Source of the DNA: an uncultured Prevotella sp.
Lineage (GTDB): Bacteria > Bacteroidota > Bacteroidia > Bacteroidales > Bacteroidaceae
Assembly: GCA_946415245.1 (NCBI GenBank)
Contig: CAMKRS010000001.1
Span: forward strand, 1-64,000
Direction of reading: 5' to 3'
DNA: 64,000 nt
Made by a program: the position numbers and the translations under genes. Shown one piece after another: positions 1-64,000 of the stretch. Numbering within the stretch: the first letter of the stretch is position 1; each line of letters opens with the position of its first letter. The notes under the pieces were generated by a model. The model was not told where the DNA came from. It searched no databases and worked only from the letters and a program-made list of their open reading frames with translations.

Positions 1-157
1 TGTCGTTCTCCTTCCAGTGGATGATGGTCCAGATGCTCGAAAGGGTCATGATACCGAGGCCGATCCAAACGAGGATGCCAATACTCATAATACGGCCCAG
101 GATGTAGCAAATCAGGGCTGCAAAATTCACGTAATTCGTTAATTGTCTTCTGTCCAT
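1..157 (-). CDS. Partial small membrane protein, start codon at 157, runs off the window edge
   Basis: Minus-strand reading from ATG at 157: MDRRQLTNYVNFAALICYILGRIMSIGILVWIGLGIMTLSSIWTIIHWKEND..., hydrophobic, open to the edge. Confidence 0.55.
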   Translation of the reverse strand, partial: MDRRQLTNYVNFAALICYILGRIMSIGILVWIGLGIMTLSSIWTIIHWKEND

Positions 158-159
158 AG

Positions 160-612
160 TTATTCTTTATTTTTGGTGTCCATACAAATTGTCACAGGAC
201 CGTCGTTAAGTAATTCTACCTTCATGTCAGCGCCGAATTCACCTGTGCCTACTTGCTTGCCTATGGTATCAGAAAGTTGGGCACAGAAGGCTTCGTAGAG
301 TGGGATAGAGTGCTCGTGTGAGCCGGCTCTGAACCAGCTCGGACGATTACCTTTCTTATAGCTGGCGTAGAGTGTGAACTGACTGACCACAAGAGCCTCG
401 CCATTAACGTCTAAGATGCTGCGGTTCATGACATCGTTTTCGTCACCAAACACACGAAGGTTGGCGATTTTCTTCACCAGCCAGTCTACGTCTTCCATTG
501 TGTCCTCGTCGCAGATGCCCAGCAGAATCAGGTATCCTGGTCCTATCTGGCTTTTCACGCTGCCCTCGATGGTGACGCTGGCGTGGGTAACTCGTTGTAT
601 GACAGCTCTCAT
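160..612 (-). CDS. dtd: D-aminoacyl-tRNA deacylase
   Basis: MRAVIQRVTHASVTIEG...VVSQFTLYASYKKGNRPSW...LNDGPVTICMDT; start set at the internal Met (612), not the ORF start at 672. Confidence 0.95.
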   Translation of the reverse strand: MRAVIQRVTHASVTIEGSVKSQIGPGYLILLGICDEDTMEDVDWLVKKIANLRVFGDENDVMNRSILDVNGEALVVSQFTLYASYKKGNRPSWFRAGSHEHSIPLYEAFCAQLSDTIGKQVGTGEFGADMKVELLNDGPVTICMDTKNKE

Positions 613-679
613 TGTTCCTAGAATTTTCGGCAAAGATACAAACTTATTTCGTAACTTCCAAATTTTTTCCATACATCGT

Positions 680-828
680 GGTCATTTTGGTCATGGTCAT
701 TTTGGTCAAAATCGATTTCGGAAACGCGGTCATTTTTCACTATATATAAATATTAAATATTTATATTTAGTGGCTATTTTGACAATGTGTTTTCGATTTT
801 GACCATTTTGACCTTGACCACTTTGACC
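680..828. repeat. Symmetric imperfect inverted repeat made of spaced GGTCA / TGACC pentamers around an AT-rich palindrome
   Basis: GGTCA at 680, 689, 695, 704 and TGACC at 800, 809, 815, 824 (identical 9-6-9 spacing); centre TATAAATATT-A-AATATTTATA at 745-765. Confidence 0.8.
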
Positions 829-916
829 GCATTTTTGCGATCTGCGTAGGCAACAAATTTTTCCCAGGCAGGGAACAATTGTTACCCCTAATGGTAGTAA
901 TCTGCCTACGTGTTTG

Positions 917-2749
917 CTATTGCTCCGAAGGGTGGAAATGATCGTAGATGATTTGTGCTTTTGATGGGCCAATCAACTGACTGAGCGTTTCGAGGTTTGC
1001 CTCACGGATAGCACGAACCGTTTTAAGGCCATTTAGAAGCTCGTCACGCGTCTTGGGGCCGATGCCCTTGATATCATCCAGCTCGGAGTGTAAAGCGCGC
1101 TTAGAACGCTTATTTCGATGGAATTCGATGGCAAAGCGATGTACCTCGTCCTGAATCTTCGTGAGCACGTGAAACAACTCGGAATCGGTCTTCAAGGCGA
1201 CATGAATAGGTGGGAATCCATAGAGCATTTCGTTGGTGCGATGACGGTCGTCTTTGGCAAGTCCGGCGATGGGGATATCGAGGCCTAGTTCGTCTTGAAT
1301 CACCTCACGAATCACCTCCATCTGTCCCTTTCCGCCATCAGCAATAATGAGGTCGGGTAGGGGTTGTTCTTCATCGAGCATTCTTCTGTACCTGCGACCC
1401 ACCACTTCCTTCATCGAAGCATAGTCGTCAGGACCCTCTACCGTCTTGATATTGAAGCGTTTATAGTCTTTTTTGCTCGGTTTCATCGCCTTGAAAACAA
1501 CACATGACGCGACCGCATCAGTACCAGAAATATTCGAGTTGTCGAAACACTCGATATGATAGGGTAATTTCGGTAGATGCAGCTTGTCTTGCAGCTCTTT
1601 CATTAAGCGTGTCTGCTTCTGTTCCGGGTTCAGTTTCTCGGCCTGTTTCAGACGATCGAATTTGTATTGTTTTCCGTTCTGGATAGAGAGGTCGAGCAGG
1701 GTCTTTTTATCGCCTCGTTGAGGTATCGTAAAGGTCACATTTTCCAGTTCGATATCAACCTCTTCAGGGACGATAATCTCCTTCGAATCGCTCTTGAAAC
1801 GCTGTCTCAATTCGATGATTCCCAGCTGCAGAAGTTCCTCGTCTGTCTCGTTCAGTTTCTTCTTGTATTCAATCGTAAAACTCTGGTTGATACTGCCGTT
1901 CGACACGTGGATATAGTTGATAAATGCCATTTTTTCATCTGACGTAATAGAGAATACATCCACGTTGTTGATCGTCTGGCTTACCACCTCACTATGGCTT
2001 GCAAATCCCTCCAGAGCCAGATATTTCCGCTTCACTTCTTCGGCTTCCTCAAAACGCAATTCTTCGGAGAGTTTTAGCATCTCTTCTTTGAGATCGCGAA
2101 CCACCTGTCGACTGTTGCCTTTCAGGATTTCGCGGGCCTGACGGATGTTTTTCTGATAGTCTTCATAACCCTGTTTTCCTACGCACGGACCCATACATTT
2201 CTTAATATGATAATCCAGACAGACCTTGTATTTTCCTGCCTCAATACCCTCTTTTGTGATCGGTTGACGACAGGTGCGAGGATGATACAATTCTTTGATG
2301 ATCTCAAGCACGGCATACATCGAACCAACGTGAGAGTAGGGCCCGAAATATGTTCCCCATTTCTTGTTGATGGTTCGTGTCTTGAAAATTCGTGGGAAAA
2401 ACTCGTTAGTGACACAGATAGAAGGGTAGGTTTTGCCGTCTTTCAGCAGCACATTATAGCGGGGATTGTACTTCTTGATGAGTGAATTTTCCAGTAGCAA
2501 AGCATCCTCTTCAGTATTCACGACCGTATAGCTGATATCGTGGATTTTGCTGACGAGGACCTTTGTCTTGAAACGATCCACTTCTGTGTGGAAGTAAGAC
2601 GAAACTCTCGCTTTGAGATTCTTCGCCTTACCCACATAGATAATAGTATGATTCTCGTCGTAGTATTGATAGCTGCCAGGCTTCTCTGGAAGTCTGCTAA
2701 CAATACCTTTCAGATACTCCAACCGTTTCTCGTTTTCTTCTTTCGTCAT
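917..2749 (-). CDS. uvrC: Excinuclease ABC subunit C
   Basis: GIY-YIG N-terminus (PGSYQYYDENHTIIYVGKAKNLKARVSSYF), UVR motif, C-terminal HhH (LDDIKGIGPKTRDELL). Confidence 0.97.
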   Translation of the reverse strand: MTKEENEKRLEYLKGIVSRLPEKPGSYQYYDENHTIIYVGKAKNLKARVSSYFHTEVDRFKTKVLVSKIHDISYTVVNTEEDALLLENSLIKKYNPRYNVLLKDGKTYPSICVTNEFFPRIFKTRTINKKWGTYFGPYSHVGSMYAVLEIIKELYHPRTCRQPITKEGIEAGKYKVCLDYHIKKCMGPCVGKQGYEDYQKNIRQAREILKGNSRQVVRDLKEEMLKLSEELRFEEAEEVKRKYLALEGFASHSEVVSQTINNVDVFSITSDEKMAFINYIHVSNGSINQSFTIEYKKKLNETDEELLQLGIIELRQRFKSDSKEIIVPEEVDIELENVTFTIPQRGDKKTLLDLSIQNGKQYKFDRLKQAEKLNPEQKQTRLMKELQDKLHLPKLPYHIECFDNSNISGTDAVASCVVFKAMKPSKKDYKRFNIKTVEGPDDYASMKEVVGRRYRRMLDEEQPLPDLIIADGGKGQMEVIREVIQDELGLDIPIAGLAKDDRHRTNEMLYGFPPIHVALKTDSELFHVLTKIQDEVHRFAIEFHRNKRSKRALHSELDDIKGIGPKTRDELLNGLKTVRAIREANLETLSQLIGPSKAQIIYDHFHPSEQ

Positions 2750-2809
2750 CCTTTGAAGCTGTGTTTGTCAATCGCCCGCCCCTTTTATTTATTAGGTTTC
2801 TGCGAGTTT

Positions 2810-2825
2810 TGTTTCACGTGGAACA
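2810..2825. promoter_or_regulatory. parS: parS-like ParB binding site
   Basis: TGTTTCACGTGGAACA; its reverse complement TGTTCCACGTGAAACA matches the widely conserved chromosomal parS motif. Confidence 0.8.
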
Positions 2826-2828
2826 ATT

Positions 2829-3356
2829 TTATATGGTCAAGAGTGTTGTGAGCTCTATGCCATCAAAAAGATCACGTCCGTGCAAGCCTTCGTCTGTGAT
2901 TTCGATGATGAAATTCATATAGACTTTCTTGGGATTGAAATGCTCAACGAGTTTGTAGGCTGCTTTTGCTGTGCCACCCGTTGCCAATAAGTCGTCGTGT
3001 ATCAATACAACGTCATCGGGTTCGATGGAGTCGATGTGCATCTCGATGGTATCGACACCATATTCCTTTGAAAACGATTCCTTGATAACCGTTGCGGGAA
3101 GTTTGCCTGGTTTGCGAGCCATGACCATACCACAGCCAAGTCTACCAGCAAGAGCTGAAGCCATCACAAAACCACGACTCTCGATTCCAACGATCTTGGT
3201 AAGACCCTTGTCTTTGTAAATTGCTTCCAATTCGTCGAGCATAATTTTCATGCACTCCGCGTTCTTGTAGAGTGTAGTCACGTCTCTGAAATTGATACCC
3301 TTCTTGGGGAAATCTGGTATACAACGCAGATTGTCAATCAGTACTTTGTTATTCAT
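2829..3356 (-). CDS. apt: Adenine phosphoribosyltransferase
   Basis: MNNKVLIDNLRCIPDFPKKGINFRDVTTLYKN...GIESRGFVMASALA...VVLIHDDLLATGGTAKAA. Confidence 0.95.
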   Translation of the reverse strand: MNNKVLIDNLRCIPDFPKKGINFRDVTTLYKNAECMKIMLDELEAIYKDKGLTKIVGIESRGFVMASALAGRLGCGMVMARKPGKLPATVIKESFSKEYGVDTIEMHIDSIEPDDVVLIHDDLLATGGTAKAAYKLVEHFNPKKVYMNFIIEITDEGLHGRDLFDGIELTTLLTI

Positions 3357-3389
3357 AATCAGTAAGTTATAATTGTTAAACACTTCAAT

Positions 3390-3405
3390 TGTTTCACGTG
3401 GAACA
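3390..3405. promoter_or_regulatory. parS: Second parS-like ParB binding site
   Basis: Identical 16-mer TGTTTCACGTGGAACA in the apt/mnmG intergenic region. Confidence 0.8.
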
Positions 3406-3427
3406 ATGCCCCTTTTTCTGGCCTCAT

Positions 3428-5323
3428 TTATCTTCCCATCAGCACCAACATCACATTGATATCACTGGGTGAGACACCAGGAATACGACTGGCCTGAGCC
3501 AGAGTTTCGGGTTGAATTTTCATCAGTTTCTGTCGACACTCAGTAGAGAGACCTTGCAATTCTTCGTAGTTGAAATGCCCTTTGATTTTTATATTTTCCA
3601 AACGGTGCATTTTCTCGGCTACAACTCTCTCTCGCTCGATGTATCCTTTATATTTCATTCTGATCTCTGCCGCCTCTGCAATTTCCTCTTTTCGATTATT
3701 CGGGCGATTTAATACCTCTTTCAGTTGGGGAATAATCTCAGACAGATTGGCGAGATTGAGTTGTGGACGGTTGACAAGGTCCACCAATTTGCAACCAAAC
3801 TGCAAGGGTGTCGTTCCAAGGGCTTCGAGAGCAGAATTGATCAACTTCGGTTTTATCGCGAACCCATGACAGAAAGTCTCGATTTCTTCGATAGCCTGTT
3901 TTTTCTCCAGCCACCAGTCGTAACGTTCTCTTTTTGCCAAACCTAATTCGTAGGCTTTTTCTGTCAGACGAGCATCGGCATCATCCTGACGAAGTAGGAT
4001 TCTGTACTCGGCTCTCGAGGTGAACATACGATAGGGCTCGTCAACACCTTTTGTGACCAAATCGTCGATTAAAACGCCGATATAGGCTTCGTCACGATGG
4101 AGGATAAATGAACGATTGTTATTACTTCCTGCTTTGAGTGCAGCGTTAATTCCTGCTATCGTTCCTTGTCCGCCAGCCTCTTCATAGCCCGTCGTTCCAT
4201 TCACCTGACCAGCCATAAAGAGATTCTCAATTATTTTCGATTCCAACGAATGTTTCAATTGTGTGGGATCGAAGAAATCGTATTCTATTGCATAGCCAGG
4301 ACGATACACTTTGATGTCTCTGAAGGCCGGCATCTTTTTCAAGGCTTCTATCTGGACATCCATCGGCAACGATGAAGAGAAGCCATTGAGATACATTTCG
4401 TTGGTATCCTCGCCTTCTGGCTCAAGAAACAGAGGATGCTTGTTTCTCTCTGGGAAGGTGACAAGTTTTGTTTCTATCGAAGGACAATAGCGTGGACCTA
4501 TCGATTGTATCTGTCCGTTGTAAAGTGGAGAGTCGGCCAATCCGCTTTTCAGGATTTCGTGAACCTCTTCATTCGTATTCACTGTCCAACAAGGCAACTG
4601 CTTCAATGCCCCACCTTTATCCATATAACTGAACTGATAAGGTCTGTTTTCGCCTGGTTGAATCTCCAAATTCTCGAAATGAACAGAACGTTTATCAATA
4701 CGAACGGGGGTTCCTGTTTTCATGCGAGCCGAAACAACCCCATGACGGGTGATGCTTTCTGTGAAATGTGGAACTGCGGGCTCTGCGATACGTCCTCCGG
4801 AAATCATCTTTCGTCCGATATGCATCAGGCCATTCAAAAAAGTGCCAGCTGTCACAATCACACATTTTGCATAGATCTCTGCGCCCCAGATGGTCTTTAC
4901 GCCGATAGCACGGACGCTAGCCTCGCTGGAAACAGGCTCTACCAGCAGCTCATCAGCCTGATCCTGCCAGATATCCAGATTCTCTGTTTCATCGAGATGC
5001 CTGCGCCACTCCCAGATGAACTTTCCTCTGTCGCACTGGGCTCTCGGACTCCACACGGCAGGACCCTTGCCCACGTTCAACATGCGGAACTGTATCGAGG
5101 TAGCATCCGTCACCAATCCCATCTGACCTCCAAGTGCATCGATTTCACGTACGATCTGTCCCTTGGCGATACCTCCGATAGCCGGATTGCATGACATCTG
5201 CGCAATCTTGTTCATATCCATCGTTATCAGACAGGTCTTGGCGCCCATATTAGCACTGGCACAAGCGGCCTCGCAACCTGCGTGACCACCCCCGATAACG
5301 AGTACATCATAGTTAAATTGCAT
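3428..5323 (-). CDS. mnmG: tRNA uridine-5-carboxymethylaminomethyl(34) synthesis enzyme MnmG (GidA)
   Basis: DVLVIGGGHAGCEAACASANMGAKTCLIT...MSCNPAIGGIAKGQIVREIDALGGQMG. Confidence 0.97.
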   Translation of the reverse strand: MQFNYDVLVIGGGHAGCEAACASANMGAKTCLITMDMNKIAQMSCNPAIGGIAKGQIVREIDALGGQMGLVTDATSIQFRMLNVGKGPAVWSPRAQCDRGKFIWEWRRHLDETENLDIWQDQADELLVEPVSSEASVRAIGVKTIWGAEIYAKCVIVTAGTFLNGLMHIGRKMISGGRIAEPAVPHFTESITRHGVVSARMKTGTPVRIDKRSVHFENLEIQPGENRPYQFSYMDKGGALKQLPCWTVNTNEEVHEILKSGLADSPLYNGQIQSIGPRYCPSIETKLVTFPERNKHPLFLEPEGEDTNEMYLNGFSSSLPMDVQIEALKKMPAFRDIKVYRPGYAIEYDFFDPTQLKHSLESKIIENLFMAGQVNGTTGYEEAGGQGTIAGINAALKAGSNNNRSFILHRDEAYIGVLIDDLVTKGVDEPYRMFTSRAEYRILLRQDDADARLTEKAYELGLAKRERYDWWLEKKQAIEEIETFCHGFAIKPKLINSALEALGTTPLQFGCKLVDLVNRPQLNLANLSEIIPQLKEVLNRPNNRKEEIAEAAEIRMKYKGYIERERVVAEKMHRLENIKIKGHFNYEELQGLSTECRQKLMKIQPETLAQASRIPGVSPSDINVMLVLMGR

Positions 5324-5396
5324 ATCCTTTAATCAATTTCTGAGCGCAAAGATACAAAACTTTTTCGTATAAATAGCGAATTTTTTCACGAAAACG

Positions 5397-5428
5397 TTTG
5401 CGTTTCTCATAAAAATGTGTTAACTTTG
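5397..5428 (+). promoter_or_regulatory. Bacteroidetes sigma-ABfr-type promoter for the fumarate reductase operon
   Basis: TTTG (5397-5400), N20, TAACTTTG (5421-5428), fits TTTG-N19-21-TAnnTTTG. Confidence 0.75.
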
Positions 5429-5502
5429 TACCCTCAACGTGCACGCACGCACCTAAAAATAAGTATCAAATATTAATATAATTAATTAAAAATCAACAAC
5501 TT

Positions 5503-6198
5503 ATGTGGTTAATCAATTCATCAATTGGTAGAAAAGTTGTAATGTCTGTAACGGGCATTGCGCTCATTCTGTTCCTGACCTTTCATGGTTGCATGAACGT
5601 GGTGGCGCTTTTCTCGGAAGAGGGTTACAACATGATTTGCGAATTCCTGGGTGCCAACTGGTATGCTGTTGTAGCAACACTCGGTCTGGCTGCCCTGGCA
5701 GTGATTCACATTGTCTATGCATTCATCCTGACTGCACAGAACCGTACGGCTCGCGGTGACAACCGCTATGAGATCTCGACGACGGTGAATGCCGGTAAGG
5801 TGGAGTGGGCTTCGAAGAACATGCTCGTTCTTGGTCTCATCATCTGCGTGGGTCTGCTGCTGCACCTCTGGAACTTCTGGTACAACATGATGTTCGCAGA
5901 GCTCATCGGTGCATCAACACTTCCCAGTCCGACTGACGGCTTCGGATGGATTCAGGAGACTTTCTCTAATCCTGTGTTCAGCGTGCTTTACATCATTTGG
6001 CTCGTGGCTATCTGGTTCCACCTGACTCACGGTTTCTGGAGTGCTATGCAGACACTCGGTTGGAATGGTAAGACTTGGTTCTGCCGTTGGAAGGTTATCG
6101 GTATGATCTATGTGACCCTGCTGATGCTCTGCTTCCTCGTAGTGGTTCTGGCTTTCTGGTTCGGTTGTGCACCTTCACTTTGTGGCGGCTGCTGCTAA
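5503..6198 (+). CDS. frdC: Succinate dehydrogenase / fumarate reductase cytochrome b subunit
   Basis: Five hydrophobic segments, SIGRKVVMSVTGIALILFLTFHGCMN; followed by flavoprotein and Fe-S subunits. Confidence 0.92.
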   Translation: MWLINSSIGRKVVMSVTGIALILFLTFHGCMNVVALFSEEGYNMICEFLGANWYAVVATLGLAALAVIHIVYAFILTAQNRTARGDNRYEISTTVNAGKVEWASKNMLVLGLIICVGLLLHLWNFWYNMMFAELIGASTLPSPTDGFGWIQETFSNPVFSVLYIIWLVAIWFHLTHGFWSAMQTLGWNGKTWFCRWKVIGMIYVTLLMLCFLVVVLAFWFGCAPSLCGGCC

Positions 6199-6225
6199 TT
6201 ATCAACTTTTAAATTCGAAAAGATT

Positions 6226-8205
6226 ATGGCAAAAGTAATTGATTCTAAGATTCCCGCAGGTCCAGTGCCTGAGAAATGGAAGGAATATAAGGCTCACCAG
6301 CGCTTGGTTAACCCCAAGAACAAGCTGAAGCTCGATGTGATCGTGGTTGGTACTGGTCTGGCTGGTGCTTCTGCAGCTGCTTCACTCGGTGAGATGGGCT
6401 TCAATGTGATCAACCTGTGTATTCAGGATTCTCCCCGTCGTGCTCACTCTATCGCTGCTCAGGGTGGTATCAACGCCGCTAAGTGCTATCAGAACGATGG
6501 TGACTCTATCTACCGTCTGTTCTACGATACCGTAAAGGGTGGTGACTATCGTGCTCGCGAGGCTAACGTTTATCGTCTGGCTGAGGTATCAAACAATATT
6601 ATCGACCAGTGCGTGGCTCAGGGCGTTCCCTTTGCTCGTGAGTATGGTGGTATGCTGGCCAACCGCTCGTTCGGTGGTGCTCAAGTAAGCCGTACGTTCT
6701 ACGCTAAGGGTCAGACCGGTCAGCAGTTGCTGCTGGGCGCTTATTCTTCACTGAGCTGTCAGGTTCAGGCTGGTAAGGTGAAGCTCTACACCCGTTATGA
6801 GATGGAGGATGTGGTGATTGTTGAAGGCCGCGCTCGTGGTATCATCGCCAAGAACCTCGTTACTGGTAAGTTGGAGCGTTTCTCAGCTAACGCAGTAGTT
6901 ATCGCAACTGGTGGATATGGTAACACCTATTTCTTGAGCACAAACGCTATGGGTTGTAACTGTACCGCTGCCGTTCAGTGCTATCGTAAGGGTGCTTACT
7001 TTGCAAATCCCTCTTACGTTCAGATTCACCCCACTTGTATCCCTGTTCATGGTGACAAGCAGTCTAAGCTGACGCTGATGTCTGAGTCACTGCGTAACGA
7101 TGGTCGTATCTGGGTTCCCAAGAAGATTGAGGATGCTAAGGCTCTGCAGGCTGGAACCAAGCAGGGTTGGGAGATTCCGGAGGAGGATCGCGACTACTAT
7201 CTGGAGCGCCGTTATCCTGCATTCGGTAACCTCGTTCCTCGTGACGTGGCTTCTCGTGCTGCTAAGGAGCGTTGCGATAAGGGCTTTGGTGTCAACAACA
7301 CGGGTCTGGCTGTGTTCCTCGATTTCTCAGAGTCTATCAACCGTCTGGGCATCGATATCATCATGCAGCGTTATGGTAACCTCTTCGAGATGTACGAGGA
7401 GATCACCGACGTATTCCCTGGCGATGTTGCCAACGAGATCAATGGTGTGAAGTACTACAAGCCGATGATGATCTATCCCGCTATCCACTACACGATGGGT
7501 GGTATCTGGGTTGACTACGAGCTGCAGACTTCTATTCCTGGTCTGTTCGCTATCGGTGAGTGTAACTTCTCTGACCACGGTGCTAACCGTCTGGGTGCTT
7601 CTGCTCTGATGCAGGGTCTGGCCGATGGTTACTTCGTGCTGCCTTACACCATCCAGAACTATCTGGCCGATCAGGCTGTTTGGCCGAAGGTTTCTACCGA
7701 TCTGCCTGAGTTCGCTGAGGCTGAGAAGAAGGTGGATGCTGAGCTTGATCGTCTGCTCAACATCAAGGGTAAGCGCTCTGTTGACTCTATCCACAAGGAG
7801 CTGGGTCACATTATGTGGGAGTATGTAGGTATGGGTCGCACCGCTGAGGGCCTGAAGACGGGTCTGAAGAAGATGCACGAGCTGGAGAAGGAGTTCGACG
7901 AGAACCTCTTCGTTCCTGGCACCAAGGAGGGCTTGAACATCGAGCTCGACAAGGCTATCCACCTGCGTGACTTCTTCACGATGGGTCAGCTTGTAGCTTT
8001 CGACGCCCTCTCTCGTAACGAGTCCTGCGGCGGACACTTCCGCGAGGAGTATCAGACCGAGGAAGGCGAGGCTAAGCGCGACGACGAGAACTACTTCTAC
8101 GTAGGCTGCTGGGAGTACAAAGGCAAGGGCAACGAGCCCGAGCTCATCAAGGAGCCGCTGGAGTACGAGGCAATCAAGGTACAGACACGTAACTATAAGA
8201 ATTAA
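6226..8205 (+). CDS. frdA: Succinate dehydrogenase / fumarate reductase flavoprotein subunit
   Basis: [62 protein letters not shown]. Confidence 0.96.
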
Positions 8206-8210
8206 ACACT

Positions 8211-8969
8211 ATGGCAAAGAATATTTCATTCACAATAAAGTTCTGGCGCCAGAACGGCCCCAAGGACCAGGGACATTTCGACACCCACGAGATGCACGAT
8301 ATTCCCGATGATACCTCGTTCCTCGAGATGCTCGACATCCTGAACGAGGAGCTCATCAACGAAGGCAAGGAGCCCTTCGTATTCGACCACGACTGCCGCG
8401 AGGGTATCTGCGGTATGTGCTCGCTCTACATCAACGGTACACCTCACGGACTGACCGAGCGTGGTGCTACTACCTGTCAGCTCTACATGCGCCGCTTCAA
8501 CGATGGCGATGTCATCACCGTAGAGCCTTGGCGCTCAGCTGCCTTCCCCGTGATTAAGGACTGTATGGTTGACCGCGGTGCCTTCGATAAGATCATCCAG
8601 GCCGGTGGTTACACCACGATCCGCACAGGTCAGGCTCAGGATGCCAATGCTATCCTGATTCCTAAGGAGGATGCCGACGAGGCTATGGACTGCGCATCTT
8701 GCATCGGCTGTGGCGCTTGCGTCGCTGCTTGTAAGAACGGTTCAGCCATGCTGTTCGTATCATCGAAGGTCAGCCAGCTCGCTCTGCTTCCGCAGGGTCG
8801 CGTAGAGGCTGCCCGTCGTGTGAAGAACATGATCGCCAAGATGGACGAGCTCGGCTTCGGTAACTGCACTAACACTCGCGCCTGCGAGGCTGTCTGCCCG
8901 AAGAACGAGACCATCGCCAACATCGCTCGCCTCAACCGCGAGATGATCAAGGCTAAGCTTGCAGACTAA
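8211..8969 (+). CDS. frdB: Succinate dehydrogenase / fumarate reductase iron-sulfur subunit
   Basis: [39 protein letters not shown] ferredoxin cluster motifs. Confidence 0.96.
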
Positions 8970-8980
8970 AACTGTTATAT

Positions 8981-9014
8981 GGTAGTGGGGACTCTATGTC
9001 CCCATTACCTTTAT
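8981..9014 (+). terminator. Rho-independent-like terminator after frdB
   Basis: GGTAGTGGGGAC-loop-GTCCCCATTACC then TTTATTTAT; 11 of 12 pairs. Confidence 0.7.
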
Positions 9015-9046
9015 TTATAACTAAATAAGGAGAAATTATAAATATT

Positions 9047-9685
9047 ATGAACAAAAACGAGAAATTTGTCATCACTATTAATCGTGAGTTGGGCAGCGGT
9101 GGTCGCACCGTTGGGCGCATCTTAGCTGAAAAGTTGGGTGTGCCATATTACGATAAGGCGCTTACCAAAGCTTTGGAAGAGAAGTTCGATCTCTCACATA
9201 CTGAGATAGAAAAGCTGAAAGGCAATAACCGGAGCTGGTGGGAAGAAATTAAACGCGTGTTGGCTCTGGGAGAAGGAGCAGCCAACTCTTCCGAATATTA
9301 CGACGAGGAGAATAATCGCTATATCACCTCCGAGGCCGTGTTAAAGGCTGAAAGAGAAATCCTGCAAAACATTGCAAGCGAGGAGTCGTGTGTTATTGCC
9401 GGTCGTTCGGCCTTCTTCGCTATGAACGACAATCCCAACCACATGAGCATACTCATTCAGGCCTCTATGGAGCATCGCGTACAGCGTGTCATGGCTAAGC
9501 AGGGACTTAGCGAGAAGGAGGCAAAGAAGGTTATCAAAGAGGTGGACGAGACACGAGAGGAGTATATGAAGAACAACGCCCATACCTCGCGTTACGACAC
9601 TCGTAACTACGATTTGGTTATTAAAATGGATGGCAGCAAGACCGAGGAAGAGGTTGCCAATGCCATATTAGCGTTTATCGGCTAA
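9047..9685 (+). CDS. Cytidylate kinase-like family protein
   Basis: FVITINRELGSGGRTVGRILAEKLGVPYYDKAL P-loop-like N-terminus; cytidylate kinase-like 2 pattern. Confidence 0.8.
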   Translation: MNKNEKFVITINRELGSGGRTVGRILAEKLGVPYYDKALTKALEEKFDLSHTEIEKLKGNNRSWWEEIKRVLALGEGAANSSEYYDEENNRYITSEAVLKAEREILQNIASEESCVIAGRSAFFAMNDNPNHMSILIQASMEHRVQRVMAKQGLSEKEAKKVIKEVDETREEYMKNNAHTSRYDTRNYDLVIKMDGSKTEEEVANAILAFIG

Positions 9686-9745
9686 TGTGTTCTTTGAAGT
9701 AAGGCCAAGCTGACTGTTTAAGGATTACACCTTAATATATTATAA

Positions 9746-9778
9746 GAGCGCCGTAGAAAAAACTGCGGCACTCTTTTT
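9746..9778 (+). terminator. Terminator hairpin
   Basis: GAGCGCCGTAG-AAAAAA-CTGCGGCACTC-TTTTT. Confidence 0.6.
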
Positions 9779-9817
9779 GACGGGAAAGTATTTGGGAGAA
9801 ATAAAAATATAACGACA

Positions 9818-10270
9818 ATGAACATTGGAGACAAGGCGCCCGAGATTCTGGGCAAGGATGAACAGGGACGGGATATCCGTCTGAGTGATTATAAAGGACG
9901 TAAGTTGGTATTGTATTTCTATCCGAAGGACAATACCAGTGGATGTACGGCTGAGGCTTGCAGTTTGAGAGACCATTATGGTGAATTGCAAGGAGCTGGT
10001 TATGAAGTAGTTGGAGTGAGCAAGGATTCAGCCGCCTCACATGTGAAATTTAAGGAGAAGCACGAGTTGCCGTTCCCATTGATTGCTGATGTCGATAAGA
10101 CACTGATGGAAGCGATGGGTGCTTGGGGTGAGAAGGTGATGTACGGCAAGAAGACGATGGGCACCATCCGCACCACCTTTATCATTAACGAGGAGGGCAT
10201 CATCGAACAGATCTTCGCAGGCAAACAAGTAAAAACCAAGGAGCATGCCGAGCAAATCCTGAATAAATAA
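9818..10270 (+). CDS. bcp: Thioredoxin-dependent thiol peroxidase (Bcp/PrxQ)
   Basis: GDKAPEILGKDEQGRDIRLSDYKGRKLVLYFYPKDNTSGCTAEACSLRD. Confidence 0.95.
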   Translation: MNIGDKAPEILGKDEQGRDIRLSDYKGRKLVLYFYPKDNTSGCTAEACSLRDHYGELQGAGYEVVGVSKDSAASHVKFKEKHELPFPLIADVDKTLMEAMGAWGEKVMYGKKTMGTIRTTFIINEEGIIEQIFAGKQVKTKEHAEQILNK

Positions 10271-10293
10271 ACCGACGAATGAAAGGAACGATT

Positions 10294-10932
10294 ATGAAGA
10301 AAAGTTTATGGTTTATCAGTTTGACAGCGTTGCTGCTATGCAGCTGCAAACAAGCAAATAAGGAAGTGCAGCAAAAGGATGAGGTTGATACTGATTCTTT
10401 GGAAGTTGCAGCACAGGATTCCATTCCGGTTTCCGCAGAAATGTCCGACACCTTGTTGTTTTCTATTGAGGATTTCAGGGCTTTCCTCGATTCAATTGAT
10501 ACCAAGCACGCTGAGAAATGCGGGCTGACCTATCTTTACGAATATGAAGAAGCTGGCGAAGACGGCGACGTAGGTACTGATGACACCGTCTATGGACGAG
10601 ATATGGAGAAAGGAAAAAAGACAGATTTTGGCTATGAATTGAAGCCAAAGGGCGATCATGCCTGTTATTTCCAATATAGTTTGGACACCTCGACCCATGC
10701 CAGTCTAAATTTCACCGATAAGGCTGATGCCGACCGCTTCTTTGAGGCTTTCCTGAAGTCTGGTGTGGTGGATTGTGGCGGTATGTACGTTGTTGTCGAG
10801 CAGGAAATACCAGCAGGAAAAGTCATTTCTGTGGATTCCATGAGGGATTATAACGGAAAATACTCCATCGAGAAGCCTGTGCTCGATTCCGAGAAGGGCT
10901 TCTATACGATTATTATCTGTTGGTTTGCTTAA
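10294..10932 (+). CDS. Hypothetical lipoprotein
   Basis: MKKSLWFISLTALLLCSCKQ lipobox. Confidence 0.7.
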   Translation: MKKSLWFISLTALLLCSCKQANKEVQQKDEVDTDSLEVAAQDSIPVSAEMSDTLLFSIEDFRAFLDSIDTKHAEKCGLTYLYEYEEAGEDGDVGTDDTVYGRDMEKGKKTDFGYELKPKGDHACYFQYSLDTSTHASLNFTDKADADRFFEAFLKSGVVDCGGMYVVVEQEIPAGKVISVDSMRDYNGKYSIEKPVLDSEKGFYTIIICWFA

Positions 10933-12140
10933 CCAGCGACCTCTTCTTGCAGACCTGCCGCACTTGAGGAAAGTGAGGCGTCACTTTTGTGCAGCTTGTC
11001 GATGATGACGGCGAGGGCACCGTCGCCAGTTACGTTGCAGGCGGTGCCGAACGAGTCCATTGCGATGTAGAGGGCAATCATCAGTGCCTGTGCTTCTGGG
11101 TCGAAGCCGAGAATGCCAGCCATCGGCCCCAATGCCGCCATCACCGCTCCGCCAGGCACACCAGGAGCTGCTACCATACAGATGGCCAGAAGTACGATGA
11201 AATGGAGAAAGATTGGCAGGTCGTGGGGTAATCCGCCGATGAGACAGACGGTAAGTGCGCAGCAGGTGATTTTCATCATCGAGCCAGAAAGATGGATGGT
11301 GGCGCAGAGGGGCACACAGAAACTGGCGATTTCATCGCTTACACCGTTCTTCTTCGTCTGTTTTAACGTGACTGGAATCGTGGCTGCACTCGACGAGGTG
11401 CCCAAGGCTGTCATATAGGCCGGTAGCATATTCAGCAGCAGTCGCAACGGATTCTTACGGGCCAATCCGCCGGCAACGAGGAACTCGTATATGAGGATGA
11501 CGATGTGCAACACGAAGATGATGCAGATGATTTTACCGAACACCACGATGATATGATACGCCTCGCCTACATATGTCATACTGAGGAAAATGCCGAAGAT
11601 ATAAAGCGGCAGTAGCGGGATGATGGCTTTCGCAATGGTATTTTCGATGATGGTGCGAAACTCAAAGAAGCCTTTTTTCAGCGTCGGCGAGTCCGTATAG
11701 GCGATGCCGATACCTATCACGAACGAACTCACTAGCGCAGCCATCACGTCGAGTATGGGTGGTATCTCCAAAAGGAAATAGGGTTCTAGTTTCGGTACAT
11801 TCTCTACCGTTATCGACGGCTGCGCATCTATCAGCGCAGGGAAGATAGCAGTGCCAGTAAAGAAAGCCAAGAGTCCCGCTAGGATGGTGTCAGCATAGGC
11901 CAATCCTACTGTCAGCAACAGCAATTTGCCTGCCGACCGTCCGATGTCGGCAATGGCTGGAGTCACCAGTCCGATAATGATAAGCGGAATGAGGAAGCCC
12001 AAGAATTGACTAAACACATTGTTGAACGTCACAAATATGCGTATCCACCCTTCTGGCAGCACGTTTCCCATCAACAATCCCATCAGGATGGCGAAGATAA
12101 TGCGAGGTAACAATCCAATTTTCTTCATAATCTGGTGCAA
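10929..12140 (-). CDS. Dicarboxylate/amino acid:cation symporter (DAACS family)
   Basis: ALGTSSSAATIPVTLKQTKKNGV; multiple TM segments. Confidence 0.92.
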   Translation of the reverse strand: MHQIMKKIGLLPRIIFAILMGLLMGNVLPEGWIRIFVTFNNVFSQFLGFLIPLIIIGLVTPAIADIGRSAGKLLLLTVGLAYADTILAGLLAFFTGTAIFPALIDAQPSITVENVPKLEPYFLLEIPPILDVMAALVSSFVIGIGIAYTDSPTLKKGFFEFRTIIENTIAKAIIPLLPLYIFGIFLSMTYVGEAYHIIVVFGKIICIIFVLHIVILIYEFLVAGGLARKNPLRLLLNMLPAYMTALGTSSSAATIPVTLKQTKKNGVSDEIASFCVPLCATIHLSGSMMKITCCALTVCLIGGLPHDLPIFLHFIVLLAICMVAAPGVPGGAVMAALGPMAGILGFDPEAQALMIALYIAMDSFGTACNVTGDGALAVIIDKLHKSDASLSSSAAGLQEEVAG

Positions 12141-12234
12141 AGATAATGATTTTCTTCCTATAATAGTTCTTTTGTTTGAGAAAAGTTGTATCTTTGCACA
12201 GTGAATATGATAAAGAACGATTCAAAATTGAACT

Positions 12235-13167
12235 ATGGCTTATATAGGTGAACTGATATCGATTGGTGTGGCGTTCTCGTGGACAGCAACGGCGTTGTTG
12301 AGCGAGTTCGGCAGCAAACGGTTGGGTAACCTTACCCTGAATGTGTTGAGGATGGCGCTTGCGTTGGTTTTCTCGCTGGTGCTCTTTGGTGTGGTGACGG
12401 GTAATCCGTTGCCTATAGGTGTATCAGGAGATGCTTGTGGTTGGATGTTGTTGTCAGGACTTGTTGGTTATGTGATTGGTGATTTCTGCCTCTTCCAGTG
12501 TTATATTATAATAGGTTCGCGTTATGGTCAGCTCTTTATGACGCTCGCCCCTTTGTCTGCGGCTCTGATGGCGTGGGTAACATTAGGTCAGCAGATGAAA
12601 TCTATGAGTATCGTGGCGATGCTGGTAACACTTCTGGGTATCAGCATTTCCGTACTCGGACGAGGCGAGCACCATAAGGTATCACTGAAACTGCCCTTGA
12701 ACGGGGTGCTTTATGCTATTGGCGCAGCCGTGTGTCAAGGTGTGGGACTGGTGCTGAGCAAAATAGGTATGGATCATTATGATTTGGCGACATTAGCGGA
12801 TTTAGGCGTGCCAGAATGGACGATACCCTTCAGTGCAAACTTCTACCGTTGTTTAGCCGGTATTGTAGGTTTTTTGCTATTGTTGTATTATCGCGATGAA
12901 ATGGGACTTTTGCGTGAGGCGATGCACGATAAAAAGGGACTTTCTGTTGCTACGGCTACTACCATTTTCGGTCCTTTTGTCGGAGTCGGTTTCTCGTTGA
13001 TGGCTGTGCAATATACAGCAGCAGGCATCGCTTCCACACTGATGGCGATGACACCGATCATTATTCTTTTGCCGTCATATTGGCTCTTCCACGAGAAGAT
13101 CACGTGGAAGGCTGTCGTGGGTGCCTTTATCTCCGTGATAGGTGTTAGTTTGTTTTTCCTTGTGTAG
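12235..13167 (+). CDS. DMT superfamily (EamA) transporter
   Basis: Two hydrophobic repeats, MAYIGELISIGVAFSWTATALLSEFGSKRLG... Confidence 0.88.
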   Translation: MAYIGELISIGVAFSWTATALLSEFGSKRLGNLTLNVLRMALALVFSLVLFGVVTGNPLPIGVSGDACGWMLLSGLVGYVIGDFCLFQCYIIIGSRYGQLFMTLAPLSAALMAWVTLGQQMKSMSIVAMLVTLLGISISVLGRGEHHKVSLKLPLNGVLYAIGAAVCQGVGLVLSKIGMDHYDLATLADLGVPEWTIPFSANFYRCLAGIVGFLLLLYYRDEMGLLREAMHDKKGLSVATATTIFGPFVGVGFSLMAVQYTAAGIASTLMAMTPIIILLPSYWLFHEKITWKAVVGAFISVIGVSLFFLV

Positions 13168-13172
13168 AAAAA

Positions 13173-13487
13173 TTGGTAACGATGGAACAGATAGAACGAA
13201 TCAAGCAGATGGAGTTGCGGTTGGAGAGGGCGGCTGCAGTGGTGATGGAGATGTCAGCAACGTTGGATATGTATGAGTCAGCGCTGGAGGACATCAAGGC
13301 CCTTGATGAGTATTACAGCAGTGACGAATGGAAGCAAGACTTCGCTGACGATGAGGCAGGGCTCTTACCAAAAGATCTCAAGCGTGGCGTGCTTTCCGAA
13401 GACGGTATTTGGAATCTGTTGTCTGATGCCCGTGAGCTGAATGATCGTCTTGTCGGGATGTTGGCGGTAAAGACACAAAATAATTAA
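13173..13487 (+). CDS. DUF4298-type protein
   Basis: ALEDIKALDEYYSSDEWKQDFADDEAGLLPKDLKRGVLSEDGIWNLL. Confidence 0.75.
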   Translation: MVTMEQIERIKQMELRLERAAAVVMEMSATLDMYESALEDIKALDEYYSSDEWKQDFADDEAGLLPKDLKRGVLSEDGIWNLLSDARELNDRLVGMLAVKTQNN

Positions 13488-13553
13488 TCATTTGTCATTC
13501 ATAATTCATAATATTTTCGTATCTTTGCAGCGATAAACTAAAAACAAACGTCG

Positions 13554-14189
13554 ATGGCACCAAAAGAATTACGAAACGAACGATTGGCGGAGCGGATGAT
13601 TAAGAATCTGAAGCGCCGCAACATGGAGGCCTTCTATTGTAAGACAGCCGAGGAGGCAGTGAAGAAAGTATCGGAACTGATTCCTGATGGGAGTAGTGTG
13701 ACGTGGGGTGGTTCTATGACCATTCGCGATATGGGTATTCCTCAGGTATTGAAAGACAGGGGAACACTCGAGGTACTTGATCGTGATGTGGTGACAGACC
13801 GCGAGGAAGTGGTGAAGATCTATGAGCGTGCCTTCACGGCCGATGTCTATCTGTCGAGTGCCAATGCTATCAGCGAAGACGGTGTTATCGTGAATATCGA
13901 TGGCAACGGCAATCGTGTGGCAGCTATTACCTGGGGACCGAAAAAAGTCATTTTCGTGATAGGCTTGAACAAGGTGGCGCAAACTGTTGAGGCAGCTTTA
14001 GCCCGTGCTCGTTCTACGGCTTCACCAATTAATGCTGCCCGTTTCGACATTAAGACACCTTGTCAGACAGATGGTGTGTGTCACAACTGCAACTCGCCCG
14101 AGAGCATCTGTAATTACGTCCATTTTTTGCGTAACTCCCCGCATGGCAAGCATATGGTGGTGCTTGTGGGCGAGGACTTTGGATATTAG
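13554..14189 (+). CDS. Lactate utilization (LUD-domain) protein
   Basis: ELIPDGSSVTWGGSMTIRDMGI...GPKKVIFVIGLNKVAQTVEAALAR. Confidence 0.88.
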   Translation: MAPKELRNERLAERMIKNLKRRNMEAFYCKTAEEAVKKVSELIPDGSSVTWGGSMTIRDMGIPQVLKDRGTLEVLDRDVVTDREEVVKIYERAFTADVYLSSANAISEDGVIVNIDGNGNRVAAITWGPKKVIFVIGLNKVAQTVEAALARARSTASPINAARFDIKTPCQTDGVCHNCNSPESICNYVHFLRNSPHGKHMVVLVGEDFGY

Positions 14190-14194
14190 TATCT

Positions 14195-15631
14195 ATGGAG
14201 CTAAACGAACTGATAACTTCTATAAACGATGCCATTTGGGGCTATATATTAGTAGCCGCTCTCGTGGGCTGTGGACTGTGGTTTACATGGCGCACTCGCT
14301 TTGTTCAATTCCGTATGGTGGGCGAGATGATACGGTTGCTGACAGACTCTGCTGTTGATACGATAGAAGAACAGGTTAAGGAGAAGTTTCCAATAGAAGA
14401 CAAGCGAAAACACATTTCTTCATTTCAGGCTTTTGCCGTTAGTGTGGCAACTCGTGTGGGTACAGGAAACCTGGCGGGTGTGGCTACAGCCATCGCTATT
14501 GGAGGTCCAGGAGCTGTGTTCTGGATGTGGCTCATTGCTCTCATAGGTTCGGCTACGGCTTTTGTAGAGTCAACACTGGCACAGCTATTCAAGAAGAAGC
14601 ACAAGGATTCGTATATTGGCGGTCCTGCCTATTATATTCGGTATGGTCTGCATTCTCGGTGGATGTCGGTGCTTTTTGCCGTTTTGCTTACCATCACGTT
14701 TGGCTTGTCCTATAACTCCATCCAGTCAAACACCATCTGCAGTGCTATGCAACAAGCTTTCGGTTGGTCGTCGTTGTGGGTGGGTGTTGTGCTGTCAGCA
14801 GTGGGTTTGGTTATCGTTTTTGGTGGCATCCAGCGTATTGCTCAGGTCAGTGCTGTCTTGGTGCCTGTGATGGCCATTAGCTATGTCGTGATGGTAATTG
14901 TCATTATCGTGATGAACCTCGGGCTAATACCCCATATTCTCAAGGTCATTATACTCAATGCATTTGGCATAGGACAGATAGCAGGAGGAGGTATCGGGGC
15001 AACGATGATGATAGGCGTGAAACGTGGACTTTTTTCCAATGAAGCAGGTGAGGGTAGTGCACCTAATGTGGCAGCGACAGCATCGGTCACTCATCCAGTA
15101 AAGCAAGGACTTATTCAGGCCTTAGGTGTTTTTACTGATACCTTGTTGGTATGTTCTTCTACAGCGTTTATTATTCTCATCAGTGGTCTTTATCAGACTC
15201 CAGAGTTGAATGGTATCGCTCTTACGCAGTCTGCCTTACAGTCAGAAGTAGGTGCGGCAGGTCCTATATTTGTGGCCATCGCCATCCTGCTTTTTGCTTT
15301 CAGTAGTATCATTGGCAACTACTATTATGGCGAAGCTAATATCCGTTTTCTCACCCAGAACCAGCGCGTCATTACCGTCTATCGTATCTTTTCGGCAGGT
15401 GTGTTGGTGATGTTTGGTGCTATGGCTACGCTCGAACTCGTGTGGAGCCTTGGTGATCTTTGTATGGCCTGTCTCACGTCCAGCAACCTCATCGCCATTC
15501 TGTTTTTAGGACGCTATGCCTTCCGTCTGCTCGACGATTATCGGAAGCAGAAGAAACAGGGTATCAAAGAACCCGTCTTCCATCGTAGTCAATTCCCTGA
15601 GTTGGAACACGAATTAGAATGTTGGGAATAA
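14195..15631 (+). CDS. Sodium:alanine symporter (AGCS family)
   Basis: SVATRVGTGNLAGVATAIAIGGPGAVFWMW...GVKRGLFSNEAGEGSAPNVAATA. Confidence 0.93.
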   Translation: MELNELITSINDAIWGYILVAALVGCGLWFTWRTRFVQFRMVGEMIRLLTDSAVDTIEEQVKEKFPIEDKRKHISSFQAFAVSVATRVGTGNLAGVATAIAIGGPGAVFWMWLIALIGSATAFVESTLAQLFKKKHKDSYIGGPAYYIRYGLHSRWMSVLFAVLLTITFGLSYNSIQSNTICSAMQQAFGWSSLWVGVVLSAVGLVIVFGGIQRIAQVSAVLVPVMAISYVVMVIVIIVMNLGLIPHILKVIILNAFGIGQIAGGGIGATMMIGVKRGLFSNEAGEGSAPNVAATASVTHPVKQGLIQALGVFTDTLLVCSSTAFIILISGLYQTPELNGIALTQSALQSEVGAAGPIFVAIAILLFAFSSIIGNYYYGEANIRFLTQNQRVITVYRIFSAGVLVMFGAMATLELVWSLGDLCMACLTSSNLIAILFLGRYAFRLLDDYRKQKKQGIKEPVFHRSQFPELEHELECWE

Positions 15632-15643
15632 GAATCTCTGAGT

Positions 15644-16453
15644 ATGGACCTCAAGGATAAAATCACTGAACAGCCCTCGCATTTTGATCATCTGGAACAG
15701 ATGTCGGTATCAGAACTGCTGCAGCATATCAACGAGGAAGATGTTGGGGTTGCTGAAGCTGTTAGGCTGGCAATCCCACAGATACAGCCTTTTGTGGAAG
15801 CTGTTGAGGAGCGGATGAAACGAGGGGGTAGACTCTTTTATATCGGAGCAGGTACCAGTGGTCGCCTGGGTGTCTTGGATGCCAGTGAGTTACCTCCTAC
15901 TTTTGGCGTTCCTGATACTTGGGTCATAGGCCTTATCGCTGGTGGTGATCAGGCATTACGCCATGCGGTGGAAAAGGCCGAGGATATACCAGAGCAAGGC
16001 TGGGAAGATCTGCTTGAATATCATCCCACAGCAGATGATGCCGTACTTGGCATCGCGGCTTCTGGCACAACACCTTACGTACTTGGTGCCATCCAAGATG
16101 CCAGAAAGAACGGTCTCTTGACAGGCTGCATTACCAGCAATCACCATACCCCATTGGCACAAGCAGCAGAATATCCCATAGAGACCATCGTTGGACCAGA
16201 GTTCGTCACTGGCTCCAGCCGTATGAAGAGTGGTACGGCCCAGAAGATGGTACTGAATATGATATCCACCTCGCTGATGATAAGATTAGGTCGCGTTGAA
16301 GGCAATAGGATGGTAAAGATGCAGTTGACGAATGCTAAACTGGTGGATCGTGGCACACGCATGCTTCAGGATATGCTTGGTCTCAGCTATGATGAAGCTC
16401 AGGAGCGATTGTTGGAGGCGGGTAGCGTGGATAATGCCTGCCAAAACTCGTGA
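15644..16453 (+). CDS. murQ: N-acetylmuramic acid 6-phosphate etherase
   Basis: RLFYIGAGTSGRLGVLDASELPPTFGVP; VTGSSRMKSGTAQKMVLNMIST. Confidence 0.95.
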   Translation: MDLKDKITEQPSHFDHLEQMSVSELLQHINEEDVGVAEAVRLAIPQIQPFVEAVEERMKRGGRLFYIGAGTSGRLGVLDASELPPTFGVPDTWVIGLIAGGDQALRHAVEKAEDIPEQGWEDLLEYHPTADDAVLGIAASGTTPYVLGAIQDARKNGLLTGCITSNHHTPLAQAAEYPIETIVGPEFVTGSSRMKSGTAQKMVLNMISTSLMIRLGRVEGNRMVKMQLTNAKLVDRGTRMLQDMLGLSYDEAQERLLEAGSVDNACQNS

Positions 16454-16548
16454 CAGACCAAACATTTGAAAAAAAACTAAATTATTTTGTTTTTCTCTTC
16501 CTTTTTTCGTATCTTTGCAACGTTTTAAAGCTTTAAAGACAAAAGGAT

Positions 16549-17703
16549 ATGTCATCAGTAGAGATTAGGAAGGTAACAGACAAGAAGAGTCTGAAGACCT
16601 TCATAGACTTTCGTTACGATTTGTACAAGGGCAATCAGTACGATGCGCCTAACTTATACAGCGACGAAGTCCATACGCTGAGTAAGGACAAGAATGCTGC
16701 CTTTGAGTTCTGCGAGGCCGAATATTTCATGGCCTACAAAGACGGCAAGCTTGTAGGTCGCATTGCGGGTATCATCAACAAACGAGCCAACGAGAAATGG
16801 GAACGTAAGAGCGTTCGCTTCGGATGGGCTGACTTCATCGATGATCTCGAGGTGAGCCGTGCGCTCTTCAATGCCGTCGAAGAGTGGGGACGGCAAAAAG
16901 GGATGACAGAGATCGTTGGTCCTTTGGGCTTTACTGATATGGACCCAGAGGGCATGCTCATCGAAGGCTTCGACCAGTTGGGCACGATGGCCACGATCTA
17001 TAATTACCCCTATTATCCCAAACATATCGAGCAACTTGGTGGTTGGGAGAAAGATAATGACTATCTGGAGTTTAAACTCATCGTACCACAGGGTGGGGTG
17101 CCTGAGAAGTATCAGAAAATAGCTGAACTGGTCATGAAACGCTATAACCTTCACCCGATGCACCTCAAGCGCAGTCAGGTGTTTGGTAAGGAACAGATAG
17201 GTCGTAAGGTGCTTGAGGTGGTCAACAAATCCTTCGGCCATCTCTATGGCTATTCACAGATGACGGAAGCGCAGATTGACGAGTATTTGAAGATGTACTT
17301 CCCTATGCTCGACATGAATTTGATCTGTCTCATTGAGGATAGAAATACCCCTAACCATGACATCATCGGTGTGGGCATTTCCATCACCTCAATGACGCGA
17401 GCTTTGCAGAAGTGTCGCAGGGGTCGTCTATGGCCTTTCGGCTGGTGGCACTGTCTCCGAGCACTGAAGTTCCATAAGGCCGAGTGTGTTGATATGATGC
17501 TGGTGGGTATCCTTCCCGAATATCAGCAGAAGGGCGCCAATGCCCTGTTGTTCTACGATCTCATCCCCTGGTATCAGAAGTATGGCTTCAAGTGGGGCGA
17601 GACCAATGTGGAGATGGAAACCAACAATCAGGTACAGAGTCAGTGGAAATACCTCGACCACCAGCAGCATAAGCGTCGTCGCTGTTTCAAGAAATCACTA
17701 TAA
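16549..17703 (+). CDS. GNAT-like acyltransferase family protein
   Basis: [27 protein letters not shown]...[21 protein letters not shown]...[14 protein letters not shown]. Confidence 0.75.
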
Positions 17704-17717
17704 CTAAAACCAAGAAA

Positions 17718-19664
17718 ATGGCAGAAGACAACAAAAATATTCTTGAAGAGAATGTCATTTATGACGATGATAATATTAGAACCCTAACGGGTCTTGAGCA
17801 TATTCGTTTGCGCCCAGGTATGTATATTGGCCGATTGGGCGATGGCGCATCACCAGAAGATGGTATCTATGTCTTGCTAAAAGAGGTGTTTGATAACTCT
17901 ATCGACGAGTTCAAAATGAAGGCTGGCGACCGTATTGAGGTGAATATCGAAGATAATCATCGCATTTCTGTGCGTGACTATGGCCGAGGCATTCCCCAAG
18001 GCAAATTGATTGATTCCGTCAGCATCCTGAACACCAGTGGAAAGTTTGATTCGAAGGCTTTCAAGAAGTCTATCGGACTGAATGGCGTGGGCGTGAAGGC
18101 CGTGAATGCGCTGAGTTCTCATTTCGAGGTCCATAGCTATCGTGAAGGAAAGGTACGCAAGGCGACCTTTGAATGTGGTAAGCTGACGAGCGATATTACA
18201 GAGCCGACACAAGATGAGAACGGCACCTATATCTATTTTGAGCCCGATGCAACGATGTTCCACAACTATCAATTCCATGATGAGATTGTAGAGAACATGT
18301 TGCGCAACTATACTTATCTGAATACGGGCCTGATTATCATGTATAATGGTCGTCGTATTCTCTCGCGTCATGGATTGGAAGATTTGTTGAAAGACCGCAT
18401 GACCAGCGATGCCCTCTATCCAATCATTCATTTGCAAGGTGAGGATATCGAGATTGCTTTCACTCATGCTAACCAGTATGGTGAGGAGTACTATTCCTTC
18501 GTCAACGGCCAGCATACCACGCAGGGCGGAACGCATCAGAGTGCTTTTAAGGAGCATATCGCCCGCACCATCAAGGAGTTTTTCAATAAATACGAATATG
18601 GAGATATCCGCACAGGAATCGTGGCAGCCATATCCATTAATGTAGAAGAACCTATTTTTGAAAGTCAGACCAAGATCAAACTTGGTTCTACGGTGATGTC
18701 GCCAGAAGGTGTCAGCATCAACAAATATGTGGGTGATTTCATCAAGCAGGAGGTCGACAACTACCTGCATATCCACAGCGATGTGGCCGAGGTGCTGGAG
18801 AATAAGATCAAGGAGAGCGAACGCGACCGCAAGGCGATGGCTGGTGTGACCAAACTGGCGCGTGAACGCGCCAAGAAAGCCAACCTGCATAATCGCAAGT
18901 TGCGCGACTGCCGTATCCATTTCAGCGATGCCAAGGATAACCGTAAGGAAGAGTCGAGCATTTTTATCACTGAGGGTGACTCTGCCAGCGGAAGTATCAC
19001 CAAGAGCCGCGATGTGAACACCCAGGCGGTTTTCTCATTGCGTGGTAAGCCGCTTAACTGCTTCGGTCTTACGAAGAAGGTCGTCTACGAGAACGAGGAA
19101 TTCAATCTGCTTCAGGCCGCACTCGATATCGAGGAAGGGCTTGATGGTTTGCGCTATAACAAGGTCATTGTGGCCACAGATGCCGATGTCGACGGTATGC
19201 ATATCCGTCTGCTCATCATTACCTTCTTCCTACAGTTCTTCCCGGAGCTCATCAAGAAAGGTCACGTCTATGTGCTGCAGACCCCGCTTTTCCGTGTCCG
19301 TAACCGTCGCACAAAGATCAAGAATAAACAGGTGATTGCCGAGGCTGATGCCAAAGCGGACAAAAAGAGCGATTTCATTACTCGCTACTGCTATAGTGAG
19401 GAAGAGCGTGTGAATGCCATTAGCGAATTGGGTCCTGATCCTGAGATTACCCGATTCAAAGGTCTTGGTGAGATTTCGCCAGAGGAATTTGCTGGTTTTA
19501 TCGGTCCTGATATCCGTCTGGAACAGGTCACTCTCCATAAGACGGACCAAGTGCAAAAGCTTCTCGAATATTATATGGGCAAGAATACGATGGAGCGTCA
19601 GAACTTCATCATCGACAACCTCGTCATTGAAGAAGACCGCCCAGAGGAGGATGTTTACGATTAA
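17718..19664 (+). CDS. parE: Type IIA DNA topoisomerase subunit B (topoisomerase IV ParE)
   Basis: [60 protein letters not shown] motif. Confidence 0.93.
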
Positions 19665-19685
19665 ATCCAATAAACAAATATGATT

Positions 19686-21338
19686 ATGACTAAAAACAAT
19701 TTATTTGCGATGTTAGCCATCGCTTGTGCAGCAGTTCTTTGCAGCTGCAATCAGCAGAAGGGGGAGACGATCACCCTTCAGGTAAAAACCCAATATGGCA
19801 TTCTCGAGGGTCTCGAAGAGGATGGTGTGAAGAAATTCCTGGGTGTTCCTTTTGCTCAGGCTCCTGTGGGCGAACTCCGTTGGAAGGCGCCTCAGCCTGT
19901 TCAGGCTTGGGAGGGTGTGCGTGAAGCCAAGCAGTTTGGCGACGATCCCATGCAGCTCGACGTCTTCGGCGATATGGCGTTTCGCGGTTCTGGCCGTAGC
20001 GAGGATTGTCTCTATCTGAACATCTGGACCACCGCAGCCACAACGGCCGATGCACTGCCTGTGCTGATTTATTTCAATGGTGGCGGACTGATGGCTGGTT
20101 CTGGCAGCGAACCCCGTTACGATGGTTCATCCATCGCCAAGGAAGGCGTTATCGGTGTGACGGCCAATTATCGTGAGGGTGTGTTCGGCTTCTTTGCCCA
20201 TCCCGACCTCACGGCAGCTTCCGACTATAAAGGCAGCGGCAACTACGGATTCCTCGACCAAGTGGCGGCTATCAAGTGGGTGAAAGAGAATATCGCGGCC
20301 TTTGGTGGCGATCCAAACAAGATCACCATTGTGGGTGAATCGGCAGGTTCTTTCTCTGTATCGCTCTTGATGTGCTCGCCCCTCTCCAAGAATCTCATAG
20401 CTGGTGCCATGCTTTCTTCTGGCGCTGAGGTGTTGCCCTATCAGCCCTCATCTCAGGCTGATGCCGATGCTGCTGGTGCAGAACTCTTGAAACAGGCTGG
20501 TATCGCAAGTCTGACTGATGCGATGGCATTGAATGCAGATTCTCTCCAGAAGCTTCTTCCTCCCAGAGGTATGGCCAACGTGGTGCTTGATGGCTACTTT
20601 ATGACTGAGAGTGCCGACGCAGTGTTCGAGAAGAACGAGCAGGCTCAGGTGCCGTTGCTCGCAGGATGGAATTCCCTCGAAGCTCATCCCATGCAGGCAA
20701 TACAAGGCCAGGCGCCAACCCTGCAGAACTATAAGAACGCTTTGAAGGCGCAGTTCGGCGATATGACTGATGAGATTTTCAAGGCTTATGGCATCGAGAC
20801 TGATGAGGACGTGATGAACCAAAAGGGCTTCGACCTCGTTTCCGACCTCTTCACAGGCTTCCCCACTTGGAAGGTCTGCGACTATCATGCCAAGTCTGGC
20901 CTGCCCGTTTATCGCTACCATTATATGCACCCGCGTCCTCAGCAGTCAGAGAAGATGGGCGACAAGGTGGCAGCCCTTGCTGGAGGTGTACGTGAGAAGA
21001 CGGCTGAAGAAAAGAAAGCCCAGCAGCCCACGATTGCACCAGGCGCCGTCCATTCGGCTGATATTGAATATGCAATGGGAACCCTCGACACCAACGAGTA
21101 TTACGACTGGCAGGACGAGGACTACGCCATCTCAAAACTCTTCCTTACCTATTATGCTAACTTCTGTAAGACGGGCAATCCCAATGGCGAAGGCCTACCT
21201 CAGTGGACGGCCATCACCAAGGAGAATCTCGATGCTGCACCTGTCATGAAGATCGACGTAGAATCCAAGGAGGTCGCTTCTCCAGAAAAGGAGAACGCCT
21301 ATCGTACACTCGAGAAATTCTACAGAAGCAAGAAATAG
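19686..21338 (+). CDS. Carboxylesterase family lipoprotein (type B)
   Basis: Lipobox ACAAVLCSC; GVPFAQAPVGELRWKAPQP; GGDPNKITIVGESAGSFSVS. Confidence 0.93.
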   Translation: MTKNNLFAMLAIACAAVLCSCNQQKGETITLQVKTQYGILEGLEEDGVKKFLGVPFAQAPVGELRWKAPQPVQAWEGVREAKQFGDDPMQLDVFGDMAFRGSGRSEDCLYLNIWTTAATTADALPVLIYFNGGGLMAGSGSEPRYDGSSIAKEGVIGVTANYREGVFGFFAHPDLTAASDYKGSGNYGFLDQVAAIKWVKENIAAFGGDPNKITIVGESAGSFSVSLLMCSPLSKNLIAGAMLSSGAEVLPYQPSSQADADAAGAELLKQAGIASLTDAMALNADSLQKLLPPRGMANVVLDGYFMTESADAVFEKNEQAQVPLLAGWNSLEAHPMQAIQGQAPTLQNYKNALKAQFGDMTDEIFKAYGIETDEDVMNQKGFDLVSDLFTGFPTWKVCDYHAKSGLPVYRYHYMHPRPQQSEKMGDKVAALAGGVREKTAEEKKAQQPTIAPGAVHSADIEYAMGTLDTNEYYDWQDEDYAISKLFLTYYANFCKTGNPNGEGLPQWTAITKENLDAAPVMKIDVESKEVASPEKENAYRTLEKFYRSKK

Positions 21339-21351
21339 GAAAAACGAAGAA

Positions 21352-21390
21352 AAAATCAATTGGAGGAACACTTGTCCCTCCAATTGTTTT
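21352..21390 (+). terminator. Rho-independent-like terminator
   Basis: CAATTGGAGG-AACACTTGTC-CCTCCAATTG-TTTT, perfect 10-bp stem. Confidence 0.8.
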
Positions 21391-21405
21391 AATTAGACAT
21401 CATGA

Positions 21406-22722
21406 ATGAAAAAGTTTAGACGGATCATAGGAGCGGTGCTCTTGGTGGCTATCTTGGGTGGAGGTATCTACCTGGACAGCCTGATGCCCGTCATTACAGG
21501 TTATGCAGCCAAGAATCTGGCTTCGGCAGTGTTTGTGTCTGGAAGGAATGCTGAGGAGGTAGAGGCGCTCGACCTCAACTTTTCTCTTATCCGCTTTGCA
21601 AGTAATACGGTGGACTATGAGAACAAGACTGTCACTAGCCGATTTCTTTGGTGCACCTCTACAGCGGTTTATCGCGAAGGCTATGGAGTGACCCTGTTAT
21701 GTGGGGATGATGCCAACAAACTGCGAGAGCAAGTCTTTCCTTTACTGCCAGACACCACAATCGTAAAACCGCTGCCCCAAGGAGACTCTGCTGTCAGTGC
21801 ACGACTTGCACCCATCGCCAAGGCTTTCGTTGACGACCATGCCTATCATGGTCATCCTTTTGCCTTTGTGGTGTTGCATAAGGGTGGCATCGTGGCTGAG
21901 CACTATGATCAAGGGATTGGCCCCGATACCAAACTCCTCAGCTGGAGCATGGCCAAGAGTTTTGTGAATGCACTTGTTGGTATGATGGTAAAGGACAGCC
22001 TGATAGATGTTCATGCACCCTTGCCTATCCCAGAATGGCAGGATGATGACCGCAAGACCATCACCCTCCACGACTTGATGCAGATGCAGAGTGGTTTAGA
22101 GTGGAACGAAGACTACGGTGCCCGTTCTGACGTGAATGTCATGCTCCATTGCGAGGAAGATATGGGACTCTATGCCCTTCAAAAACCCCTCGAATACAAG
22201 CCTGGCACCCATTGGTACTACTCCAGCGGAAGTACAAATATTGTCGTCCGCTATCTCAGAAGCCTTTTCTCTTCCGATGAGGCTTTCCTTAGTTATATGC
22301 GTGAACGACTTTTCGCGCCCTTGGGTATCCGCAACGCTATCTTTGAGCAGGATATGAGTGGCACACCTGTGGGCTCGTCGTATCTGTATATCACCGCGAA
22401 GGATTTCGCCCGTTTTGGTCAGATGTACCTTGATGATGGATGTGTTGACGACGAGAGAATCCTTCCTGAAGGTTGGGTGGACTACACCTGTACGCCAGCT
22501 TCCAATAGCGAGAACCGGTATGGCGCCTTCTTTTGGTTGAACCGAGGTGGAAAATATCCTGATGTCCCAAAGGATATGTACTGGTGTGACGGCCACGATG
22601 GTCAGTGCATCTTTATCATTCCTTCCTGCCAACTCGTTGTCGTCATTCTGGGCTACTCGCCGAAACCCGACCATGTGATAGATTTCAACACGTTGTTGAA
22701 GGATATCATATCATCCATATGA
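21406..22722 (+). CDS. Serine hydrolase (class C beta-lactamase-like)
   Basis: LSWSMAKSFVNALVG (SxxK), YSSGSTN (YxS/N-like), WCDGHDGQ. Confidence 0.88.
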   Translation: MKKFRRIIGAVLLVAILGGGIYLDSLMPVITGYAAKNLASAVFVSGRNAEEVEALDLNFSLIRFASNTVDYENKTVTSRFLWCTSTAVYREGYGVTLLCGDDANKLREQVFPLLPDTTIVKPLPQGDSAVSARLAPIAKAFVDDHAYHGHPFAFVVLHKGGIVAEHYDQGIGPDTKLLSWSMAKSFVNALVGMMVKDSLIDVHAPLPIPEWQDDDRKTITLHDLMQMQSGLEWNEDYGARSDVNVMLHCEEDMGLYALQKPLEYKPGTHWYYSSGSTNIVVRYLRSLFSSDEAFLSYMRERLFAPLGIRNAIFEQDMSGTPVGSSYLYITAKDFARFGQMYLDDGCVDDERILPEGWVDYTCTPASNSENRYGAFFWLNRGGKYPDVPKDMYWCDGHDGQCIFIIPSCQLVVVILGYSPKPDHVIDFNTLLKDIISSI

Positions 22723-22802
22723 CTATCATGAAGTAAATATCGTAATAATTTTGTGGTCTCAAAATTATTTCTTACTTTTGCACGCAAAAAGAAACGAATC
22801 AG

Positions 22803-24377
22803 ATGAGAAGAATCATATTTGGAGCTGCTTTATTGCTGCTTTCATTAAGCGCATCAGCGCAATTCAGAATCAACACGGGCGAAGAAAGTCCGTTACGTAA
22901 ACTGCAATATGCGGAGTTGGCCATTACCAATCTTTATGTGGATAGTGTTGATGAGAAGAAACTGGTGGAGGATGCCATCAGGGGTATGCTCGACAAGCTC
23001 GACCCTCATTCCAGCTATGCGACCCCCAAGGAAGTAAAGGAACTCAATGAGCCCTTGAATGGCAATTTCGAGGGTATCGGTGTGCAGTTTAATATGATGG
23101 ACGATACGTTGGTGGTGATTCAGCCTGTTACCAAAGGTCCTTCTGAGAAGGTGGGCATCATTGCTGGCGACCGTATCGTATCAGTGAATGATACAGCGAT
23201 TGCGGGTGTGAAGATGTCGAAGGAGGAGATTATGAAGCGCCTGCGTGGTCCAAAGGGTACGAAGGTGGAACTGGGCGTGGTGCGTCTGGGTATCAAGGAT
23301 AAACTGATGTTCACCGTCGTCCGTGATAAGATTCCCGTCCATTCCATCGATGCTGCCTATATGATTCGTCCTGGCATTGGCTATATCCGCATTGGCAATT
23401 TCGGTGCGCAGACCTACGATGAATTCGTGGAAAGTCTCGCGAAACTTCAGGCGCAAGGAATGCAGGATTTGATTCTTGATCTGCAGGAGAATGGTGGCGG
23501 TTATCTGAAGGCTGCTGTCGATATCGCTGATGAATTTCTGGAGCGTGGCGACATGATTGTTTATACCAATGGCAGAAAAGTTCCGCGTTCAGAATACAAG
23601 GCGCATGGTAATGGTAAGTTTACTAAGGGTAAGGTTGTCGTTTTGGTGGATGGATATACGGCCTCGGCAGCTGAAATTGTGACGGGTGCCATTCAGGATC
23701 AGGACCGCGGTTTGGTGGTAGGTCGTCGTACATTTGGTAAGGGTTTGGTACAGCGTCCTATCGATCTGCCCGATGGTTCGATGATTCGTCTGACCATCGC
23801 ACATTACTATACTCCCTCAGGTCGCTGTATCCAGAAACCTTATACCAAGGGTGAAGGCAAAGATTATGCGATGGATATGGTCAATCGTCTGAAGAGCGGA
23901 GAACTGACCAATGTTGATAGTGTTCACTTCGCAGATTCTCTGAAGTATGAGACGCTCCGCCAGCATCGAACAGTTTATGGCGGTGGTGGTATCATGCCTG
24001 ATTATTACGTACCCCTTGATACAACCGTCTATACCCCTTATCATCGTGAACTGGCGGCTAAGGGTATCATCATTCAACAGAATCTGCGCTATGTCGACAA
24101 TCATCGTAAAGAACTGAAGAAACGCTGGCAATCGTTTGACGACTACAAGCAGCAATTCGAAATTCCACAGCAATTGCTCGATGATGTGGTGGCAGAGGGT
24201 AAAAAGCAGAAGATAGAGCCTAAAGATGCCGATGAATTGGAGAGATCGCTGGCTTATATCCGTCTGCAAATGAAAGCACTGATAGCGCGTGATATCTGGG
24301 ACATGAGCGAATATTTCTCTGTGATCAACGAGCGCAGTGAGATTGTCAAGAAAGCACTGGAAATCATTTCCCAATAA
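22803..24377 (+). CDS. S41 family C-terminal processing peptidase
   Basis: Signal peptide; PDZ domain; VVLVDGYTASAAEIVTGAIQDQDRGLVVGRRTFGKGLVQ. Confidence 0.94.
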   Translation: MRRIIFGAALLLLSLSASAQFRINTGEESPLRKLQYAELAITNLYVDSVDEKKLVEDAIRGMLDKLDPHSSYATPKEVKELNEPLNGNFEGIGVQFNMMDDTLVVIQPVTKGPSEKVGIIAGDRIVSVNDTAIAGVKMSKEEIMKRLRGPKGTKVELGVVRLGIKDKLMFTVVRDKIPVHSIDAAYMIRPGIGYIRIGNFGAQTYDEFVESLAKLQAQGMQDLILDLQENGGGYLKAAVDIADEFLERGDMIVYTNGRKVPRSEYKAHGNGKFTKGKVVVLVDGYTASAAEIVTGAIQDQDRGLVVGRRTFGKGLVQRPIDLPDGSMIRLTIAHYYTPSGRCIQKPYTKGEGKDYAMDMVNRLKSGELTNVDSVHFADSLKYETLRQHRTVYGGGGIMPDYYVPLDTTVYTPYHRELAAKGIIIQQNLRYVDNHRKELKKRWQSFDDYKQQFEIPQQLLDDVVAEGKKQKIEPKDADELERSLAYIRLQMKALIARDIWDMSEYFSVINERSEIVKKALEIISQ

Positions 24378-24388
24378 ACCCAACCATT

Positions 24389-25684
24389 ATGAATAACTAT
24401 AGCAGAGGATTCCTCTATTTCATCTGTGCCGTTTCGGCGATGGGTGGCCTTCTCTTCGGTTACGACTGGGTCGTTATCGGAGGGGCTAAGCCGTTCTATG
24501 AATTATATTTTGGCATTAGTGATTCACCATTGCTACAAGGTGTGGCGATGTCAACGGCCTTGGTGGGCTGTCTGATAGGTGCGATGGTGGCTGGTGCTGC
24601 TGCCGATAAGTATGGTCGTAAGCCACTATTGATTGTGGCTGCGGTGCTGTTTACGGTATCGGCGATTGCCACAGGCTTGTTTAATGATTTCACCTTGTTT
24701 AATATCGCCCGTTTTATCGGTGGTATGGGCATTGGTGTAGCCTCAGCCCTCTCACCGATGTATATCGCAGAGGTCAGTCCAACGGAGATTCGCGGACGAA
24801 TGGTCTCGCTGAACCAGATGACCATCGTACTGGGTATCCTTGCTGCGCAGGTGGTAAATATGCTGCTGGCGAGAGATACGTCTGTGGCAGAAAGTCAGGC
24901 ATGGAATCTGGAGTGGGGGTGGCGCTGGATGTTCTGGGCTGAGACGCTGCCCGCAGCGCTGTTCCTGCTGATGAGTTTCTTTATTCCTGAGAGCCCTGTG
25001 TATTTGAGAATGAAGGTTGCGATGACGTCTCAGCAGACAGAACGGGAGGCTGGGTTGAAGGAGTTGATGCAGTCGAAATACGCGAAGGTGTTGCTGCTGG
25101 GTTTGGTGATTGCCGTGTTCCAGCAATGGTGTGGAACGAATGTGATTTTCAATTATGCACAGGAGATATTTGTAGGAGCAGGCTTTGATGTCGACGGTAT
25201 GTTCATCAATATCGTGATAACAGGTATTGCCAATGTTATCTTTACCATCGTGGCACTCTATACGATTGAGAAGTGGGGTCGCCGCACTTTGATATTATTA
25301 GGTGCAGGTGGCTTAGGACTGATCTATCTGACCCTCGGCACCTGCTATTTCTTCGAGGTAAAGGGCTTCGCGATGGTTTGTCTCGTGGTGGCAGCCATTT
25401 CAACCTATGCGATGACACTGGGACCTGTCACCTGGACGTTGTTGGCAGAGATCTTCCCCAACCGCATTCGTGGCATCGCGATGGCCACGTGTACATTCGC
25501 CCTTTGGGTGGGCTGTTGCACGCTGACCTTCTCGTTTCCCTCGATGAACGCAGCCCTTGGCAGCAGCGGTTCGTTCTGGATTTATAGCGCCATCTGCTTC
25601 TGTGCCTTTATCTTCCTGCTCCGTCGTTGTCCTGAGACCAAAGGTAAGTCGTTAGAGGAATTGGAGAAGGAACTAGTGAAATAA
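24389..25684 (+). CDS. Sugar porter family MFS transporter
   Basis: GGLLFGYDWVVIGGAKPF; DKYGRKPLL; PMYIAEVSPTEIRGRMVSLNQ; PETKGKSLEELE. Confidence 0.93.
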   Translation: MNNYSRGFLYFICAVSAMGGLLFGYDWVVIGGAKPFYELYFGISDSPLLQGVAMSTALVGCLIGAMVAGAAADKYGRKPLLIVAAVLFTVSAIATGLFNDFTLFNIARFIGGMGIGVASALSPMYIAEVSPTEIRGRMVSLNQMTIVLGILAAQVVNMLLARDTSVAESQAWNLEWGWRWMFWAETLPAALFLLMSFFIPESPVYLRMKVAMTSQQTEREAGLKELMQSKYAKVLLLGLVIAVFQQWCGTNVIFNYAQEIFVGAGFDVDGMFINIVITGIANVIFTIVALYTIEKWGRRTLILLGAGGLGLIYLTLGTCYFFEVKGFAMVCLVVAAISTYAMTLGPVTWTLLAEIFPNRIRGIAMATCTFALWVGCCTLTFSFPSMNAALGSSGSFWIYSAICFCAFIFLLRRCPETKGKSLEELEKELVK

Positions 25685-25723
25685 TTCCGATTACTCAGAT
25701 TATTCAGATTACTCCGATATATT

Positions 25724-29078
<3,355 letters not shown>

Positions 29079-29089
<11 letters not shown>

Positions 29090-29489
29090 CCAAAGCTTTG
29101 TCTTCAGCAGCCTCCATGATTTCACGCTCGCCTGGACCTTTGTCGTTGATACCGCAAAGGTGCAGGATGCCGTGAATAATCACCCGATGCAGTTCCTCGT
29201 CATAAGGGCGTCCGAACTTGTCGGCATTGGTGAAGACGGTGTCGAGTGAGATGTAGATGTCGCCATTCAGTATTTTGCCTTCGCTATAGTCGAAGGTGAT
29301 GATGTCTGTGTAGTAATCATGGCCGAGAAACTCGTTGTTCACCTCGAGGATCTTGTCGTCGTTGACAAAAAGATAGCCGATTTCACCGACTTTCTTTCCA
29401 TAACTGGCTGCTACCTTCTTGATCCAGTTCGAGGTCTCGCGCTTCATTATGTTGGGGAACTTCACCCCTTCGCTGCTATAGGATATCAT
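29079..29489 (-). CDS. ybeY: Endoribonuclease YbeY (rRNA maturation)
   Basis: HRVIIHGILHLCGINDKG, zinc HGxLHLxGxD-like motif. Confidence 0.93.
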
Positions 29490-29503
29490 GATGTATAATT
29501 TCT

Positions 29504-29956
29504 TTATTTCTTTTTAGGAAGGTATGGCGAGATGTCAACGCCGAAGTGTTGCAATTCCCTGAGCGCACTTGATGAGATGCAGGCTAGCTCAGGCTCCGTA
29601 TAAAGCAGAATGGTCTCTATGCCTCCTATTCTGCGGTTGAAATCGGCCTGCCACTGTTCATATTCGAAATCGCTTACCGACCGCACACCTTTTACAATAT
29701 ACTGTGCCCCTTCGGCCTTGGCGAAATCCATTGCCAAACCGTGGTAGGACTTCACCTCAATACGCTGTTCATCAGCATACAACTCGCGGATAGCCTGCAT
29801 TCGCTCTTCTGCCGATGGCATGTCAGGCTTGTGCACATTATCGCCCACAACACCTATCACCAACCGGTCAAACAACGGGAGGGCCCGCTTCACGATAGAA
29901 TCGTGTCCGATGGTAAACGGATTGAAACTGCCTACAAATACTCCTGTCCTTATCAT
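29504..29956 (-). CDS. coaD: Phosphopantetheine adenylyltransferase
   Basis: GVFVGSFNPFTIGHDSIVKRALPLFD; IVKGVRSVSDFEYE. Confidence 0.96.
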   Translation of the reverse strand: MIRTGVFVGSFNPFTIGHDSIVKRALPLFDRLVIGVVGDNVHKPDMPSAEERMQAIRELYADEQRIEVKSYHGLAMDFAKAEGAQYIVKGVRSVSDFEYEQWQADFNRRIGGIETILLYTEPELACISSSALRELQHFGVDISPYLPKKK

Positions 29957-30077
29957 GGGTGCAAAGGTACAAAGATTTTGGGGAATAATGAAGAAAATGA
30001 AAAAAAGAATAGTTTTTCGTGTAGTTTTTCGTAACTTTGCTGCGTCTAATGGGCGTAAGATTCAAAACAGAACGACA

Positions 30078-30560
30078 ATGAATGCATTAGAAAAGCAATT
30101 TGCGCAAACCGTTGCAGAACACAAGAGCACCATCTACACCGTGTGCTACATGTTCTCGCAGGATGCCGACGAGGTGAACGACCTGTTCCAGGAGGTACTA
30201 GTCAATCTTTGGAAGGGTTTCGAGAGCTTCGAGCATCGCAGTGACATCAGGACGTGGATCTATCGCGTCGCCCTCAACACCTGTATCTCAATCGACAGGA
30301 AAAAGAAGCGTCGCTCATCCGAAGTCCGGCTGACAATGGACATCAACCTCTTTGAAGACCGTGACGAGGACACCAAGCAAGTGGATATGCTCCACAAGCG
30401 TATCTCCAAGCTGCAGCCCTTCGACCGTGCGATTGTCCTTCTCTGGCTCGAAAACCTATCGTACGAGGAGATCGGACAGATAGTCGGTATCAGCACTAAG
30501 AACGTCAGTGTCCGCCTGTTCAGGATCAGAGAGCAATTAAAAAACATGTCTAACGATTAA
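30078..30560 (+). CDS. RNA polymerase sigma-70 family (ECF) factor
   Basis: MNALEKQFAQTVAEHKSTIYTVCYMF...DLFQEVLVNLWKGFESF; LENLSYEEIGQIVGISTKNVSVRLFRIREQL. Confidence 0.92.
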   Translation: MNALEKQFAQTVAEHKSTIYTVCYMFSQDADEVNDLFQEVLVNLWKGFESFEHRSDIRTWIYRVALNTCISIDRKKKRRSSEVRLTMDINLFEDRDEDTKQVDMLHKRISKLQPFDRAIVLLWLENLSYEEIGQIVGISTKNVSVRLFRIREQLKNMSND

Positions 30561-30573
30561 AAATGGACCCATT

Positions 30574-31161
30574 ATGAACGAGAATTTTGAATTAGAGAAT
30601 ATGCGTGAGCAGATGAACACGCTGAAAAAGAAACTGGAGAAGCAGGAGATTGTAAACGACGGTCTGATGCGCCGCTCAATGAAGAATACCGCTGGTAATA
30701 TCAGTCGCAGATATTATCTCATCATGGCCCTCTGCCTGTTGATGATTCCATATAGTTACTGGGCATTCGTGATGCTAAACGGTTTCTCCATTCCTTTCTG
30801 GATTTTCACTTGTGTGACTATGCTGGTTTGCTTTGGTGGCACCTTCTATAACAGCAGAAAAGTGAGCGATTCGAACATGATGACCAACAACCTTGTGGAC
30901 GTTCGTCGCCGTATGGCCCGTGCCAAGAAGTTCGATGCCAACTGGCTCTTCCTCGGCATTCCCCTCGCCATCGTCTTTCTTGGCTGGTTTATGTACGAGT
31001 CCTATCTGCTTCATCCCGATGCATTTTTCAACGGACTATGCTGGGCAGGATGCATCGGCGGTATCGTTGGAGCTATCTGGGGATTCTCTCTCCATTTCAA
31101 GACCCAGCGCCAGTATCAGGAAATCATCGACCAGATCGAGGACATCACCGCTGAACAATAA
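30574..31161 (+). CDS. Hypothetical membrane protein encoded with the sigma factor
   Basis: N-terminal coiled-coil then four hydrophobic segments; 14 nt downstream of the sigma gene. Confidence 0.7.
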   Translation: MNENFELENMREQMNTLKKKLEKQEIVNDGLMRRSMKNTAGNISRRYYLIMALCLLMIPYSYWAFVMLNGFSIPFWIFTCVTMLVCFGGTFYNSRKVSDSNMMTNNLVDVRRRMARAKKFDANWLFLGIPLAIVFLGWFMYESYLLHPDAFFNGLCWAGCIGGIVGAIWGFSLHFKTQRQYQEIIDQIEDITAEQ

Positions 31162-31185
31162 ATACGGTTGCCATATCCACTCAAG

Positions 31186-31224
31186 GCCGCTGACGGCTCC
31201 ATTCAGGAGTCCAGCGGCTTTTTT
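31186..31224 (+). terminator. Terminator hairpin
   Basis: GCCGCTG...CTCC-ATTCA-GGAG...CAGCGGC-TTTTTT. Confidence 0.75.
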
Positions 31225-31353
31225 CTGCTCCAAAGATTACTTTTTTGCTCTCTCGTGATGGTTTATTCTTTTTTTTTCGTATCTTTGCAGGCGAAACATA
31301 CATAAATGATAAATGATGTTTAAGCTAATATGTTAAATTTAAATTCAAGAACT

Positions 31354-33540
31354 ATGGAAACAAAGACAAATGACGAATTGCGTATTGCGTGGGATTTCGT
31401 GGAACACACGGGACGAAGTATCTTCCTGACGGGTAAGGCCGGTACAGGTAAGACCACCTTTTTGAAAACCGTTGTAGAACAGAGTAAGAAACGTACGATC
31501 GTTGTTGCACCGACGGGTGTGGCCGCCATCAATGCGGGTGGTATGACTATCCATTCCTTCTTCCAACTGCCCTTTACTCCCTATGTGCCCAATGCGCGTA
31601 TCAAAAGCAAGTTTGATTTCGGCAAGGAGAAACGTCGCATCATTGCCTCCCTTGACCTGTTGATTATCGACGAGATCTCGATGGTAAGAAGCGATCTGCT
31701 CGATGCCATCGACTCTGTGCTGCGAAGATATCGCGATCATTATAAACCCTTCGGAGGCGTACAACTGTTGATGATAGGTGACTTGCAGCAACTGACGCCT
31801 GTGGTGACACCCGAGGACGAGGCTTTGCTAAAACCCTATTACGACACGCCCTATTTCTTTGGATCGAAGGCACTGCAACAGATAGAATATGTCACCATCT
31901 TGTTGAGTCAGGTGTTTCGTCAGGAAGATGCCGCTTTCCTCGATGTTTTGAACCACATCCGTGAGGCAAATCCCACCACCGACGACATCGCTACTTTGAA
32001 TCAGCGATGCCAGCCTGCTTTTATCCCTCAACAAGGCGAAGGCTATATCCGTTTGACCACCCATAACTATCTGGCGGATAACTACAACGAGAACGAACTG
32101 AAGAAACTGCCAGGTCACAGCTATACATTCCAAGCCCAAATTGAAGGCAATTTTCCTGAATACTCCTATCCGACTAGTGAGGTACTGACGCTGAAAGAGG
32201 GTGCGCAGGTGATGTTTGTCAAGAACGATCCCACGGGAGAACACCGTTACTTTAACGGTCGTATCGGAGAAATCGTGGAAATCAGTGAGAGTCGTGTCTG
32301 TGTGCTTTGCGCTGGTGATGCCGAAGGGATAGAGGTCGAGCCTTTGGAATGGGAGAACGCTCAGTATCAGTTGAATCCAGAGACTCGCGTCATTGAAACG
32401 AAGGTTCAGGGTACGTTCCGTCAGCTGCCCTTGCGTCTGGCGTGGGCCATTACCATCCACAAGAGTCAGGGCCTTACCTTCGAGCGTGCCATCATCGATG
32501 CCAACCTCTCGTTTGCACCAGGTCAGGTGTATGTGGCCCTGAGCCGTTGCAAGACTCTTGAAGGTATGGTGCTTTCTGCCCCCATCGAGGCACGGGCCAT
32601 CATTTCCGATAAAAGGGTTGAAGATTATATCGGCCATCAGGAGGAGGAAGCCCAAAAGAGCATCTCCCAACTGCCCCAGCTCAAAGAGGATTATTATCGT
32701 TTTCTGCTCTTGGAACTGTTCGACTTCCATGATATCTTCTATAAGGAAGAGCATCTGCTGCGCCTGATGACGGAGTTCTTCTATCACGCTTTTACTGATG
32801 CCACCGAACTCCATAAGCGTGTGCTTTCCAATTTCAGCGCCCAGACGATGTCTGTCTCAGAGAAATGGTTACAAAAAATCCGTCAGTCATCGATGGAACA
32901 ATTGCATACAGAAGAATTTCAGGAGCGTGTGAAGCGTAGTGCCGAGTGGTTTGAGTCGTCTATCCACGAGGTTTTTGCCAATTCCATCGACTTAGCGGCA
33001 CAGATCAAGAGCAATAACAAACAGGCGATGAGTCGTTTCCCTGAAGCCTTGGCTGATGTGCGCCAGGCGGTCTTCTCACGTCGCTTCCTGCTCTCGAAGA
33101 TTGCGGAACAGGGGTTCTCCATCCCCATCTATCTGCACGAGAAGCAATATTCGCTTTTGGATGCCATCGACGAACAGCAGATCAAGAAGTCAAAACGTAC
33201 GAAGAAGGAAAAGCCCAAAAAGGAGCCGAAGGAAAAGACGTGGAACATTACCTTCTATCTCTATAAACAGGGCATGAATCCCGATGAAATCGCCCAAAAC
33301 CGTGGTCTTACCGTTGCCACGATCATTGGCCATCTGGCTCGTTTCATCCCTACTGGTGAGATAACGCTCTCTGAACTGGTTCCCCCTGAGCATCAGGATG
33401 CCATCCTCAAGGTGATTCAGACCATAGGAAAGGGCGAGTCAAAGACTGTTATTAAGAGTCTCTGCCCGCCCGAGGTGACGTATCAGGAAATAGAACTGGT
33501 GCTCAATGCCCAGTCCCTGGAATCCAATCAGAATTTATAG
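31354..33540 (+). CDS. PIF1/RecD-like AAA helicase with C-terminal HTH domain
   Basis: FLTGKAGTGKTTFLKT (Walker A), LLIIDEISMVRSDLLD, AITIHKSQGLTFERAIID; C-terminal QGMNPDEIAQNRGLTVATIIGHL. Confidence 0.88.
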   Translation: METKTNDELRIAWDFVEHTGRSIFLTGKAGTGKTTFLKTVVEQSKKRTIVVAPTGVAAINAGGMTIHSFFQLPFTPYVPNARIKSKFDFGKEKRRIIASLDLLIIDEISMVRSDLLDAIDSVLRRYRDHYKPFGGVQLLMIGDLQQLTPVVTPEDEALLKPYYDTPYFFGSKALQQIEYVTILLSQVFRQEDAAFLDVLNHIREANPTTDDIATLNQRCQPAFIPQQGEGYIRLTTHNYLADNYNENELKKLPGHSYTFQAQIEGNFPEYSYPTSEVLTLKEGAQVMFVKNDPTGEHRYFNGRIGEIVEISESRVCVLCAGDAEGIEVEPLEWENAQYQLNPETRVIETKVQGTFRQLPLRLAWAITIHKSQGLTFERAIIDANLSFAPGQVYVALSRCKTLEGMVLSAPIEARAIISDKRVEDYIGHQEEEAQKSISQLPQLKEDYYRFLLLELFDFHDIFYKEEHLLRLMTEFFYHAFTDATELHKRVLSNFSAQTMSVSEKWLQKIRQSSMEQLHTEEFQERVKRSAEWFESSIHEVFANSIDLAAQIKSNNKQAMSRFPEALADVRQAVFSRRFLLSKIAEQGFSIPIYLHEKQYSLLDAIDEQQIKKSKRTKKEKPKKEPKEKTWNITFYLYKQGMNPDEIAQNRGLTVATIIGHLARFIPTGEITLSELVPPEHQDAILKVIQTIGKGESKTVIKSLCPPEVTYQEIELVLNAQSLESNQNL

Positions 33541-34898
33541 TCGATACCCAGACCAACCACATAATTGGTACGGCTGTAGGTTTCTAAGCCGTAAGAGGCC
33601 TGCTTGTCGTAGTCGCTGTAGATGCTGGTGAAGAAGCCGGCATTGAGGCGAACTTTCTCGTTGATGTTCCATGCGCCGCCCAGTCCTACAGAATAGCTGT
33701 CGCAAGCGAATGAGGTGTTCTGCTGATAACCATCAGAGAGTCCGTAGTCGGTACGCTGTCCACCACAGCTGACGGTAAACTTATCGTTGATGTCGTACTC
33801 CACACCTGCGAGGATTTCGTGGGTGCCGTGAGTCAGTTCCTCCTGACGATCGTTGGCCATCTTGGCATTTTTGTCATCGAAGAAATGATATTCAAGAGTG
33901 GCACGCAATTTCGGCGTGAACTCGTAGCCAGCAGCCACCGAGAGCAGTGCGGGCATGTCATAACGCGTACGGGCACCATCCTGATAGGGAGCAGTATAAG
34001 CACCCAGCTGTTGTTGCAAACCTGCCAACTTTGCCTGAGCTCCTTGAGGATCTGCAGCCATCAGAGCAGCAACGGTAGCGCTACCCAGTCCTGCATCGAG
34101 AATATTGGTATCGTTCTTGGGGTTCACCTTGGTGCGGAACTCATAACGAGCAGTAAGGGTAAGGGGACCTTGATGGTAGTTGACACTTACTAATGGCGTG
34201 AAACCCCATCCTTTCTGGTCGACATCAAGCAAAAGTTTAGCAACCTCGCCCAACTGAGGATGGTCAATAGCCTTCACATGGCCACGATAGTAGCCGTCGT
34301 AGTAGTTGGCACGAATACCTACCGCAGCTGACAGACAGTCGATCAACTTATAGGTAAAGTTAATCTGTCCACCATAGATATACTGCTTACCCTTCATTTC
34401 AGAGTCGAGGGTGTACTGATTGGGCGCGATGCCATTGCTGGCAAGCATGCTGGAGAGCAGCACGTTGAACATGGGAACACCCTCCTTGTATTCCACGAAA
34501 CCGCCACTGCCCACGATACCGATCATAGTGGAGAGAGCCCAGCGATCCTTCTTGTAGGATGCGAAGAGAGCTGGCACGATAGGAGCAGAAGCCTTGCCTT
34601 CATACGTATACTCGACGGGAGCGCTGTATATAGAGCTGTAGATGGAAATAGGTGTCACTAACTTAATGTCACGATTCTGCCAGGGTTTTTGGAAGTTGAG
34701 CGAGAGTTGGAAGCCCTCATGTCCCCAAGCCAGTCCGGCAGGGTTGCTGTAGGCTGCGTCAATGTCAAATGTTGCACCACGTGCCATCATACGGTCGAAG
34801 GCGATGTGGTAGTTGGTGTTGGTCATCAAACCGCCAGCATAGCTTGTCGTGAAGACACCAAGTGCCAGCATGGTCATCGTCAAAATCTTCTTTCTCAT
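33528..34898 (-). CDS. Outer membrane transport protein (OmpP1/FadL/TodX family)
   Basis: Signal peptide; DAAYSNPAGLAW; beta-rich; C-terminal YKF. Confidence 0.85.
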   Translation of the reverse strand: MRKKILTMTMLALGVFTTSYAGGLMTNTNYHIAFDRMMARGATFDIDAAYSNPAGLAWGHEGFQLSLNFQKPWQNRDIKLVTPISIYSSIYSAPVEYTYEGKASAPIVPALFASYKKDRWALSTMIGIVGSGGFVEYKEGVPMFNVLLSSMLASNGIAPNQYTLDSEMKGKQYIYGGQINFTYKLIDCLSAAVGIRANYYDGYYRGHVKAIDHPQLGEVAKLLLDVDQKGWGFTPLVSVNYHQGPLTLTARYEFRTKVNPKNDTNILDAGLGSATVAALMAADPQGAQAKLAGLQQQLGAYTAPYQDGARTRYDMPALLSVAAGYEFTPKLRATLEYHFFDDKNAKMANDRQEELTHGTHEILAGVEYDINDKFTVSCGGQRTDYGLSDGYQQNTSFACDSYSVGLGGAWNINEKVRLNAGFFTSIYSDYDKQASYGLETYSRTNYVVGLGIDYKF

Positions 34899-35020
34899 AA
34901 CTGATTCTTAATGATTGAGGTTGCAAAGATACGAAAAAAAGTGAAAAATAAAGAGTGAAAAGTGAAAAATTTGCTGCCGCCTTTACAAATTATGAATTAT
35001 TATGTATCTTTGCATTCGAA

Positions 35021-36223
35021 ATGAATCAAGCTATCCTCGATTTCATCCGTGAGCATGCTGAGGCTGATGTGCGTCAGCTAGCCCTTCAGGGAACGAAAAA
35101 TCCTGAGGTCGATTTGACCTTTGCCTTAGACCAGATTGCAGGTCGTCAGAAAGCGAAGACCAAGCTTCCATCTTGGGCAGCTATCGATGGCATCGTCTAT
35201 CCTCCGCACCTCTCAATGGAACAATGCTCGAGCGAACAGACAGCCCAATACAAGGCAAATGTCGCCAAGGACACAAAGGGGTCAGGCACTTCTGTGTCCT
35301 TTGTTGATCTTACAGGTGGTTTTGGTGTCGATACGGCATTTATTTCGCAAGGCTTCCAACGCGCTGTCTATGTAGAGCGACAATCACAACTTTGCGCCAT
35401 TTCATCGGAAAATTTCATGCTTTTGGGACTGCGTCACATCGAAGTCGTCTGTGCTGATGGCGTCGATTATCTGCATCAACTCGACCATGCAGACTTGATA
35501 TATATTGATCCTGCCCGACGAGACGATCATGGAGGACGAACCTATGGCATTACCGATTGCACGCCCAATGTTTTGGAACTCCGCGATGAACTGTTGCAAA
35601 AGGCCGATCGCATCATGTTGAAACTCTCTCCGATGCTCGATTGGCGGAAAGCGATAGAAGATCTCGGCAACGTGAGCGAGGTGCATATCGTTTCAGTGGA
35701 TAACGAATGCAAAGAATTGCTGCTCATCTTATCGAAGGAAGAAAAGCCTTTAAAACTTTTTTGTGTAAACAACAATCAGGTGTTTGATGGTGTAACAGGG
35801 GGACGGTTCTTTTGTGACACCGCCCGCGATGTCACAAAAGAACCGTCCCCCTGTTACACGCCTCACTTTTTATTCGAACCTAATGCATCGATAATGAAAG
35901 CTGGTTGCTTTACTCTATTAGAGCAGCGCTTTGGCGTGGCTCAGCTCGACAAAAACAGCCATTTATTCGTGTCCGATATCGACATCTGCGACTTCCCTGG
36001 CCGTCGGTTCTTCATCGAAAAAACCACTTCGATGAACAAGCGTGAACTGAAAGCCGCCCTTGCAGATATCGACAGAGCCAACATCACCGTTCGTAACTTC
36101 CCCATGTCAGTAGCCGAACTCCGAAAGCGTCTGAAACTGAAAGATGGCGGTGATCTCTACCTCTTCGCCACCACCATCGCAGGTCATCAGCATCAGTTGT
36201 TTCTTTGCAGGAAAATAGAATAA
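35021..36223 (+). CDS. Class I SAM-dependent methyltransferase (THUMP-like C-terminus)
   Basis: FVDLTGGFGVDTAFIS; LIYIDPARRDDHGGRTYGI; contains an in-frame palindromic insert at 35790-35859. Confidence 0.85.
   Translation: MNQAILDFIREHAEADVRQLALQGTKNPEVDLTFALDQIAGRQKAKTKLPSWAAIDGIVYPPHLSMEQCSSEQTAQYKANVAKDTKGSGTSVSFVDLTGGFGVDTAFISQGFQRAVYVERQSQLCAISSENFMLLGLRHIEVVCADGVDYLHQLDHADLIYIDPARRDDHGGRTYGITDCTPNVLELRDELLQKADRIMLKLSPMLDWRKAIEDLGNVSEVHIVSVDNECKELLLILSKEEKPLKLFCVNNNQVFDGVTGGRFFCDTARDVTKEPSPCYTPHFLFEPNASIMKAGCFTLLEQRFGVAQLDKNSHLFVSDIDICDFPGRRFFIEKTTSMNKRELKAALADIDRANITVRNFPMSVAELRKRLKLKDGGDLYLFATTIAGHQHQLFLCRKIE
35790..35859. repeat. Perfect inverted repeat, 30-bp arms, 10-nt loop, inside a coding sequence
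   Basis: GTGTAACAGGGGGACGGTTCTTTTGTGACA-CCGCCCGCGA-TGTCACAAAAGAACCGTCCCCCTGTTACAC. Confidence 0.97.
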
Positions 36224-36302
36224 TGTGACCCTCTGCATACTTTTCACCAAAAAAGTTTGGCAGTTTGGGGAAATCTCAGTACCTTTGCAAGGTTGAATAA
36301 AT

Positions 36303-37340
36303 ATGATAGACGAGGATTTCGACATACGTGAGGAACGGTATTCGCAAGGCGAGAAAGATTTTGAGAATGCATTACGACCGCTGACCTTTAAGGATTTCAG
36401 CGGCCAGAAGAAGATTGTGGAGAATCTGGAGGTCTTTGTCGAGGCTGCCAAATACCGTGGCGAACCCCTCGACCATACACTCCTGCACGGCCCTCCCGGA
36501 CTGGGAAAGACCACGTTGTCGAACATCATCGCCAACGAACTGGGCGTAGGCTTTAAGATCACTTCTGGTCCTGTGCTCGACAAACCAGGTGATTTGGCAG
36601 GCATCCTGACCTCGTTGGAGAAGAACGATGTGCTGTTTATCGATGAGATCCATCGTTTGTCACCTGTTGTCGAAGAATACCTCTATTCAGCGATGGAGGA
36701 CTATCGCATCGACATCATGATCGATAAAGGTCCCTCGGCTCGCAGCATCCAGATCGACCTCAATCCGTTTACGCTCGTGGGTGCCACCACCCGTAGCGGT
36801 CTGCTGACGGCGCCCTTGAGGGCACGTTTCGGCATCAACATGCATTTGGAGTATTACGAGCCAGAGACACTGCAACAGATCATCGAGCGTTCGGCCAATA
36901 TCTTAGGTGTACCCATCACAGAAGACGCTGCCCTCGAGATCGCTGGTCGTAGCAGAGGAACGCCTCGTATCGCCAATGCTCTCTTGCGTCGTGTACGCGA
37001 CTTCGCCCAGGTAAAGGGCAATGGCAAGATTGACACCAAAATCACAAAGGTTGCCCTCACGGCCCTGAACATCGACCAGTACGGTCTCGATGAGATTGAC
37101 AACAAGATCCTGCTCACCATCATCGACAAGTTCAAGGGCGGTCCTGTGGGCATTACCACCATCGCCACTGCCGTTGGCGAGGATGCTGGCACTGTCGAGG
37201 AGGTCTACGAACCCTTCCTTATTATGGAGGGCTTCATTAAGCGTACCCCTCGTGGTCGTATGGTCACCGAACTGGCCTATCACCATTTCGGTCGCAATCC
37301 TTACGGTGGCAATATCATGGAGCCCAACCTCTTTGACTGA
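36303..37340 (+). CDS. ruvB: Holliday junction branch migration ATPase
   Basis: [72 protein letters not shown]. Confidence 0.97.
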
Positions 37341-37359
37341 ACTTAAAACCAAAAATAAA

Positions 37360-37875
37360 ATGATGAAGAAGCTATTTTTCACAGCCCTCTTGGCAGCGCT
37401 GACGCTGCAGGTCAATGCACAGGTCGAAGCACCAAAGGACGCACCGCAACTTGAGTTCGCCCTCCAACTGAAAGTGACACTTGGACAGGCTTTTTCCATC
37501 GAAAACACCCAGCACGGTCGTCGCACGGTGATTCCCATCACAGGCGGTACTTTCGAGGGACCCGGTATCAAGGGTACGATTGTCAATGGTGGTGCCGACT
37601 ATCAGCTCGCCAATGCTCAGGGCCGTACCGAACTGGAGGCCATCTACTGCATTAAGACCGACGATGGTGTCTATATCCACGTCCGCAACCGCGGTATCAT
37701 CGCCAATAGCAAGGATGCCAACGGCAACCAATCTTTCTATTTCCGCTGTGCCCCTACGTTTGAGGCCCCTGCCGATAGCAAATACGGTTGGCTGAACAAT
37801 TCCCTCTTCCTCTGTGCCCCCTCATTCTCTCAGGGTTTCAACGGCATTGTGCTCAATGTCTGGAAGGTGAAGTAA
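37360..37875 (+). CDS. DUF3237-type secreted protein
   Basis: Signal peptide; GGTFEGPGIKGTIVNGGADYQL...LEAIYCIKTDDGVYIHVRNRG. Confidence 0.88.
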   Translation: MMKKLFFTALLAALTLQVNAQVEAPKDAPQLEFALQLKVTLGQAFSIENTQHGRRTVIPITGGTFEGPGIKGTIVNGGADYQLANAQGRTELEAIYCIKTDDGVYIHVRNRGIIANSKDANGNQSFYFRCAPTFEAPADSKYGWLNNSLFLCAPSFSQGFNGIVLNVWKVK

Positions 37876-37877
37876 AG

Positions 37878-37916
37878 AAAAAAGCGACAGATTCTATTTA
37901 GAGTCTGTCGCTTTTG
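37878..37916 (+). terminator. Terminator hairpin
   Basis: AAAAGCGACAGA-loop-TCTGTCGCTTTT. Confidence 0.75.
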
Positions 37917-37933
37917 TTTAGAGAGATTTTTGA

Positions 37934-38047
37934 TTAGAAAATAACGGGCCCATGTCCCATACATGATGTGGTTGTGATGGCCGTTAGAAAAGCTGTGAGC
38001 GCGGCTACTGCTACCTTCACCACAATCTCAACAATCCGTTTTTTCAT
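37934..38047 (-). CDS. 'Smalltalk'-type 37-aa peptide
   Basis: Unlisted in the ORF track: MKKRIVEIVVKVAVAALTAFLTAITTTSCMGHGPVIF*; next to an HU-type gene on the same strand. Confidence 0.75.
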   Translation of the reverse strand: MKKRIVEIVVKVAVAALTAFLTAITTTSCMGHGPVIF

Positions 38048-38069
38048 AACTCTTCCCTATACTATTGAC

Positions 38070-38135
38070 TTCGTCCAAATCGCTCACGCTCGGCATAGCT
38101 CGAATTCATTCGGCTTTGCTCTCGCTTAATCGCGA
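38070..38135. repeat. Possible dispersed REP-like intergenic repeat
   Basis: CGTCCAAATCGCTCACGCTCGGCATAGCTCGAATTCATTCGGCTTTGCTCTCGCTTAATCG, with internal CGGCATAGCTCG / CGGCTTTGCTCT. Confidence 0.4.
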
Positions 38136-38173
38136 TTTTCACTATTCACTGTTCACAATTCACTCGCAAAGCG

Positions 38174-39100
38174 TTAGTCCTTATCGAGGCCTTCGCCTCC
38201 ATCGCCACCGTCACCGCTGACACCCGTGCTGATTACGAGAGCAGAAGCCTGTCCGGGCATAGCGAAGCTACCGGTATAGACACCGTTGTCCTCAGTCAGC
38301 TCGAGGGGCGAGCTATTGATGGATGCCGTAGGCACCTGACCCTCAGCAGGCGTGATGCTGATCTCCACCTCATCGTCCTCATTCAGGGTTGCGCCGGAAG
38401 TCACAGCGTTACCATCATGAGTGACGGTTGCACTACCACTACCGCCCGTTACGATCTGCAGCGCATAGCCCTGAGGCTGATTCTGATTGCCCTGCTGGCC
38501 CTGCGAGCCGCTGTTGTCACCGCCGCTCTGGGTGCCGCCATTCTGCGAGCTACCGCCGTTCTGACTACTACCGTTGTTATCACCGGAGCCTCCCGAAGGA
38601 GATCCACCGCTGTTACCACCCATGGCAGCAGCTTTCACAGCTGCGATTTCGGCAGCTGCCTTGTCGGTCCAACCCAGCTTACCATCCTTGTTCAGTTCCT
38701 CGCGGGTGTACTCACCTGTGGCCTGTGCCAACAGTTTCAAACTCTGTACGGCAGGACCAGTCTTGTCGGTCTTGGCGAGAGTGCCAATGCTTGCGGAGAT
38801 GGTTTTGTCGGTAGCAGGATCATAGAGTTCCTTGCATCCGTTGCCCATCACGCTCACCTTAAAGATGGCCAGGTTATCCACCTTCACGGTGTTACCATTA
38901 AGAGTCTGTTCACGCACGCATTTCACGAAGTCTCGCAGGATACCTTCGATGGTACCTTCGGAGAACGGGGTGTTGTGCTCAGCCATGTGCACCGCCATGT
39001 CGTGGATGTTCATCGTCTGCTTGTAGCTGACGCGAGGGTAGTACTTACCATACGCATCGTTCTTGTTGTTGTTGTTTTGGGAAAGATAAAGCTCAATCAT
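38174..39100 (-). CDS. HU-family DNA-binding protein with low-complexity linker and C-terminal extension
   Basis: MNIHDMAVHMAEHNTPFSEGTIEGILRDFVKCVREQTLNGNTVKVDNLAIF; G/S/N/Q-rich linker. Confidence 0.88.
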   Translation of the reverse strand: MIELYLSQNNNNKNDAYGKYYPRVSYKQTMNIHDMAVHMAEHNTPFSEGTIEGILRDFVKCVREQTLNGNTVKVDNLAIFKVSVMGNGCKELYDPATDKTISASIGTLAKTDKTGPAVQSLKLLAQATGEYTREELNKDGKLGWTDKAAAEIAAVKAAAMGGNSGGSPSGGSGDNNGSSQNGGSSQNGGTQSGGDNSGSQGQQGNQNQPQGYALQIVTGGSGSATVTHDGNAVTSGATLNEDDEVEISITPAEGQVPTASINSSPLELTEDNGVYTGSFAMPGQASALVISTGVSGDGGDGGEGLDKD

Positions 39101-39396
39101 AATAGATTTGTTTTGAAGTTGATAATTCTGTGATTTGTCTCTGTACCCTTGGGACATCCAGCCTGCGCACTGCCTTCTGTCTCTCGATTGCGGTTGCAAA
39201 AGTACAGCTTTTTCCAATACAATCCCCGAAAAAGCCCATCCCCGACAAATCCTAAAAACGCAAGCTGCTATCAATCAGCAACTTATGATCCTATCGACAA
39301 CAGACATTAAGTGTATACATTTGGTATATTTAAGGATTAAAATGAATGAAAAAGCTTTTTTTCAACTCAGAAAAACTATATTTTTACTTAAATTAC

Positions 39397-39426
39397 ATTG
39401 TAATTACAATTTATTTTGTATATTTG
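39397..39426 (+). promoter_or_regulatory. Probable dcm-operon promoter with palindromic operator
   Basis: Perfect 14-bp palindrome ATTGTAATTACAAT (39397-39410), then -7-like TATATTTG (39419-39426). Confidence 0.5.
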
Positions 39427-39459
39427 TGGCGAAATTAGAATCAAGTGGATGAAATGTAA

Positions 39460-39595
39460 ATAAATGAATCGTTTAGAAGGTAGTTATAGCAGAGAAGGGG
39501 ATGACCAACAAACAATAGTCGGAAATCCTTGATAAAGATTCTGCCGTTATATCCATGTAGGTGACCAATGCTGCCCGAGCAAATGATTCATTCAT
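39460..39595 (+). ncRNA. Candidate structured 5' leader of the dcm operon
   Basis: Closing stem ATAAATGAATCGTTT (39460-39474) / AAATGATTCATTCAT (39581-39595): 13 Watson-Crick, 1 GU, 1 mismatch; interior hairpin around 39520-39547. Confidence 0.35.
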
Positions 39596-39676
39596 ATAGT
39601 AAGAAAATTAGATGTAATGGTAGAAAACCTACTTTGGACAGAGAACGAAAATATAAGCAAATATAGATATCAGTGT

Positions 39677-40903
39677 ATGAACGGATCTTATACGATCATC
39701 GATTTGTTCGCAGGAGCAGGGGGCTTGTCTGAAGGTTTCGTGCAGGCGGGTTTTGTCCCTATTGCTCACGTAGAAATGGATAAAGACGCATGCAACACAC
39801 TGAGAACTCGATGCTGTTATCATTATTTGCGAGCTAATAACCAGTTAAATATCTATAATAAATATTTGAAAGGAGAGATTACACGTGAGGCCCTTTATAC
39901 AAGCGTCCCTGCCGAGGTGACGAAAGCGGTTATTAATGTAGAGATTTCAGACACGACGATAAATGAAACATTTGACAAGATAAAGTTCCTTGCCAAAGGA
40001 CGAGATATAGACATGATCATTGGCGGCCCCCCTTGTCAGGCGTATTCTCTGTTGGGAAGACATAGAAAAACAATGGAAGATGATCCTCGAACCTTGCTAT
40101 ATCTCCAGTATGGCAAGTTTCTGAAAGAATTTACGCCAAAAGGATTCGTCTTTGAGAACGTTCCTGGATTGCTGAGTGCCAAAAAAGGAGAGCATTTCCA
40201 GAATTTGCAAACCTATTTCGACGATTTAGGATATAAAGTACATTTTAAGATGCTTAATGCATCTGATTATGGGGTGTTACAGGAAAGGCGCCGTATTATC
40301 ATTATTGGCTGGCAGAAAAATAAAGACATGGGCTTTCCGGAGATAGAGAAAGTTCCTACAAATGCGGTCATTAATGATATATTAGGAGACCTGCCACGAT
40401 TGAAGGCAGGTGAAATAGAGAAAGTGTCTTCCTACAAGAAAGCAAACAATTCATATTTGCGCGAAAGTGGAATTCGGGCAGATGGTGGGAAGTTTGTTAC
40501 ACAAAATATTACTCGTCCCGTTAATGCTAATGATGCGTCAATATATGCCTATGCAATTAAATTGTGGGATAGTAAGCAAGTGCGTGTCAAATATACAGAT
40601 CTGCCTATAGAACTTCGTACTCAAAAGAATGAAGACTCGTTTTTGGACAGGTTTAAGGTTGTGAACGGAAAAGGGAAGGCCCATACTGTTGTTGCTCATT
40701 TAGCAAAAGATGGACACTATTATATACATCCATCCTTGGATGTTTGTCGTTCTATCTCGGTAAGAGAGGCTGCTCGTATGCAGTCTTTCCCTGATAATTT
40801 CTACTTTGAAGGAAGTCGTTCTGCTATGTATAAACAGATAGGTAATGCAGTACCACCATTAATGGCTAAGTCTATTGCAAAATCTATAAGAATATTATTA
40901 TGA
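39677..40903 (+). CDS. dcm: DNA (cytosine-5-)-methyltransferase
   Basis: DLFAGAGGLSEGFVQAGF, GGPPCQAYSLLGRHR, FVFENVPGLLS, QERRRIIIIGW, QIGNAVPPLMAKSIA. Confidence 0.95.
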   Translation: MNGSYTIIDLFAGAGGLSEGFVQAGFVPIAHVEMDKDACNTLRTRCCYHYLRANNQLNIYNKYLKGEITREALYTSVPAEVTKAVINVEISDTTINETFDKIKFLAKGRDIDMIIGGPPCQAYSLLGRHRKTMEDDPRTLLYLQYGKFLKEFTPKGFVFENVPGLLSAKKGEHFQNLQTYFDDLGYKVHFKMLNASDYGVLQERRRIIIIGWQKNKDMGFPEIEKVPTNAVINDILGDLPRLKAGEIEKVSSYKKANNSYLRESGIRADGGKFVTQNITRPVNANDASIYAYAIKLWDSKQVRVKYTDLPIELRTQKNEDSFLDRFKVVNGKGKAHTVVAHLAKDGHYYIHPSLDVCRSISVREAARMQSFPDNFYFEGSRSAMYKQIGNAVPPLMAKSIAKSIRILL

Positions 40904-43059
40904 AAATAGAGAAGTACCAAATAAAAGCAACAAGTAACATTCTGAATCTGTTGGGTGATGAACTGATAGGTAGTGATATCTTGGCTATTTTTGAGTTGGT
41001 CAAGAATTCATATGATGCTGATGCAGATGAAGTGATTATATCATTTGAAGATTTGAATACTCTAAATCAAAGAATAGTGATAGAAGATGATGGTTGTGGT
41101 ATGACCTCTGAGATAATTCATAATGTATGGCTTACAATAGGTACAAATTATAAAAAGAAAGAAGCAAAAATTAGTAAAAAATACAATCGCTTCTCTTTGG
41201 GTAATAAAGGGGTCGGAAGATTGGCTGTACACAGATTAGCAGACTCTCTTTTTTTAGAAACAAAAACCGATGGTGATGATGATGGAGTAAGTTTAGAGAT
41301 TAACTGGAAGAATTTGGTTTCATCTGGTGATTTTATAGATGACCTTTTTGTGGAAGTAAAAAAGGGAATCGAAAAACCATTTAAAAAAGATCATGGTACA
41401 AGAATAACTCTTAAAGGTCTGAAGAATAAACAATGGACAAAAATGCAGCTCCGTGATTTGGTGAGAAAAATAGATAATTTTAAGAATCCTATACACCCAC
41501 TTAATAATTTTAATGTTATAATTCAATGTGATGAGGATAAAAAACATTGGATTGAAGATATAAAAACGGGTATAGACATATTATCAGATAGCTTATATTG
41601 TTTTAGGTTTTCTTTATCTCCGTCTTTGGATGACCCATCTATAGTACAGAGTCCATTTGCAAAATTCGAATGGGATTATTTATTTCGTCCTCATTCTTTC
41701 TGCAATCTATCTGATGTATCAAAAGGGAATGGCCCTGATATTTGTTTGCCAATAAATCCCAAGATTTTTGGCGATGAGAAGAATAGGGAGAAGTATCATT
41801 TACGTAATGATGATTTGAATGGCATTGGAAAGATAACAGGTCAGTTTTATGTTTTCAACCAGAGTAAAAAGTTGTTGGATAAGATATATGGGGTAGGACG
41901 ATCTGGAGCTATTAAAGAATATATTAAAGAAAATTGTGGTGTAAAAGTATATCGTGATAATATCCGAGTATATAATTATGGTGAACCTTCAGATGATTGG
42001 CTAGGGCTAGAACTTGCCAAAGTGCAAAGGATTGGTGATCATTTTAGCAAAAAAGTTACGATTGGTGCTGTATGCTTGAATTTATCTGAAAGTGAAGAAT
42101 CTCTTATTGAAAAAACAAACAGAGAAGGCTTTTTGGAAAATGATACATACTGGAGATATAGGGAAATTATTAGGGCTGTTTTTTCTTTTTTTGAACGGAC
42201 AGCAGATGCAGATAAACAGGATATTGAAGCAGCTTTAGCTGACACGACTATAAACAAACGTGTAGGATTGGCTGATACTATTAAAGATTTAGAAAAGAAA
42301 CTAGAGGAAAAAAAATTAAAAGAAGAATTTAACCCACTGATTAGGAAAGTAGAACGGGATTATAATGAGATGCGGGACGTTATGCTTAATTCTGGTATGA
42401 CAGGATTAAACCTAGCACTTATGTTTCACGAAATAGAGCGTGAAATGAAATATATAAGCTCAGATTTAGATTCACAATCTATTGATGTGATATCTTTGAA
42501 ATCACGAATAAATAATCTTAATCTATTGTTAGAGAATTTTGCACCAATTTTAAAACAAAAGACAAAAAACACGTTATTGGCTTCTGCACTAGTTAATAGG
42601 GCTGTTCAGATTAGTAAGAACAGGTTTTGCTATCATAAAATTATTTTCTCCTCTCCTCTTCTTTCAAAAGAATCACCAGATTTTAAGATAACGGGGCCTG
42701 GCAATCTGCTTTTAAGTTCGTTGTCCAACATTATTGACAATGCAATATATTGGGTTTCTGCCCAACATGAATTAGTGGGAGATAATCATAAGTCTGCTAT
42801 ATATATAGGTACTGACCTGTCTTCTTTCGATGGGCCTGCTATTATTATAGCAGATACAGGTAAGGGATTCCAATTAGATCCAGATTTGATGATACAGCCT
42901 TTTAAGACAACGAAAGAAGGTGGAATGGGCCTCGGGCTATATTTTGTTAATTTAGTAATGGAATCTATAGGAGGAAAAATAATATTCCCCGATAATAAAG
43001 AATTGGATATTCCACAAGTATATGATGGGGCTTGTATAGTTCTTGTTTTTCCTAAATAA
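40900..43059 (+). CDS. Dual-GHKL protein: N-terminal MORC/MutL-like ATPase plus C-terminal histidine-kinase-like module
   Basis: N-term: AIFELVKNSYDADADEV, IEDDGCGMT, NKGVGRLA. C-term: MFHEIEREM, NIIDNAIYW, IADTGKGF, PFKTTKEGGMGLGLYFV. Confidence 0.8.
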   Translation: MKIEKYQIKATSNILNLLGDELIGSDILAIFELVKNSYDADADEVIISFEDLNTLNQRIVIEDDGCGMTSEIIHNVWLTIGTNYKKKEAKISKKYNRFSLGNKGVGRLAVHRLADSLFLETKTDGDDDGVSLEINWKNLVSSGDFIDDLFVEVKKGIEKPFKKDHGTRITLKGLKNKQWTKMQLRDLVRKIDNFKNPIHPLNNFNVIIQCDEDKKHWIEDIKTGIDILSDSLYCFRFSLSPSLDDPSIVQSPFAKFEWDYLFRPHSFCNLSDVSKGNGPDICLPINPKIFGDEKNREKYHLRNDDLNGIGKITGQFYVFNQSKKLLDKIYGVGRSGAIKEYIKENCGVKVYRDNIRVYNYGEPSDDWLGLELAKVQRIGDHFSKKVTIGAVCLNLSESEESLIEKTNREGFLENDTYWRYREIIRAVFSFFERTADADKQDIEAALADTTINKRVGLADTIKDLEKKLEEKKLKEEFNPLIRKVERDYNEMRDVMLNSGMTGLNLALMFHEIEREMKYISSDLDSQSIDVISLKSRINNLNLLLENFAPILKQKTKNTLLASALVNRAVQISKNRFCYHKIIFSSPLLSKESPDFKITGPGNLLLSSLSNIIDNAIYWVSAQHELVGDNHKSAIYIGTDLSSFDGPAIIIADTGKGFQLDPDLMIQPFKTTKEGGMGLGLYFVNLVMESIGGKIIFPDNKELDIPQVYDGACIVLVFPK

Positions 43060-43062
43060 AAA

Positions 43063-44331
43063 ATGAATATGTTTACAGAATCAAATAGAATAATTGTTGT
43101 AGATAACTCACAAGATGATTTGAATAAAATCGCGCATGAATTTAATCTTAAAGGTATAGGGTGTAGGACCATATTATATGATGGAGTATCCTTTCCAGAT
43201 GAACCTTTTAAGGATGTGCGACTGGCTTTCTTTGATGTCAATCTCGGGCAGGCTTTTTCTGACAATGATAAATATGCCATTTTGGAAAATGCAATAGAAT
43301 CATATATTTCTGTTGATAATGGTCCTTTTGTCCTGATTTTCTGGACAAATAATATTTTGTGGAAAGATGGCTTTGTAAATTATGTGAATAGAGATTCAGA
43401 AAACGAAAACATTGTAAGAGATAAAATTAAACCATATTACATATCCGTAATCGATAAGACCTCTATTTCGGAAAGGAATCCATTGGAGAAAATGCTTAGG
43501 GAACAATTGGGAAATCAGTTGGTGGAATTATGTATGATTTTTGATGACCAACTAAAAGTGACATCAGAAAAAACCTTTTCCACATTGCTTTCGATGGTTC
43601 CTATTGGGGACGAATGGGGACGGCCAAATTTGTTCGAAACTGAGTTAAAAAAAGTATTTTCAATGATTGCGATATCATCATGGGGAATACAAAATGCAAA
43701 AGAAAATCCAGATGGTGCAATAAATGATGCAATTCTTCCTGTGGTAGCCCATTCTTTACCTCAATACAGAATTTGGAGAAATTTTTTGAATGCATATATT
43801 GCATCATTAAATGGATGTAAGGATATTCAACTTATTGACGAATCAATTCCTTTGAGATTGAATAATTTTTTTCTAATAGATGAGAATGCTATAAATACAA
43901 AATCTAGGGGCGTTGTTGTTAAATTGAAATCAGACCATTTCGAACAGTATTTTGGCGTTGATTTCCAAACTTGGAAAAAAAGTGAATTTGGAGAAAGCTC
44001 CAATATACAGGATGCATTTCCAATAGCAGTAGAAATAAGTGCTGCATGTGATTTTTGTCAACAAAAGAAGAGAACTTATAAATATCTTATGGGAATAGCA
44101 TGCGACAAGAAAATTAACAATAGCCAAAAGAAGGAGAATATTTTAATCATAAAACCTGTAATTTATGATAAGAATCCTATATTTGTTGCATTTGATTTTA
44201 ATTATATTTTTGTGGATTATATTCCTTCTATAATAGAAACTATTTTGTTCGGTTATAAAAAGGAAATGGTAGATATGATTGGAAATCAATATGCCAATCA
44301 TATTTCGCGTATAGGTATAACTTCATTTTAA
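43063..44331 (+). CDS. Receiver (REC)-like protein with uncharacterised C-terminal region
   Basis: RIIVVDNSQDDLNKI (b1 acidic), LAFFDVNLGQ (b3 Asp), FVLIFWTNN (b4 Thr); C-terminal IAVEISAACDFCQQKKRTYKYLMGIAC. Confidence 0.65.
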   Translation: MNMFTESNRIIVVDNSQDDLNKIAHEFNLKGIGCRTILYDGVSFPDEPFKDVRLAFFDVNLGQAFSDNDKYAILENAIESYISVDNGPFVLIFWTNNILWKDGFVNYVNRDSENENIVRDKIKPYYISVIDKTSISERNPLEKMLREQLGNQLVELCMIFDDQLKVTSEKTFSTLLSMVPIGDEWGRPNLFETELKKVFSMIAISSWGIQNAKENPDGAINDAILPVVAHSLPQYRIWRNFLNAYIASLNGCKDIQLIDESIPLRLNNFFLIDENAINTKSRGVVVKLKSDHFEQYFGVDFQTWKKSEFGESSNIQDAFPIAVEISAACDFCQQKKRTYKYLMGIACDKKINNSQKKENILIIKPVIYDKNPIFVAFDFNYIFVDYIPSIIETILFGYKKEMVDMIGNQYANHISRIGITSF

Positions 44332-44395
44332 TAGATAAGGATGCATAAATTACCAAGGAATAATATCATAAATATATTTGAAGGCCTTGCTGGAT

Positions 44396-44515
44396 ATGAC
44401 GAAGCAATCTTTGGATTACGCTGTTCAGAAATACTTATCCCATGTTGCATATTTGGGATTATCTATAGTACAACCTGATATTTGGATTGAAAAGCCCCAG
44501 AAGTTGAAAGAATAA
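44396..44515 (+). CDS. Short ORF, possibly a gene remnant
   Basis: MTKQSLDYAVQKYLSHVAYLGLSIVQPDIWIEKPQKLKE*; overlaps a second short ORF in another frame. Confidence 0.3.
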   Translation: MTKQSLDYAVQKYLSHVAYLGLSIVQPDIWIEKPQKLKE

Positions 44516-44547
44516 ATATAATAATAACATCAAAAAATAGAAGTGTT

Positions 44548-44904
44548 ATGTTAACAGAACAAGAATTAGTTAATCAAATTGCTTCAGGCAACGAGAGCGT
44601 AATTTTGGATAAAGATGTCGTTAGTATCGACATCCCTCAGGTCGAAATGCGAATAATGATGATTCACAACGCATTAATCCATAGATTAGATTCCGGCTCT
44701 ATACAAATAAAAGAAGTAGATTGGACTTCTTTTATTGATAGTATTTTTGAAATGAATCAGGGTTTGGATTTCATAAACAGAATACAGAACAAGCAATTAA
44801 AGAACGATATTCTTCATTATTGGATTGACAATTATGATGAAATTGTTGGTAATGCATGGAGAAAAGCCCCGTGGATTTCAAAATGGAAAGAACTATGTGA
44901 CTAA
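44548..44904 (+). CDS. Hypothetical protein (118 aa)
   Basis: Intact ORF in the same direction as the operon, no recognised family. Confidence 0.5.
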   Translation: MLTEQELVNQIASGNESVILDKDVVSIDIPQVEMRIMMIHNALIHRLDSGSIQIKEVDWTSFIDSIFEMNQGLDFINRIQNKQLKNDILHYWIDNYDEIVGNAWRKAPWISKWKELCD

Positions 44905-45081
44905 TAAACTATTTCCCTATTTTGAGTTAGTGGGTAACTTTAAAAGAATAATAGTGAGCTCATAAAGAGTATTAGTCATAGAAAACTAAATAATGCCAAA
45001 AAGGTTCCTTCCTGATAGGGACTTATTGGCTGTTCATTTCTATAATTTTTCTCAATTGTTTATAGTAAACTTGGTAAATCT

Positions 45082-45571
45082 ATGGAATATAATCTTAAAG
45101 AACTCGTTGCTTCAATGTGGGAGCATAGAAAGAATAAAGATTTTGAGCGTAAGAGCTTGATGACTTCATATCGTGGCTTATCTGTCAAAGCAAGTATCGG
45201 TATGACTGGCGCTATCTCAAGGACACCATGGATTTCTGCTTTATTTGTTAATCTCGGCTAGTAATCAGTATAATGTTGGTATTATGTCCGATTTGAAGAA
45301 TGGGCTTTTGTGTAAGTTTAGTTGTAGTTATCAGGGAATTAGAGAGAATGTGGATCTGCGACAAATCCGTTATTTAATACCAGTACATAATCAACGTTTT
45401 TCAGGTTACTATGAGGTAAAATCTGTTAATACTAAAGCGGGAGAGTCGCTTCGGATAGAGTTTGAACTATGCAATTATCATGAGATAGATTCTGTAGTAG
45501 AGGTTGCTATTCATGATGGTTATGGAGTTCCATTAAATTATTCAGAGTTCAGAAGCCTTTGCTATGGATAA
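45082..45571 (+). pseudogene. Probable frameshifted gene between the receiver-like gene and vsr
   Basis: MEYNLKELVASMWEHRKNKDFERKSLMTSYRGLSVKASIGMTGAISRTPWISAL... stops at 45261 while another frame (45245-45571) continues LLISASNQYNVGIMSDLKNG... Confidence 0.45.
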
Positions 45572-46157
45572 ATTATCTCCCAAACAACGACACAAGAATA
45601 TGGCTGCAATCCGTTCAAAGAATACAAAACCTGAGATGATTGTGCGCCGAGGGTTGTGGAAGAGAGGGTTTCGTTATAGGCTGAACCATAAACGATTACC
45701 AGGGCATCCTGACCTGGTGTTGCGAAAATATAGAACGTGCATATTCATAAATGGATGCTTTTGGCATGGCCACAACGTGGCGCTGCCACTGATGGGAGAT
45801 GCCGGACGTAAGATGGAGGATGTGATTGTGAACTCTGAGTGTTGTAAGATTCCCAAGACAAACCGAGATTTTTGGGTAACCAAGATTCGCAGGAACAAGG
45901 AACGAGATAGGGAAGAACAGCGAAGACTTGCAGAGATGGGTTGGCACTGCATCACAGTATGGGAATGTGAATTGAAGCCGCAAAAACGTGAAGAAACGTT
46001 GGATTCCATTGCTTTTACCCTAAATTATATCTGGTTGCAAGATCATGGAGCAAAGAAAATTCCCTATCCCCATTTAGAAGAAGAGGAAAGACAGATGCCA
46101 TTGGTTGCAGAGGGAGAACAAGAAAAAAGGGATAATAACATTTCTCCAAAGAAATAA
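45564..46157 (+). CDS. vsr: Very short patch repair endonuclease
   Basis: MAAIRSKNTKPEMIVRRGLWKRGFRYRLNHKRLPGHPDLVLRKYRTCIFINGCFWHGH. Confidence 0.95.
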   Translation: MDKLSPKQRHKNMAAIRSKNTKPEMIVRRGLWKRGFRYRLNHKRLPGHPDLVLRKYRTCIFINGCFWHGHNVALPLMGDAGRKMEDVIVNSECCKIPKTNRDFWVTKIRRNKERDREEQRRLAEMGWHCITVWECELKPQKREETLDSIAFTLNYIWLQDHGAKKIPYPHLEEEERQMPLVAEGEQEKRDNNISPKK

Positions 46158-46211
46158 TCCTCTACAACCTTTGAAATCAAGGAGATTCTAAGGAAATGCA
46201 TCTTTTGCTCA

Positions 46212-46442
46212 TCATTTCCACCCTGCTGCATTTTTCTCATCGATTAAAGCTATTTGATGCTGACAATGCCTTATCTGAATTTTGAATAGTTCAATACTCT
46301 TTTTCTCTTCGTCGATGATAGCCTCTAATGCTTTTTTCATCTCCTCGCCATCAGCAGAGTTCATTCGCTGTTCTAAAAAGAAATCTAAATAGTTTTTCAT
46401 AACCACAATCGTTACTGATTTATCCACATCTTTATTTCTCAT
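46212..46442 (-). CDS. Small helical protein coupled to the STAND gene
   Basis: 76 aa; overlaps the 3' end of the upstream gene by 11 nt. Confidence 0.55.
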   Translation of the reverse strand: MRNKDVDKSVTIVVMKNYLDFFLEQRMNSADGEEMKKALEAIIDEEKKSIELFKIQIRHCQHQIALIDEKNAAGWK

Positions 46443-49400
46443 GCCCCGTCCTCAAGCTCCCAACGACTCTCCCATTCTCATCCAATGTATATGTCCCGCT
46501 CACCACCAGCCACATAGGCAGCACCGGCATATGCTGATAATTATGCAGTCCAATGATATTTTTCTCACCCAGCACATACCACATGATTCTCTTGTGGTGC
46601 TTGGCAAGATAATTCATCAGTGCATCCTTCCGCACTAACAAATAAGTCCTTGATTCTTCTATTGCTCCCTCATCAAAACAGACCACATTACCCTTTTCAT
46701 CTACAAACACGCCTTCCTTATCACCATGTTGCATCCCCATACCGTCAAATAATTGCTTCGAGGGCACCAGACAATAAAAAGCCTCTTCTTTGGAATGATC
46801 TTCTCCAGCCTCCCACAAATAGCCGATACTTGTTACTTCTGCATGGCCAATGAGACGATTCGTATTCCTGTCATATATTTCCTTCTTGGTCAGCCCCTCT
46901 GCATCAAAATATTGATAGGCTGGCGACCAATAATACTCCCGATAGAACATTTCGTACCTGTCACTACATTCCGGCATCCATCTCCCACCAAAATTCTGTT
47001 TCATTGCCCATTTGTAGACACGAGGGAATTCTTCTTCGTCAATAATACAACTTCTTACTTGATACCACAGCTTTTTGTAGATATCATCTTCGTTATGGGG
47101 CTCTATCCACTCTGGATAACATTCCAAGGCAAGCCAGTCGCCACCTTCAGGATCCTTCAATGCTATAATCGGCTCAGCAGGTGGTATGTCATCATCAATG
47201 TTCAGCCAATCAGCCAATTCTGCCTCCCAGTTATCATACATTCCTCCATACCACCAGTAATTATCGCGAGGTTTTGACCATTGCCGGTTTCCTTCCCTTC
47301 GAACAAGCGTTGTCGGGTCAATATCACGAATAACAGGATCCCATGGCCCCTCATATTCAACGTCACGGTCACTCCATGCATGTTCTAATTTGGGGAAATT
47401 GTCTGCCACCCGAGCCAACAATTCGTGCAGTGCCAGCCACTGATATTTCTTTCCGATCCGCTCATTGGGTACGGTCGAACGTCCTCTTCCCACACCGACG
47501 TTCTGGTCAAATTCGCCATGCTTTTCTTCTCGATACCCGTACTTGTCAATAATAAGTTTGATGGCTATATGGCTCAAACATTCTGCGTCTATTTTCCAAT
47601 TGCTCAATGCACTTTGGAATGTATATCTGCCAAAATCACCATAAGAATAGCCGACTGTCGTATGCTCTGTGAACATAGATGTCAGCACGCTACACAATCC
47701 AGGTGAATCTTTATACCCCCTACATCCTTCATATAGGGCTTTAATTTCCTCGTCAGGTACGAGCTCATAGTCAAATGAACTATGATAAGGAGGCCGTATC
47801 TTATCCACATCGATATCCAGTCTTACACCTATTGAAATAGCATATTCTATTACTTCCCGTGCATAATCTCGAAGCAACACATGAGGATAGATTTCATCTT
47901 TTACATCAAATATCTTCGAATAAATGTATTGGCACAAGCCTGCCAGATGCTCTTTAGATTTCGATCTCACGGCACATCCTAAAGCCACGGCGTAAAGTCT
48001 TTCATGTATATACGGATCATCCACTGTCGAGAACTTCTCCAGTAGTGGCACCAACACCTGCATCCTATTGTGAAGAAGTTGAACAAGGGCTTTTGTTGCT
48101 GTATCACGGAGTTGCCTGTTTGTACTTGCCAAAAACCAAGATAGCAAGGTTGCGCCCAGTTCTACCGACTTTTCATCTATATCAACCTCATCACTTTCAT
48201 TCCATGCCCAGTTTATGACATCTTCTATGATTTTATAGTTAAAACCGCCATAAATACGGGATAATGTAGGTACCCACATGGCATCCCTGTCAGCTAACGG
48301 CATCGGAGTGAGCATTTTGTGCAGATAGTCTGCATTATAATAGTTCCCCGCATAATAGCCAATCTCCATGATGGTCCGAACAAGGACATCTCTGAATTGA
48401 TCGTCATCCATAAACTCAACAAAGTAGGTATCCAGATGTGAGTCTATAGTATTTTCATCTCTCCATATTAAACTGGATAGAACCGCACGCACTACGGCTT
48501 TACTCCGACGGAAAGTGGGCAATGCGTCATACAATTCCACACCTTTACTTTCAGGCAACATAATGGCAAGTGATTCTAACAAGCCCCCAATTCTATAAGG
48601 ATCCTTTACCGTCTGAACATATTCCTCCAAGGCCTTAAAATCAAATTTCAATTCGTATAGAAGATACCCAGCCTGAAGCATATTTTCGAATCGTTCGTAT
48701 GTGAGGTATATACATTCCCCATACTTGCCTTCATCTCTATAAAAAACATTTTTACTGAAAACGCCTTCTGATATTAGGCAATCCAACAACTCTCCTTCAA
48801 CGAAAACTCGTGGGCAAATATCCGATAAAAGATCAGCAGCACTGTCAATAGGCATTTCATGCCGTCCTTCTTTAGCCGTATATGCTATAAACCTTCGCAC
48901 TGCTTTCTCTACGATTTTAATCGACGACGGATATAACTTATTTTTTCTGAGTGATTTCTCTACACCATCAAAAAACATGTCCATGACCGATGTAATACCC
49001 TTTATCCCATCGGGAATCTTCCTGTAGCCGTTGTTCTTCATGCCTTCACAGAACAAACGCAGGAACAATGGATTTCTGAATTCAGGATTAAGGAATGGTA
49101 TTGTCGGATACAACAGGTCGTATTCCTTAAAGAACAACCGTACAGCCTTTTGTGTGTTAATGCCGAATCCATGGTGCCATGCTCTCACACAGTAGTCATG
49201 GTCGAATTCTTCCCATGGAAGTATGGCTGGTTGGTATGAAGTACGAATACTCAAAACAAGTCCAAGCCACGGATGCCGTCTGATTTGATCAATGAAACTG
49301 CGGATATTATTTGGCCAGATAGCTATCCCATGTCCTTCATTGATGGCATCTATGAAAATGATAATACGGTGTCCTGTTGTCTCTGCCTTAGCTTCGAGCA

Positions 49401-50568
49401 TTTCTAACAACTCGTCTGAAGTTCCAGTAAAGTGAAGCATTTTCATCATCTGGGTAAGAGGATCCTCATCGGTGGTGAATTTCTGCCCCAGAAAAAGTAG
49501 GCTTATCTGCTTTTCTTTCTCCCGTCGCAGTACGACATCGGCCATCAGATGAGACTTTCCTACGCCAGCATCTCCTTCCAGAATCAAGACGGGGTCATTT
49601 ATCAGCCTCATAACATCCTGATGCAAATTGTTGTAAACATGCAGAACATCAACACCTAACCCATATATTCTACTATACTTTCTGTAGGATTCGTCAGTAC
49701 TAATATCATTATCAACAACTTTATTGGCAATGTCTTGAACCGCTTCACCCAGCGTCATCAGTGCAGTCAAAAACTCATCCATTGCGATTCTGTCTATGCC
49801 TGCAACAGGAGTTCCCTTTATTTGCCTGATGGCATTCCTGACACTTTCAACCTTTTCAAGGGCATCATGGCAATGCTTGCTCCTTTCTATTTTTCCGCAG
49901 GCAACCTCTGCTAATCTCAGTTCATCTTCTAAGAAATATTCCAGTGATTTCCCTCGCGAAAGCACCTCGAAGTATTCCGCAGCCTCAACTTCAATATTCA
50001 GCTTAGGCAGATACCGCTTGCCCAAGTCTTTGATGGAGTCAGCATTAAAATGTATCAAGTTTTCATCGGTAAATTCATGCCCTCCAAACCAGAATCGAAG
50101 CATACCTTGATTTTGAGGTTTCTGAATTCTTTCTATTAAGTCCGATGCCCACCAAAATTCAAATACGACTTGAGGATTGAGTTCTGTCCATCTTTCCGCA
50201 TATCCATCAATCCGCTCTTTCATGCTCATCCTACCCTCAACATGAGCATCTGACGGATCCGTTGGAACAGCAATGATATATCTCTTTAAATGGGGATGAG
50301 TCTTCAGCGCTTCTTTCACAGAACCATCTATTTGTTGATACTGTGAATTATCAAAAGCCTTACAGAAGTATTTTGCCTGCCATGCTACTTCACTGCCATC
50401 TTCAAGAATCCAATAGCACTCTACACCTCCATCGGGTTTCCCATTCCGCACGAATCTTATTTTGCACGGAATTTCCTCTTTGCGTGCCAGTTGGCAAACA
50501 AATTCCTCAAATCCATCCCTTGCAGACCCATTGACGGGTCTAATACCATTGAAGTCAAGATTTCTCAT
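46432..50568 (-). CDS. Avs-like STAND NTPase with N-terminal PD-(D/E)XK nuclease
   Basis: N-term GKPDGGVECYWILEDGSEVAWQAKYF (D...QxK); LEGDAGVGKSHLMADV (Walker A); RIIIFIDAINEGHG (Walker B); about 900-aa helical repeat-like C-terminus. Confidence 0.75.
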   Translation of the reverse strand: MRNLDFNGIRPVNGSARDGFEEFVCQLARKEEIPCKIRFVRNGKPDGGVECYWILEDGSEVAWQAKYFCKAFDNSQYQQIDGSVKEALKTHPHLKRYIIAVPTDPSDAHVEGRMSMKERIDGYAERWTELNPQVVFEFWWASDLIERIQKPQNQGMLRFWFGGHEFTDENLIHFNADSIKDLGKRYLPKLNIEVEAAEYFEVLSRGKSLEYFLEDELRLAEVACGKIERSKHCHDALEKVESVRNAIRQIKGTPVAGIDRIAMDEFLTALMTLGEAVQDIANKVVDNDISTDESYRKYSRIYGLGVDVLHVYNNLHQDVMRLINDPVLILEGDAGVGKSHLMADVVLRREKEKQISLLFLGQKFTTDEDPLTQMMKMLHFTGTSDELLEMLEAKAETTGHRIIIFIDAINEGHGIAIWPNNIRSFIDQIRRHPWLGLVLSIRTSYQPAILPWEEFDHDYCVRAWHHGFGINTQKAVRLFFKEYDLLYPTIPFLNPEFRNPLFLRLFCEGMKNNGYRKIPDGIKGITSVMDMFFDGVEKSLRKNKLYPSSIKIVEKAVRRFIAYTAKEGRHEMPIDSAADLLSDICPRVFVEGELLDCLISEGVFSKNVFYRDEGKYGECIYLTYERFENMLQAGYLLYELKFDFKALEEYVQTVKDPYRIGGLLESLAIMLPESKGVELYDALPTFRRSKAVVRAVLSSLIWRDENTIDSHLDTYFVEFMDDDQFRDVLVRTIMEIGYYAGNYYNADYLHKMLTPMPLADRDAMWVPTLSRIYGGFNYKIIEDVINWAWNESDEVDIDEKSVELGATLLSWFLASTNRQLRDTATKALVQLLHNRMQVLVPLLEKFSTVDDPYIHERLYAVALGCAVRSKSKEHLAGLCQYIYSKIFDVKDEIYPHVLLRDYAREVIEYAISIGVRLDIDVDKIRPPYHSSFDYELVPDEEIKALYEGCRGYKDSPGLCSVLTSMFTEHTTVGYSYGDFGRYTFQSALSNWKIDAECLSHIAIKLIIDKYGYREEKHGEFDQNVGVGRGRSTVPNERIGKKYQWLALHELLARVADNFPKLEHAWSDRDVEYEGPWDPVIRDIDPTTLVRREGNRQWSKPRDNYWWYGGMYDNWEAELADWLNIDDDIPPAEPIIALKDPEGGDWLALECYPEWIEPHNEDDIYKKLWYQVRSCIIDEEEFPRVYKWAMKQNFGGRWMPECSDRYEMFYREYYWSPAYQYFDAEGLTKKEIYDRNTNRLIGHAEVTSIGYLWEAGEDHSKEEAFYCLVPSKQLFDGMGMQHGDKEGVFVDEKGNVVCFDEGAIEESRTYLLVRKDALMNYLAKHHKRIMWYVLGEKNIIGLHNYQHMPVLPMWLVVSGTYTLDENGRVVGSLRTGHEK

Positions 50569-50583
50569 AACATCAACTGAACT

Positions 50584-51177
50584 CTATAGGCTATCATACA
50601 CCATTAACAATTCGAAATTAAGTTCCGAAAGTAACACAACACCTTCTATTTCCACCACCACTCTCTTGCATCTTTTTACACGACGAATGACTCCAGTGAC
50701 ACCCTCAAAGGCGCCGCCGATAATCTCCACTCGCTTACCCTCTTTCCCGACGACACTCTCATCGTCCAAAAACATCACGCTGTCGTCAGTCTTGGAGGCC
50801 ACACGCATGAAATTCTGCATCAGTCTGTCAGGTATCGTCATGATTGTATGTGCCTCCTCAGCAGTATTGTCGATCATATACCGCAACGGTTCCAAGGCTT
50901 CATTAGTCGACTTCAGATGACTAATCCTCTCCTGCGTGGACCGTACAAAAATCAAATTACGAATAGCCGGCACTAACTTACGACAAGGGTTATCTGTATC
51001 CGCATCCACCACTTTATACGTCATTGGCACAAAGCTTTCTATCCCCAGTCGGTCAAGCTCAGCTTTCACCTTCATCTCGCGCGAGTATGTCACTCTCATT
51101 GGAAACCAAATCTTAGGGTCACCACACGTAGTTGTGTCGTGTTCAAAGCCTTTCCCATCTTGACCCGTTGCCATCAT
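50584..51177 (-). CDS. UpxY-type NusG-like transcription antiterminator
   Basis: WFPMRVTYSREMKVKAELDRLGIESFVPMTYKVV; C-terminal KOW-like VEIIGGAFEGVTGVIRRVKRCKRVVVEIEGVV. Confidence 0.85.
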   Translation of the reverse strand: MMATGQDGKGFEHDTTTCGDPKIWFPMRVTYSREMKVKAELDRLGIESFVPMTYKVVDADTDNPCRKLVPAIRNLIFVRSTQERISHLKSTNEALEPLRYMIDNTAEEAHTIMTIPDRLMQNFMRVASKTDDSVMFLDDESVVGKEGKRVEIIGGAFEGVTGVIRRVKRCKRVVVEIEGVVLLSELNFELLMVYDSL

Positions 51178-51270
51178 ATTACTCTGATTTTCAGTCGTTT
51201 TATGACTTCAACTATAGCCTCTAATTTCTACGAATCCAATATTTATAGTGCGAATGATGCTTCTATGCTG

Positions 51271-51302
51271 CAAATATACAAAAAATACAATTTATTTCCA
51301 AA
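51271..51302 (-). promoter_or_regulatory. Bacteroidetes promoter for the NusG-like/STAND operon
   Basis: Minus strand TTTG-N20-TATATTTG: CAAATATA at 51271-51278, CAAA at 51299-51302. Confidence 0.75.
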
Positions 51303-51427
51303 CAAAAGCAGAAAAAACTATCTTAGTCTACCTAATTAATGCCAGTTACTCTATTTGAAGAACTTAGATATAGATGCCGCGCTAGTTCATTCACCTCCCC
51401 CAAATATATCATAGCGTTTTCCGTCTT

Positions 51428-52273
51428 CTATAATTTCGTCACAGAATTAGCTAATCGTTTCTCGTCATCAATCTCAGTGGTGTAATAACGTTGATTAAGG
51501 ACATTGAGTAGGTCAGTAAGGTTACTCTCGTCATTAACATTGAATTTCTTGGTTCCTTCGTCGTAGATATGTGGACAATATTTGCTGATGTATGATGGAA
51601 TTTTGGCCTTTTGCTCTGGACTAAAGCTTTGGTATCTCTCGGTCGCCTCCTTTATTCTTCGACGATTGGCTGTTTTGACATCATCTTTACTGAACCCATC
51701 AGCAACATTTATCATATCCATTTCGAGGAATTCTTCAACTTCTTGATTTGTTGCCTCACGATAGAGAATGTTTATTCCATCAAAAATAGATGTGATCGCA
51801 TTGAGGTTCTTAAAATATAGCTTATCTGCATTCCTTTTGTAGTAGCAATCTGCATCTGTTTTAATAACTAGCACATCTTCATAATTGTATAAAACCGCCT
51901 GATCTGTGGGAGCGATTATATGGTTCCAGGAAAGCAATTTCTGTTTTTCGTATATATAACTTGGTGTTATTTTCTGAAATATGAAATCATTTCCTTCGTT
52001 TTGAACAGACACGATGAAATCAATTTTCCCGTATTTTTCTTTTGGCATGAACGAATAGTTTGTAGCAACGAAATCATTTTGGATGAAGTCTATGCTATAG
52101 GTTTGTTGTGAAAAGTGTTCTACGACAAACCATTCGTCTTCCTGCAGTTTATACTCATCGTCATATTCTCTCGAATTGGCAAAATCTGGAATAGTCTCAA
52201 ATGTTGTCTGGTCGGAAAGCACTTTATAGAAAGAGCCTCTTTTCCCTTTTGTTTTTGCTACTAAATAATCCAT
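51428..52273 (-). CDS. kwaB: KwaB-like protein (DUF4868), Kiwa anti-phage system
   Basis: C-terminus YCPHIYDEGTKKFNVNDESNLTDLLNVLNQRYYTTEIDDEKRLANSVTKL resembles DUF4868; TAATG coupling to a membrane gene. Confidence 0.6.
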   Translation of the reverse strand: MDYLVAKTKGKRGSFYKVLSDQTTFETIPDFANSREYDDEYKLQEDEWFVVEHFSQQTYSIDFIQNDFVATNYSFMPKEKYGKIDFIVSVQNEGNDFIFQKITPSYIYEKQKLLSWNHIIAPTDQAVLYNYEDVLVIKTDADCYYKRNADKLYFKNLNAITSIFDGINILYREATNQEVEEFLEMDMINVADGFSKDDVKTANRRRIKEATERYQSFSPEQKAKIPSYISKYCPHIYDEGTKKFNVNDESNLTDLLNVLNQRYYTTEIDDEKRLANSVTKL

Positions 52274-52866
52274 TATTCTTCTGATTTATTTGATGGTACT
52301 TCTATATCAATATATGTAAAATCATTTACTTGCCCAAGTATTTTAAACTCAATATGTTCTCCTAATTTTATGTCCTTTTTCGTCATCACAAGGATTTTGT
52401 TCTTATCCGCAGTCACGAAATAGAAGCGATATCCAAGTAAATGAAAAATTGGATTGTAAAGATAGATTTCTGCACAATAGCATAATACAGTCAAAGCGAT
52501 ATATGTAACCACCAATGTCATATCATTATTAATACTGAGTCCGACAAAAACATAACCAAAGAAGGTCGGTAGAAAGATTGCACTGGCAGATTCAACCATG
52601 ACAATATTCTTCTCCTTAATATTTGCATGATCCAGTTTGGGGAATCTTCTATGATTTTGATAAGTCAACAGGATGGGTATGACAATATATATCATGTATG
52701 AAACCACGTTGGGCAGATCGATTGAAATGCAAGTGACACCACACTTATTCAATAAGTGTCCGATTGTAATGTTATTGTTTATAAAATAGATACTTGCCAA
52801 TAACAAAAATGCTTTCCCTACAAATATGAGTCGATATAATTTCATACAATAGTCTGTTAGATTCAT
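52273..52866 (-). CDS. kwaA: KwaA-like membrane protein, Kiwa anti-phage system
   Basis: 197 aa, four hydrophobic segments then YNPIFHLLGYRFYFVTADKNKILVMTKKDIK; immediately upstream of the kwaB-like gene. Confidence 0.6.
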   Translation of the reverse strand: MNLTDYCMKLYRLIFVGKAFLLLASIYFINNNITIGHLLNKCGVTCISIDLPNVVSYMIYIVIPILLTYQNHRRFPKLDHANIKEKNIVMVESASAIFLPTFFGYVFVGLSINNDMTLVVTYIALTVLCYCAEIYLYNPIFHLLGYRFYFVTADKNKILVMTKKDIKLGEHIEFKILGQVNDFTYIDIEVPSNKSEE

Positions 52867-53320
52867 TTCATTTTTTTCTATCTATCATGTTGTTTTCGAT
52901 GGCAAAGATAAGATAATTATTTATGATAGCCATAAAATGAGTATTTCAATTTTGGCCGTTTTTGGTTTAAATTCCGAAAAGGGTTTACTCTATATCTACT
53001 GAGAATCAGCATGTTACGATCTTTATATGGTCGAAAAGAGGCTCAAAAAATTGAAATAGTTAGAATTAAGCGATTATTAATCATGATACAAAAATGAAAA
53101 CCCAGGATGTCCCTGAAATAGGCATGCAACAACCTTTTGCTAGAGTTTTGGAGTTAGCTTGTTGAATAGACTCACAGGGGTAAGCTATGGAATTATTCTA
53201 TGAATTAATGAAGAGGGCCAGAGTATTTTTGACCCATCTGGAAATTTGAGCCACTGATCAATGTAAAGGAGAGATTATTACGGGGACTGGTGTTTGGAGT
53301 TGGCCCATATGCCCCCACGA

Positions 53321-53782
53321 CTATAATAAATTGCTTCTATGTGTTGGTTTCGCCCACATTCTAACTAGTTTAATTCCTACAAAAACAATAAATATAATGA
53401 TATATGCTTCAAAATAAAATGCGTAATCCGTTAAATACCATTTATAATCAGGGAAAGAATGGCCATCAACAGTTACAAATTTTGTGGTAGTATAATGATC
53501 TCTTAGAAAACTAAGAATGTCTGGTAGTATTATAACAGAAATGCATTCAAACAATAACACCCAGATATTCTTTATTATCGTTTGATTAATCCTTGAAAAA
53601 TACAAAAGCAATACGAAAATAGTGTTACGGGGAGCATAGATACAACACCATAAAACTAAGACAGCTCCCCACCAGTATTCTTTGTTAGGTTCACTGCAAA
53701 TCCAACAATATATCATTCCAACGATAATAAAAACAATATATATCTTCAATAACCGATATATTGCTTTGTATAGAGGTTCCAT
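53321..53782 (-). CDS. Membrane protein, candidate RHS-toxin immunity protein
   Basis: 153 aa with several hydrophobic segments, 6 nt downstream of the RHS gene. Confidence 0.6.
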   Translation of the reverse strand: MEPLYKAIYRLLKIYIVFIIVGMIYCWICSEPNKEYWWGAVLVLWCCIYAPRNTIFVLLLYFSRINQTIIKNIWVLLFECISVIILPDILSFLRDHYTTTKFVTVDGHSFPDYKWYLTDYAFYFEAYIIIFIVFVGIKLVRMWAKPTHRSNLL

Positions 53783-53788
53783 ATCATT

Positions 53789-56700
53789 TTATTTTAAAAA
53801 TAGATTTGACCAATCCATAAAACGCTCAACTTGAATTGCACGATCTTGTTCTTCAGAAGTCCATGGTTTTGCTACATTTCTAAAACCAATGGATAGTCCA
53901 GGAATATTTTCTTTGATTGTATCAATTTCATCTTTAGACACACCCGCTTTTAATAGAATTGTGGATGTACTTGTATTGCAGTTTCCTTGAGTATCGCCAA
54001 AAGGAAGAACTGAATACAATATTTTATCATTATTTCCGAAAGACTCTGCTACATCAATAACTTTTTGATCAAATACTTCATCAGTCATATCTTTAGGTGT
54101 ATTGATAGGAATGACTTTTTTTAAATTATTCTCATCAAATCCCTTATAGATGTTAATATCTTGATTATATGTCACTCGTTTGAGTGAACCAGAAATGGCG
54201 CCATCTTTATTTGGACCATATGCATAATACCCTCGAACGCGATTGTTAGCATCTCTAACGACAAGAAAAGTATGTGTGGGAAAGGTAATATAATTATTTA
54301 GTTTAGAATCTGGTAATGTTGTTGAATATAAATATGTTTTCTTTCCGTCATGATCAATATGAATCACAGGATTATTCTCGCAGTAGACATATGGACCAAC
54401 ATGGTAGTATTTCTCTGCCATTGGGTCTATTTGCGTGAACATAGGAACGACGGGATCATATTGTCGGAAGCCATAGTCATAGAGGTCGAGGCCGTGCATT
54501 CGATCTAGTTCCTTTCCGTTATATTTGTATGGTTGGAGGCTACTGCCAGACCCTTGATCTGCGAAGAAACCGCCGAAAGGATAATAATGGGTTACCTGTT
54601 CCACAGTTCCGCTCTGATTTACTACGGCGCGATTGTTGCCGAGATGATCCTGTGTGTAGTAGTGGAACACTGGTTGGGTTGATGGAGTCACCGTGGCATA
54701 GCCACCCTCAAAGAGATATTTACTCAATGAGACGGGGGAAAAATAGTTCGAAGCGGTGCCTGTATAGATAACATTTCCAATATAGTCAGTACGTGTTGTG
54801 CTACTGATTTGATTGTTGTTAAGATTTTGAGTAGTGTTCAATGGCACGACAATGTTGCCCACAGCCGTTTGCCACGTAGTACGCAGCTTCTTCCCATCAG
54901 GCGAATAAACGTACCGAATGCGATTACCGTTGGTGAACTGTACTTCCTTCGGAAAGTTCAGGTTGTCGTAAGTGATATGCGCTATCTGCTTGTTGGCGTC
55001 CCATATAAGTGAACCATTACCGTCATAGCCATATTGTACACTTGACGTGCTATGTGACTGAAATTCCATTGCGCCATAGACGGTTTGGTTACCTGCATCT
55101 TCAACAATGCTCTCAAGGCGATTTCCATCAAGTCTGATATGCAGGTTGTCTACCTTGCCATACACACCATCACTTTTCAGTCCACGGCGTTGGAAACGCT
55201 TGATCATACTGTTAGCTGAGTACTCAATCACCTTTTCGTTGTATCGGTTATCATGTTCTGAGAAGTTGGCAGATCCATAGACAGCCTCTGAAAGACGATT
55301 TAAGCCGTCGTAGGAAAATTTGTAGCCTCGATTGTAACTATCGGCATACCCTTGCCATTTCTGAATACTAACATTACCATTATAGTATTTTTTTCCAGAA
55401 CATCCTGCACCTGTAAAGTCTGCATAATAGAGCCATTCGTGGAATCCTGTACCCTCAATTTCCGTCAGCCAATTACGCAGGTTGTATGAATAATTAATTG
55501 CCAAATTGCCGTTGCGGGTATTATTCGTAATACGGCCCAATCCATCGTAAGTGTTCTGTCGTATCGTTTTCTGAACGGCTGTGGCTGAGCCACGCTTTAG
55601 TGATAGTGTGGTATTGCTGAGCAGTCCCGTCGTAGAATTATAGTTGTTAGTTGTGGTCGATGTTAGAGTTGGTGTGGTAGCTGTACTTGTGCCAGGATAA
55701 TCTGTTTGTACTGTCTGATAAATGTCACCCCAGTATTTATAGGATGTCGTTGTGGTTGTCAAACGGCTACCCAATGAGATGGAACGTGTCTGTATAGGTC
55801 TTCCCTTGTAGTCATAATAAATTGCATCTGTCAGCATACTTCCGTCACTAGCTATGCTAATACGGCCCGTCTGCAGACCTGTTGTTGTAGTTGAATTTGT
55901 TGTATTCATCACCGAATTATAAAGACGAATGAAATCGTAGTTATCGTAATAATTCACGATTTCAAGTGTAATCGTCCCACTAATATCTGAGTTTCTGGCA
56001 AGCAAATAACCTGTGTTTTGGAATCCTGTTCCTGAAGTGTTATAGGTTGTTGTGTTCACCGTCTCCCCGCGCCAGCAGCTTGTACATGTACCTTGGATGC
56101 ATAGCCGTCCATACTTGTCATAAAGCATGAAACGATAGAGTCCCTTTGACCTTAAGTTAGCATCCTGCATGAATTTCATACGTCCTGCCGTATCGTACCA
56201 ATATTGCGTGTATTCACACTGTGGTAACATCTTCTTCACCAGCCTTCCCTTCTCATCGTATCGGTATTCATATCCATAAACGTCTTTATAACCAGCCTCT
56301 TGATATTGCGGTGACAACACGAAACGGAGTTGGTCTAGATCATCATATATATAATAGGTGTCGTTGTTTGTGCCCTGACGTTCCAGTATCTTTCGACCCA
56401 TTTTGTCTGTGAAAACAGTCATGGTCTTGTTATCTTCGTCTGTTGTCTTCTCGCCAAAAAGCATCGTGGTTGTGTAGTAGCCATTCTTGATGAGCGAATT
56501 CCCAGTCAGTGAAGCAGAATAGCGCTTGACGTTGTTGGTTGCATTAGTAATGTATTCTTTAGTAATGCCCTTTGATGCACTATGCCAAGTGTCCCCTGGT
56601 GTTTGTATAAATATAGCCCGATCAAGGGCATCATAAGTCGTTAACGAATATGCATTTAGGTCGGGGTAGGGGTTTCCTGTCAGTCCCTGAATAGACGATA

Positions 56701-59700
56701 GGTAGTTTGGTGATGAGCCGCCTACAGCCGGCAGCCACTCCTGCGATACACGGCCTTTCAAGTCATAGGTCTGCATGGCGTAGACATAATTGCCCGTTAT
56801 ATTTTTAGCGGTTTCCACAGGCCGTCCCAGCCCGTCATAATACTGGCGGGTAATCTTACCTGTTGTACTGCTAAGCATATCCATAGTCTGCACATAGTTT
56901 GTGCCGTCATTACTTCCGCTGAAAGGATATGCGTATTGATATGCAAATTGCTGCAGTGGCCCGCTATTGTCACGAATGGCTGACAGTTTGCCATCAGTAC
57001 CATAATCATAGTAAGTGGTATATCCATTTTCTGCCGTGATGGCCGACACGCCGTAGAGCGGTTTATAGTTGTATGTTGTGACAAGACCATTGGCACCTAT
57101 GCTGTTGCGAAGCGTTGTCAGATAATTGGTCATTCTGCTGGGCACACTGTCATTGGCTATACTATTCAGCGTGGTTGTTAGTCCTAATCCTAATAAATCC
57201 GTATAACTTAGCCCCGAAACCTTTGCTACGGGCCAACTGGACTTGAATCCCCAGACCAATGCGGTCTTGTCTGTGCCGTTCTCTATGACTGTACGAGGAT
57301 TGCCGTGGGTGTCGTAGTCACTCAACTGTAGCTTCTCAAAAAGAGAACCATTAAGCCGCAGTTCAAGCTGTTTGTAGGGATAATGCCAATTGTTTAGAGT
57401 CAGGAATAGCGTGGAATCCATTTTAAGGAATGTGTTTCCTGCATATAGCCGGGTTGCAACGATAATATCAGCCATGTTTCTTATATTGTACATACTATCG
57501 CAGACGTTGCTTGAACACTCGAAAGGAAATTCGTTTACAGTCCTATATGATGTCCCGTCACTATTGATCTTCGTAATAGTCTTCGGTTGCAGAGTTCTGA
57601 ATAGTGGGTCATAGGTATAATTCTCAGTGGTAGAAAAAACAACTTGGGGCTGATAACTAGGAAGTTGTTTATAGTCTGTTATGGTTTTTGCTTCTAGCAA
57701 GAACTTTTTGACATGGCCTCTCATTTGCCTAATAGGAATAGGTACTGCTCTATAATCAAGCATTGAAGCAGGTATAGGTTCACCATCAATTGTACTACCA
57801 GACAAAATGTTAAGTGCCTTAACACCTATTTCAAACGAGTCAATTCTATTTACCCCATATTGATATATTTCTGTTCGAAGTAAGTTAGATGATCCGTTAT
57901 ATATCTTCTTGGAGGTCAGAAGAGGATCACATGTACCCTCATCAAAAAGAGAGGCCGGACTCAACTGGGGCCATGGATCATTGTTATAATCAAAATGGGT
58001 AGGGAGGATTCCTCCGTTTATATAATCATAAACCGTCACATTGCCTAGCCCGTCTGTTTCTTGAACGTGATCATAAAACACTGTTGATCCACTTCCGTCA
58101 CAAAGTGGTATCAGGGGTTCTGACGAACAGGTAGCTTTCCTATTATAATAATTAAAATATGGGTATATACTACCAGAAACGTGATATGTGTCGTAAACTA
58201 ATGCATCCTTTGGAGAATTTTGTGTTGCATGGCCAGTATAAGTGAATTGTCTTATCCGTGAAGTCGTGCCTATTGGCCCGCTGTCTTCAATAGAACTTAT
58301 CCTTAGCCCTCCAGCGTCTCCGTTAAGATTTAGTTCATAAATCAAATGGGTATGTCCTCCGGATGGATAGGTTATTGTTTCCAAAATACCTGTTTTGGCA
58401 AAGCTCAGATTAGGTTTCTTATTTGCATAATCAATATCATTCGTAGCAGTATAATTTGTTTCTGGGAATTGTAGATATGCAGCATGTGCAGCCTCTCTGG
58501 AAACGTTATAAAGATAAGTAGAATCAGTGTTGTAATATCCCCAATAGTCTTTGTGGCCTGATATATCATAATCAGGGAAATTCTTTAATCTATTATAGGT
58601 GAAGGTATATGTACCTTCATCTGATACAGAAATGGACTGTAGCATCATTCGTTTGTTTTTAGCTGTCGTCCCTAGATATGAATTATTGTCTAAAATAACA
58701 GTTTTGAGTGTATCCCTATCACACCCTCTAATTACAATGCTGGTCAGTCTTCTATTTGGTAAATCTTCCCTATCGTTGCTATATGAAAAATCTATGGTAT
58801 TGCCATTCCATGTTATTTTTTTAAGAATAGAGATGCCATAATGGTAATATGATGGCCCACTACAGTGAATCCCTTTACAGATGGAATCTTCAGAGTGAAG
58901 ATCATAATCATAATAATGATGTTTACCTACAGATAAACTCTCCGACCACACCTTGGTTTCATAACTTGGAGCAGTTTCATATGTGAATGTAATATTGCCA
59001 TAAGGAGTACTGATATTTGTCAGATACCATGATGTAGGGCACATATAGTCTGATCCTGGCATGATGGTTTTCTCCTTGTTCCTGAAAGAATAGACGATGC
59101 CGTCGGAGTCATATATTTCAAAATAACCAGTCTCTAATCCTCGGTCTAGGTATAAAATATCAATAGGGTGATGATTGAGCGTAACAAACTTCTTGTCTCG
59201 GTGGCTATATCGAAAAACTCCTGCTTTGCTTCCAAAATTATAGCTATAACGGTCAGAGGCAGTATCATAAGTTGAATTTAGCCCGTCGGTCAAAGCCGGA
59301 ATGAAAACGTTAGTGTATGCTTCAGGGTAATTAGTAGTGCTATAGATATTATGGAATCGGTCGTAGGAACGATAGAGTGTATCTTCTGTCTCACTTCTGT
59401 TTTCTCTTAAATCCGGAGCTCCGCAGATAGTTCTGCTCACAACTCCTCCTGCATTCAGCACCCAGCCGAGCCCAACAGTCGAAGCAACATCATCGACCTT
59501 AATGCCTGAGGCATGATAGGAGATGCTGATGGGTAGGGTATATTCGCCTAATTTGATTTCGTAGAGTGGAATACTGATTTCCGGAACTCCCGTGGCCAGA
59601 CTAACAGGATACTCGCCATAACGAGCCAAAGCTGCTGCTTGTGGTGATGGAGGCAAGAACTTTTCCAGAGCTGAATACGTGTCAGTTTGGTCCCTGTTGA

Positions 59701-59863
59701 TGATATTGTCCTGCCTGACAGTGTCATTGAGTGCGGTTACGTCCTTATCCTGTGCCGACATCTTCGGCACAAAACCAGCATGGGATAGAATCAGCACCAG
59801 ACTTGCCATTCTTAATATAAATTGTTTGCGGGGCAAAGATATAAAAAAATTATCAGTTTTCAT
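53789..59863 (-). CDS. RHS-repeat polymorphic toxin
   Basis: N-term PPSPQAAALARYGEYPVSLATGVPEISIPLYEIKLGEYTLPISISYHASGIKVDDVAS; YD repeats; RHS core HYYPFGGFFADQ...GLDLYDYGFRQYDP; variable C-terminus. Confidence 0.93.
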   Translation of the reverse strand: MKTDNFFISLPRKQFILRMASLVLILSHAGFVPKMSAQDKDVTALNDTVRQDNIINRDQTDTYSALEKFLPPSPQAAALARYGEYPVSLATGVPEISIPLYEIKLGEYTLPISISYHASGIKVDDVASTVGLGWVLNAGGVVSRTICGAPDLRENRSETEDTLYRSYDRFHNIYSTTNYPEAYTNVFIPALTDGLNSTYDTASDRYSYNFGSKAGVFRYSHRDKKFVTLNHHPIDILYLDRGLETGYFEIYDSDGIVYSFRNKEKTIMPGSDYMCPTSWYLTNISTPYGNITFTYETAPSYETKVWSESLSVGKHHYYDYDLHSEDSICKGIHCSGPSYYHYGISILKKITWNGNTIDFSYSNDREDLPNRRLTSIVIRGCDRDTLKTVILDNNSYLGTTAKNKRMMLQSISVSDEGTYTFTYNRLKNFPDYDISGHKDYWGYYNTDSTYLYNVSREAAHAAYLQFPETNYTATNDIDYANKKPNLSFAKTGILETITYPSGGHTHLIYELNLNGDAGGLRISSIEDSGPIGTTSRIRQFTYTGHATQNSPKDALVYDTYHVSGSIYPYFNYYNRKATCSSEPLIPLCDGSGSTVFYDHVQETDGLGNVTVYDYINGGILPTHFDYNNDPWPQLSPASLFDEGTCDPLLTSKKIYNGSSNLLRTEIYQYGVNRIDSFEIGVKALNILSGSTIDGEPIPASMLDYRAVPIPIRQMRGHVKKFLLEAKTITDYKQLPSYQPQVVFSTTENYTYDPLFRTLQPKTITKINSDGTSYRTVNEFPFECSSNVCDSMYNIRNMADIIVATRLYAGNTFLKMDSTLFLTLNNWHYPYKQLELRLNGSLFEKLQLSDYDTHGNPRTVIENGTDKTALVWGFKSSWPVAKVSGLSYTDLLGLGLTTTLNSIANDSVPSRMTNYLTTLRNSIGANGLVTTYNYKPLYGVSAITAENGYTTYYDYGTDGKLSAIRDNSGPLQQFAYQYAYPFSGSNDGTNYVQTMDMLSSTTGKITRQYYDGLGRPVETAKNITGNYVYAMQTYDLKGRVSQEWLPAVGGSSPNYLSSIQGLTGNPYPDLNAYSLTTYDALDRAIFIQTPGDTWHSASKGITKEYITNATNNVKRYSASLTGNSLIKNGYYTTTMLFGEKTTDEDNKTMTVFTDKMGRKILERQGTNNDTYYIYDDLDQLRFVLSPQYQEAGYKDVYGYEYRYDEKGRLVKKMLPQCEYTQYWYDTAGRMKFMQDANLRSKGLYRFMLYDKYGRLCIQGTCTSCWRGETVNTTTYNTSGTGFQNTGYLLARNSDISGTITLEIVNYYDNYDFIRLYNSVMNTTNSTTTTGLQTGRISIASDGSMLTDAIYYDYKGRPIQTRSISLGSRLTTTTTSYKYWGDIYQTVQTDYPGTSTATTPTLTSTTTNNYNSTTGLLSNTTLSLKRGSATAVQKTIRQNTYDGLGRITNNTRNGNLAINYSYNLRNWLTEIEGTGFHEWLYYADFTGAGCSGKKYYNGNVSIQKWQGYADSYNRGYKFSYDGLNRLSEAVYGSANFSEHDNRYNEKVIEYSANSMIKRFQRRGLKSDGVYGKVDNLHIRLDGNRLESIVEDAGNQTVYGAMEFQSHSTSSVQYGYDGNGSLIWDANKQIAHITYDNLNFPKEVQFTNGNRIRYVYSPDGKKLRTTWQTAVGNIVVPLNTTQNLNNNQISSTTRTDYIGNVIYTGTASNYFSPVSLSKYLFEGGYATVTPSTQPVFHYYTQDHLGNNRAVVNQSGTVEQVTHYYPFGGFFADQGSGSSLQPYKYNGKELDRMHGLDLYDYGFRQYDPVVPMFTQIDPMAEKYYHVGPYVYCENNPVIHIDHDGKKTYLYSTTLPDSKLNNYITFPTHTFLVVRDANNRVRGYYAYGPNKDGAISGSLKRVTYNQDINIYKGFDENNLKKVIPINTPKDMTDEVFDQKVIDVAESFGNNDKILYSVLPFGDTQGNCNTSTSTILLKAGVSKDEIDTIKENIPGLSIGFRNVAKPWTSEEQDRAIQVERFMDWSNLFLK

Positions 59864-59884
59864 AATCGTTTACGTATTTTCTTG

Positions 59885-61030
59885 TTATTTCAGTGTTAGT
59901 TTCTCGTTCAGATAGTCATTGTTTATCTGGAAGTTAAGAAGATAAACCGCATAATTGTGCCCTAGCAGGGGGATGCGGTCATGATAAGATCCTGCCTCTT
60001 GAATCTGTGGCTGACATTCTTTAAGTAAGTAGCCGTCAAGGGAGTAAAGCCTATAAGACACAAGTGATTCTTGGGAAATACTATAATGTAATGTAATCTC
60101 CTGACCATCAGGGGAAAGTTCCAGATGGGGTTTTGCTAATATCCTGTCCAAAGGAATGTCAACTGGTTGTTGAGGAGAAGAGTCTCCTTGTTTATATGGC
60201 TCATCGCAGGAGCGGGTTCTGTTCTGTTCGTTCTCCGGATCGTTTCTAAGCGATGCTTGTTCCGATGGTGGGAAATAATAAGCCAAAGCCGATAACACAT
60301 GTTCTCCGCTCCTATCAAATCTTTGACGTGTCTCGAGTATGGGGTAACGGTATCCGCTAGCATACCAGCGGCAAATGTCTATTCTTATGAGAGCCGTATC
60401 GGAAAGTAGGTGTTGATGGATGCTGTCAGTATTGTATGGTGGCAGACTGTCCATCTGTTCTATTGGTACAATTTCTGCCGACATAATGCGCTCGGTGTGT
60501 AAACGGATGACATTCTGCAGCGTGTCACCCTCGGCTAAAACTAAACAGCCTGTTCCGTCGGCATTTGTCTTATATCTACCATAATGCCTTAATCCTAACC
60601 GATCACAATATTTCCCTTTTCCATGGAAAGAGCCTTCAATGCTATCACCATAAAACAACGGAAATTTGAGCCAGCTTTCACACATGTCATAATTCATGAG
60701 TGCTGTGTGGTTCTCAAATCCCGTAATAAGCAAGGAGTCACTATGGAGACAATATACATAACGGGTATCCTGTTCTATGGCGGCAGTTTGTATGTCTGGC
60801 TCTTCTTCTAAATTAAATAATTCTACGATATAGTCTTCGTCACTAGTTTCCCTACATTGACTAATATCCCATATCACACTTGTTCCCGTTACACTGATAT
60901 CGGGGAATGTTATCTGCTTCCATTTCAGCAGATCATTTTCTCGATAGGTATTTTGCCAGGTAACAGTTTGGGCATGAGAATCCACTATCGAGATCAACAA
61001 TGAAATAATCACAATTAAACGTTTCATCAT
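59885..61030 (-). CDS. Secreted protein encoded just upstream of the RHS gene
   Basis: Signal peptide LIVIISLLISIVDSHAQ; C-terminal beta-rich region (YRLYSLDGYLLKE...) resembling a type IX sorting-type domain. Confidence 0.6.
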   Translation of the reverse strand: MMKRLIVIISLLISIVDSHAQTVTWQNTYRENDLLKWKQITFPDISVTGTSVIWDISQCRETSDEDYIVELFNLEEEPDIQTAAIEQDTRYVYCLHSDSLLITGFENHTALMNYDMCESWLKFPLFYGDSIEGSFHGKGKYCDRLGLRHYGRYKTNADGTGCLVLAEGDTLQNVIRLHTERIMSAEIVPIEQMDSLPPYNTDSIHQHLLSDTALIRIDICRWYASGYRYPILETRQRFDRSGEHVLSALAYYFPPSEQASLRNDPENEQNRTRSCDEPYKQGDSSPQQPVDIPLDRILAKPHLELSPDGQEITLHYSISQESLVSYRLYSLDGYLLKECQPQIQEAGSYHDRIPLLGHNYAVYLLNFQINNDYLNEKLTLK

Positions 61031-61331
61031 ATTTATATTATTAGAATTTCATGGCAAAGATAGGAGAATACCTTATAAATGCCAAGTATTTGTTATTTCA
61101 ATATTGATCCTTATAACCTATTGATAATTAGCGGTTTGTGGTTTCTTTTATTGAAAAACAAAAAATTCTGAAATATGACAGCGTAAATATGTACTGTTTT
61201 CACAAACAAAGATAATGGTACAAACAGATTAAATATGATGGAAGTTAAGGTCGCTGACAGATGTTTTTTGCTAAAACTTGCATATATCAAAGATTTGTCG
61301 TATCTTTGCCCCGAAAACAAAAAGGGACAAT

Positions 61332-61529
61332 ATGTGTACAGTTCGTATAAAAGTTGATGAAACAGTAATGCAGAGGATAAATCCTTCGCTGACAAGCAGT
61401 GAGCTAATTGGCGAAGGGTTGCAAGAACAAGTAGACATGCTGATAGAAGAGTATGAGTCTCCAGACATGAGTGTCGAAGAGCTCTACCATGCAATTGAAC
61501 AGGATGTCAAAGCGATTTATGCAGACTGA
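61332..61529 (+). CDS. Antitoxin-like protein
   Basis: MCTVRIKVDETVMQRINPSLTSSELIGEGLQEQVDMLIEEYESPDMSVEELYHAIEQDVKAIYAD; overlaps a toxin-like ORF. Confidence 0.6.
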   Translation: MCTVRIKVDETVMQRINPSLTSSELIGEGLQEQVDMLIEEYESPDMSVEELYHAIEQDVKAIYAD

Positions 61530-61614
61530 TGGCAGAAAATCCTTTAGGTACGTTGTCAAGGCACGGGCGCAAATAAAGATACGCTCGTTCTATAAGAATG
61601 TAGCTAAGAAATAA
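61519..61614 (+). pseudogene. Truncated RelE/ParE-like toxin
   Basis: MQTDGRKSFRYVVKARAQIKIRSFYKNVAKK*, stops after 31 aa where the family normally continues. Confidence 0.5.
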
Positions 61615-61721
61615 AAAGTGTGCTCTTTTTGGGAGAAGATTTCATGATGATAGGTGAGAAAAACTTCGGCCACACTGTGATGCCAAAATATAAATTTCTT
61701 ATGATTTGTTTGGCCGTTTCG

Positions 61722-61800
61722 ATTGAAAAGTGTAATCTTGCAGCGGAAAATTATATTGAAAAGTGTAGCTTTTGGTCAAAAATAGTTATTGAAAAGTGTA
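61722..61800 (+). repeat. Three 13-bp direct repeats (ATTGAAAAGTGTA) at exact 33-bp spacing
   Basis: Copies at 61722-61734, 61755-61767, 61788-61800. Confidence 0.9.
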
Positions 61801-61832
61801 GATAGTCATGCCAGTGACGCTTCCAAATCTAT

Positions 61833-62111
61833 TTGGTTGACAACCACACAACAATGAGTGTCCATCCGATTGAGGTCAAATCGGGTAAGGATTATACGGT
61901 GCACAGTGCCCTGAATAATCTTCTGAAGAAACCAGAGTATAATATTCTTGCAGCCACTGTCGTTTCCAACGAACGAAAGTTTTATCAAGAAGACAAGGTC
62001 ACTTATATGCCCGTCTATTTCGTGATGTTTATGAAAGCCGATACGCCTCAGACTGATGATTATCAATTTGGCTCAAGAAAAACATTAAATGATCCCATAT
62101 TCGCGTTTTAA
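61833..62111 (+). pseudogene. C-terminal remnant of a DUF4143-type AAA ATPase
   Basis: HPIEVKSGKDYTVHSALNNLLKKPEYNILAATVVSNERKFYQEDKVTYMPVYFVMFM without Walker motifs. Confidence 0.65.
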
Positions 62112-63218
62112 CCACAACTCAAACAATGGGTCAACGAATGAGTACTCATCCCGATTCTTCTCGACTAAGTCTTTTTCAACAAGGGTCCTTTTGTTCCTTG
62201 TGATAGTCTGTGATAGGCCAAGGTGGTATTTCTCAACCACATCCTTAGCATTGAAATGTGTTTCCCCTGTGGCGATAGCCTTCAATAAGGCAATCTGTGA
62301 TGGAACAAGCTCGTCAAGTTCATTCTGGAATGTTTCCCCATTAGTGTCTATCACCAGATCAAGTTGGCGATCCAAATCCTCATCTGTTACAACGCTTTCC
62401 GTATGTGACCATACAAAGAAACAATATTGCTGAACATACCAAGAATTATATTTTACCTTTTCACACAACTTTTCTGCCTGTTCCTCCGAAATATGCTTTC
62501 CTGTGGCTTCAAAGTTGTTGACGATATATGGCAGCCAGTATTCCTTAGATATTCTCTTCAACTGCATCATTTGGCCGAATTTGTAAAACGGGCTGCTGGA
62601 GTTATTGAAGATTTTCTTCATCATATGCATCTTACTTCCGTACAGGCAGTAGGTGGTATGATGCTGCAATTGCCACTCAGACCGTAGCATCGATTCCAGT
62701 CTCTCCCAGTGGGGGATATTTGCTAATTGCTGGAATTCATCTATACAGACGATGACGCGGATACCTTTTTCGATAGCAATCTTCTCGGGCAACTGAAGGA
62801 TGGTCTCGGGATTTTCTTTCAAAGGGTTTATCTTCAAGTCCACCTCAATAGAGTTCGTCGGATCACTTGCAATAGTAATGCTTGGTGTCAAACGGTTGAT
62901 GAACCTGAGGAAATCTCCCCATTTCTGTTCCAAGGTAGAGGATACGCCTTGGATAACGGCTGATGCGAATTTATTATAGAATTCTTCTTCTGTATGAAGT
63001 TTATAAGCATCCAGGAAACAGACCCTGACCTTTTTGTCCTCTTCCACAAGTTCTCTCATAGCTTCCTTCACCAGCGATGATTTTCCCCATCGTCTTGGTG
63101 AAACCAATATCGTATTTATTCCGTGACTCAGAAAGTTTTTCAACTCCTTTCTATCCTCTACTCGGTCTATAAAATTCTTTGCCTCAGCTAATCTTCCGTA
63201 TTGAAAAGGTACTTCCAT
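62085..63218 (-). CDS. AAA family ATPase (archaeal-ATPase-like)
   Basis: FIDRVEDRKELKNFLSHGINTILVSPRRWGKSSLVKEAM; GIRVIVCIDEFQQLANI; C-terminal winged-helix-like region. Confidence 0.88.
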   Translation of the reverse strand: MEVPFQYGRLAEAKNFIDRVEDRKELKNFLSHGINTILVSPRRWGKSSLVKEAMRELVEEDKKVRVCFLDAYKLHTEEEFYNKFASAVIQGVSSTLEQKWGDFLRFINRLTPSITIASDPTNSIEVDLKINPLKENPETILQLPEKIAIEKGIRVIVCIDEFQQLANIPHWERLESMLRSEWQLQHHTTYCLYGSKMHMMKKIFNNSSSPFYKFGQMMQLKRISKEYWLPYIVNNFEATGKHISEEQAEKLCEKVKYNSWYVQQYCFFVWSHTESVVTDEDLDRQLDLVIDTNGETFQNELDELVPSQIALLKAIATGETHFNAKDVVEKYHLGLSQTITRNKRTLVEKDLVEKNRDEYSFVDPLFELWLKREYGII

Positions 63219-63382
63219 CGTTATACAAGTTTATAATTTTGGGGCAAAGATACAAAATTATACGCACGTGTATAATACGAGCGCGTATAATTTATTGTTT
63301 TTTAAGAAAAAACATTAGAATAGTATAATTGAATTGTTATATTCCATTCAGGATGGAGCGGATGACGATGGGAAAGGTCTCT

Positions 63383-63418
63383 AATATGTACCCGAAATCG
63401 CCATTTTGGGTACATATT
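63383..63418. repeat. Intergenic hairpin, perfect 11-bp stem
   Basis: AATATGTACCC-14 nt-GGGTACATATT. Confidence 0.8.
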
Positions 63419-63586
63419 TGGTTCTTCGCTGAACCATCATATCAGTCTGCATATATTCTATTTTGGTATAAGGATGGAAAAACAAGATAGCATTTTTCTT
63501 TGTAATTTCCAAATTTCTACAAAAATAAGATGAAAATAAAGTTGTCAACTTGTGTCTCTAAGCTATGGAATCTTCCGGAGGATCAA

Positions 63587-63623
63587 CGAAAAAGTGGGTC
63601 AGAGGACGATTCCCAGACCCACT
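63587..63623 (-). terminator. Terminator downstream of the serpin-like gene
   Basis: Minus strand: AGTGGGTC-loop-GACCCACT followed by TTT. Confidence 0.65.
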
Positions 63624-63651
63624 CGATCCTTCCTATAGTCTTCGAATAATA

Positions 63652-64000
63652 TTACTCTCCCTGATAGGTGCCGATGAAGAACACAGCGCCGCTGCTGGCC
63701 TCACGTATCATATATACAAAGGGCGTATTAGCATAGAAGTATACTTTGTTGCCTAAAATTCCTGCATCTGAAACTCCTTTCTCTGCTACAGTTACAGCAG
63801 AAGTCCTAGTTCCTTCCTCGTTTACTTCGATAGCAGCAGTTTGCTCCATCTTATACACATAAAGGTTTTTGTTTTTGCTGATCAATGACAAATCTGCCTT
63901 ATCCGCATCGAACACCGACAGAACGCCCATTCTCTGCAAAGCTGTTTTGACGTCAGCCTTATAAGAGTTTTCAAATCTTGGAAGTTTGATGTCTACGTCC
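63652..64000 (-). CDS. Serpin family protein, C-terminal part, runs off the window edge
   Basis: ...DVDIKLPRFENSYKADVKTALQRMGVLSVFDADKADLS...AAIEVNEEGTRTSAVTVAEKG...FYANTPFVYMIREASSGAVFFIGTYQGE. Confidence 0.88.
   Translation of the reverse strand, partial: DVDIKLPRFENSYKADVKTALQRMGVLSVFDADKADLSLISKNKNLYVYKMEQTAAIEVNEEGTRTSAVTVAEKGVSDAGILGNKVYFYANTPFVYMIREASSGAVFFIGTYQGE

Follow-up and report, generated by a model that had tools for sequence, protein, structure and literature searches.

The window (the whole stretch of 64,000 nt of an uncultured Prevotella sp. that was analysed) contains, on the minus strand, a gene for a UpxY-family NusG paralogue (upxY, 50584..51177), followed after 15 nt by a gene encoding Avs2, a STAND NTPase of 1378 aa (46432..50568). 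A Bacteroidetes-type promoter was recognised upstream from its sequence (51271..51302, minus strand), with a -33 box TTTG (51302-51299) and a -7 box TATATTTG (51278-51271) placed 20 nt apart. The sequence-only reading had proposed a promoter at precisely this position, a NusG-like, UpxY-type gene at 50584-51177 and, 15 nt behind it, a nuclease-STAND gene of about 4.1 kb; the boxes lie exactly where it put them, and both genes exceed the curated cut-offs of their families. Inverted repeats flanking the window promoter were sought and not found, and an invertible promoter was rejected on this ground.

The upxY product scores 135.3 bits against the UpxY family model NF033644 (curated cut-off 100), which matches 22/22 members of alignment A3. 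It also matches the Pfam NusG domain. The KOW domain scores 16.9 bits, below the cut-off of 22.3, and the order NGN then KOW is supported by an AlphaFold2 model (mean pLDDT 79.6, with a less confident tail) and by a fold search, in which the best matches of the model were NusG and RfaH. Scores against the models of LoaP (NF033641, 24.1 bits, cut-off 125) and RfaH (TIGR01955, 14 bits, cut-off 144.5) are far too low for either family. The gene is the first of its unit and is preceded by a 5' leader.

Both ends of the protein deviate from the family pattern: the N-terminus carries an extension derived from a captured leader (see below), and the normal C-terminal residues are replaced. The last ~17 codons are not UpxY-like, the usual ~17 end residues having been lost at the Avs2 junction, and the last strand of the KOW domain is altered; in the alignment, other clade members end like 'GVASVA-IAYVPAGMLKEI', and the window protein reads 'GVVLLSELNFELLMVYDSL'. 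By blastn, homology to other UpxYs ends at about 50637 and homology to other Avs2 genes begins at about 50570. The 66-nt junction between these blastn limits (50571..50636, minus strand), which holds the altered upxY end and the gap, resembles neither other upxY nor other Avs2 loci. Judging from these boundaries, upxY was apparently clipped and Avs2 joined to it; since the window belongs to a genome bin that is 52% complete, the junction may also be an assembly error. No intrinsic terminator was seen on the coding strand of the unit between the promoter and Avs2, and a terminator between upxY and Avs2 was rejected for that strand.

Avs2 itself (AVAST type 2) is ordinary; what is new is the part that precedes it. 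The protein scores 1155.9 bits against NF041813 (curated cut-off 1000), Avs2 is its best PADLOC family (E=0), and it matches the solved Avs2 chain 9o4e in PDB at 7.9e-232. The STAND NTPase core is covered by the Avs2 models and 9o4e, generic NACHT models matching below threshold only, and a nuclease-like motif, DGGVE..WQAKY, was found near the N-terminus by eye. The closest named relatives are mostly from Prevotella or Prevotellaceae, with one from B. fragilis.

A small ORF (46212..46442, minus strand) overlaps the end of Avs2. The overlap had been noticed from the sequence alone and stands; the ORF's place as a component of the operon does not. Counted from Met16 (46397), it matches a protein of ~234 aa over the N-terminal ~60 residues of the latter, and this protein is encoded intact in the distal part of two of the arrays described below, L105 and L099 (phmmer 7e-25 and 6e-24). 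Because two stops follow residue 76 and the ORF matches the start of this intact protein, it is read as a remnant of a clade-array gene and is probably not a component of the system; the role of antitoxin or partner was rejected.

Upstream of the upxY promoter, on the same strand, lie Kiwa-like genes kwaB (51428..52273, PADLOC KwaB 1.8e-15) and kwaA (52273..52866, PADLOC KwaA 1.1e-9), a weak but recognisable pair. Restriction-modification-type genes on the plus strand (39617..46157) converge on the Avs2 unit: a cytosine methyltransferase gene (starting at 39617) with similarity to a clade-array methyltransferase, an HSP90-like ATPase related to restriction enzymes (40900), further genes of the group (43063, 44548, and 45245), and Vsr (45564). 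With Avs2, the Kiwa pair and this convergent group including Vsr, the region makes up a defence island of a Prevotella-like bacterium. Polysaccharide genes and upxZ were sought downstream of upxY and none were found, Avs2 following after 15 nt, so that the arrangement is not that of a capsule-type locus.

UpxY proteins associated with defence genes

UpxYs were searched for in 251 genomes of the family and 399 genomes of the genus, the loci of the nearest ones were fetched, and a tree was built. The window UpxY falls inside a discrete clade (support 100/98, 18 tree rows), which comprises 20 loci including the window; the fragments L108 and L109, cut by contig ends, were left out of the tree. 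Full-length members share 69-87% identity with the window UpxY, and one of them comes from a second genus (G460). Beyond the clade, 394 genomes sampled evenly across the order yielded nothing closer than 49% identity. Carriage of the clade by plasmids or phages was rejected, as only distant matches (<42% identity) were obtained.

In 18 of the 20 loci the clade UpxY precedes defence-type genes, among them Hachiman, Lamassu, TmtA, Thoeris TIR, AbiLi and a different Avs2; the remaining two, L097 and L098, which are nested sisters, head exopolysaccharide operons. Besides the window, 17 of the 19 loci lead into such genes, mostly in one direction, for many kb, and frequently as far as the fetched DNA reaches. 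At least one PADLOC match at 1e-5 or better was found in the scanned part downstream in 16 of these 17 non-polysaccharide loci. The matches, some of them weak and all to simple ORF calls, include PD-Lambda-4 (L046), TmtA (L047, 1.8e-230), PifA/KAP (L048, 3e-13), PDC-M29A (L094 and L103), HamB and AbiLi (L095, 6e-217 and 1.8e-64), PDC-S51/M62B/S15 (L096), a phospholipase effector (L099), NsnA (L101), LmuB (L102), AbiLi (L104), LmuA (L105), PDC-M54A (L106), a cytosine methyltransferase (L107), ThsB and a different Avs2 (L108), and PRTase (L109). In L100 the PADLOC matches are borderline only, and Schlafen/AlbA and KAP/STAND-like genes are present. The Lamassu gene of L102 lies beyond an opposite-strand gene. 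Near-identical blocks (94-100%) occupy different array positions, genes 2-5 in L046 and genes 5-8 in L103; therefore, cargo has been exchanged between arrays. Inspection by eye of the gaps between upxY and the next gene in the other clade loci revealed nothing conserved.

The cargo of the clade differs sharply from that of its sister UpxYs. The proteins after clade UpxYs (108) matched 317 PADLOC models, a count inflated because one ATPase matches many models, and those after sister UpxYs (112) matched 8; these 8 are largely AAA+ cross-matches such as ClpV, with no credible defence match among them. Pfam families after clade UpxYs include AbiEii-type AAA, putAbiC, Schlafen, TIR, FRG, PIN, HamA, and GmrSD, and those after sister UpxYs ClpV, TssC, Hcp, and glycosyltransferases. 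Type VI secretion (T6SS) operons are headed by UpxYs with 50-60% identity; T6SS genes were seen in 16 of the 17 loci given this label, which is provisional for L114. Deeper UpxYs head polysaccharide operons where the cargo is legible, several of the 'EPS?' labels being provisional or assigned by eye. Placed on the tree, cargo type requires three changes, the fewest possible, against a mean of 27.1 after shuffling.

This association does not extend to Avs2 itself. No UpxY was found near any of six Avs2 relatives with 72-91% identity (fetched flanks of 5.6-8 kb upstream and 7-8 kb downstream), and a tie between UpxY and Avs2 was rejected on this ground; the exact UpxY-Avs2 junction was not found in the 118 other genomes searched. 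Array L108 carries its different Avs2 (1410 aa, 3.3e-110) as the ninth gene after UpxY. The sequence-only reading had inferred an antiterminator dedicated to the STAND gene, which might gate costly or suicidal expression. The exact pairing was seen in the window alone and the dedication to Avs2 fell, while a UpxY heading a defence gene held at the level of the class, as the clade is tied to defence arrays and not to capsule operons. Judged by gene content, what UpxY is dedicated to is the class of defence arrays, whose cargo is interchangeable.

A two-part leader in the upxY reading frame

Just upstream of upxY lies a leader element, TCATAAAACGACTGAAAATCAGAG (51182..51205, minus strand), with a mini-hairpin core CTGA-AAA-TCAG (51194-51184). 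The element is near-identical in the clade loci; it occurs once in the window and once in the window's own genome, at upxY, and further copies in that genome were rejected. The clade loci have in common the -7 box, which is imperfect in L097, and a block of ~40 nt, TCATAAAGCGACTGAAAATCAGAGTGATATG, that ends at the start codon, the DNA above this block being mostly unrelated among them. A TAnnTTTG box stands at the equivalent position in the other clade loci with upstream DNA, again imperfect in L097 alone; L094, where the contig end cuts the upstream region, is outside this comparison. The second part of the leader lies inside the upxY frame (51116..51142, minus strand) and consists of a hairpin ACACG/CGTGT (51142-51138 with 51128-51124) followed by GTGACCC (51122-51116), together encoding DTTTCGDP. 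A scan of the window against Rfam gave no match, and a known Rfam element was rejected as the leader.

The same signature was found outside the clade. A core CTGR-NNN-YCAG occurs in many T6SS and glycan leaders as well, followed within about 65-115 nt by GTG[A/T]CCC; the two are present together in 33 of 53 loci, the average across 200 resampled sets being none. A hairpin scoring at least 5 directly precedes GTGWCCC in 89% of 44 UpxY leaders, versus 15% of random positions. Many different stem sequences occur among the leaders, a pattern that conservation of the pairing would produce.

In most T6SS and glycan loci both parts precede the upxY start codon, and the leader is non-coding, whereas in the window clade the start codon has moved upstream and falls between them, and the hairpin with GTGACCC is read in frame as a conserved N-terminal 'DTTMCGDP'. 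The spacing from the element to GTGACCC is 61, 76, 97 or 103 nt, each value leaving a remainder of 1 on division by 3 and with the frame open, in all 17 measurable clade loci; among 16 sister leaders all three remainders occur. Synonymous differences in the eight leader codons amount to 0.08, compared with ~0.45 elsewhere in the gene, and 0 of 149 windows are as low. The window and L094 retain the hairpin via a different 5' arm (ACACG/CGTGT). The in-frame spacing and the near-frozen synonymous sites together argue that in this clade a cis element has become part of the coding sequence and is still constrained as nucleic acid.

Proposed function and significance

UpxYs reportedly keep transcription from terminating early in the 5' leaders of the operons to which they belong (PMC7819879), and LoaP, another NusG paralogue, requires a small leader hairpin (PMC12691694). 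For these reasons, we infer that the leader loads UpxY. The window would carry the head of a defence-array transcription unit, in which transcription from the promoter first yields a leader of two parts, the CTGR-NNN-YCAG mini-hairpin and then the hairpin abutting GTGACCC. By means of this leader, the UpxY specific to the clade would be loaded in cis onto RNA polymerase, which, so modified, would transcribe the downstream defence genes without terminating. With the leader captured by the reading frame, the loading signal would also be the start of upxY. The array in the window would have shrunk to a single Avs2 and a fragment of an array gene. We consider this reading as a whole, an in-cis processive antiterminator that heads defence arrays, reasonably probable. 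The family memberships, the clade and its association with defence arrays, the conserved leader with its in-frame capture, and the junction are direct results of the analysis. Leader recognition, antitermination and dependence of Avs2 on UpxY are predicted from them, and the last of these is less sure for the window, given the short gap of 15 nt and the altered UpxY tail. Against the whole stand the exopolysaccharide cargo of L097 and L098, a UpxY-Avs2 pair unique in the survey, the altered tail, a unit strand with no terminator seen, and the incompleteness of the bin.

Several of these observations would also fit a locus in which the biology of the clade is real and the window UpxY is a leftover, its array deleted down to Avs2, its C-terminus damaged, and Avs2 read from the upxY promoter without antitermination. 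The altered C-terminus and junction, the array-gene remnant on the other side of Avs2, the 15 nt between the genes with no terminator seen, and the less confident tail of the model all point that way; nevertheless, promoter, leader element, hairpin, and NGN domain are intact, and the upxY frame is open up to the junction. We consider such a relict rather unlikely. That clade UpxYs merely sit in defence hot spots and do not regulate them is an improbable account. It draws on the highly variable cargo exchanged between loci and on the opposite-strand gene before the Lamassu gene of L102, but in all loci with complete upstream DNA the UpxY is the most upstream gene, has a promoter and leader to itself, and is followed by genes on the same strand, and sister UpxYs likewise head T6SS and polysaccharide operons. 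Hardly credible is action on other operons in trans, its place before Avs2 being incidental: RfaH does act in this manner (PMC7593976) and the genome bin is incomplete, but the UpxYs of B. fragilis act on resident operons (PMC7593976), and action in cis is favoured because the leader element matches only once in the genome, at upxY itself.

Several known systems come close to the window locus. Like the capsule UpxYs of B. fragilis (PMC7819879, PMC7593976), it belongs to the same curated family and is a first gene with a 5' leader and same-strand genes downstream; it differs in its defence cargo, in having no adjacent UpxZ, in the leader inside the upxY frame, and in that no inverted repeats were found at the promoter. 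The T6SS-heading UpxYs of the same bacteria (L049, L110, and others) form the nearest sister group and have the leader signature in common with the window clade, but they differ in cargo, have a non-coding leader and lack the N-terminal extension. LoaP resembles the window protein as a NusG paralogue that adjoins its target operon and needs a leader hairpin (PMC12691694), while the window protein scores below the LoaP cut-off (24 vs 125 bits), and LoaP serves Gram-positive antibiotic operons and uses a different hairpin. The literature places UpxY with capsules and related surface loci; no report linking UpxY or other NusG paralogues to defence islands was found, within a limited coverage of subscription papers. 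On the basis of sequence, we rate the locus as a known regulator family with a new target class, defence arrays, and an unusual leader.

It is possible, and we suggest it tentatively, that promoter, coding leader and clade UpxY together form a portable unit driving the expression of defence arrays, and that modules are swapped behind it in a manner somewhat like that of cassettes behind an integron promoter. Since the hairpin lies inside the upxY frame and could be opened by a translating ribosome, expression of the array might then be tied to the translation state of the cell and the level of UpxY, giving a regulated switch for an entire immune repertoire.

Islands gather many costly immune genes, and how bacteria control them is a largely open question. 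A NusG paralogue at the head of multi-system defence arrays would switch the whole set at once and provide a simple genetic handle, either the small gene itself or its leader element of 24 nt. The clade UpxY and its leader could also serve as a marker in the search for new defence genes of Prevotella, and they offer a case in which a cis-regulatory leader has been captured by the coding sequence of its own regulator. In Prevotella-type gut bacteria, the presence of one branch of this family, otherwise known for activating long capsule operons, at the head of long, interchangeable anti-phage arrays suggests a dedicated on-switch for immune genes, and would extend the UpxY family from capsules to type VI secretion and immunity.

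UpxYs at the head of type VI secretion operons

In the same bacteria, the UpxYs of a sister group stand at the front of operons for type VI secretion (ClpV, TssB, TssC, Hcp), at loci L049, L110-L113, L115-L118, L120, L122-L125, L127 and L128 of those fetched from related genomes. Many of these loci also carry the two-part leader of the window UpxY clade, in which a mini-hairpin precedes a hairpin abutting GTG[A/T]CCC (GTGACCC in the clade). In the literature searched, no paper on UpxYs heading type VI secretion operons was found.

Gene content of the arrays and the window

Among the clade loci, an intact putAbiC-like gene lies immediately 3' of upxY in L100, L106 and L109, and the initial 940 nt downstream of upxY in L048 are a broken copy of it. 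The Avs2 of L108 (9451-13683, plus strand), whose array also includes a Thoeris TIR gene, has an N-terminus that reads like a trypsin-type protease and not like the nuclease of the window Avs2. In the window, the Kiwa pair adjoins a gene for a 2024-aa RHS-repeat-like protein (53789-59863, minus strand) with a small ORF downstream. The ATPase gene at 62085-63218 (minus strand) is 99% identical to the last fetched gene of clade locus L096 (G869), possibly reflecting recent exchange.

Repeated DNA and gene blocks shared between arrays

L096 contains a 68-nt copy of the window promoter region (19149-19216, 88% identical) about 1.1 kb upstream of upxY, and a further copy at upxY itself. Clade loci L046 and L047 resemble each other in having repeated DNA 5' of upxY, seen as antisense ORFs containing 'LHPLRPHLPRIH', which recurs beyond the L047 array (11262-11732, UpxY-forward orientation); the L046 and L047 repeats are possibly recombination sites. 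Defence-type genes are common to L048 and L105, and genes 2-5 of L046 form a defence-type block 94-100% identical to genes 5-8 of L103. As such near-identical blocks (94-100%) occupy different array positions, each after a different UpxY, the sequences indicate that modules are swapped from array to array.

Follow-up and report, generated by a model that had tools for sequence, protein, structure and literature searches.

Within a 64,000-nucleotide stretch of an uncultured Prevotella genome, the window analysed here, one long leftwards frame encodes a STAND protein of the kind that senses phage infection. It lies directly behind a gene for an UpxY-family transcription antiterminator. The questions that this locus raises are what kind of sensor the protein is, what it would do when triggered, and whether the antiterminator gene has anything to do with it. 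The features discussed are collected in Table 1.

Table 1. Features of the upxY-avs2 unit; positions are counted from the first letter of the window.
Feature	Position	Strand	Basis
avs2: PD-(D/E)XK nuclease, STAND NTPase, long C-terminal sensor; 1378 aa	46432..50568	-	profiles, 9o4e, alignment, tree, ends of DNA homology
C-terminal sensor region, about residues 600-1378 (approximate boundary)	46435..48771	-	covered by Avs2 models and, as far as residue 1340, by 9o4e
Walker B IIIFIDAINEG, residues 402-412	49333..49365	-	D407, N410 and E411 invariant in 11 sequences
Walker A GDAGVGKSH, residues 332-340	49549..49575	-	P-loop residues invariant in 11 sequences
Effector domain, PD-(D/E)XK nuclease, residues 1-165	50074..50568	-	AF2 (pLDDT 69.8), Foldseek, conservation
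Putative catalytic motif D46...E50...Q64-A-K66	50371..50433	-	invariant in 7 homologues; motif in 14/24 Avs2-related proteins
upxY, UpxY-family transcription antiterminator, 197 aa	50584..51177	-	NF033644, NusG domain, tree; ends 16 bp before avs2, same strand
Conserved 35-nt leader element GTTGAAGTCATAAAACGACTGAAAATCAGAGTAAT, directly before the upxY ATG	51178..51212	-	clade conservation, genome pattern search
Bacteroidetes-type -7 box TATATTTG, putative promoter of upxY-avs2	51271..51278	-	TAnnTTTG in 12/12 leaders

The Avs2 sensor and its trigger

The avs2 frame starts with ATG and has no internal stops, and its product is an intact, ordinary anti-phage sensor of the Avs2 family, a known type of protein. 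The matches are well outside what chance would give: the best model is the PADLOC Avs2 profile (1318 bits, E=0); the full-length PADLOC model PDLC02162 gives 1188 bits, and the NCBIfam Avs2 model NF041813 gives 1155.9 bits against a curated cut-off of 1000. A solved Avs2 (PDB chain 9o4e) aligns to residues 167-1340 with E=7.9e-232. The Avs4 models of PADLOC and NCBIfam reach just 11-16 bits. In a tree of the NTPase and sensor, the product falls among proteins of Prevotella and B. fragilis, a group that lies near that of E. coli and Vibrio Avs2. The source genome is about 52% complete and holds one Avs2 above the cut-off.

The original prediction of an Avs-like STAND protein is borne out by these matches, all of which are to Avs2; profiles, 9o4e and tree place NTPase and sensor together inside Avs2, not outside the Avs clade. 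The P-loop and Walker B sequences that it had picked out are both present, with G332, G335, G337 and K338 of the former and D407, N410 and E411 of the latter invariant in an alignment of 11 sequences that reaches Gammaproteobacteria and archaea. Its long C-terminus is likewise matched by the Avs2 models and 9o4e up to residue 1340. Family membership, domain order and intact motifs are thus established. The prediction stopped short of assigning the type, Avs2, and overlooked the UpxY gene directly upstream.

It also named no trigger, correctly, as the trigger is not readable from the sequence. EcAvs2 reportedly responds to the terminase large subunit, and the E. coli group, to which the closest characterised relatives belong, is in the same region of the tree; both argue for the same trigger here. 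Against this, the Prevotella sensors form a long branch of their own (0.89). The nuclease effectors of Avs1-4 are set off by terminase, by portal or by Ksap1 (PMC12931631). Ksap1 provides a precedent for an alternative trigger, and Avs2 serves in the Avs5 paper as an example of a sensor with multiple triggers (PMC12931631). We therefore regard it as a real possibility, if not the leading one, that the trigger is some phage protein other than the terminase large subunit, perhaps one specific to Prevotella phages.

Neighbourhoods of avs2 and the UpxY clade

The relatives of avs2 occur in varied, defence-type neighbourhoods, and these differ among the six nearest (72-91% identity) and a seventh at 63%. 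DNA similarity to all seven begins within a few bases of the start codon, and in six of them it reaches the stop codon or ends within about 35 nt of it. Since the homology is bounded by the start and stop codons, avs2 moves as a single-gene cassette, shifting between different neighbourhoods. Within the family, just 13 of the 399 genomes have a match; rumen Prevotella relatives are present in both the family and the genus of the source genome. Relatives covering at least 80% of the product also occur on plasmids of other phyla, and a search of phages and viral contigs found no full-length relative.

Several other genes lie around avs2 in the window. Just upstream of the upxY promoter and on the same strand, KwaB-like (55 bits) and KwaA-like (37 bits) genes at 51428-52866(-) form a Kiwa-type pair, divergent in sequence. 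A Vsr endonuclease gene at 45564-46157(+) is convergent with avs2; in B. fragilis S82, a Vsr gene with 59% identity is directly downstream of avs2, and two methyltransferase genes are upstream of it. At 40900-44331(+), adjoined by a cytosine methyltransferase (39617-40903), are two genes: one for a GHKL/histidine-kinase-like ATPase and, after it, one for a 422-aa partner whose start is receiver-like. The same pair appears in one of the UpxY-headed islands described below (L124; 48% and 33% identity), and the ATPase appears distantly in another (L121), making this a recurrent, as yet unnamed two-gene candidate. Lastly, 53789-59863(-), which adjoins the defence genes, encodes a 2024-aa protein whose repeats look YD/Rhs-like by eye; a small gene comes after it.

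The upxY product scores 135.3 bits against NF033644 (cut-off 100) and 33 bits for the NusG domain (cut-off 22.2), while the KOW domain, at 16.9 bits, is under the Pfam cut-off of 22.3. UpxY proteins are activators of Bacteroides capsule operons (PMC7819879, PMC7593976); they keep transcription from terminating in the 5' leader ahead of the gene that encodes them, and capsule operons are their usual context (PMC7819879). Like the Bacteroides capsule-locus genes, the gene described here belongs to this family and opens its transcription unit, preceded by a short leader. It differs in its cargo, which is defence and not capsule, in having no adjacent UpxZ and in its distinct leader element. It does not head a capsule operon; the single gene downstream is avs2, and then a convergent gene follows. 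No UpxY was found on viral contigs.

The upxY gene could be an accidental neighbour, left over from a capsule locus or a rearrangement, with avs2 expressed from its own promoter and UpxY irrelevant to it. The usual capsule context of UpxY would favour this, as would its absence beside Avs2 in all 14 other Avs2-related loci checked. That absence rules out a conserved Avs2-UpxY pairing, and the Avs2 system itself therefore does not include UpxY. Moreover, with one gene only between upxY and the convergent gene, there is less need for long-range antitermination. On the other side, capsule genes were not seen adjoining upxY, the gap between upxY and avs2 is just 16 bp, and both a promoter and a conserved leader precede upxY. 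A further argument against an accident comes from the relatives of upxY itself.

We searched for UpxY relatives in the family, the order and the genus and then read the genes downstream of them. Fourteen relatives with 69-87% identity form with upxY a supported Prevotella clade of 15 (98/98). Only one of these, L118, heads a capsule operon. At 10 other clade loci the downstream genes match PADLOC families at more than 100 bits: Hachiman HamB (720), Lamassu LmuB (383), a type II methyltransferase (340), an Avs4 sensor (295), PDC-M29A (232), AbiLi (216), PDC-S01 (198), DRT RTasDUF1848 (185), an Avs2-like protein (181) and Thoeris ThsB (130). L059 has KAP, RnlA/RnlB, PLD and LmuA genes behind its UpxY gene. 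The PADLOC scan gave no match in L120 and a weak match alone in L125, and these two were labelled as defence in the tree by their neighbourhood, which is a judgement. So labelled, the cargo changes twice on the UpxY tree, against a mean of 12.3 changes for shuffled labels. In five clade loci that were followed further, a same-strand run of 12-18 genes extends over 18-23 kb, after which the strands alternate; in a sixth (G880) the run is just 5 genes and 8.6 kb. As a control, random genes were scanned with PADLOC: 4 of 10 loci of the defence clade had matches, whereas among 10 UpxY loci from elsewhere only one did, to a ClpV AAA ATPase. This enrichment is in the expected direction but comes from too few loci to count alone. 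Because of that small sample, most of the weight is carried by the per-locus scans, for which the genes were chosen by eye. The less ordinary feature of this locus is thus that avs2 stands behind an UpxY gene whose close Prevotella relatives mostly head long defence islands.

In one clade locus (L121:2610-4310) the UpxY gene is followed by a gene for a 567-aa protein matching just about residues 948-1240 of the Avs4 model, possibly a sensor-only or split Avs4. Outside the clade, farther UpxY genes of Prevotella (50-57% identity; L060 and L128-L132) head type VI secretion operons, with ClpV, TssB, TssC and Hcp-like genes, and most of the others head capsule loci. Several leaders of the type VI and capsule UpxY genes contain GTG(T/A)CCC, often after an inverted repeat; this is possibly a general UpxY leader signal.

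The leader element

The 35-nt element is present in all 13 clade members with upstream sequence (12 clade-mates and the upxY described here) and is absent upstream of UpxY genes outside the clade. Its mean pairwise identity is 87%. Third codon positions in these genes, taken where the residues are identical, average 65%, and in every one of the 78 pairs the element is above them. The 80 nt upstream of it have an ungapped identity of 35%. When 14 genomes were searched with the pattern, 12 had one or two sites, and the reversed pattern, used as a control, gave none; in the two genomes without a site, the upxY copy begins at the end of a contig. Where there are two sites, they are accounted for by two upxY genes (G997) or by a second, broken upxY (G1040). 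All 12 clade leaders of sufficient length have the promoter motif TAnnTTTG 63-101 nt before the ATG.

The leader folds worse than its own shuffles (z 2.26), which rules out a stable structure, and the element is therefore a sequence motif or signal and not a strong hairpin. It is plausibly the recruitment site of the clade's UpxY. L118, with its capsule cargo, also has the element, which fits a tie to UpxY and not to the cargo. The clade-specific element, the gene order and the clade's association with defence arrays are established by these observations. Two other ideas about the leader could be discarded: the element is not an N-terminal coding extension, as 12 of the 13 copies have an in-frame stop, either within the element or where it starts, and no copy has a start codon; and an invertible promoter finds no support, as no inverted repeat closely flanks it. 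An RNA family search from 44 to 54 kb had no hits, and neither the leader nor the gap separating upxY from avs2 showed an intrinsic terminator.

Most clade-mates heading defence-type arrays, and cargo following the UpxY tree, make an accidental neighbour rather unlikely. We consider it quite likely that the Avs2-type sensor with its nuclease output is the cargo of an upxY-headed transcription unit. The broader proposition, that this Prevotella clade of UpxY proteins, recruited via the 35-nt element, switches whole defence islands as single long units, seems to us as yet evenly balanced.

Predicted nuclease output and proposed action

Residues 1-165 have no sequence match to 9o4e or any other solved chain. 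An AlphaFold2 model built with seven close homologues is of moderate confidence (pLDDT 69.8, pTM 0.70), and its Foldseek matches include EndoMS (1.1e-4), Avs4 (8dgf; 3.9e-4) and Cap4 (7.5e-4), with NucS and EcoO109I also among the best PDB matches. The top two ranks are chains of a viral RNA polymerase, and TM-scores are modest at 0.37-0.50. Residues 46-68 read DGGVECYWILEDGSEVAWQAKYF, in which D46, E50, Q64 and K66 are invariant among the seven homologues from Prevotella and B. fragilis; the motif D...E...WQ(A/V)K occurs in 14 of 24 Avs2-related proteins. The model and the conserved residues show a PD-(D/E)XK-type nuclease fold for the N-terminal ~165 aa, with cleavage activity predicted. The PD-(D/E)XK-like start foreseen in the original prediction holds up in this respect, a nuclease fold being matched in EndoMS, Avs4 and Cap4. 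That the domain is nuclease-like yet inactive, or directed at RNA, giving the protein a different output, is improbable: the modest TM-scores, the viral RNA polymerase subunits on top and the high variability of Avs2 effectors lean that way, but the four residues are kept across Bacteroidota, Rhodothermota, Pseudomonadota and Haloarchaea, which argues for catalysis, and the remaining top matches are the nucleases EndoMS, Avs4, Cap4 and EcoO109I.

The same four residues recur in plasmid-borne relatives. An Avs2-annotated protein of Rhodothermus pRMAR01 and ATP-binding proteins of Moraxella, Burkholderia, Acetobacter and Haloplanus share the domain order and the nuclease motif at 27-32% overall identity, with UpxY neither seen nor expected there. 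Avs4 has a similar modular arrangement of nuclease, STAND and sensor, and its nuclease fold matches, in contrast to its profile scores. E. coli and Vibrio Avs2, and likewise 9o4e, have the STAND NTPase and C-terminal sensor in common with the avs2 product, but the N-terminus of the E. coli and Vibrio proteins (MEPISI/MEPITL...) is unrelated; because the E. coli-type proteins are without the PD-(D/E)XK nuclease, results on them are not directly transferable. On the NTPase-sensor tree, nuclease and other effectors interleave, with five changes, and some Bacteroidota relatives have a protease-like N-terminus. The effector is thus swappable within the Avs2 family. In four Bacteroidota loci (L080, L082, L085 and L086), Avs2-related STAND proteins have N-termini that look trypsin-like by eye, and their genes adjoin putative metallo-hydrolase genes in an organisation resembling Avs1.

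The short transcription unit would be ordered as promoter, 35-nt leader element, upxY and avs2. UpxY, as the first product, would most likely be loaded at its own leader onto RNA polymerase, letting the polymerase continue through the long gene or array downstream; antitermination is proposed here from the biology of other UpxY proteins. By analogy with other Avs systems (PMC12931631), the C-terminal region of Avs2 would bind a phage protein made during infection, and the NTPase would then drive oligomerisation. This would activate the N-terminal nuclease, which would degrade DNA in the cell, and the infected cell would die or stop growing, thereby blocking the spread of phage.

In the open-licence literature we found no description of UpxY heading defence islands with a leader element of its own, although one may exist elsewhere, and no paper combining defense island, NusG and antitermination. 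The NusG literature cited above (PMC7819879, PMC7593976) does not mention 'defense', and the literature found on UpxY and phages is about capsules and phase variation.

The avs2 gene adds an Avs2 with a nuclease effector from rumen Prevotella, and the close relatives of its sensor (72-91% identity) suit a search for the trigger. Little is known about how the genes of a defence island are controlled together, and the UpxY context would matter more than the protein. If the proposal is true, a dedicated antiterminator and a short specific leader would make a simple on-switch for defence genes spanning some 20 kb, and would account for the expression of unrelated cassettes of this kind from one promoter. 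Defence genes would then be under a capsule-type switch, silent at low cost until needed.
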